DNA of 22,428 bases, from positions 1 to 22,428 of IMG/VR virus record IMGVR_UViG_3300044619_000831; one strand, given 5' to 3'. The notes under the pieces are model-generated. The model made no database searches and had not been told where the DNA came from. It saw nothing but the letters and a program-made list of their open reading frames with translations. A program made the translations under genes and the position numbers. This stretch comes from a virus. How positions within the stretch are numbered: the stretch's first letter is position 1; every line of letters begins with the position of its first letter. Shown here in pieces: positions 1-22,428 of this stretch.

Positions 1-1551
1 AATCCAACTATTCGTATATCTTTGGAATGGTGCATTTTTATTGTAGTCATAATAAAATTCTACATTATCAGATTCTCTTATATCTAAAAATGAATCTAAA
101 AACTTTTGTTTTAAATGAGTATTGCATATTTCTTTAAAAATATTTTCAAAAAACTCAATAAATCCTATTTGATGGCGAGATTTTAAATATCTCATTATGT
201 ACATAGTAATTTTTCCAAACCATAATACTTGTACCATATCTCGTATACCGCGAATATATTTCATTTCTTCAAAAGACATTGTGTTAGTTGAATTTATCAG
301 ATATGTATATTCTACTTCGTCATCATATTTACTCGGACCTTGCGGAAATTTTGACCATCTCATTCCATATTTGTCTGATTGATGGTCTAACGACATTTCA
401 CTATTTTCTAATAATGCTAATTTGTACATATGTATTTCAAATGGATTGAAATCTAACAACCGTTCAATTCCATCTAAGTAACTTTTTTTAGTCTCAAGAG
501 GTAATCCCATAATAATTTCATTATAAAATGGTAATCCTCTAGCACTAAAATTATCTGCTATCCACTGCATGTTGTTTAATGTTTTAATATCTTCTCTTTT
601 TATAACAGCGTTAGTAGGTGGATGTAAGGTTTGAAGACTAAAACTTGCACCTGCACGATTTAAATCATGTTTTTCCATGATTTCTGCTATTTCTAAAACT
701 CGTTCTTTGTTATTTTTAGCATATGTAACATTTGTACTATGTAAAACTGCGTCAGGTCTTTTTGTACGTTCTACAATATATTTTGATATTTCAACATCTC
801 GACTAAGTATTCCAAAATTGGCATCAGCAATCATCATTTCTTGTACGTTATCAACCATCCAGTCAATTTCTTGTTTAATACGCTCAATAGAAAACTTACG
901 AAGCTTTTCTTCTAGTCCCCAATCACAAAATGTACAACTATATGGACATCCTCTATTTGTTTCTAATACACCTTGTATTTCGATTTTATCTTTATATTTT
1001 TTTATTATATCGTTATATATTCCCATTGCACAAGGACTAGGAATATCCAATTCGGCTTTATGATTTAAATATCTCTTTGTTGTTTGTATTTTTAAATTAC
1101 TATTTTCGTAGTAAGTAAAACAATCGTCTAGATAATCATATCCTAATTCTTTTCTTATTATATTTTCTAATGCTATTTCACCTTCACTCCAAACATAATA
1201 GTCATATTGTGGATTTTCTTTTGAAAATTCATTTAATCTGTCAATATTTTGAGGTACGTCATTACCGCCGACAATAATTTTACAATTTGGATATTTTTCT
1301 TTAATAGCTTTAGTTAATTTATTTGTTCTATTTCTGTTCCACATGTAGAGAGTACATAAAACAATATCAGGGTCTTTAATATCGTCGAGTAGTTCCAACA
1401 CCGTATCTTCAGCTCTAATACTAAACCCTGTGAGTTCTAAATTTTTAAAAATATCCGGTTTTGTACTTAAATATGCCCAAAGTGTTCCTATTGAAACCGG
1501 AATAGTGGTAATCATAGCACTGCATATTTGTACTCCGTGTATTCTTAACAT
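1..1551 (-). CDS. B12-binding-type radical SAM enzyme (3' end off the window)
   Basis: The reading frame is open for 517 codons from ATG at 1551 to the window edge, with no stop, so the C-terminus is missing. The cluster motif CxxxCxxC is clear in RGCPYSCTFCDWG (Cys202, Cys206, Cys209). It should bind a 4Fe-4S cluster and split S-adenosylmethionine. The first ~150 residues have the layout of the cobalamin-binding Rossmann domain of class B radical SAM enzymes (stretches like PDIVLCTLYMW and KIIVGGNDVP), but I see no DxHxxG signature, so B12 binding is inferred from architecture. Such enzymes often methylate or rearrange unactivated carbons. The start overlaps the stop of the preceding oxygenase-like gene by 7 bases, making it the last visible gene of a coupled cassette. 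GC is very low: bases 1081-1140 hold 13 G/C of 60. The substrate is unknown. Radical SAM assignment is firm; the subclass is probable. Confidence 0.88.
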   Translation of the reverse strand, partial: MLRIHGVQICSAMITTIPVSIGTLWAYLSTKPDIFKNLELTGFSIRAEDTVLELLDDIKDPDIVLCTLYMWNRNRTNKLTKAIKEKYPNCKIIVGGNDVPQNIDRLNEFSKENPQYDYYVWSEGEIALENIIRKELGYDYLDDCFTYYENSNLKIQTTKRYLNHKAELDIPSPCAMGIYNDIIKKYKDKIEIQGVLETNRGCPYSCTFCDWGLEEKLRKFSIERIKQEIDWMVDNVQEMMIADANFGILSRDVEISKYIVERTKRPDAVLHSTNVTYAKNNKERVLEIAEIMEKHDLNRAGASFSLQTLHPPTNAVIKREDIKTLNNMQWIADNFSARGLPFYNEIIMGLPLETKKSYLDGIERLLDFNPFEIHMYKLALLENSEMSLDHQSDKYGMRWSKFPQGPSKYDDEVEYTYLINSTNTMSFEEMKYIRGIRDMVQVLWFGKITMYIMRYLKSRHQIGFIEFFENIFKEICNTHLKQKFLDSFLDIRESDNVEFYYDYNKNAPFQRYTNSWI

Positions 1552-2090
1552 TTAAAAAATTCTCCGTTTATATACTTATTATATACTTCTGAAAACGATT
1601 CTTTGATATCAAATTGTAGACTATATCTAGATTGATTTTTAGTAGTAACTGCGTGTAAGTGTTTAGCATTAAAAACAAGCATCGAATCACTGTAGTCAAC
1701 ACTAAAATAATAACTAGTATCTTCTTTATAGAAATCGATAGGACCGTATTCTTCGAATGTAAAAATAGGAAATAGTATTGCAGTTGCCCGTTCTTTATCT
1801 CTGTGTATTGTAGGACCGTGATTGGCAGGAAATTTTACTAATTGTGTAGTTTTATAATCGAGATAATCAAAGTTTAATTGCTCTCTAATTGTTTTTATAG
1901 GTTCCATATCTTGGAGATCGAGATAATATCTGTAACTTACTGCGGTAAAGTTGTTTATGGTATATTTGTTTGTATCCCACCAGTGCGGAATATGTCCGTC
2001 CCATCGATTTTCTCTATCTAAGTTATAGCATATATCTGCTAATTTCTGCCTATCATAATCGATTTTCACTTTAAAATAAATATCATTCAT
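1545..2090 (-). CDS. 2OG-Fe(II) oxygenase-like protein (second of two)
   Basis: A 181-aa protein with a plausible non-haem iron facial triad: His96 and Asp98 in GPTIHRDKERA, a distal His144 or His146 in AKHLHAV, and Arg155 in QSRYSLQFDI placed to hold the 2-oxoglutarate carboxylate. This HxD...H...R order is typical of the double-stranded beta-helix 2OG dioxygenases, which hydroxylate or otherwise oxidise a substrate while decarboxylating 2-oxoglutarate. The N-terminal ~80 residues are rich in aromatic residues and show no motif I know. It overlaps the GNAT-like gene upstream by 8 bases and the radical SAM gene downstream by 7, so the three are probably translated together. Such oxygenases are common in marine phages, but their substrates are mostly unknown. 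Family assignment rests on the motif only. Confidence 0.68.
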   Translation of the reverse strand: MNDIYFKVKIDYDRQKLADICYNLDRENRWDGHIPHWWDTNKYTINNFTAVSYRYYLDLQDMEPIKTIREQLNFDYLDYKTTQLVKFPANHGPTIHRDKERATAILFPIFTFEEYGPIDFYKEDTSYYFSVDYSDSMLVFNAKHLHAVTTKNQSRYSLQFDIKESFSEVYNKYINGEFFKC

Positions 2091-2694
2091 TAATTAATGT
2101 ATCCTTTATGTTTCCGTTATGATTGTACCAAAAAGCACATTTTTTTGGCATCCAAACATAGTTTTCATCTTGTAAGTCGATATAGTACACGTATTGATAA
2201 AACTTGTCATGTGGATTTTCATTTACTTTAAACAGCCATCTATAATCTGTCTTAACTTGCTTATACCAACTAGACTCAAAATATTGTTTCGAATCAGGGT
2301 CTGTCATGCGTTTTTTATGTTGGTATAACGCATTTAATGGTGTGTTATGTATGTCGTGTGTCCAATAGAGTATTTTAAAATTCTTTTGTTTTGCCCATTC
2401 GATTTGATACGGTAACATTTTAAATCCACAATGGCTATGACGATGTTTTTTTAAAATATGATAACGACAGATTCTAACAGCAATATCGGGATCATTTGTG
2501 TAATGACTTTTTTCAGCAACGCTTATACTTGCTAGTTCCGAATTAATATATGCACACCAAATTTTACCATTGATAGCCTCAGGGTTGAATTTATCACTTT
2601 TTAAACTATTATTGCCTTCTTTTATAGCCTGGCGTCTAAAAGATTCTAATTCACCCCGATTGCTTTCGGTATATTCTTTAATTACAACATTCAT
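2083..2694 (-). CDS. GNAT-like acyltransferase (tentative)
   Basis: A 203-aa protein. Residues 45-130 resemble the GNAT acetyltransferase core: a strand of the type WCAYINSELASISV, then ICRYHILKKHRHSHCGFKML at the acetyl-CoA pyrophosphate-loop position, a helix ending in EWAKQKNFKILYW, and NTPLNALYQHKK, close to the usual N...A..LY.K.GF ending. The Q/RxxGxG/A loop is degenerate (KHRHSHCG), so this may be a distant or inactive member. The C-terminal 70 residues, rich in Trp and Tyr, are not recognised. The start overlaps the upstream oxygenase-like stop as ATGA. In context it could acylate a cassette product, but that is inference. Confidence 0.5.
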   Translation of the reverse strand: MNVVIKEYTESNRGELESFRRQAIKEGNNSLKSDKFNPEAINGKIWCAYINSELASISVAEKSHYTNDPDIAVRICRYHILKKHRHSHCGFKMLPYQIEWAKQKNFKILYWTHDIHNTPLNALYQHKKRMTDPDSKQYFESSWYKQVKTDYRWLFKVNENPHDKFYQYVYYIDLQDENYVWMPKKCAFWYNHNGNIKDTLINE

Positions 2695-3305
2695 AAATTT
2701 AATAAATCGTCTTGCCCGTCTAAACTAAACATGAGTGCTATTCTAGGTTTGTCGCTCATGTTTACTACTGCATGAGGATATGCAATATTTAAGAAATATG
2801 CATTACCTGGTTCGAGATTGTATGCTTCTAATTTATCGTCACGTCTAAACAAGTTTACTACATTACGATCAGTGTATATAGGGCAAATACAACGAACAGC
2901 ATAACTAACATCGTAATCAACGTGGAACGGTATTACTTTACCTGGAGCAAGTTTTGTTATGCGTACTCTGCTAGCTTTTGCTTTTAGTTGAGTTACAACG
3001 TGTTCGAAGTAACTATCGGTGTATTCTTGTGTCGGAACATTATAAAGATGTTCCTCTCGTCTGCGAAGTCTTTCTTTAATACTAGCTTCATATGGAAGAA
3101 TTTCACTAGGTATTGTTAGATTTATCTGTTCAAAGTTGTCATATACTTGTTCGACTAACGTCATGTGATTGTCACAAAGCATTGGATTTGCTGTACGCAC
3201 GTCGACAAATTTTTCAGCTAGTGCGTCACATTCTTTTTGTAAACGATCCAAGTCGACGTCTAAATTAAAATTCATGATAGTGGGTAATTGGTGTTTTTTT
3301 AACAT
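2691..3305 (-). CDS. 2OG-Fe(II) / aspartyl-hydroxylase-like oxygenase (first of two)
   Basis: A 204-aa protein whose C-terminal half carries the oxygenase signature: His128 and Asp130 in VIPFHVDYDVSY, His178 in AYPHAVVNMSDKPRIALMF, and Arg188 ten residues later. The spacing resembles phage and bacterial prolyl- or aspartyl-hydroxylase-like proteins. The N-terminal ~100 residues are polar and partly helical. The chosen ATG at 3305 has a good ribosome-binding site (AGGAG, 7 bases upstream); an internal ATG at residue 11 is the alternative. The start overlaps the aminotransferase-fold gene by 7 bases and the stop overlaps the GNAT-like start as ATGA. It is not obviously a duplicate of the other oxygenase: sequence outside the metal ligands differs. 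Probably an oxidative step in the same pathway. Confidence 0.7.
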   Translation of the reverse strand: MLKKHQLPTIMNFNLDVDLDRLQKECDALAEKFVDVRTANPMLCDNHMTLVEQVYDNFEQINLTIPSEILPYEASIKERLRRREEHLYNVPTQEYTDSYFEHVVTQLKAKASRVRITKLAPGKVIPFHVDYDVSYAVRCICPIYTDRNVVNLFRRDDKLEAYNLEPGNAYFLNIAYPHAVVNMSDKPRIALMFSLDGQDDLLNL

Positions 3306-4063
3306 TTATAAACTCCTGCAAGACATATACGAGCTATGTCATCTTTTCTTCTAAACTTACTGTAGTCACTGTCTTTTGTAGTTGCTAACCAAACGCTATC
3401 GCTTGGTATAAAATTCATTTCTTCGCATACTTTTTTTTGTTTATTATACAATGACTTATAAACAAAGTCAATGTCAAATGTACTTATGATGCTTTCTGCC
3501 ACTTGATGCGCAAAATAGTTATAATACTTTGCACTATGTATTAATGCTTCTTGTTTTTTGTCTGGCGTTCTGCAAAAAAACCAACCTGTTCTAATATTAC
3601 TAATACCAAAACTTTTACTTAAACTATAAAATACATACTGCACATTATCGGGTAATGTAATTTTTTGAACGCTAGTACTTCCGACATATGCTAGATCTAA
3701 TGCAACCGGGTCATCGGTTTTTACAGTTTTAAAATTACCATCTACTGCACTAGGTATACTTTGATATACTATAGTAGGATGCATCCTTCCATTAATGTTA
3801 TCTACCCATTGATATTCGCCCTGTTCTCTCCAAATATTATACTTGCTAGTTCCGCTCCACCAGTTCAAGCCTTCTGTAATTCCGTTCATAGGATATACAT
3901 TAAAATCTGTTAAATCTACAATAGGCTTAAGCCACTCAATAATATTTGTTTTGTAGTGTACAACACTATCGTATGTAGGTGTTATATTATCAATGTGTGC
4001 CCGAACTTCGGGCAAAATGTTAGTCCTAACTGCTAAACTTTGGTTTAATAAAAAATCTTTCAA
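3299..4063 (-). CDS. Short PLP-dependent aminotransferase-fold protein
   Basis: A 254-aa protein with fold-type I aminotransferase signatures: a phosphate-loop-like NGITEGLNWW (residues 60-69), LDLAYVGST with Asp123 placed to contact the PLP ring nitrogen and Tyr126, and YSLSKSFGISNIRTGW with Lys150 as the Schiff-base lysine and Arg158 as in SLSKxxGxxxxRxGW. Classical class I/II enzymes are ~380-430 aa, so N- and C-terminal small-domain parts are shortened. The start codon is TTG at 4063, supported by AGGA seven bases upstream; this gives a 38-base overlap with the desaturase gene. It may transaminate, decarboxylate or condense an amino-acid-like substrate; I cannot say which. A gene with the same motif block lies at the opposite end of the window. 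Confidence 0.75.
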   Translation of the reverse strand: MKDFLLNQSLAVRTNILPEVRAHIDNITPTYDSVVHYKTNIIEWLKPIVDLTDFNVYPMNGITEGLNWWSGTSKYNIWREQGEYQWVDNINGRMHPTIVYQSIPSAVDGNFKTVKTDDPVALDLAYVGSTSVQKITLPDNVQYVFYSLSKSFGISNIRTGWFFCRTPDKKQEALIHSAKYYNYFAHQVAESIISTFDIDFVYKSLYNKQKKVCEEMNFIPSDSVWLATTKDSDYSKFRRKDDIARICLAGVYKC

Positions 4064-4667
4064 TAAGTATTCCTGCTATATCAAGTTTATGTAGTTTATA
4101 TGATCTAGGATTATTATGATGATACTTATGCCATCCTTCACCGGGTGCTATGATATTTAAAATAGGTATGTCGACCGGAGTACCAGATCTATGGGTTAAC
4201 CAATTAAGTAACCCAAATCCGGCCCACGAAAGAATAAACGGCATAAAAACAAAAATAATAAACAAATTTATACCTCCTAGCAGAGCTATAATACTAGCAT
4301 ACGCCAAATGTATATATTTTCTATAGCGATGAAAAAATACAATTCTTGGATTTTTTAACAAGTCTACAATATGCTTTTTTGGAATATATTCTACATGCCA
4401 TCTGCTAGATAATACATTCCATACTCCTTTATAAACAGGACTATGGGGATCTTGCTCGGTATCACTTTTTGCATGATGCATTCGGTGTACGCCTGCCCAT
4501 GTTAATGCACTTCTTCCGCCGCAAATGAGACCAAAAAATAACATGACTATTTCTAATGTCAACGAAGTTTCAAAACTACGATGTGTAAAATACCGATGAT
4601 ATCCTATAGAAATACCAATGAGAGCAGCAATATAATAAAATAAATATCCGTATATAAATGTAATCAT
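4026..4667 (-). CDS. Acyl-CoA/acyl-lipid delta-9-type fatty acid desaturase
   Basis: A 213-aa membrane protein with all three histidine boxes of the di-iron desaturases in order: HRYFTH (24-29), HRMHH (61-65) and HKYHH (180-184), plus the flanking GxxxxxGYHRYFTHRSF and NWLTHRSG stretches of the delta-9 family. Hydrophobic segments lie near residues 3-20, 40-56 and 118-158. The family introduces a double bond into a membrane or CoA-bound acyl chain with O2 and reduced ferredoxin or cytochrome b5. It is shorter than usual (~270-300 aa), mainly at the N-terminus. No ribosome-binding site precedes the ATG; the spacing to a promoter-like sequence suggests a leaderless message. It heads the six-gene AT-rich cassette, so it may act on a pathway intermediate rather than on host lipids. 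Confidence 0.9.
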   Translation of the reverse strand: MITFIYGYLFYYIAALIGISIGYHRYFTHRSFETSLTLEIVMLFFGLICGGRSALTWAGVHRMHHAKSDTEQDPHSPVYKGVWNVLSSRWHVEYIPKKHIVDLLKNPRIVFFHRYRKYIHLAYASIIALLGGINLFIIFVFMPFILSWAGFGLLNWLTHRSGTPVDIPILNIIAPGEGWHKYHHNNPRSYKLHKLDIAGILIERFFIKPKFSS

Positions 4668-4712
4668 ACTATACTATGCGCTATATTTAACATTTTGTCA
4701 ACGGCATTTATA
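4668..4712 (-). promoter_or_regulatory. Putative promoters ahead of the desaturase cassette
   Basis: On the minus strand TTGACA (4701..4696) is followed after 17 bases by CATAGT (4678..4673), which matches 4 of 6 of the -10 consensus. The ATG begins five bases later, so a transcript from here would start at or next to the start codon. Just upstream, TATAAATG (4712..4705) matches 7 of 8 positions of the T4 late promoter TATAAATA and would give a normal leader. No transcript evidence is available. Confidence 0.5.
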
Positions 4713-4743
4713 CTTTTTTACAGGCTTTGCTAAATGCAAATTA

Positions 4744-6798
4744 TCAACCTCTGTCAAATCTTCCAACATATGTTACTGCAATATTTTTAAGACTTAATCC
4801 ATTAGATACATTACTTACTCTTATAGGAAATGTAGTTTGTGGTATTTTACTAATGTCTTGATATCCTACTCTAGCATCCCCGCCTTCTAAACTTTGATAA
4901 TCTGTCCAATTAGCACTGGTAGCGGTTGTGGATTCTACACCATAATAAAAGTCATCCGAAGACTGAACATCCAGACTCTGGAAATAATTTTTTACATCTT
5001 GATATGTCCACGAACGATTAAGTCCCATCAAACAGGCAATAAATCCTGCTGCTACTGGACATGCTGCACTAGTACCACTAAATCCGCAATCCTCTGGTAC
5101 ACCAGCACCGCTACCGCTATCTGCTGTAAATCCTGGATAAGTATCAGGGTATCGTCCTTCGGGTGTATAGCTTCTATTTGCTGCTAGAGTACCATCTGCA
5201 GGCATGTAAACGTCAATGGCTTCACCCCTGTCACTATACCCTACTTTTGCTTCTTTACTACTTGTAAAATCGTCGTCTAACGCACCAACGTTTATAGTTT
5301 TATAAGTAACCTCGCCAGTGAGACCGTTTACAGTTTTTCCACCCATCTGTGGAAAACCTCTTCTATTAGTAGTTCCATATACAGCTTGACCGATGTCAGA
5401 GTATGTTGTTTCTTCCAATGTCTGTGTTGATGTTGCACTGATGTAGTTGTCGAAATCTGGATGACCCCAGTTAACTTGTTTCTGATTGCTATTACCTGCT
5501 GCAACAACAAATATTATACCGCTATCAATAAGTTCGTCTAATGCAGTGGTCAATGAACTTGGCTTAAATTCGCTTTTCCAACGCCCGCTGTCTCCTTGTG
5601 ATCCCATATGACTTATAAATGCAGGTTCGCTGCTAGTGCCTGGATATTGAACAGGAGCATCATTTCTAAAATGATAGTATCCGTTTGTAGTACCTTTACT
5701 AGATCTGTATCCCCAGCTATTAGAACTTACTGTAGGATTTTTAGTGCCATACTTTGGATTTACGGGTTTTGTTTGATGAAATATTTTTTGTAAATCAAAT
5801 CCTGGTTCTATATCTGCACCGTTGGTGCCATAATGATTGAGAACCCATTTGTTAGCATTGTATGCCCATCCTTGCGTTCTGCCATATGTGAGGGCCATAC
5901 AAGGCGTACAGTGCTCTCCTACACTGCTTTGTGTAGTATTAGACCCATTACAATATGCACGAGTATAGAAGCTTGTAACAGTAACAGTGCCTGCGGTTGG
6001 ATATAAATTGTTAAATGTGCCACTTCTATTTGTAGTTGACGCCCACCAATTACGTGCAACACTTTCAACAGGAACAATCGTGCCGTCCCAACGAGCAGTT
6101 AGTCGTGCGCCTGGGTTTGCATTGAAATAATCTGGATCCAAATAGTATGGTGCGTCCAGCACAAGATCTAACACGTCACAAGTTCCGTTGCCAGGTAATC
6201 GATTACCCCCTGTATAATACGTAGGTTTAGCACCTGCACAGTTATTTTGAAACTCTGGGTGTCCTATCCATCCGGCGCCATCATCAGCAACAATAACATC
6301 AACATCTCTAGCATCGCCAAATTGCTGAATATTACTGTTTACAACTGCATTATCTGCAAGACTGCCATCTTGCCACACATCTAATTTCTGCATAGGACGC
6401 AACAACTGATATCCTGTTCGGTTGATATCGGACGAATTCGGAGTACCTGGTAATGTATTACTAACACTAAATTCTCTGTATACCTTAACGTTACTTTGCC
6501 AACGTGTTAATAACTCTGCACTAGTTGCCTGAAGTTCTCCAGGATTTGGTTTAAATTGTTCCGGATAGCTTGTAAAGTCTACGTTAATCCATTTAACTCT
6601 TGGATCTGCTTTTAATGCTTCAGCTTCTTCATCAGTTAAAAGAAAAATACCTCTAGTAGGACTATGAGGTTTTTCATCTACACAAGTTACGCATCTACTA
6701 GGAACAGTATCAGTTCCTTCGCTAGAGACTAGTTGGTTATGTATTTCGTACCATTGCTCGGGGGTATGTGTACCGATTTGGTAATACTTTTCACTCAT
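4744..6798 (-). CDS. Subtilisin-like (S8) serine protease, virion-associated
   Basis: A 684-aa protein. The S8 catalytic set is visible: Asp172 in VIVADDGAGWIGHPEF, His296 in VGEHCTPCMALTYG, the oxyanion Asn436 in VVAAGNSNQ, and Ser577 in GFSGTSAACPVAAGF. The usual HGT after the catalytic His is HCT here. There is no signal peptide; the first ~125 residues may be a pro-region or virion-attachment domain, and an insert of ~100 residues separates Asp and His. The end of the protein (~650-684) resembles a small beta domain. The ribosome-binding site AAGGAT precedes the ATG. It follows the tail-fibre-like gene after 20 bases, which suggests a structural protease that processes fibres or degrades host surface protein. 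S8 identity is firm, the role inferred. Confidence 0.87.
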   Translation of the reverse strand: MSEKYYQIGTHTPEQWYEIHNQLVSSEGTDTVPSRCVTCVDEKPHSPTRGIFLLTDEEAEALKADPRVKWINVDFTSYPEQFKPNPGELQATSAELLTRWQSNVKVYREFSVSNTLPGTPNSSDINRTGYQLLRPMQKLDVWQDGSLADNAVVNSNIQQFGDARDVDVIVADDGAGWIGHPEFQNNCAGAKPTYYTGGNRLPGNGTCDVLDLVLDAPYYLDPDYFNANPGARLTARWDGTIVPVESVARNWWASTTNRSGTFNNLYPTAGTVTVTSFYTRAYCNGSNTTQSSVGEHCTPCMALTYGRTQGWAYNANKWVLNHYGTNGADIEPGFDLQKIFHQTKPVNPKYGTKNPTVSSNSWGYRSSKGTTNGYYHFRNDAPVQYPGTSSEPAFISHMGSQGDSGRWKSEFKPSSLTTALDELIDSGIIFVVAAGNSNQKQVNWGHPDFDNYISATSTQTLEETTYSDIGQAVYGTTNRRGFPQMGGKTVNGLTGEVTYKTINVGALDDDFTSSKEAKVGYSDRGEAIDVYMPADGTLAANRSYTPEGRYPDTYPGFTADSGSGAGVPEDCGFSGTSAACPVAAGFIACLMGLNRSWTYQDVKNYFQSLDVQSSDDFYYGVESTTATSANWTDYQSLEGGDARVGYQDISKIPQTTFPIRVSNVSNGLSLKNIAVTYVGRFDRG

Positions 6799-6818
6799 AG
6801 AGTATCCTTTTTTTTCTA

Positions 6819-8336
6819 TTATGCGGCAGTTCCGTCATCTAAGTTAATCCAGCCGCCGTTTTGATAACCTTGGAATCTATTATCTGTTGTGTTGTAGATT
6901 AAATCGCCTGCAACTGGACTGATTGCGTTTCTTTCTGTTGTTGTAAGTTGTGCTAGTCTAAACGGACTAGTAGTTACACGTACACGTTCTGCTGCTTGCA
7001 AGTCGATAACTGTTTCGCTTTCTAAGGTAGGAGCGCCGCCGCCTGTGCTAATAAAAGTATTAGCAGTTACCGAAGCAAATCTTACATCTGCGTCTTCTTC
7101 AAGAGACTGGTTTGGCATATTAAACCACGAATCTGCTTGATAATACTGTATTCTTTCGGCGTCCATATTATAGAACATTGCACCGTCAATTGAATTACTG
7201 TCAGATCCGAATCCATCTCTTGAACTAGTATCACTTGGTCCTAGTTTCAAGAATGTACTAAGTACAGTTGCGTTTTCACCAAGTTCTTCTACAACTGCTC
7301 TGGTCCATCCTGTAGTGCTATTATACATGTATAATCCACCGCCTGTGGTAACAGTATCATACATCATCTCGCCACTAACAGGTGATGCAATTGATGTATA
7401 TGTTCTGTCGTCACTAAGTTTTAAACTTCCTGTTAAAAGCATCTCGCTTGCAGTCACACTACCGGTGAATATAGCACTGCCTTGCACATCTAGTTTTGCA
7501 GATGGAGTGTATGTTCCTAATCCTAAATTGCCTGAATTATTGAGCAACACAATTGTTGACTCAGGAAACACTGCGGTTTCATCTACATGTAAATATATTC
7601 CACCACGTCCGCCGCCTATAACTGCCTCAAACTGTTCGCCGTTAATGTCATTTCGAGTAAAAAAGATTTGACCTCTATCTGTGCCGCTTCCGGATAAGTC
7701 GCCTGCTGAATTTAATTGAAAACGCATTGCTTTACTTGACGCAGTATTTTGTATTATAATGCCGTCATTTATAATTAAATCAGCAGATATTGTTCCACTA
7801 AGTGTATTAGTATCGCTGTTGACTAACATACTACTATCACTGCCGATAATATTAATTTGTTGGTTGGAACCGTCAAGTATAGTAGTTGTTGTATTTGGTA
7901 TATTAATCCATTCTGCACCATTCCAGGATATTACGTCACCTGAGTTTAGTGTTCCTAGGTTAAAATCGTTTAAATCGCCTAACGAAATGTTAGTAATTAA
8001 ACTACCATCACCGATAAACGATCCATAAAATGCGCTGTTTACGTTATCAACAATTAAAGTGCTATCTACGCTAACAATACCACTGTCAATTGCTAATGCT
8101 GATACAGTTCCATTGATAGCAATGTTACCGGTACCGTTGATTTCATAGCCGCTTAAATTTAGGTTTGATGTAAGAGCACTAGTAATGCCACCACCACCGA
8201 CAATTAAAGTACCGCCTACTGTTGATCCGTCACCGACATATAGTTCTCCGGTATCTGTTACGTATACAAGTTCACCTTCAGAAAATGTAATACTCTGTCT
8301 TTGAAGGTCTGTACCGCGTCTTAATCGCAATGTCAT
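6819..8336 (-). CDS. Tail-fibre-like structural protein
   Basis: A 505-aa protein. The first ~45 residues (MTLRLRRGTDLQRQSITF, then GELVYVTDTGELYVGDG) match the short N-terminal domain common in phage fibre, tropism-determinant and appendage proteins. The body is low in charge and rich in Gly, Ser, Thr, Asn and Ile, with repeated short beta motifs typical of trimeric fibres, for example LGLGTYTPSAKLDVQGSAIF. A motif of the type G-x-(L/M)-(I/M)-Y-(N/D)...W recurs near residues 325-345, 388-412 and 482-500 (GEMMYDT, GAMFYNM, GDLIYNT), each ending in a Trp. It probably attaches the virion to its host. AGGAG lies nine bases before the ATG, inside a hairpin arm. The serine protease gene follows at once. 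Confidence 0.78.
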   Translation of the reverse strand: MTLRLRRGTDLQRQSITFSEGELVYVTDTGELYVGDGSTVGGTLIVGGGGITSALTSNLNLSGYEINGTGNIAINGTVSALAIDSGIVSVDSTLIVDNVNSAFYGSFIGDGSLITNISLGDLNDFNLGTLNSGDVISWNGAEWINIPNTTTTILDGSNQQINIIGSDSSMLVNSDTNTLSGTISADLIINDGIIIQNTASSKAMRFQLNSAGDLSGSGTDRGQIFFTRNDINGEQFEAVIGGGRGGIYLHVDETAVFPESTIVLLNNSGNLGLGTYTPSAKLDVQGSAIFTGSVTASEMLLTGSLKLSDDRTYTSIASPVSGEMMYDTVTTGGGLYMYNSTTGWTRAVVEELGENATVLSTFLKLGPSDTSSRDGFGSDSNSIDGAMFYNMDAERIQYYQADSWFNMPNQSLEEDADVRFASVTANTFISTGGGAPTLESETVIDLQAAERVRVTTSPFRLAQLTTTERNAISPVAGDLIYNTTDNRFQGYQNGGWINLDDGTAA

Positions 8337-8341
8337 ATTGA

Positions 8342-8389
8342 AAATCTCCTAGCGTAATTGTTATATATATTTATCACGCTAGGAGATTT
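8342..8389 (-). promoter_or_regulatory. Late promoter inside an RBS-sequestering hairpin
   Basis: A perfect 14-base inverted repeat: AAATCTCCTAGCGT (minus strand 8389..8376) and ACGCTAGGAGATTT (8355..8342), with a 20-base loop. The loop begins GATAAATATATA, close to the T4 late promoter TATAAATA. The second arm contains AGGAG, the ribosome-binding site of the tail-fibre gene starting at 8336. RNA read through from upstream would fold and hide the site; RNA started at the loop promoter would lack the first arm and leave it free. Known T4 late genes (e, soc, 49) use this arrangement. The fold is seen directly; the function is inferred. Confidence 0.75.
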
Positions 8390-8390
8390 A

Positions 8391-8738
8391 TTATTTGTTA
8401 GTTTTCAGAAATCTATAAACTCTGCGACTTAAATCGTGTTTAATACGCTCTAAGTCAAGTTTAAAATTTATAGTTTCCATCGAATCTTCGTATTCTTCAA
8501 ATAATTCGTCTAATGTGTCTTCTATATCTTCAAGTGTATGAGTTTTTCTACTTCCATTTATGTCAATATCCCATACAGTACCATTTTCAAATTTTATAAT
8601 GATACTGTTGAGATATTCGACTGGAAAAAAATCCATGTCTATTTCGTCAAGTATTTCTTCCCAATCCTCGTCAGAAATACGCTTTACTTTATGATTCTTC
8701 GACAATAGTAGACTTAGCTTTCTTTTTACTTGGAACAA
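8391..8738 (-). CDS. Conserved T4-like marine phage protein, acidic (115 aa)
   Basis: No enzyme motif is visible. The protein is strongly acidic in the middle (DEDWEEILDEIDMDFF and IEDTLDELFEEYED) with a basic C-terminus (LSRRVYRFLKTNK). The register KVKRISDEDW...FxNGxVWDIDI looks familiar from T4-like marine phages, but I cannot name a function. The start is uncertain: the longest frame uses TTG at 8738 (50-base overlap with the upstream gene), and a second TTG at 8705 gives a 17-base overlap. Neither has a clear ribosome-binding site, so translation probably depends on coupling to the upstream gene. Its stop is two bases before the hairpin that controls the tail-fibre gene. Confidence 0.72.
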   Translation of the reverse strand: MFQVKRKLSLLLSKNHKVKRISDEDWEEILDEIDMDFFPVEYLNSIIIKFENGTVWDIDINGSRKTHTLEDIEDTLDELFEEYEDSMETINFKLDLERIKHDLSRRVYRFLKTNK

Positions 8739-9303
8739 GTTCGTCTGCTTGCTCTCTTAGTCTCTTAGCTTCTTTGAACATAGAATCCGCCTGACTTCTC
8801 AAAGAAGCAGCTAAGTCTTCATCGGTTAAGACACTATTTGTAGGTGCACTATTTACAACCGCAGTTGTTTCTTTAGCAGGAGATGTGTTACTTGTTTCCT
8901 GTTGCGGTGTGTTAGGTCCTTTTAACGAAAGATCCTCTAACGAAACTCCTCGCTGGTTAGCAATTATTTGATTCAATTCATCTAATCCGACCGTTGTATG
9001 CAGGTCAGGAATCATTTCAATTTCATTTGTTGCAATTTTAACCAATTTACCAGTTCCGTGAAACCCAGCAAGCATGTTGCGTCCGTCAACTAGATATGTT
9101 CGTGCCATTGCTTCTGCAAGTTCATATGCCGCCTGTCCGGCTTCGCTTTCAACACACCTAATCAAACTAGTATGTTCGTCAGCATTCAACGAATCGGTAA
9201 AAATTACCAACGCATTGAATGGATCATTTGGCAAAGTTCTATAAGCAACTATTGCTCTTCTTTTGCTCTTTTTTAAACGTCCTACGTGTTTAAGCGCCGG
9301 CAT
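8689..9303 (-). CDS. Conserved T4-like marine phage protein (204 aa)
   Basis: I start it at the ATG at 9303 (MPALKHVGRLKKSKRR) rather than 57 bases upstream, because this gives a short 14-base overlap with the gene before and a typical phage N-terminus. Residues 1-130 form a compact basic-then-mixed domain containing AYRTLPNDPFNALVIFTDSL and MARTYLVDGRNMLAGFHGTG. Residues ~135-175 are a Thr/Ser/Asn/Pro-rich linker, and 176-204 form a charged helix (KEAKRLREQADEL), probably a coiled coil. No catalytic motif is visible. It sits in the run leading to tail-fibre genes, so a structural or assembly role is possible but unproven. Confidence 0.82.
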   Translation of the reverse strand: MPALKHVGRLKKSKRRAIVAYRTLPNDPFNALVIFTDSLNADEHTSLIRCVESEAGQAAYELAEAMARTYLVDGRNMLAGFHGTGKLVKIATNEIEMIPDLHTTVGLDELNQIIANQRGVSLEDLSLKGPNTPQQETSNTSPAKETTAVVNSAPTNSVLTDEDLAASLRSQADSMFKEAKRLREQADELVPSKKKAKSTIVEES

Positions 9304-9544
9304 CTGTAGTTTCTCCTTTGCTAGGAGTTTCTTTTGCAGCAGCAGCTTGTGCTTGTGCAATTTTTTGCTGTTCTTCTACTGTTTTTAGAAAAAGATCAAG
9401 TTTGCTATACACAGTACCTACTACAGCCATTTCGGCTGGCTTAAAAGCATTACGTTCACTTGCAAGATCGATAATTGCTTTCATTGCAGCCAAATCTTGA
9501 ATGTTTAGATCCTGTGAATTTGTTGCAGTTTTTTCTTCGGCCAT
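9290..9544 (-). CDS. Small conserved phage protein (84 aa)
   Basis: An 84-residue, mostly helical protein: LNIQDLAAMKAIIDLASERN, then FKPAEMAVVGTVYSKLDLFL and a Gln/Ala-rich helix (TVEEQQKIAQAQAAAA). It lacks Cys and membrane segments. A good ribosome-binding site (AAAGGAG) lies eight bases before the ATG. The last 14 bases overlap the next gene, so the pair is probably co-translated. The composition recalls small helical proteins of T4-like marine phages, for which I know no function. Confidence 0.78.
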   Translation of the reverse strand: MAEEKTATNSQDLNIQDLAAMKAIIDLASERNAFKPAEMAVVGTVYSKLDLFLKTVEEQQKIAQAQAAAAKETPSKGETTDAGA

Positions 9545-9582
9545 AATTTATTCTCCTTTGTATATTATATATGTTGAAGTGA

Positions 9583-9867
9583 TTATTTGTATTTTAAAAG
9601 TGGACAAGCCAACATAAAATAGCTCATGTCTCCGGGATTTTCGAATCCTACTTTTATTTTGTTTTTAAATTGTGAATCGTCGTCAACTAGTTCTACAGTT
9701 TGCCCAATGTAGTATCTACCCGATATGTTATCGTATATCCAATCATTGAGGGCTTTGAGCAAGTTATAAGAAAACGTAACAGATATTGTTTCGAAATACG
9801 GAGGGCAAAATTCTGCCCTCCGTATATCCAGTACATTTAAAGGATTTATTTTACCTTTACGTATCAC
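9583..9867 (-). CDS. Conserved phage protein (94 aa), GTG start
   Basis: The start is GTG at 9867, sharing GTGA with the stop of the VWA/HEXXH gene, so it is coupled to it. The protein contains FSYNLLKALNDWIYDNISGRYYIGQTV and a C-terminal KVGFENPGDMSYFMLACPLLKYK. These look like a small mixed alpha/beta fold and recall proteins of T4-like marine phages. I see no catalytic motif. Codons 14-23 form one of the strongest hairpins in the window (see the entry at 9796-9825), which may affect read-through into this gene. Since both VWA and this protein share a transcript, a functional link is possible. Confidence 0.75.
   Translation of the reverse strand: MIRKGKINPLNVLDIRRAEFCPPYFETISVTFSYNLLKALNDWIYDNISGRYYIGQTVELVDDDSQFKNKIKVGFENPGDMSYFMLACPLLKYK
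9796..9825 (-). other. Perfect 12-bp hairpin inside a coding region
   Basis: Minus-strand arms ATACGGAGGGCA (9825..9814) and TGCCCTCCGTAT (9807..9796) pair perfectly around the loop GAATTT, about 40 bases after the VWA/HEXXH stop codon and within the 94-aa gene. The U-tract after it is weak (TTTC), so it is not a good intrinsic terminator. It could pause polymerase, protect the 3' end of the VWA message, or be incidental. Confidence 0.6.
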
Positions 9868-11138
9868 GCAGTTTTCTCGTAGTGTGCTGTTATGCCAAAC
9901 GGGCCTTCGAGACTCTTATCGTGATTTTGGTGAATAATGAAGATTGTATCACAATACTCCGGATCACCCCAACTGTTCCATGCATACCCGTCTGTGAACA
10001 TAATAAACTTCTTTGGCTGAATGCCGTGACTCTTCATGTATGTCCAGTTACACATGAAATCAGTACCGCCACCGCCTTTGAGTTTGTACTCAGTTAGATC
10101 TTCGCCACAGTCGGCACTGAAATCTTGTTCATTATAGACTTTAGTATCAAAGCACCACAATTTAATTTGGTAATCTTTGTATTCGTCCATAATGCCTTTG
10201 ATCTCACCAAGGAAATCAGAAGCCTGATCGTTGCCAATAGATCCGCTCATATCCAATGCAATACAGATGTCAATTGTTTCGGCAAAGTTCATGCCGGGCA
10301 ATACAACACCAGTATGCCACCCTTTGCGATTAGGACGACTAAACGTGTAATCGCTACGGATAGTGCTTTGGATCTGTTGACGCAGCAATTGACGCCAATC
10401 CATTTTAGGCTCGGTGATTTCTTTAATCATACGAGCAATTTCACCAGGCAAGTTGCCTGCACCAGCAGCACTAGCCGCTTGCAGCATAGCTTCTTTGATC
10501 TCGTCTTTGATTTGATCAAGTTCTGCTTTGCTGTAACGCGGACGACCGTTTCCTTCGCCGTCTTCAGTGCCGTCACCTTCTAGATCAAGATGCTCGTCTA
10601 GCATTTCGCCGAGTTGTTTTACAAACTCTTCGCCGTTTTTCTTTGCCTGCTTAAATAGTTCGTCGTAAACTTCTTCCGAAGTCCACTTATCATATTTGAA
10701 GTCTTGGTAACAATCTACTACCTTGGGCTTAGTACCAATGCGATCACGAACAAGAAGGTTGTTTACAATATAGTCGGCTGCAATGTTATACAGCATAGGA
10801 TCGCGATCATCACGCCGACCTAGGTGATCGTACACCATGTGCAGAATCTCGTGTGCAATAACAAACTCAACTTCTTTGTTATTCATTGCATTGAAGAATT
10901 GCGTGTTAAAAAACAAGTTTCTACCGTCTACGGCAGCAGTCATTAGCCATTCATCAGCTGCTTGAATCCGCAAACGAGTAGCCATGTTACCAAAAAATGG
11001 ATGACGCAGCAACAGACCGATACGAGCAACAACGATACGATCGTAAACTTCTTTACGCATAGCGTCTAGTTGTGCAGGAGTAATGTTAGGATCAGGCTGC
11101 CAGTTTTTTAGTTTGCTTTGAGTTTTTTTAGTAGACAT
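9864..11138 (-). CDS. VWA-domain protein with an HEXXH metallopeptidase-like domain
   Basis: A 424-aa protein in two parts. The N-terminal domain holds the zinc-protease motif HEILH (His96, Glu97, His100) followed by MVYDH, as in the metallopeptidase domain found N-terminal to VWA-like domains. Residues 180-240 are an acidic and then helical linker. The C-terminal half is a von Willebrand A domain with an intact metal-ion-dependent adhesion site: DMSGS (296-300), Thr359 in GGGGTD and Asp383 in FTDGY. Such proteins work with MoxR ATPases, here encoded immediately upstream, to remodel or mature partner proteins. It has its own promoter and is separated from the MoxR gene by a terminator. The substrate is unknown. 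Confidence 0.87.
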   Translation of the reverse strand: MSTKKTQSKLKNWQPDPNITPAQLDAMRKEVYDRIVVARIGLLLRHPFFGNMATRLRIQAADEWLMTAAVDGRNLFFNTQFFNAMNNKEVEFVIAHEILHMVYDHLGRRDDRDPMLYNIAADYIVNNLLVRDRIGTKPKVVDCYQDFKYDKWTSEEVYDELFKQAKKNGEEFVKQLGEMLDEHLDLEGDGTEDGEGNGRPRYSKAELDQIKDEIKEAMLQAASAAGAGNLPGEIARMIKEITEPKMDWRQLLRQQIQSTIRSDYTFSRPNRKGWHTGVVLPGMNFAETIDICIALDMSGSIGNDQASDFLGEIKGIMDEYKDYQIKLWCFDTKVYNEQDFSADCGEDLTEYKLKGGGGTDFMCNWTYMKSHGIQPKKFIMFTDGYAWNSWGDPEYCDTIFIIHQNHDKSLEGPFGITAHYEKTA

Positions 11139-11167
11139 AGTTTACCTCATTGTTACGTTTATGATGT

Positions 11168-11196
11168 AATATAACATTATTTACATTACAAGTCAA
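11168..11196 (-). promoter_or_regulatory. Sigma70-like promoter of the VWA/HEXXH gene
   Basis: On the minus strand TTGACT (11196..11191) and TATATT (11173..11168) are separated by exactly 17 bases, each matching 5 of 6 of the bacterial consensus. The gene starts 29 bases downstream, with a GAGGT ribosome-binding site. It lies just after the MoxR terminator, so the two genes appear to be separate transcription units read by host polymerase. Confidence 0.78.
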
Positions 11197-11209
11197 CCGC
11201 TTGAATAAA

Positions 11210-11239
11210 AGATGGGCAAATTTTTCAATTTGCCCATCT
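11210..11239 (-). terminator. Intrinsic terminator after the MoxR gene
   Basis: Perfect 13-bp stem AGATGGGCAAATT / AATTTGCCCATCT with a four-base loop, beginning 9 bases after the MoxR stop codon. On the minus strand the stem is followed by TTTATTC, a short U-tract; on the plus strand it is not, so it should act on minus-strand transcripts only. Confidence 0.85.
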
Positions 11240-11248
11240 TCTACCATA

Positions 11249-12331
11249 TTACGCCGCTTGTGCAGCCTTAATATACTTACCGTAACGTTCGTGGAATTCA
11301 TCGAAACATTCAGTTGCATCCGGATCAATCGGAAGCGAATATTGAGTCAATGCAAGTTTGATACCCATAACAACAAGTTCAGTATCAAAGTTATCCATTG
11401 CAAAACGCAAGAAGTAGTTGACTTTCTCATCAAACTTCTTATCGTTTTTATCCGCAGCTTCTTTCAGCTCGTAGCAAAGAGAAACAGTCAAGGAATACAT
11501 GGCACTGATTTCTTTAGTTTTCATCTCTTTGACTTTGCCGGCAAGAATTTCAACCGGGTCGGGCATACTAGAAGCAACTTTACGGTGAGCCATAAACTTG
11601 ACAGCAAGTCCTTCACCGACTGCACCTGCTACCAGGTCAGTGGTTGTGCTTTCGTCAAGATCATCTTCAAGCAGTTCACTTACGAACGACCACGAACGCG
11701 GTGTTGCAAACGAACGGCTAGGAGATTTAGGATCAAAGTCGTACAGGTCTCTTTTAGCAAAGTTAAGAAAACCCACAACGTCTTTGTGAACTCGGTTAGT
11801 AACTGCCCACCCAAACCAGTCATCAAACGAAACAGCAAGTTCCAAGTGAATGAAACGGTTTGCCAACGGAGCAGGCATACGATACGTAACACCTTTATCT
11901 GCTTCGCGGTTACCAGCAGCAACAATCATAACATTGTCGGGCAAACGATATTGACCAACACGACGGTTAAGAATCAGCTGATATGCAGCGGCTTGCACAG
12001 CAGGTGCAGCACTGTTCATTTCGTCGAGGAAAAGAACAATGTTATCATACTTAGCAGCCAGTTCGTCGTCGGGCAGCTCGGCAGGAGCACCCCATACCAT
12101 TTTGCCGCTGTTGGTGTCAAAGTACGGAATACCTTTAATATCGGTAGGTTCCCACAACGACAAACGAACGTCGATCAGCAAGCTATTCTTAAACGAGTTA
12201 GTAATCTGAGCAACAATGTCAGACTTACCAATACCAGGAGGGCCCCACATAAAAACAGGGCGTTTCTTGCGCATTGCATGACGCAAGCTATTCTTTGCTT
12301 TGTTCGGAGTAACAGTACGTGCTTCAGACAT
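11249..12331 (-). CDS. MoxR-family AAA+ ATPase
   Basis: A 360-aa protein with Walker A GPPGIGKS (30-37), Walker B VLFLDE (99-104), sensor 1 AAGN (138-141) and an arginine-finger region PLANRF. MoxR ATPases are chaperone-like motors that act with VWA-domain partners to activate or insert cofactors into protein complexes. The partner is the next gene in the direction of transcription. ATG at 12331 is preceded by AAAGGA at the right spacing. GC is high for this window (bases 11581-11640 hold 32 G/C of 60, against 13 of 60 at 1081-1140), suggesting an older or more heavily used phage gene. Length is normal and no motif is broken. Confidence 0.92.
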   Translation of the reverse strand: MSEARTVTPNKAKNSLRHAMRKKRPVFMWGPPGIGKSDIVAQITNSFKNSLLIDVRLSLWEPTDIKGIPYFDTNSGKMVWGAPAELPDDELAAKYDNIVLFLDEMNSAAPAVQAAAYQLILNRRVGQYRLPDNVMIVAAGNREADKGVTYRMPAPLANRFIHLELAVSFDDWFGWAVTNRVHKDVVGFLNFAKRDLYDFDPKSPSRSFATPRSWSFVSELLEDDLDESTTTDLVAGAVGEGLAVKFMAHRKVASSMPDPVEILAGKVKEMKTKEISAMYSLTVSLCYELKEAADKNDKKFDEKVNYFLRFAMDNFDTELVVMGIKLALTQYSLPIDPDATECFDEFHERYGKYIKAAQAA

Positions 12332-12368
12332 TGTATATTCCTTTCTGTGATTTCAGTGCCTATGCTTT

Positions 12369-12397
12369 ACATTAGCAGTAGATCACAGTGTTGTCAA
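12369..12397 (-). promoter_or_regulatory. Sigma70-like promoter of the MoxR gene
   Basis: A perfect -35 box TTGACA (12397..12392), a 17-base spacer, and TAATGT (12374..12369). The -10 box is weak (3 of 6) but preceded by TGC, giving an extended -10 (TGnTAATGT). The start codon follows 37 bases later. Together with the promoters of folE and the VWA gene it forms a set of TTGAC-N17 promoters. Confidence 0.7.
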
Positions 12398-12427
12398 GAA
12401 TAAATTTGCAGTCGATGAATATTTTAT

Positions 12428-13042
12428 TTACGTCGATGATGTTTTCTGCGTTGGTAACACTAGACTGAGATCCAGCTCGTTCATCCACAAGTAATCTTTT
12501 TCATACAGCTCGCATACTGTGTTCATAATATGTTGTTGCACAGTAGACTCTAAATTGTAAAAAACTTCTTTGAATTCTGGTTGGTGTTGTTTTCGACTAA
12601 TTTGTAGATATATGTCAATGTTTTCCATTAACACAAAGTGATTGTTATGATTGAGATTTTCGTACTCAAAATACCCTATATGTTGGGGTATAGTATGATA
12701 ATCATCATGCATTATTTTTTCAAATTCTGTAAAAAACATTCTTGCATCCTGTAAATTCCAATTTTTAACATCTATATTAGAATAATATTCGTGTAATGGA
12801 TTTTCAGAACCGTCTTCGTTTCCTTGTATAATAAATGAAGTAAACCAGCTAAGCCATCGTTGCAATGGATCTCTAACTATTCTAGTAACTTTCATACTAG
12901 CTAGCTTATCAGCATTTTTGTAACCAAACAACAATCTCCAGTCGGATATTCCGGATGCTGCAATTGCTCTTAGATGATTAGTGCCGCACCGTTGCAGAGC
13001 CCAAATTACTTCGTTTCTTTTTTGACTTACTATTAGATCCAT
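12428..13042 (-). CDS. Sulfotransferase-like protein
   Basis: A 204-aa protein. It resembles the PAPS-dependent sulfotransferase superfamily: a 5'-phosphosulfate-loop-like RCGTNHLR near the N-terminus (Cys19, Gly20, Thr21) and a 3'-phosphate-binding RIVRDPLQRWLSWF (Arg57, Asp58, Pro59, Ser65), with the closing YEKDYLWMNEL near the C-terminus seen in carbohydrate sulfotransferases. The family moves sulfate from PAPS to sugars, lipids or proteins. The protein is shorter than usual (~250-300 aa) and the loop is unusual, so activity is uncertain. It ends this transcription unit, 9 bases after the preceding gene, with a MoxR promoter following. AT content is higher than in MoxR. Confidence 0.62.
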   Translation of the reverse strand: MDLIVSQKRNEVIWALQRCGTNHLRAIAASGISDWRLLFGYKNADKLASMKVTRIVRDPLQRWLSWFTSFIIQGNEDGSENPLHEYYSNIDVKNWNLQDARMFFTEFEKIMHDDYHTIPQHIGYFEYENLNHNNHFVLMENIDIYLQISRKQHQPEFKEVFYNLESTVQQHIMNTVCELYEKDYLWMNELDLSLVLPTQKTSST

Positions 13043-13051
13043 GATATGTGT

Positions 13052-13429
13052 TTACTCTTGATTGCTTCGGTTTAATGCTTTTGCAATTCCATATTTTCTA
13101 ACATCGCCTGAAAACAATGTTAGCTCAACTGCTTTGCGTTCATTGGTGACAACTATACCTTTTTTTGTTAAGTAATAAGGACAATCAATGAATTTGTCTA
13201 AGAAAAGAATGACTTGGGTGGTTAGTGTCATGTCTAGTGGAAACGGAATATCATACGTTGCCAATCCAATTTCACAAATAGTTTCATAACCTTTATCTGT
13301 TAACCGTAGTCCGGTATGACTATTTGATCGTGTGTTCTGCCACCATAGTGGCATGTATTCCGAGACTGTTTGGTCGTTTATTGTTTTGCCTAATTCTTTT
13401 AAAAAAAGTTTTGTATATGTTTCCTTCAA
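13052..13429 (-). CDS. Conserved phage protein (125 aa), TTG start
   Basis: The start is TTG at 13429, sharing TTGA with the stop of the gene before; AGGTGAG five bases ahead is a good ribosome-binding site and decides it. Notable stretches are EYMPLWWQNTRS, TGLRLTDKGYETICEIGL and CPYYLTKKGIVVTNERKAVEL. The second half reads like a winged-helix fold (a helix, a turn and a beta hairpin), so DNA binding is possible, but I see no definite motif. The pattern recalls conserved proteins of T4-like marine phages with no known function. Confidence 0.72.
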   Translation of the reverse strand: MKETYTKLFLKELGKTINDQTVSEYMPLWWQNTRSNSHTGLRLTDKGYETICEIGLATYDIPFPLDMTLTTQVILFLDKFIDCPYYLTKKGIVVTNERKAVELTLFSGDVRKYGIAKALNRSNQE

Positions 13430-13707
13430 ATTGGCTCACCTGAAGTTAGCTTATACACTTCAAACTCTTTACATTTAAAAGTAGTATTAAGTTTTTTTGC
13501 TAAGTTGTGTGCGTGTCCGGGGTTAGAAAAACTTGTTTTTTTATACTTAGGTCCTGGATAGTTTGTTAACGAATTTGAACTCTTTAAATTAAAAGGTTTT
13601 CCTTTATAAAATACTGCCCAAATTGCTTCAGACGATAATACTTGTTCTGTTTTGTATGTTCTAGGATTTGTATAATCTAACAGTATTGTTGGTTTAGGTC
13701 GACTCAT
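13426..13707 (-). CDS. Conserved phage protein (93 aa)
   Basis: ATG at 13707 (MSRPKPTILLDYTNPRTYK) is preferred over ATG at 13719, because GGAG lies six bases before it and overlaps the earlier ATG. The protein is basic and aromatic: IWAVFYKGKPFNLK and YPGPKYKKTSFSNPGHAHNL. It looks like a small single-domain phage protein of the T4-like marine group; no catalytic motif is visible. Late-promoter-like motifs lie just upstream, so it probably starts a late transcript including the next gene and the sulfotransferase-like gene. Confidence 0.75.
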   Translation of the reverse strand: MSRPKPTILLDYTNPRTYKTEQVLSSEAIWAVFYKGKPFNLKSSNSLTNYPGPKYKKTSFSNPGHAHNLAKKLNTTFKCKEFEVYKLTSGEPI

Positions 13708-13731
13708 ATTACGCTCCATTAAATGCGTATA

Positions 13732-13791
13732 TATTTATCATCGTAAATCCGGTATTACCAGCGAGATCCTGCATCCATGTTGATATTTATA
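13732..13791 (-). promoter_or_regulatory. Two T4-late-promoter-like motifs
   Basis: GATAAATATATA begins at 13739 on the minus strand, sharing TGATAAATATATA with the loop of the tail-fibre hairpin. A perfect TATAAATA lies upstream at 13791..13784, inside the end of the preceding gene. Both point towards the 93-aa gene. Middle-distance spacing to the start codon fits a leader of about 10-20 bases for the nearer site. The shared 13-mer is the stronger evidence. Confidence 0.55.
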
Positions 13792-13994
13792 ACTTCGTTT
13801 TCAGATGACAACGCTTCTTTTACGTATTTTTCCAAGTCGCCCTCGAGCCTGGACATCACCATTCCTAACGTATATGCCAATGTCTTTGCACGATCTATAG
13901 GAATACGTATCTCCGGAGAGTTACTTGCATCTGCTTGTTTAACTTGTTGTAAATATTGTATGATTGATAATGTGTTAAGTGGTTCGATTGACAT
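13755..13994 (-). CDS. Small phage protein (79 aa)
   Basis: A 79-residue, mainly helical protein: IIQYLQQVKQADASN, then IPIDRAKTLAYTLGMVMSRL and LEKYVKEALSSENEV. No motif is recognised. It overlaps the end of the preceding gene by 20 bases. Its 3' end contains the perfect TATAAATA listed above (codons for VIN). Confidence 0.68.
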   Translation of the reverse strand: MSIEPLNTLSIIQYLQQVKQADASNSPEIRIPIDRAKTLAYTLGMVMSRLEGDLEKYVKEALSSENEVININMDAGSRW

Positions 13995-14460
13995 TGTGCA
14001 ATGCAGCTTTCATTTCTAATTCTGTCTTAAAAGGTCCAACGTATTCATTACGTTCAATTGTAATAAGTTTTGGACAAAAACTTTTAAGCCAGTTAACATT
14101 AAATTTAACTAGATAGTATCCTGCACAATATACGCTTTTTGACTTTTCGCTTTTTGTAAACAAAGGAAGTTTTCGGCTAATATCATACATGCTGTTGAAC
14201 GGCTCGGACCTAGTTGGGTAGTCGTGTACATTAAATTCTTTATCTTTATTCATCGGAGTTGTAATTTTAGCAGTTAAAAAGTTCTTTCCAAACTTTTTTA
14301 GCAACTCTGACTTGTCAGTATAAAAACTAATTTCACCCTTACCCGAAAATATATAGTTGTCATTGTCTTTGGCTAAGGTACCAATCTTGGTATCGCCTTC
14401 GTTGATTATCCAAAACTTATCTTTTAAAACAGGGGTTGCAACAAAACTCTTTTTTATCAT
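13975..14460 (-). CDS. Unidentified phage protein (161 aa)
   Basis: A basic 161-aa protein, rich in Lys, Phe and Tyr. It begins MIKKSFVATPVLKDKFWIIN and contains a beta-rich N-terminal half (GDTKIGTLAKDNDNYIFSGK) and SVYCAGYYLVKFNVNWLKSF near the C-terminus. No enzyme motif is visible. AGGAT stands five bases ahead of the ATG, and the gene follows the exonuclease by 3 bases, so it is part of the folE-exonuclease transcript. Position beside a nuclease suggests DNA metabolism only weakly. Confidence 0.72.
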   Translation of the reverse strand: MIKKSFVATPVLKDKFWIINEGDTKIGTLAKDNDNYIFSGKGEISFYTDKSELLKKFGKNFLTAKITTPMNKDKEFNVHDYPTRSEPFNSMYDISRKLPLFTKSEKSKSVYCAGYYLVKFNVNWLKSFCPKLITIERNEYVGPFKTELEMKAALHNVNRTT

Positions 14461-14463
14461 AGC

Positions 14464-15447
14464 TTATCCTACATACTTAGCAGACAGTGGTTCTGCAAAC
14501 GATTGTGCCTGATCAGCAACTCGTTGCAAATCCCACTTGGAACAAAATTTAATCAATCTCATGCCTACTTGTGTAACGTTCTTAGGTTCAACTGAATTGA
14601 TTGTGCTGTCAATATCTGCTCTAACATGTTCTGGTTGAGCAGTTAAATCACACAGAGTTACATTGCGTGTATAGTCATCGATAACACGATGCTCAACGCC
14701 ATTGTGATCAGTCCAGCGTTGCAACATAAGGTTATTCCAAGCAAATCCCTTGGATTGTTTGTCAGCAAATGCTTCAGTCAACCCGACCTTATTCTTTGTG
14801 CCTTTTACTCTAACACCTGGATATGCAGAAAAAATGTTGTCGCTTGTGTCGCCACGCATACATTTTTCAAACAACAGCCATTGCGGATCGGGCGCAGGCT
14901 TAGGCTGCTTAGTTTTTTTGTCGATAACTGTCTTACCCTTGTCGTCGAAGTAGCCTTCGTAAGTAATTGTAGTGTTACTTACACCGTTATATTGTTTAAC
15001 ATTAGGAGCAATTAGCTGTGCAAAGTCGCCATCTGTGCTAATAATAACATGATTGTCGTTAGGATGATTTTGTACCCACCCTGCAATCAAATCGTCGGCT
15101 TCTAAGTTAGGATGACGGATTGAAGTGCAATTAGTTTTGTCTGCAATAAATTCTTTAAATTCGTCGTAAATTTCCCAAAACAAACGATCTTCCTCTACTT
15201 CACGAGGATTCATTGCATCACGAGATTCTTGTCTATTACGTTTGTAAGGCTCGTAGTAGTCCTTACGCCAACTACGACCCTCTAAACAAAACACTACATG
15301 AGTACCGTTAAAGTCTTGCCATGCTTTTTTAATGCTGTTAAGTGTAATATGTAGTGCCATGCCTACTTTTGTATCAATGTCGCCACGTACAACGTGACGA
15401 GCTCTAAAAAAAGTATTAGCAGTATCTACAAGGATGTATGTATTCAT
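14464..15447 (-). CDS. FEN-type 5'-3' exonuclease / phage RNase H
   Basis: A 327-aa protein with the acidic metal-binding residues of the T4 RNase H / T5 exonuclease family: Asp8 in ILVDTANTFFR, Glu56 in FCLEGRSWRKDYYEPYKRNR, the LEADDLIAGW cluster (Glu116, Asp118, Asp119), STDGDFAQL (Asp139, Asp141) and RGDTSDNI (Asp200, Asp203), followed by a helix-hairpin-helix-like region (VKGTKNKVGL). The family removes RNA primers and 5' flaps during lagging-strand synthesis. Length matches T4 RNase H (~305 aa). The start overlaps the preceding stop as ATGA. Context is nucleotide and DNA metabolism. All catalytic positions look intact. Confidence 0.88.
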   Translation of the reverse strand: MNTYILVDTANTFFRARHVVRGDIDTKVGMALHITLNSIKKAWQDFNGTHVVFCLEGRSWRKDYYEPYKRNRQESRDAMNPREVEEDRLFWEIYDEFKEFIADKTNCTSIRHPNLEADDLIAGWVQNHPNDNHVIISTDGDFAQLIAPNVKQYNGVSNTTITYEGYFDDKGKTVIDKKTKQPKPAPDPQWLLFEKCMRGDTSDNIFSAYPGVRVKGTKNKVGLTEAFADKQSKGFAWNNLMLQRWTDHNGVEHRVIDDYTRNVTLCDLTAQPEHVRADIDSTINSVEPKNVTQVGMRLIKFCSKWDLQRVADQAQSFAEPLSAKYVG

Positions 15448-15854
15448 GATACTTCGGATTTGCCTCTTGCAATTGGTACAACATTAATATACCCTGAATT
15501 TCTTGATGTGTCAAGTCCTTCTTCGTTTAACATGTTGAATACAATGTCTCGAAACCAGCGATCAACTACTTCTTCTTCAGGATCGGCTATTTCTCCGTAA
15601 CCTGCTGCAATCAACTGTTCTATAAAGAAATTATTCCAGTCTAGCTCAAAAAATCCGTTTCGAACATTGCTTTCATTTACTTTTACATCAATTACATTAA
15701 CCCAAGGTTCGCCACGTTTAGTAGCATATGCCTTAGGATCACGTTTTTTAAGCATTTCTAAATCAGCTTCCTCGAGACGCTTGCGCTCAGCTTCTAGTGC
15801 TTGTTCTTCTGCTGCTATTCCAGTAATTTGTTTAAGCCAGTTCTTTATTACCAT
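15444..15854 (-). CDS. Conserved T4-like marine phage protein (136 aa)
   Basis: The start is ATG at 15854 (MVIKNWLKQITG), giving a 7-base overlap with the end of metK; the longer frame to 15905 lies inside metK and is rejected. Residues 18-50 form a charged helix (EAERKRLEEADLEMLKKRD). The C-terminal part has GEPWVNVIDVKVN, RNGFFELDWNNFFIEQLIAAGYG and an acidic DPEEEVVDRWF. It looks like a structured conserved protein of T4-like marine phages; no function known to me. It is co-transcribed with metK and the exonuclease, coupled to both. Confidence 0.8.
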   Translation of the reverse strand: MVIKNWLKQITGIAAEEQALEAERKRLEEADLEMLKKRDPKAYATKRGEPWVNVIDVKVNESNVRNGFFELDWNNFFIEQLIAAGYGEIADPEEEVVDRWFRDIVFNMLNEEGLDTSRNSGYINVVPIARGKSEVS

Positions 15855-16945
15855 CCGATTTTCTCCCAAGGTACATCTTTGTCTCCAAAGTGACCATATA
15901 CACAATTTTCGCTATACTTATGAAAGTTAAACAAATCAAATCTATCAATAATGCCTTTTGGACTTAGGTCAATCTCATTTCGAATAAACTTTTCAATACT
16001 ACGATTGTGACCGTTGCTGTCAATAAGAATACTAGTAGGCTGTTTAACACCGATAGCGTATGACAATTGAATATTGCACCAATCTGCCATTTCATCTGCA
16101 ACTACGTTTTTGGCCAACCAACGAGCCATATATGCAGCACTACGGTCTACTTTGGTCGGATCTTTTCCACTAAACGCACCGCCACCGTGGGGAGCAAATC
16201 CTCCATAAGTATCAACAATAATCTTACGTCCTGTAACACCAGCATCGCCGTCTGGTCCACCAATAACAAAATTTCCAGTGGGATTGATGTGCCAAACAGT
16301 GCGTTCGTCGATTAAATCTCCCAATACTTGTTTTACTGCATCACGAATTGGTGCCTTAACACTGTGATTAAATCCATCACGGTGCTGTTGACTAACAACA
16401 ATTTGATCGATACGTTTAATAATGCCTTCGCGTCTAGCACCGTTATATTCAACACTTACTTGTGATTTAGCATCAGGCAATAAGAAATTATAGCCATCTA
16501 GTCGCATTGCTTTTAGTTTTTTTAAAATTTCATGACTGTAATGAATAGGTGCTGGCATCATGCTAGGTGTATGATTACAAGCATACCCAAACATAATGCC
16601 TTGATCACCGGCACCAAAATCGTCTGTGCCTAGAGCAATATCAGCACTTTGACTATGGATTTCATTGTAGATTTTTAGTTTATCCCAATGAAACCCATCT
16701 TGTTCATAGCCAATTTCTCGAACCTTATTGCGTACAATTTCGTTGACTTCTTCTTTGCTTACATTAAAGTTCTTTACTTCGCCTGCTAATGTAACATGAT
16801 TGGTAGTTACAAGTGTTTCGACTGCAACACGAGTAGTAGTGTCGCCTGCCTTTAACCCAGCATCAACGAGTGCGTCCGAGATTTGGTCAGCGACCTTATC
16901 TGGGTGTCCGTCGCTAACACTTTCGCTAGTAAAAATATAGTTCAT
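15848..16945 (-). CDS. metK: S-adenosylmethionine synthetase
   Basis: A 365-aa protein that makes S-adenosylmethionine from methionine and ATP. Family signatures are intact: FTSESVSDGHPDKVADQISD (His14, Asp16, Lys17), GAGDQGIMFGYA and GGGAFSGKDPTKVDRSAAY. It is a little shorter than the ~384-aa bacterial enzyme. It lies in one transcript with queE (a radical SAM enzyme) and a methyltransferase-like gene, both of which use its product, so the phage appears to raise the SAM supply during infection. Its leader repeats that of the methyltransferase gene almost exactly (see finding). Glu/Asp-rich C-terminus reads YGHFGDKDVPWEKIGW. Confidence 0.96.
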   Translation of the reverse strand: MNYIFTSESVSDGHPDKVADQISDALVDAGLKAGDTTTRVAVETLVTTNHVTLAGEVKNFNVSKEEVNEIVRNKVREIGYEQDGFHWDKLKIYNEIHSQSADIALGTDDFGAGDQGIMFGYACNHTPSMMPAPIHYSHEILKKLKAMRLDGYNFLLPDAKSQVSVEYNGARREGIIKRIDQIVVSQQHRDGFNHSVKAPIRDAVKQVLGDLIDERTVWHINPTGNFVIGGPDGDAGVTGRKIIVDTYGGFAPHGGGAFSGKDPTKVDRSAAYMARWLAKNVVADEMADWCNIQLSYAIGVKQPTSILIDSNGHNRSIEKFIRNEIDLSPKGIIDRFDLFNFHKYSENCVYGHFGDKDVPWEKIGW

Positions 16946-16960
16946 AAGTTTTTCCTTAAA

Positions 16961-17701
16961 TTATTCATTATTTGTTAGTTTGCTTAGAGATCCTGATATT
17001 TCTCTAGAAGTTATAAAATTAAGTTTTTCATTAAAATTACAATTTTTTATATTTAAGGAAGATATTTCCTTTAATTTTTTATAAAGAAGGTGATAAATGT
17101 AATCTCTGTAATCTTTATTATTGCACCATGCACTTTCTTTATCACTAAACCACAATGGATACAGTTTGTCATTTGCATGTAATTCCATTGCCTGCATACA
17201 GGCAATTGGATTTACGTTCATTTTAAAATCGTCGATAAAAATAACAGACTTCTTATGACACTTTTTAAGTATCGAATTTAACTGTTGATCTGTAATACCA
17301 TTGCAGTCGTATCTAAAGACATCGAAGTTATTCGATGTAACGTCTTCAACTTCCTTAAAAAATTCAAAATTTGTTATATCGGATGTTTTTAGCAGCACAA
17401 GATCTTCTAATTCTTGTAATGTTTTAGGAAAGTTTTCATTGTTATCAAAAAATCCCTGAATACCCCAGGACATATTTTCAATAAGAGTGTATTTGATTTT
17501 TGAGTTGCCTAACAAATACAACGCTGCTGCCCACCCGCCAGCACCGGCACCCAGTTCAACTATATGAACTGGGTTGTGTATTTTTAATATCTCTGACGAT
17601 ATAAAAAGTTCGCTAGCACTTGTCATTACGTTTGTTTTTTCTAGTATACTGTTTATCAGTTCATCGTTGATGCGTACTGCTTCTACTGTTCGATCTTTCA
17701 T
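16961..17701 (-). CDS. SAM-dependent methyltransferase-like protein
   Basis: A 246-aa class I methyltransferase fold: motif I HIVELGAGAGGWAAAL (47-60), an acidic residue after strand 2 (TLIEN, Glu75), VFRYDCNG (~128-135) and SVIFIDDFKMN (~152-162). The motif IV region lacks the DPPY or NPPY of N-methyltransferases, so a small-molecule, O- or C-methyl role is more likely than DNA methylation. The second half (residues ~160-246) is not recognised. It is clearly more AT-rich than queE and metK on either side and is flanked by a near-identical 19-base leader, as if inserted between them. AAGGA stands seven bases before the ATG, which overlaps an upstream out-of-frame stop as ATGA. Confidence 0.72.
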   Translation of the reverse strand: MKDRTVEAVRINDELINSILEKTNVMTSASELFISSEILKIHNPVHIVELGAGAGGWAAALYLLGNSKIKYTLIENMSWGIQGFFDNNENFPKTLQELEDLVLLKTSDITNFEFFKEVEDVTSNNFDVFRYDCNGITDQQLNSILKKCHKKSVIFIDDFKMNVNPIACMQAMELHANDKLYPLWFSDKESAWCNNKDYRDYIYHLLYKKLKEISSLNIKNCNFNEKLNFITSREISGSLSKLTNNE

Positions 17702-17767
17702 AAGTCTTTCCTTAACTTTTCAAAATGTTCAACAGTATGTAAGCCTCTTGTGTAAGGTGCAACCTTA

Positions 17768-18643
17768 TCAAGTTCCCCAGGCATTTCCGAATAGGCTAAT
17801 GTGGAGTCTTGGTGTGAATCGCCACCCTTTCGCCATTGCCAGCTTTGCAACTTCTTGAACAGTGAGATTGTAGCCTTCTGTACGTCCGCCCATTGGCATG
17901 AGGTATACAGGGCATTCCACCCCTTCAGCACGATACGCTTCAACAGCTTTACCAACTTCTTCAACATCCACATCATCAGCCACAACAAACTTGAGATATA
18001 GGCTAGTACCAGGCACATCATAGTATTGACGAGCAACGCTAGGCTTAATAGCATCGTTCCAAGACTCCCCACTAACGGAGAGCTTTGGGCTACAGCTGAA
18101 CGTTGTTTTAAATCTTGCACGAGTTCCAAGGTACTCTCTAAACTCATCATGTAGCCATTGTGTAGTATTTGTTTCAAACGTAACATTTTTAAGATCCTTC
18201 ATTCTAGGATGCTCAAACAGTTCTATATACAGTCTCTGCCAAGCAAGTAACGGTTCACCGCCTGTTAGGATAAGGTGAACATCCTGCCCATTATCCATAG
18301 TCCATTTACCCTCAGGAGTAATACTTAGCAAATGATCTACAACTTCGTCGATGGTCTTGTCCATAACAAGATCTTTAAACTCAGGATAGATACTTGCATA
18401 TGTATCGCAACCAGTAAACACCAACGGCAAGTCTTCAAACTTTTCTGTAGTTAAGTGTACACCTGCTTCGATTAGTTTTGCAACTTCTGGATTGTAGCGA
18501 CCCTTTTCAGTACCACGAGGTAATCCAAAGTTTTGACAACGGAAGTTACAACCAAAAGTACGTAGGAATACGCTGGGTACTCCTACATACTTACCTTCAC
18601 CTTGTACACTATAAAATGCTTCACTATAACGTAGTTTCATCAT
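17768..18643 (-). CDS. queE: 7-carboxy-7-deazaguanine synthase
   Basis: A 291-aa radical SAM enzyme that converts 6-carboxytetrahydropterin to 7-carboxy-7-deazaguanine on the way to preQ0. Seen: YSVQGEGKYVGVPSVFLR, a typical QueE N-terminus; GCNFRCQNFG with Cys32 and Cys36; LILTGGEPLL for SAM binding; and the closing SLFGNAWGT. The third cluster cysteine, expected at position 39, is Phe; a Cys at 79 (FTGCDTYASIYP) is the likeliest replacement, after an insertion. The start overlaps folE as ATGATGA; M1 or M2 may be used. With folE upstream it forms the first part of the preQ0 pathway; queD and queC are not in the window, so products may feed DNA or tRNA modification encoded elsewhere. Confidence 0.88.
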   Translation of the reverse strand: MMKLRYSEAFYSVQGEGKYVGVPSVFLRTFGCNFRCQNFGLPRGTEKGRYNPEVAKLIEAGVHLTTEKFEDLPLVFTGCDTYASIYPEFKDLVMDKTIDEVVDHLLSITPEGKWTMDNGQDVHLILTGGEPLLAWQRLYIELFEHPRMKDLKNVTFETNTTQWLHDEFREYLGTRARFKTTFSCSPKLSVSGESWNDAIKPSVARQYYDVPGTSLYLKFVVADDVDVEEVGKAVEAYRAEGVECPVYLMPMGGRTEGYNLTVQEVAKLAMAKGWRFTPRLHISLFGNAWGT

Positions 18644-19326
18644 CTTGGTGCAAACTCCTGTTGTAGTTTAATGTTGTCAAAGAACTCTTTCTTAACACCT
18701 GCATCAGATTTAAACACACCTTCTAGTACAGTAGTTTGTGTAAGACTGCTATGTGCCATAATGCCACGATTTTCGCAACAGCCGTGTGTTGCTTGTATAT
18801 ACACAGCAACATCTTTTGAACCAGTTGCTTTTCTAATTTCTCGTGCAATGTCCATAGCAAGTTCTTCTTGCAGAGTTCCACGTCTAGCACACCATTGAGC
18901 AATTCGTGTGTATTTGCTCAATCCAATCAGTGTGTCAGCAGCAATAATGCCAATGTATGCAACACCTTTAACTGGCTGGTGATGATGGCTGCACATGCTT
19001 GTCAGTTCGCTACGAACAACCAACATGCCTTTGTACGGTTCATTGGTGTGATTAGGAAATGCAGTAGCATTTGGCATTGGATAGTATCTGCCAGACATGA
19101 GTTCCTTAACATACATCTTTGCAAGACGTCTGCCTGTGTCCATGCTGTTAGGATCAGTTTTACGATCAATTACCAAACTATCCAACACATCTTCAAACTT
19201 TTCTGTAAGTTCGTTGATTAGTTCATCAATTTCACCATCTTTGACAAACTTGCTGATGTTATCGCCTGCCCAATATCTTTCGCCTGCTTCTTCAATACGT
19301 TGTTTAATTTTTTTACTAGTTTTCAC
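18640..19326 (-). CDS. folE: GTP cyclohydrolase I (GTG start)
   Basis: A 228-aa protein that opens GTP to dihydroneopterin triphosphate, the shared first step of folate and 7-deazaguanine synthesis. Zinc ligands are present: Cys112 and His115 in MCSHHHQPVKG, and Cys183 in HGCCENRGIM; also SGRYYPMPNAT and the QEEL...I substrate residues. Length agrees with the E. coli enzyme (222 aa). The start codon is GTG at 19326 with GGAG six bases ahead. It is the first gene after a strong sigma70-like promoter and is coupled to queE. This pairing makes a preQ0 role more likely than folate supply. All catalytic positions seem intact. Confidence 0.95.
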   Translation of the reverse strand: MKTSKKIKQRIEEAGERYWAGDNISKFVKDGEIDELINELTEKFEDVLDSLVIDRKTDPNSMDTGRRLAKMYVKELMSGRYYPMPNATAFPNHTNEPYKGMLVVRSELTSMCSHHHQPVKGVAYIGIIAADTLIGLSKYTRIAQWCARRGTLQEELAMDIAREIRKATGSKDVAVYIQATHGCCENRGIMAHSSLTQTTVLEGVFKSDAGVKKEFFDNIKLQQEFAPR

Positions 19327-19367
19327 TTCTTTCTCCGAGTTATAAGACGAGGATGTCTATCTTTGTA

Positions 19368-19396
19368 AGTATATGTTTTATTTAGATTTTTGTCAA
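19368..19396 (-). promoter_or_regulatory. Sigma70-like promoter of folE-queE-metK
   Basis: Perfect -35 TTGACA (19396..19391), a 17-base spacer and TATACT (19373..19368, 5 of 6). It stands immediately after the stop of the preceding gene, and the folE start is 42 bases away. The best promoter-like match in the window, probably early, since DNA-precursor genes follow. Confidence 0.8.
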
Positions 19397-19609
19397 TCAT
19401 TCTTTGAAATATTTGTTAAGTATCTCAAGATGATCTTCGTATTCTGCCATTAGAGTCAATTCTTTTTCAATTGCATCCATGATATCCGAATGTTCACCGA
19501 CTCCAACTGGGTTACGTAGATAAACTTCTACGTTTATGCGATGCTTTTCGATATGTGCTTTAGCATGAGCCTTAACACCTTTAATCATTTCATTTCTTAG
19601 ATCGGTCAC
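19397..19609 (-). CDS. Small conserved phage protein (70 aa), GTG start
   Basis: GTG at 19609 is chosen: it shares GTGA with the stop of the phosphoribosyltransferase and has AGGAG eight bases ahead, whereas the longer TTG start at 19633 has nothing comparable. The protein is helical and charged (RNEMIKGVKAHAKAHIEKHR, then VYLRNPVGVGEHSDIMDAIE and MAEYEDHLEILNKYF). It recalls a small protein widespread in T4-like marine phages; function unknown. It ends the right-hand transcript just before the folE promoter. Confidence 0.78.
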   Translation of the reverse strand: MTDLRNEMIKGVKAHAKAHIEKHRINVEVYLRNPVGVGEHSDIMDAIEKELTLMAEYEDHLEILNKYFKE

Positions 19610-20181
19610 TTTGTGTTCTCCTTTTTCAACCAACTATCTCTTTCCCAAGGGTAGACAAGCCATTCGTCCTTTTCGCGCTTGTCAACTTCGTGCCACCAGT
19701 AATCTGGCTCAAACGTACTACCCCAATTTTGTGTCATAGTAGCAAAACGAACATTACTGTGCCATACGCTATCCCACATTTCTCTCTCGTTAGGATAACA
19801 ACTGCTTTCCCAATCTTTTTTAATCCAGTTAAAAGTATTGCCAGTATCGTTAATATCATCTACTACAAGAATTTTATGTCGAAGTTTAGTATCCCATCGA
19901 CTTTTAAGTACTTTTCTTTTTTCTTCAGGAACATATCCGACTGCTATTTCTGGTAGCCAAGTATTAACTTCAGTGTCTTCATCCGGCATTCCGTCTCGCA
20001 GTTGTACTTTAAGTGTGTGCATAGGAACGCCAATGCGATGACTTAGCAAAAGTGCCAAAGGCAGTCCACCTCTAGTAATTCCAACAATACAATCTGGCAT
20101 CCATGGATCTTTTAACAGATTGAGCATAATGCAATCTGCCGCAGTTTCAACATCCTTCCATGTGTAGTATGTTTTGTTCAT
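19606..20181 (-). CDS. Purine-type phosphoribosyltransferase
   Basis: A 191-aa protein of the type I phosphoribosyltransferase fold. The PRPP-binding motif is ILVVDDINDTGNTF (104-117), and GITRGGLPLALLLSHRIGVP (34-53) gives the dinucleotide/pyrophosphate loop. It is closest in outline to hypoxanthine/xanthine-guanine phosphoribosyltransferases, which salvage bases to nucleotides, but the hood that sets base specificity is too divergent for a firm call. ATGA overlap with the dehydrogenase-like gene upstream, GTGA with the 70-aa gene downstream. Such genes are known in T4-like marine phages. Confidence 0.85.
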   Translation of the reverse strand: MNKTYYTWKDVETAADCIMLNLLKDPWMPDCIVGITRGGLPLALLLSHRIGVPMHTLKVQLRDGMPDEDTEVNTWLPEIAVGYVPEEKRKVLKSRWDTKLRHKILVVDDINDTGNTFNWIKKDWESSCYPNEREMWDSVWHSNVRFATMTQNWGSTFEPDYWWHEVDKREKDEWLVYPWERDSWLKKENTK

Positions 20182-20933
20182 TCTTTTTTCCTTATACGAT
20201 TGTTATATTCAATAGAACTTTTAATTAACCCTAAATCAATTCCGGATAGCTCGGCAGTTTTTATAATAGCTGCTGTGTCTTTAGGAAAACAGTGACCACC
20301 GAATCCACGCTCTTTAGTAACGCTGGTGTGGCTACGTCCAATTCTATTGTCTACAGAAACTAAATGTGAAACTACACTGTAATTAACACCGATAGCATTG
20401 CATAAGTCATACATTTGGTTAAAGAATGTTACCTTTGTTGCTAAAAAGCTATTACGAAAATACTTGGCAAGAATCAATTCTTCAGCTACTGCAACTTCTG
20501 TAGTAAACGTAGAATCATTAAACGCTACTCTAAACACGGCGTGCCAAAACCCAATTTCGTCGCCTGCCATATATATGTGCCGAGTATGTTTAAAGTCCTC
20601 AATTGCACTATCAGACCTAAGAAATTCAGGACTAAATGCTAGCAAGTGTTTAGGGAAACGTTGCTTTATATTCTGCCAGCCTTCGACACTAATTGTGCTT
20701 TTGATAAGAATAGGTGTTGTTTCGTTAATTTTACCGATAACATCTATTATATTTTCACAATTACATGAGCCGTCATCGTTCGAAGGTGTGCTTACACAAA
20801 TAATCACGCCGTCTGGATTACCTATATCGTTATATCCTTTAAATGGATCATATACAGTCACATTAAAAATATCTTTTAATACAGCTTCGTGTGCAATTCC
20901 TACAAAGCCATATCCTGCAATAGTTATATTCAT
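20178..20933 (-). CDS. Short UDP-glucose/GDP-mannose dehydrogenase-like enzyme
   Basis: A 251-aa protein with the NAD-binding GxGxxG at the N-terminus (ITIAGYGFVGIAHE), SPEFLR (Glu103), AKYFRNSF (Lys157, Asn161) and the catalytic cysteine in GFGGHCFPKD (Cys215, Lys218), in the right order and spacing. These enzymes oxidise a nucleotide-sugar C6 alcohol to the acid in two steps. The C-terminal UDP-sugar-binding domain (~130 residues of the normal ~390-450) is missing, and the gene ends cleanly in a coupled stop, so this looks like a compact form and not a broken gene. Substrate therefore uncertain. Overlaps both neighbours as ATGA. Confidence 0.86.
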   Translation of the reverse strand: MNITIAGYGFVGIAHEAVLKDIFNVTVYDPFKGYNDIGNPDGVIICVSTPSNDDGSCNCENIIDVIGKINETTPILIKSTISVEGWQNIKQRFPKHLLAFSPEFLRSDSAIEDFKHTRHIYMAGDEIGFWHAVFRVAFNDSTFTTEVAVAEELILAKYFRNSFLATKVTFFNQMYDLCNAIGVNYSVVSHLVSVDNRIGRSHTSVTKERGFGGHCFPKDTAAIIKTAELSGIDLGLIKSSIEYNNRIRKKE

Positions 20934-21985
20934 TCAAAATAACTTTCTAAGTTGCCTTTGCGCTTAGTATCAAGTGTTGCACAATGAAATCCTCCACTCA
21001 TGCTTCTTGCTTGGCGCATAGGCAATCCTATAGTGTCAATACCGTGCTTGCCCAAAATACGTCTTAGTTGTTCTTGCTTTTCGTCTACAATCACAAGTTC
21101 TTCGTTTACGCTTAGGAAATTAAGTCCAATGTAAGGAGAACAAGGTGCAACGCCTGTGTTAGCTGGCGGAACATGTAGCTGATCTCCAGTTACCCAAATT
21201 TTATCCCAGTCTTTAAAAATAGGTGGATACCAATTTTCATTTAATCTATCACCGTTAAACAGTACCAAACCTGGACGCAGTGGTAGCACTGTGCTGTCGA
21301 AGTGTGCAAAACTGTAGTAACGTTCGGCAACATGTAAACGATATCCACGAGGTTCGAGGATAGTTTTAAGCCACTGAAAGCCTAATTGATTTCCGCTGTT
21401 GCTAACTTGACAAAGCAAATCTTTGCCCAAACGAACAATGTTAGGAGCATCAAAGATAATTTCTTTATTAACTAGTGTAGCATCTTCTCTGTTGTCTAGT
21501 TGATAGTTATCATCAGTTAGAATAGGCTTAGGAGCACAAATCCATTGTGTACCTTCTGCCATCCATTCATACATATGTTTATAATAAGCTCGTGTCTCAA
21601 AATATCTAGCTCGCATTGGACTAGGACATTCGATAATCATGTTATCAAGCGGCAACAGCAAATCACGAGGACAGAAAGTATACCAGCCAGTTGATTCCCA
21701 TTCTGGAGTACTAAACTTTACACGGTGGTCAATACTATCCGGTCGGCGAACTTTAACACCTAGCCCTGCAAGAACTCGTGCAAGTCCATCCAGGTCTTCG
21801 TTTGCTTCATCGCGAATCCACTGATCCATTTCAATTGCATCAAACTGTTTAATGTCTTCGTATTTTTCGCCGCCATAAATGAAACTATGTGTGCTTTTAT
21901 TCATTGTTGGATGCATACTGTAATCAGCAGTACCAACGATAATTTCTTCTAACGGGTCCCAGTCGTTATGACTCTGTACTGGCAT
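20930..21985 (-). CDS. Glycine-amidinotransferase-like enzyme
   Basis: A 351-aa member of the guanidino-group-modifying (pentein) superfamily. The N-terminus SHNDWDPLEEIIVGTAD is typical of arginine:glycine or inosamine-phosphate amidinotransferases. Catalytic residues: Asp179 in FDAPNIVRLGKDLLCQ, His228 in FAHFDSTVLPLRPG, and Cys335 in GGFHCATLDTKR. It moves an amidino group from arginine to an amine via a Cys intermediate. Length is close to the bacterial enzymes (~350-380). AAGGA seven bases before the ATG supports the start; 20-base overlap with the aminotransferase-fold gene upstream. Together with the nucleotide-sugar dehydrogenase-like enzyme and the aminotransferase-fold protein it suggests a route to a guanidino compound, perhaps on a sugar. 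Confidence 0.9.
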   Translation of the reverse strand: MPVQSHNDWDPLEEIIVGTADYSMHPTMNKSTHSFIYGGEKYEDIKQFDAIEMDQWIRDEANEDLDGLARVLAGLGVKVRRPDSIDHRVKFSTPEWESTGWYTFCPRDLLLPLDNMIIECPSPMRARYFETRAYYKHMYEWMAEGTQWICAPKPILTDDNYQLDNREDATLVNKEIIFDAPNIVRLGKDLLCQVSNSGNQLGFQWLKTILEPRGYRLHVAERYYSFAHFDSTVLPLRPGLVLFNGDRLNENWYPPIFKDWDKIWVTGDQLHVPPANTGVAPCSPYIGLNFLSVNEELVIVDEKQEQLRRILGKHGIDTIGLPMRQARSMSGGFHCATLDTKRKGNLESYFE

Positions 21986-22428
21986 AATCTAATCCTTTAA
22001 TATATTGCTTATGAAAACTTAATCGACTTATATATCCACCACGATTATACTGTTTCCATTCGTCGCCGCCTAATCCAAACAACACAGTTTTACTTGGTGT
22101 AACATTTAAAGTATTACAGAAGTCTAACTGTTTGTCAATGTATTTAGACGGAATGTAGTCAGGAGAAAATTTTTCAAAGTACTTTAGTCCTAACGATGCT
22201 CCGATTTTATTATGGTAGTTAATTTTATGATATACAAACAATGTATCGTCGTCGTCAACTTTTGTATATCTTATACCAATGCGAGCATATGCTACTGGAA
22301 ATGTTTTACTTAAACTAAACGTAACATCGGTAATGCATGGATATGCAAAGTCAAATTCAATTCCTCTGCATACGCCAAAATATGCACAATCGATTAATAC
22401 AGGAACATTGAGTCGAGAACATTCTCTC
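21966..22428 (-). CDS. PLP-dependent aminotransferase-fold protein (5' end off the window)
   Basis: The frame is open from the window edge to the stop at 21966, so the start lies outside; a short version starting at TTG 22241 is an artefact. The visible 153 residues carry the same PLP signature as the gene at 3299-4063: NVPVLIDCAYFGV (Asp for the PLP nitrogen, Tyr), then TFSLSKTFPVAYARIGIRY with the Schiff-base lysine in SLSK and an Arg eight residues later. The C-terminus ends NRGGYISRLSF..., parallel to FRRKDDIARICL of the other copy, placing an Arg where substrate carboxylates bind. It heads the coupled run with the amidinotransferase, so an amine substrate made by it could be amidinated next; that is inference. 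Confidence 0.78.
   Translation of the reverse strand, partial: RECSRLNVPVLIDCAYFGVCRGIEFDFAYPCITDVTFSLSKTFPVAYARIGIRYTKVDDDDTLFVYHKINYHNKIGASLGLKYFEKFSPDYIPSKYIDKQLDFCNTLNVTPSKTVLFGLGGDEWKQYNRGGYISRLSFHKQYIKGLDYASTES

Follow-up and report, generated by a model that had tools for sequence, protein, structure and literature searches.

The window, a 22.4-kb virus fragment from IMG/VR (22,428 nucleotides), contains a cassette of six ORFs, all on the minus strand: a desaturase (DES), a PLP enzyme (PLP), a hydroxylase (AAH), a GNAT protein, a second oxygenase (OX90) and a radical SAM enzyme (RSAM) (Table 1). Successive genes overlap by 38, 7, 4, 8 and 7 nt, in agreement with an initial annotation of six consecutive genes overlapping by 4 to 38 bases; that annotation had assigned them positions 1 to 4712, and the six genes are there, but the cassette proper begins at 4667. 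It had also described the cassette as much poorer in GC than the MoxR region, and the values are indeed 0.29 to 0.36 for the cassette genes against 0.43 to 0.45 for the VWA and MoxR genes. RSAM comprises 517 codons in the window and 658 aa in a near-identical contig that holds it in full length (L002:10516-12489). The genes after RSAM in that contig are on the opposite strand (convergent); thus, the operon ends with RSAM, and the early suggestion that the pathway might extend beyond base 1 is not borne out, only the end of RSAM and then convergent genes being found there. The window cassette showed neither a carrier protein nor an adenylation enzyme, and PHROGs gave only weak matches for the cassette proteins. 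A T4-type late promoter (TATAAATA) considered ahead of DES in the window was rejected, as the motif is not enriched compared with non-leading DES genes or with chance; scans for sigma-70 promoters and terminators showed no excess over shuffles. The motif does occur at genes of TF15, a receptor-binding/tail-fibre-type family that adjoins the cassette in many loci.

Table 1. Cassette genes and other features located in the window
Feature	Position	Strand	Description
DES	4026..4667	-	213-aa SCD1/DesC-type membrane desaturase; cassette gene no. 1
PLP	3299..4063	-	254-aa minimal fold-type I PLP enzyme, aminotransferase/lyase-like; TTG start
AAH	2691..3305	-	204-aa Asp_Arg_Hydrox (PF05118) Fe(II)/2OG hydroxylase
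GNAT (fam6)	2083..2694	-	N-acyltransferase-like; one of three mutually exclusive families
OX90	1545..2090	-	Second 2OG-Fe(II)-type oxygenase
RSAM	1..1551	-	TokK/KedN5/CysS-type cobalamin radical SAM C-methyltransferase; runs past base 1
Subtilase-domain protein	4744..6798	-	PF00082 7e-13; upstream neighbour, not a cassette enzyme
Receptor-binding/tail-fibre-type protein	6819..8336	-	Mtd N-terminal domain (PF18454 Mtd_N 1.4e-9); upstream neighbour
S-adenosylmethionine synthetase	15848..16945	-	PF02773 9.3e-57; PF02772 and PF00438 also match
PLP2	21966..22428	-	Partial second copy of the minimal PLP family

DES matches PF00487 in Pfam (8.6e-10), and its family profile matches the acyl-CoA desaturase structures 4zyo/4ymk in the PDB (8e-16). 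The metal-binding residues (HX4H, HX2HH, NX3H and HX2HH) do not vary across 29 aligned sequences and are found in 58 of 60 groups; all the histidine boxes and the NxxxH site are common to DES, the stearoyl-CoA/DesC desaturases and the cyanophage lipid desaturases. With about 213 aa, DES has a shorter N-terminus than SCD1, and a hydropathy scan of the window copy finds three hydrophobic stretches, one of which may hold two helices (four are expected of the type). DES is a relative of SCD1 with all metal ligands, and acyl-chain desaturation is its predicted activity. Unlike the stearoyl-CoA/DesC and cyanophage enzymes, it is genetically linked to a PLP enzyme of the amino-acid type and to a hydroxylase.

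PLP falls below the cut-off of PF00155 in Pfam (E 0.0056; 16.3 bits against 19.7), and its AF2 model (pLDDT 96.3, pTM 0.92) is a fold-type I aminotransferase, with best Foldseek matches to 3bwn (1e-9) and many aminotransferases, including L-tryptophan aminotransferase, alliinase, HisC and OvoB. Residues D123, K150, R158 and R245 are invariant among 62 sequences. As modelled, PLP has the fold and the catalytic Lys, Asp and Arg of fold-type I class I/II aminotransferases; it has in common with these enzymes, alliinase/TAA1, HisC and threonine-phosphate decarboxylase the catalytic Lys and Asp, the phosphate-binding Arg and a candidate C-terminal carboxylate Arg. Its 254 aa compare with 315 to 427 aa for the matched PDB chains and 350 to 400 aa for typical aminotransferases, the large domain being much shortened. 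Because PLP is short and below the PF00155 cut-off, it is named here aminotransferase-like rather than a full member. A serine palmitoyltransferase (sphingolipid) reading was rejected because we take the lysine motif, followed downstream by an Arg (SLSKSFGISNIRTGW), to be of the aminotransferase type. A carnitine-like route combining TauD, a methyltransferase and PLP was also rejected: PLP is not aldolase-like, and the window lacks TauD and that methyltransferase. PLP2 clusters in the PLP family (phmmer 2.7e-12 to the PLP of a relative) and adjoins an amidinotransferase gene.

AAH matches PF05118 in Pfam above the cut-off (9.6e-8; 32.5 bits against 22.6) and retains the HxD...H...R motif in 73 of 73 groups. 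The best fold match of its AF2 model (pLDDT 90.6) is the amino-acid/nucleoside beta-hydroxylase Cpz10 (TM 0.66-0.80), and the modelled fold is nearest Cpz10 and L-proline cis-4-hydroxylase rather than AspH. Cpz10 belongs to the caprazamycin pathway and acts on small molecules; Cpz10-like PF05118 beta-hydroxylases have the nearest solved fold to AAH and the same HxD..H..R, but identity to Cpz10 is about 21% and the operons differ (PMC9814697). GNAT scores 21.8 bits on PF00583 in Pfam, just above the cut-off of 20.7, and 18 of the 24 members of its family match (best 2e-8). OX90, from a rare family (four groups), has no Pfam match; its sequence carries HxD (IHRD)...H...R, and its profile is weakly similar to the PF05118-like family OX7 (hhalign 53%, E 1.4e-4).

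RSAM contains the CxxxCxxC motif (CPYSCTFC) and a cobalamin-binding domain, which scores 30.1 bits on PF02310, just below the cut-off of 32.1, and is covered by the alignment to the TokK profile. The match of its profile to TokK (PDB 7kdx; 3.9e-78) and CysS (2.3e-45) is strong along the B12-binding and radical SAM domains. On NCBIfam NF033712, the KedN5 family, RSAM reaches 1.7e-51 and 175 bits, whereas the curated cut-off is 700 bits; the window copy is incomplete, but an RS24 homologue of full length reaches no more than 162 bits, and RSAM is therefore a relative of KedN5/TokK rather than a member. It differs from TokK, KedN5 and CysS in its setting, a phage operon in which no beta-lactam, enediyne or cystobactamid genes can be recognised. 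The S-adenosylmethionine synthetase encoded in the window is a possible source of SAM for RSAM. The family calls of the initial annotation (desaturase, PLP protein, two oxygenases, GNAT and radical SAM) hold by profile or fold, and its B12-type radical SAM enzyme can be narrowed to a relative of the TokK/KedN5/CysS-type cobalamin C-methylases.

The enzyme set recurs in more than 80 non-redundant viral groups. Bait counts refer to non-redundant groups with flanks of at least 5 kb: AAH-baited groups contain PLP in 36/36 and DES in 35/36, GNAT-baited groups contain PLP or AAH in 31/31 and DES in 30/31, and fam10-baited groups contain both AAH and DES in 21/21. DES was also present in 35 of the 36 cassette-bearing records searched. 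Adjacent order is conserved for DES-PLP (43 groups) and PLP-AAH (33 groups), and these pairs mostly overlap. Exchange and reordering of genes occur as they would in any variable island, and some loci have DES and fam10 on the strand opposite to PLP-AAH. Because it recurs across dozens of diverged groups, the linkage is beyond chance. The genes are thus not scattered and unlinked in all relatives, which is what the initial annotation had named as telling against its biosynthetic-pathway reading; a conserved, co-inherited set, instead of a chance neighbourhood, supports that reading.

Two steps have mutually exclusive alternatives. Exactly one of GNAT, fam10 and fam40 is found in 80 of the 83 groups with PLP and AAH, two in none, and none in three (L096, L100 and L101 in an earlier set, on contigs of 5-10 kb). 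The label among these three families changes at least 11 times on the AAH tree and 9 times on the PLP tree. Profile alignment (hhalign) of fam10 and fam40 to GNAT gives E 0.053 and 0.076, and of fam10 to fam40 E 0.0013; as neither Pfam, PDB nor profile comparison yielded a significant relation to GNAT, both are presented as exclusive alternatives only. Their exclusivity and the faint colinear match suggest that they may be alternative acyltransferases. Similarly, a SAM methyltransferase is present in 35 groups and a TokK-type radical SAM in 18, with both in none of 67 (hypergeometric P 5e-8, without correction for phylogeny).

AAH is the most conserved member of the cassette, with a mean column identity of 72%; 118 loci were found in viral contigs, of which 80, with 69-97% identity, were kept. 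A single scan of 84,980 bacterial and archaeal genomes, which picks up close relatives and could let distant bacterial homologues escape, gave one match. It is on an 8.6-kb contig from a Paceibacter MAG; this contig encodes PLP as well and is probably phage DNA in a bin. The Gp23 major capsid protein is above cut-off in 17 of 51 records and absent from the window fragment and most short contigs. The carriers are apparently large marine T4-like phages, and the enzyme set is apparently restricted to viruses.

The subtilase-domain neighbour of the cassette is probably a virion protein, and the Mtd_N receptor-binding gene upstream places the cassette in a host-recognition region. The sole matching isolate, Pelagibacter phage Mosig EXVC030M (MT647606; genes Mosig_00072-00081), has homologues of DES, PLP, GNAT and AAH (36%, 44%, 48% and 66% identity) on the same strand, in the same DES-PLP and GNAT/AAH modules as the window, beside tail-fibre genes. 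In Mosig, but not in the window, PLP and GNAT are separated by genes for FMN reductase, peroxiredoxin, TauD dioxygenase, 2OG oxygenase and a methyltransferase; Mosig lacks OX90 and the TokK-type radical SAM. Its cassette lies between neck genes (gp14) and VrlC, neither of which is in the window fragment. Passages of Zaragoza-Solas et al. 2020 (PMC7029224) describe the gp14-VrlC region as the host recognition cluster (HRC) of pelagimyophages, where tail fibres are mixed with metabolic genes, as here. The same passages name radical SAM cassettes and an Asp/Asn beta-hydroxylase, and for freshwater members a stearoyl-CoA desaturase; they attribute the HRC mainly to LPS glycosyltransferases, and describe no DES-PLP-AAH-acyltransferase unit, modular alternatives or product. 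The literature search found papers on single genes or the HRC only, and none on the cassette as a set. The initial annotation knew of no described phage system of this kind; this stands for the literature searched, but a longer cassette exists in the Mosig genome, annotated gene by gene and not discussed as a pathway (PMC7892664).

The six genes very likely constitute one dedicated pathway, and the phage probably supplies its own natural-product-like route to a small acylated amino-acid-like molecule. PLP would take an amino-acid-like substrate and act at its amino group, and AAH would beta-hydroxylate the small molecule of this pathway. One of three interchangeable transferases, GNAT in the window, would N-acylate it, and DES, at the membrane, would introduce a double bond or a hydroxyl into the acyl part. 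The molecule would also be tailored by further oxygenases and by either of two methylases, of which the window has the TokK-type cobalamin radical SAM and other loci have a class-I SAM methyltransferase. The product would probably reside in the envelope of the infected cell or in the virion and could alter receptor recognition. An N-acyl amino acid is our tentative choice of product. The best explanation of the whole, an operon of T4-like marine phages for an N-acylated, oxidised and methylated amino-acid derivative with a surface role, is held at even confidence.

Two alternatives appear unlikely. Surface glycan or LPS could be tailored by N-acylation of amino sugars, hydroxylation and methylation, altering the host envelope and blocking superinfection. 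PF05118 takes in LpxO-type lipid A hydroxylases, and the window contains a UDP-glucose dehydrogenase and a weak sulfotransferase match, but this sugar gene is about 15 kb off, the core DES-PLP-AAH-GNAT set has no recurring glycosyltransferase or nucleotide-sugar enzyme, and PLP resembles class I/II aminotransferases, not the DegT/ArnB sugar type. For the HRC, Zaragoza-Solas et al. 2020 (PMC7029224) report LPS genes and propose serotype conversion. Slightly less credible is that the cassette hydroxylates, methylates and acylates the neighbouring receptor-binding/tail-fibre protein or a small, RiPP-like peptide. The cassette genes lie directly behind the receptor-binding gene, and the unusual conservation of AAH is as if its substrate were a fixed macromolecule. 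Peptide maturation includes cobalamin radical SAM methylases, PF05118-type hydroxylases and GNATs; RSAM has a weak NCBIfam match to RiPP C-methyltransferases (TIGR03975, 6.6e-9) but is much nearer TokK/KedN5 (1.7e-51). The modelled fold of AAH is nearest small-molecule hydroxylases, and the invariant candidate carboxylate-binding Arg of PLP fits free amino acids. Peptide maturation offers no evident part for a membrane desaturase, and among the ORFs considered no precursor gene was recognised.

The genes might instead be unrelated auxiliary metabolic genes gathered in a variable island, DES alone adjusting membrane lipids in the manner of cyanophages. Phage-borne lipid desaturases are known (Roitman 2018, as cited in PMC11480375), island gene order is variable, and 18 of the 38 DES-baited groups have no PLP or AAH inside the fetched flanks, so DES could be a separate lipid gene drawn in. 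This is nevertheless very improbable, because PLP, AAH and one of the three partners are nearly always together (36/36, 31/31, 80/83) and mutually exclusive substitutions recur, whereas unrelated genes would not yield exactly one of three. Hypermodification of phage DNA bases is the most remote of the alternatives. Phage thymidine hypermodification employs PLP enzymes, radical SAM enzymes and acetyltransferases, and the window has GTP cyclohydrolase I and a QueE-like ORF; however, a membrane desaturase and a TokK-type methylase fit no known base pathway, the cassette is beside host-recognition and not replication genes, and no 5-hmU DNA kinase or pyrophosphorylase was found among the window proteins scanned (Pfam and PHROGs; part of the ORFs of an incomplete genome).

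Metabolic genes of phages are usually viewed as individual genes taken from hosts, which strengthen host pathways. This cassette differs in its occurrence in more than 80 groups, its conserved catalytic residues, its two steps with mutually exclusive alternatives and the single AAH match among the genomes scanned. A much shortened PLP enzyme and a TokK-type C-methylase encoded by a phage are further points of interest. The acylated amino-acid pathway could, more speculatively, be a virus-born natural-product cluster without bacterial counterpart, kept and recombined in marine T4-like phages with exchange of acyl and methyl modules; its product would be an unusual N-acyl amino acid or aminolipid with a part in host recognition or in the control of superinfection. 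A cultured phage with its host, Mosig on Pelagibacter HTCC1062, carries a related cassette, which makes the question testable. If one product is made, it would be a virus-specific metabolite of marine phages, encoded in the region that governs host recognition.

The six genes of the cassette all lie on the minus strand, behind the receptor-binding and subtilase genes, in the order membrane desaturase (DES), minimal PLP enzyme (PLP), PF05118 hydroxylase (AAH), acyltransferase-like protein (GNAT), second 2OG-type oxygenase (OX90) and TokK/KedN5-type cobalamin radical SAM enzyme (RSAM). Successive genes overlap by 38, 7, 4, 8 and 7 nt, and their GC content is 0.29-0.36 versus 0.43-0.45 for the VWA/MoxR genes of the window, confirming the initial annotation of an overlapping six-gene cassette poorer in GC than the MoxR region. 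The window spans the whole 22,428-base IMG/VR record, which is a linear fragment, and the window edge at base 1 cuts off RSAM. A near-identical contig (L002/L004), whose proteins are 93-98% identical to those of the window, encodes RSAM as a 658-aa protein, and opposite-strand genes come next; thus, the cassette operon ends at RSAM. The genes convergent to the cassette in L004 encode three proteins without a Pfam match, among them a member of OX7 (a PF05118-like family), together with a nitroreductase, several radical SAM proteins, including a family (RS16) that recurs in about 20 locus groups, and a short PP-loop/QueC-like piece.

Searches of viral contigs found 71 loci with PLP as bait and 118 with AAH; the loci kept form 89 near-identity groups. 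DES, which was not a bait, is present in 67 of the 89. Among AAH-baited groups with at least 5 kb on each side, PLP occurs in 36/36 and DES in 35/36. DES and PLP are adjacent in 43 groups, PLP and AAH in 33. GNAT, used as an independent bait, retrieved PLP or AAH in 31/31 groups, including all 11 previously unseen ones, and a family alternative to GNAT (fam10) retrieved both AAH and DES in 21/21. With DES as bait, PLP or AAH was found in just 20 of 38 groups, so DES also exists outside the cassette. The other 18 (loci L228-L306) carry a short desaturase and neither PLP nor AAH in the fetched flanks.

The cassette is also modular. Exactly one of GNAT, fam10 and a third alternative, fam40, is found in 80 of the 83 groups containing PLP and AAH (GNAT 41, fam10 26, fam40 13), none in 3 and two in 0. 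The three "none" cases in the first set (L096, L100, L101) lie on contigs of 5-10 kb and may just be truncated. The AAH tree requires at least 11 changes of these labels and the PLP tree at least 9; therefore, the pattern is not one ancient split. Similarly, a class-I SAM methyltransferase occurs in 35 groups and a TokK-type radical SAM enzyme in 18, and both in 0/67 (P = 5e-8, a value that ignores phylogeny). The window is among the few groups combining GNAT with radical SAM. Pfam, PDB and profile comparisons did not demonstrate that fam10 or fam40 are GNATs. Because the exclusive families were chosen after inspection of the gene-order table and the groups are mutually related, these numbers describe a pattern, not a clean test; its recurrence in groups from new baits is the stronger argument.

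DES matches PF00487 (family versus SCD1, 8e-16); its metal-ligand positions HX4H, HX2HH, NX3H and HX2HH are invariant in 29 sequences, and the motifs are present in 58/60 groups. PLP has a weak match at the sequence level, and its AF2 model (pLDDT 96.3) shows the fold of a fold-type I aminotransferase, with tryptophan aminotransferase TAA1, alliinase, HisC and OvoB as the nearest structures. At 254 aa the protein is shorter than the matched chains, which have 315-427 aa; Lys150, Asp123, Arg158 and Arg245 are invariant in 62 sequences. AAH belongs to PF05118, with the motif in 73/73 groups, and its fold is nearest to Cpz10 of caprazamycin biosynthesis and next to L-proline cis-4-hydroxylase, while AspH ranks far lower (PMC9814697). 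GNAT is a PF00583 member, and OX90 contains HxD...H...R and at the profile level weakly resembles a PF05118-like family. RSAM is related to TokK, KedN5 and CysS, which are cobalamin-dependent radical SAM C-methyltransferases (NF033712, 1.7e-51, under the curated NCBIfam cut-off; TokK, 3.9e-78); the radical SAM motif is kept in 19/19 groups.

In 50,697 phage records, PLP, AAH and GNAT match only Pelagibacter phage Mosig (EXVC030M), also the best DES match, with two weak Acinetobacter phage records. Between its neck genes and VrlC, Mosig encodes an AAH-like protein, DES, PLP, FMN reductase, peroxiredoxin, a hypothetical protein, TauD, a methyltransferase, GNAT, AAH and tail-fibre genes. The genome announcement does not discuss these cassette genes (PMC7892664). 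The name given to this region by Zaragoza-Solas et al. 2020 (PMC7029224) is the "host recognition cluster"; the parts consulted refer to radical SAM cassettes, to an Asp/Asn hydroxylase and, for freshwater members, to a desaturase, and do not describe the DES-PLP-AAH-GNAT set. The cassette is classed with the metabolic gene sets known from the host-recognition region of pelagimyophages. Gp23 in 17/51 records, chiefly long ones (short fragments being uninformative), is consistent with T4-like phages. A scan of 84,980 species, which detects close relatives only, gave one AAH match, on an 8.6-kb contig of a Candidatus Paceibacter MAG that also contains PLP (L157 and G051:C93:4305-5069); this contig is probably of phage origin and was binned with bacterial sequence.

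Features flanking the cassette and other enzyme genes
Feature	Coordinates	Strand	Remark
Receptor-binding gene, Mtd N-terminal domain	6819-8336	-	upstream of cassette
Subtilase gene	4744-6798	-	between receptor-binding gene and cassette
Genes convergent to cassette, closest contig (L004)	L004:9898-17370	-	
GTP cyclohydrolase I beside QueE-like ORF	17768-19326	-	PF01227, 1.7e-38
UDP-glucose dehydrogenase gene	20178-20933	-	after amidinotransferase-like gene
Amidinotransferase-like gene	20930-21985	-	phrog_25854, 1.1e-36
Second, partial minimal-PLP-family copy	21966-22428	-	overlaps amidinotransferase-like gene

The partial PLP copy, amidinotransferase and UDP-glucose dehydrogenase suggest a second small pathway of similar style in this phage. 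Relatives of the amidinotransferase occur in Campylobacter phages, where some of them adjoin radical SAM genes, and in a Synechococcus phage, where the neighbour is a 2OG oxygenase; this is another recurrent phage enzyme neighbourhood. GTP cyclohydrolase I and the QueE-like ORF, which has no Pfam match, possibly serve 7-deazaguanine synthesis. A TATAAATA-like motif (at least 7/8) lies within 120 nt upstream of 19/20 leading genes of the tail-fibre-type family TF15, as expected for late promoters of the T4 type; in the same scan, DES genes are not distinguished by this motif.

Linkage, exclusive alternatives and family and fold assignments support the earlier reading of the cassette as a biosynthetic pathway. 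From sequence and fold, PLP would act on an amino-acid-like amine and AAH would perform a small-molecule-type hydroxylase step. DES would be an acyl-group enzyme located in the membrane, GNAT would catalyze N-acyl transfer, and the further oxygenases and C-methylase would modify the product; the SAM synthetase encoded in the window could supply RSAM. The simplest single product would be an N-acylated, oxidised, methylated amino-acid derivative. Such a derivative would be amphipathic and suited to the envelope or virion surface, with which the gene neighbourhood agrees; we infer product, step order, site and role alike. The main rivals are that the enzymes modify the neighbouring receptor-binding protein or tailor a surface glycan. 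The cassette has a real chance of being a virus-born natural-product pathway.
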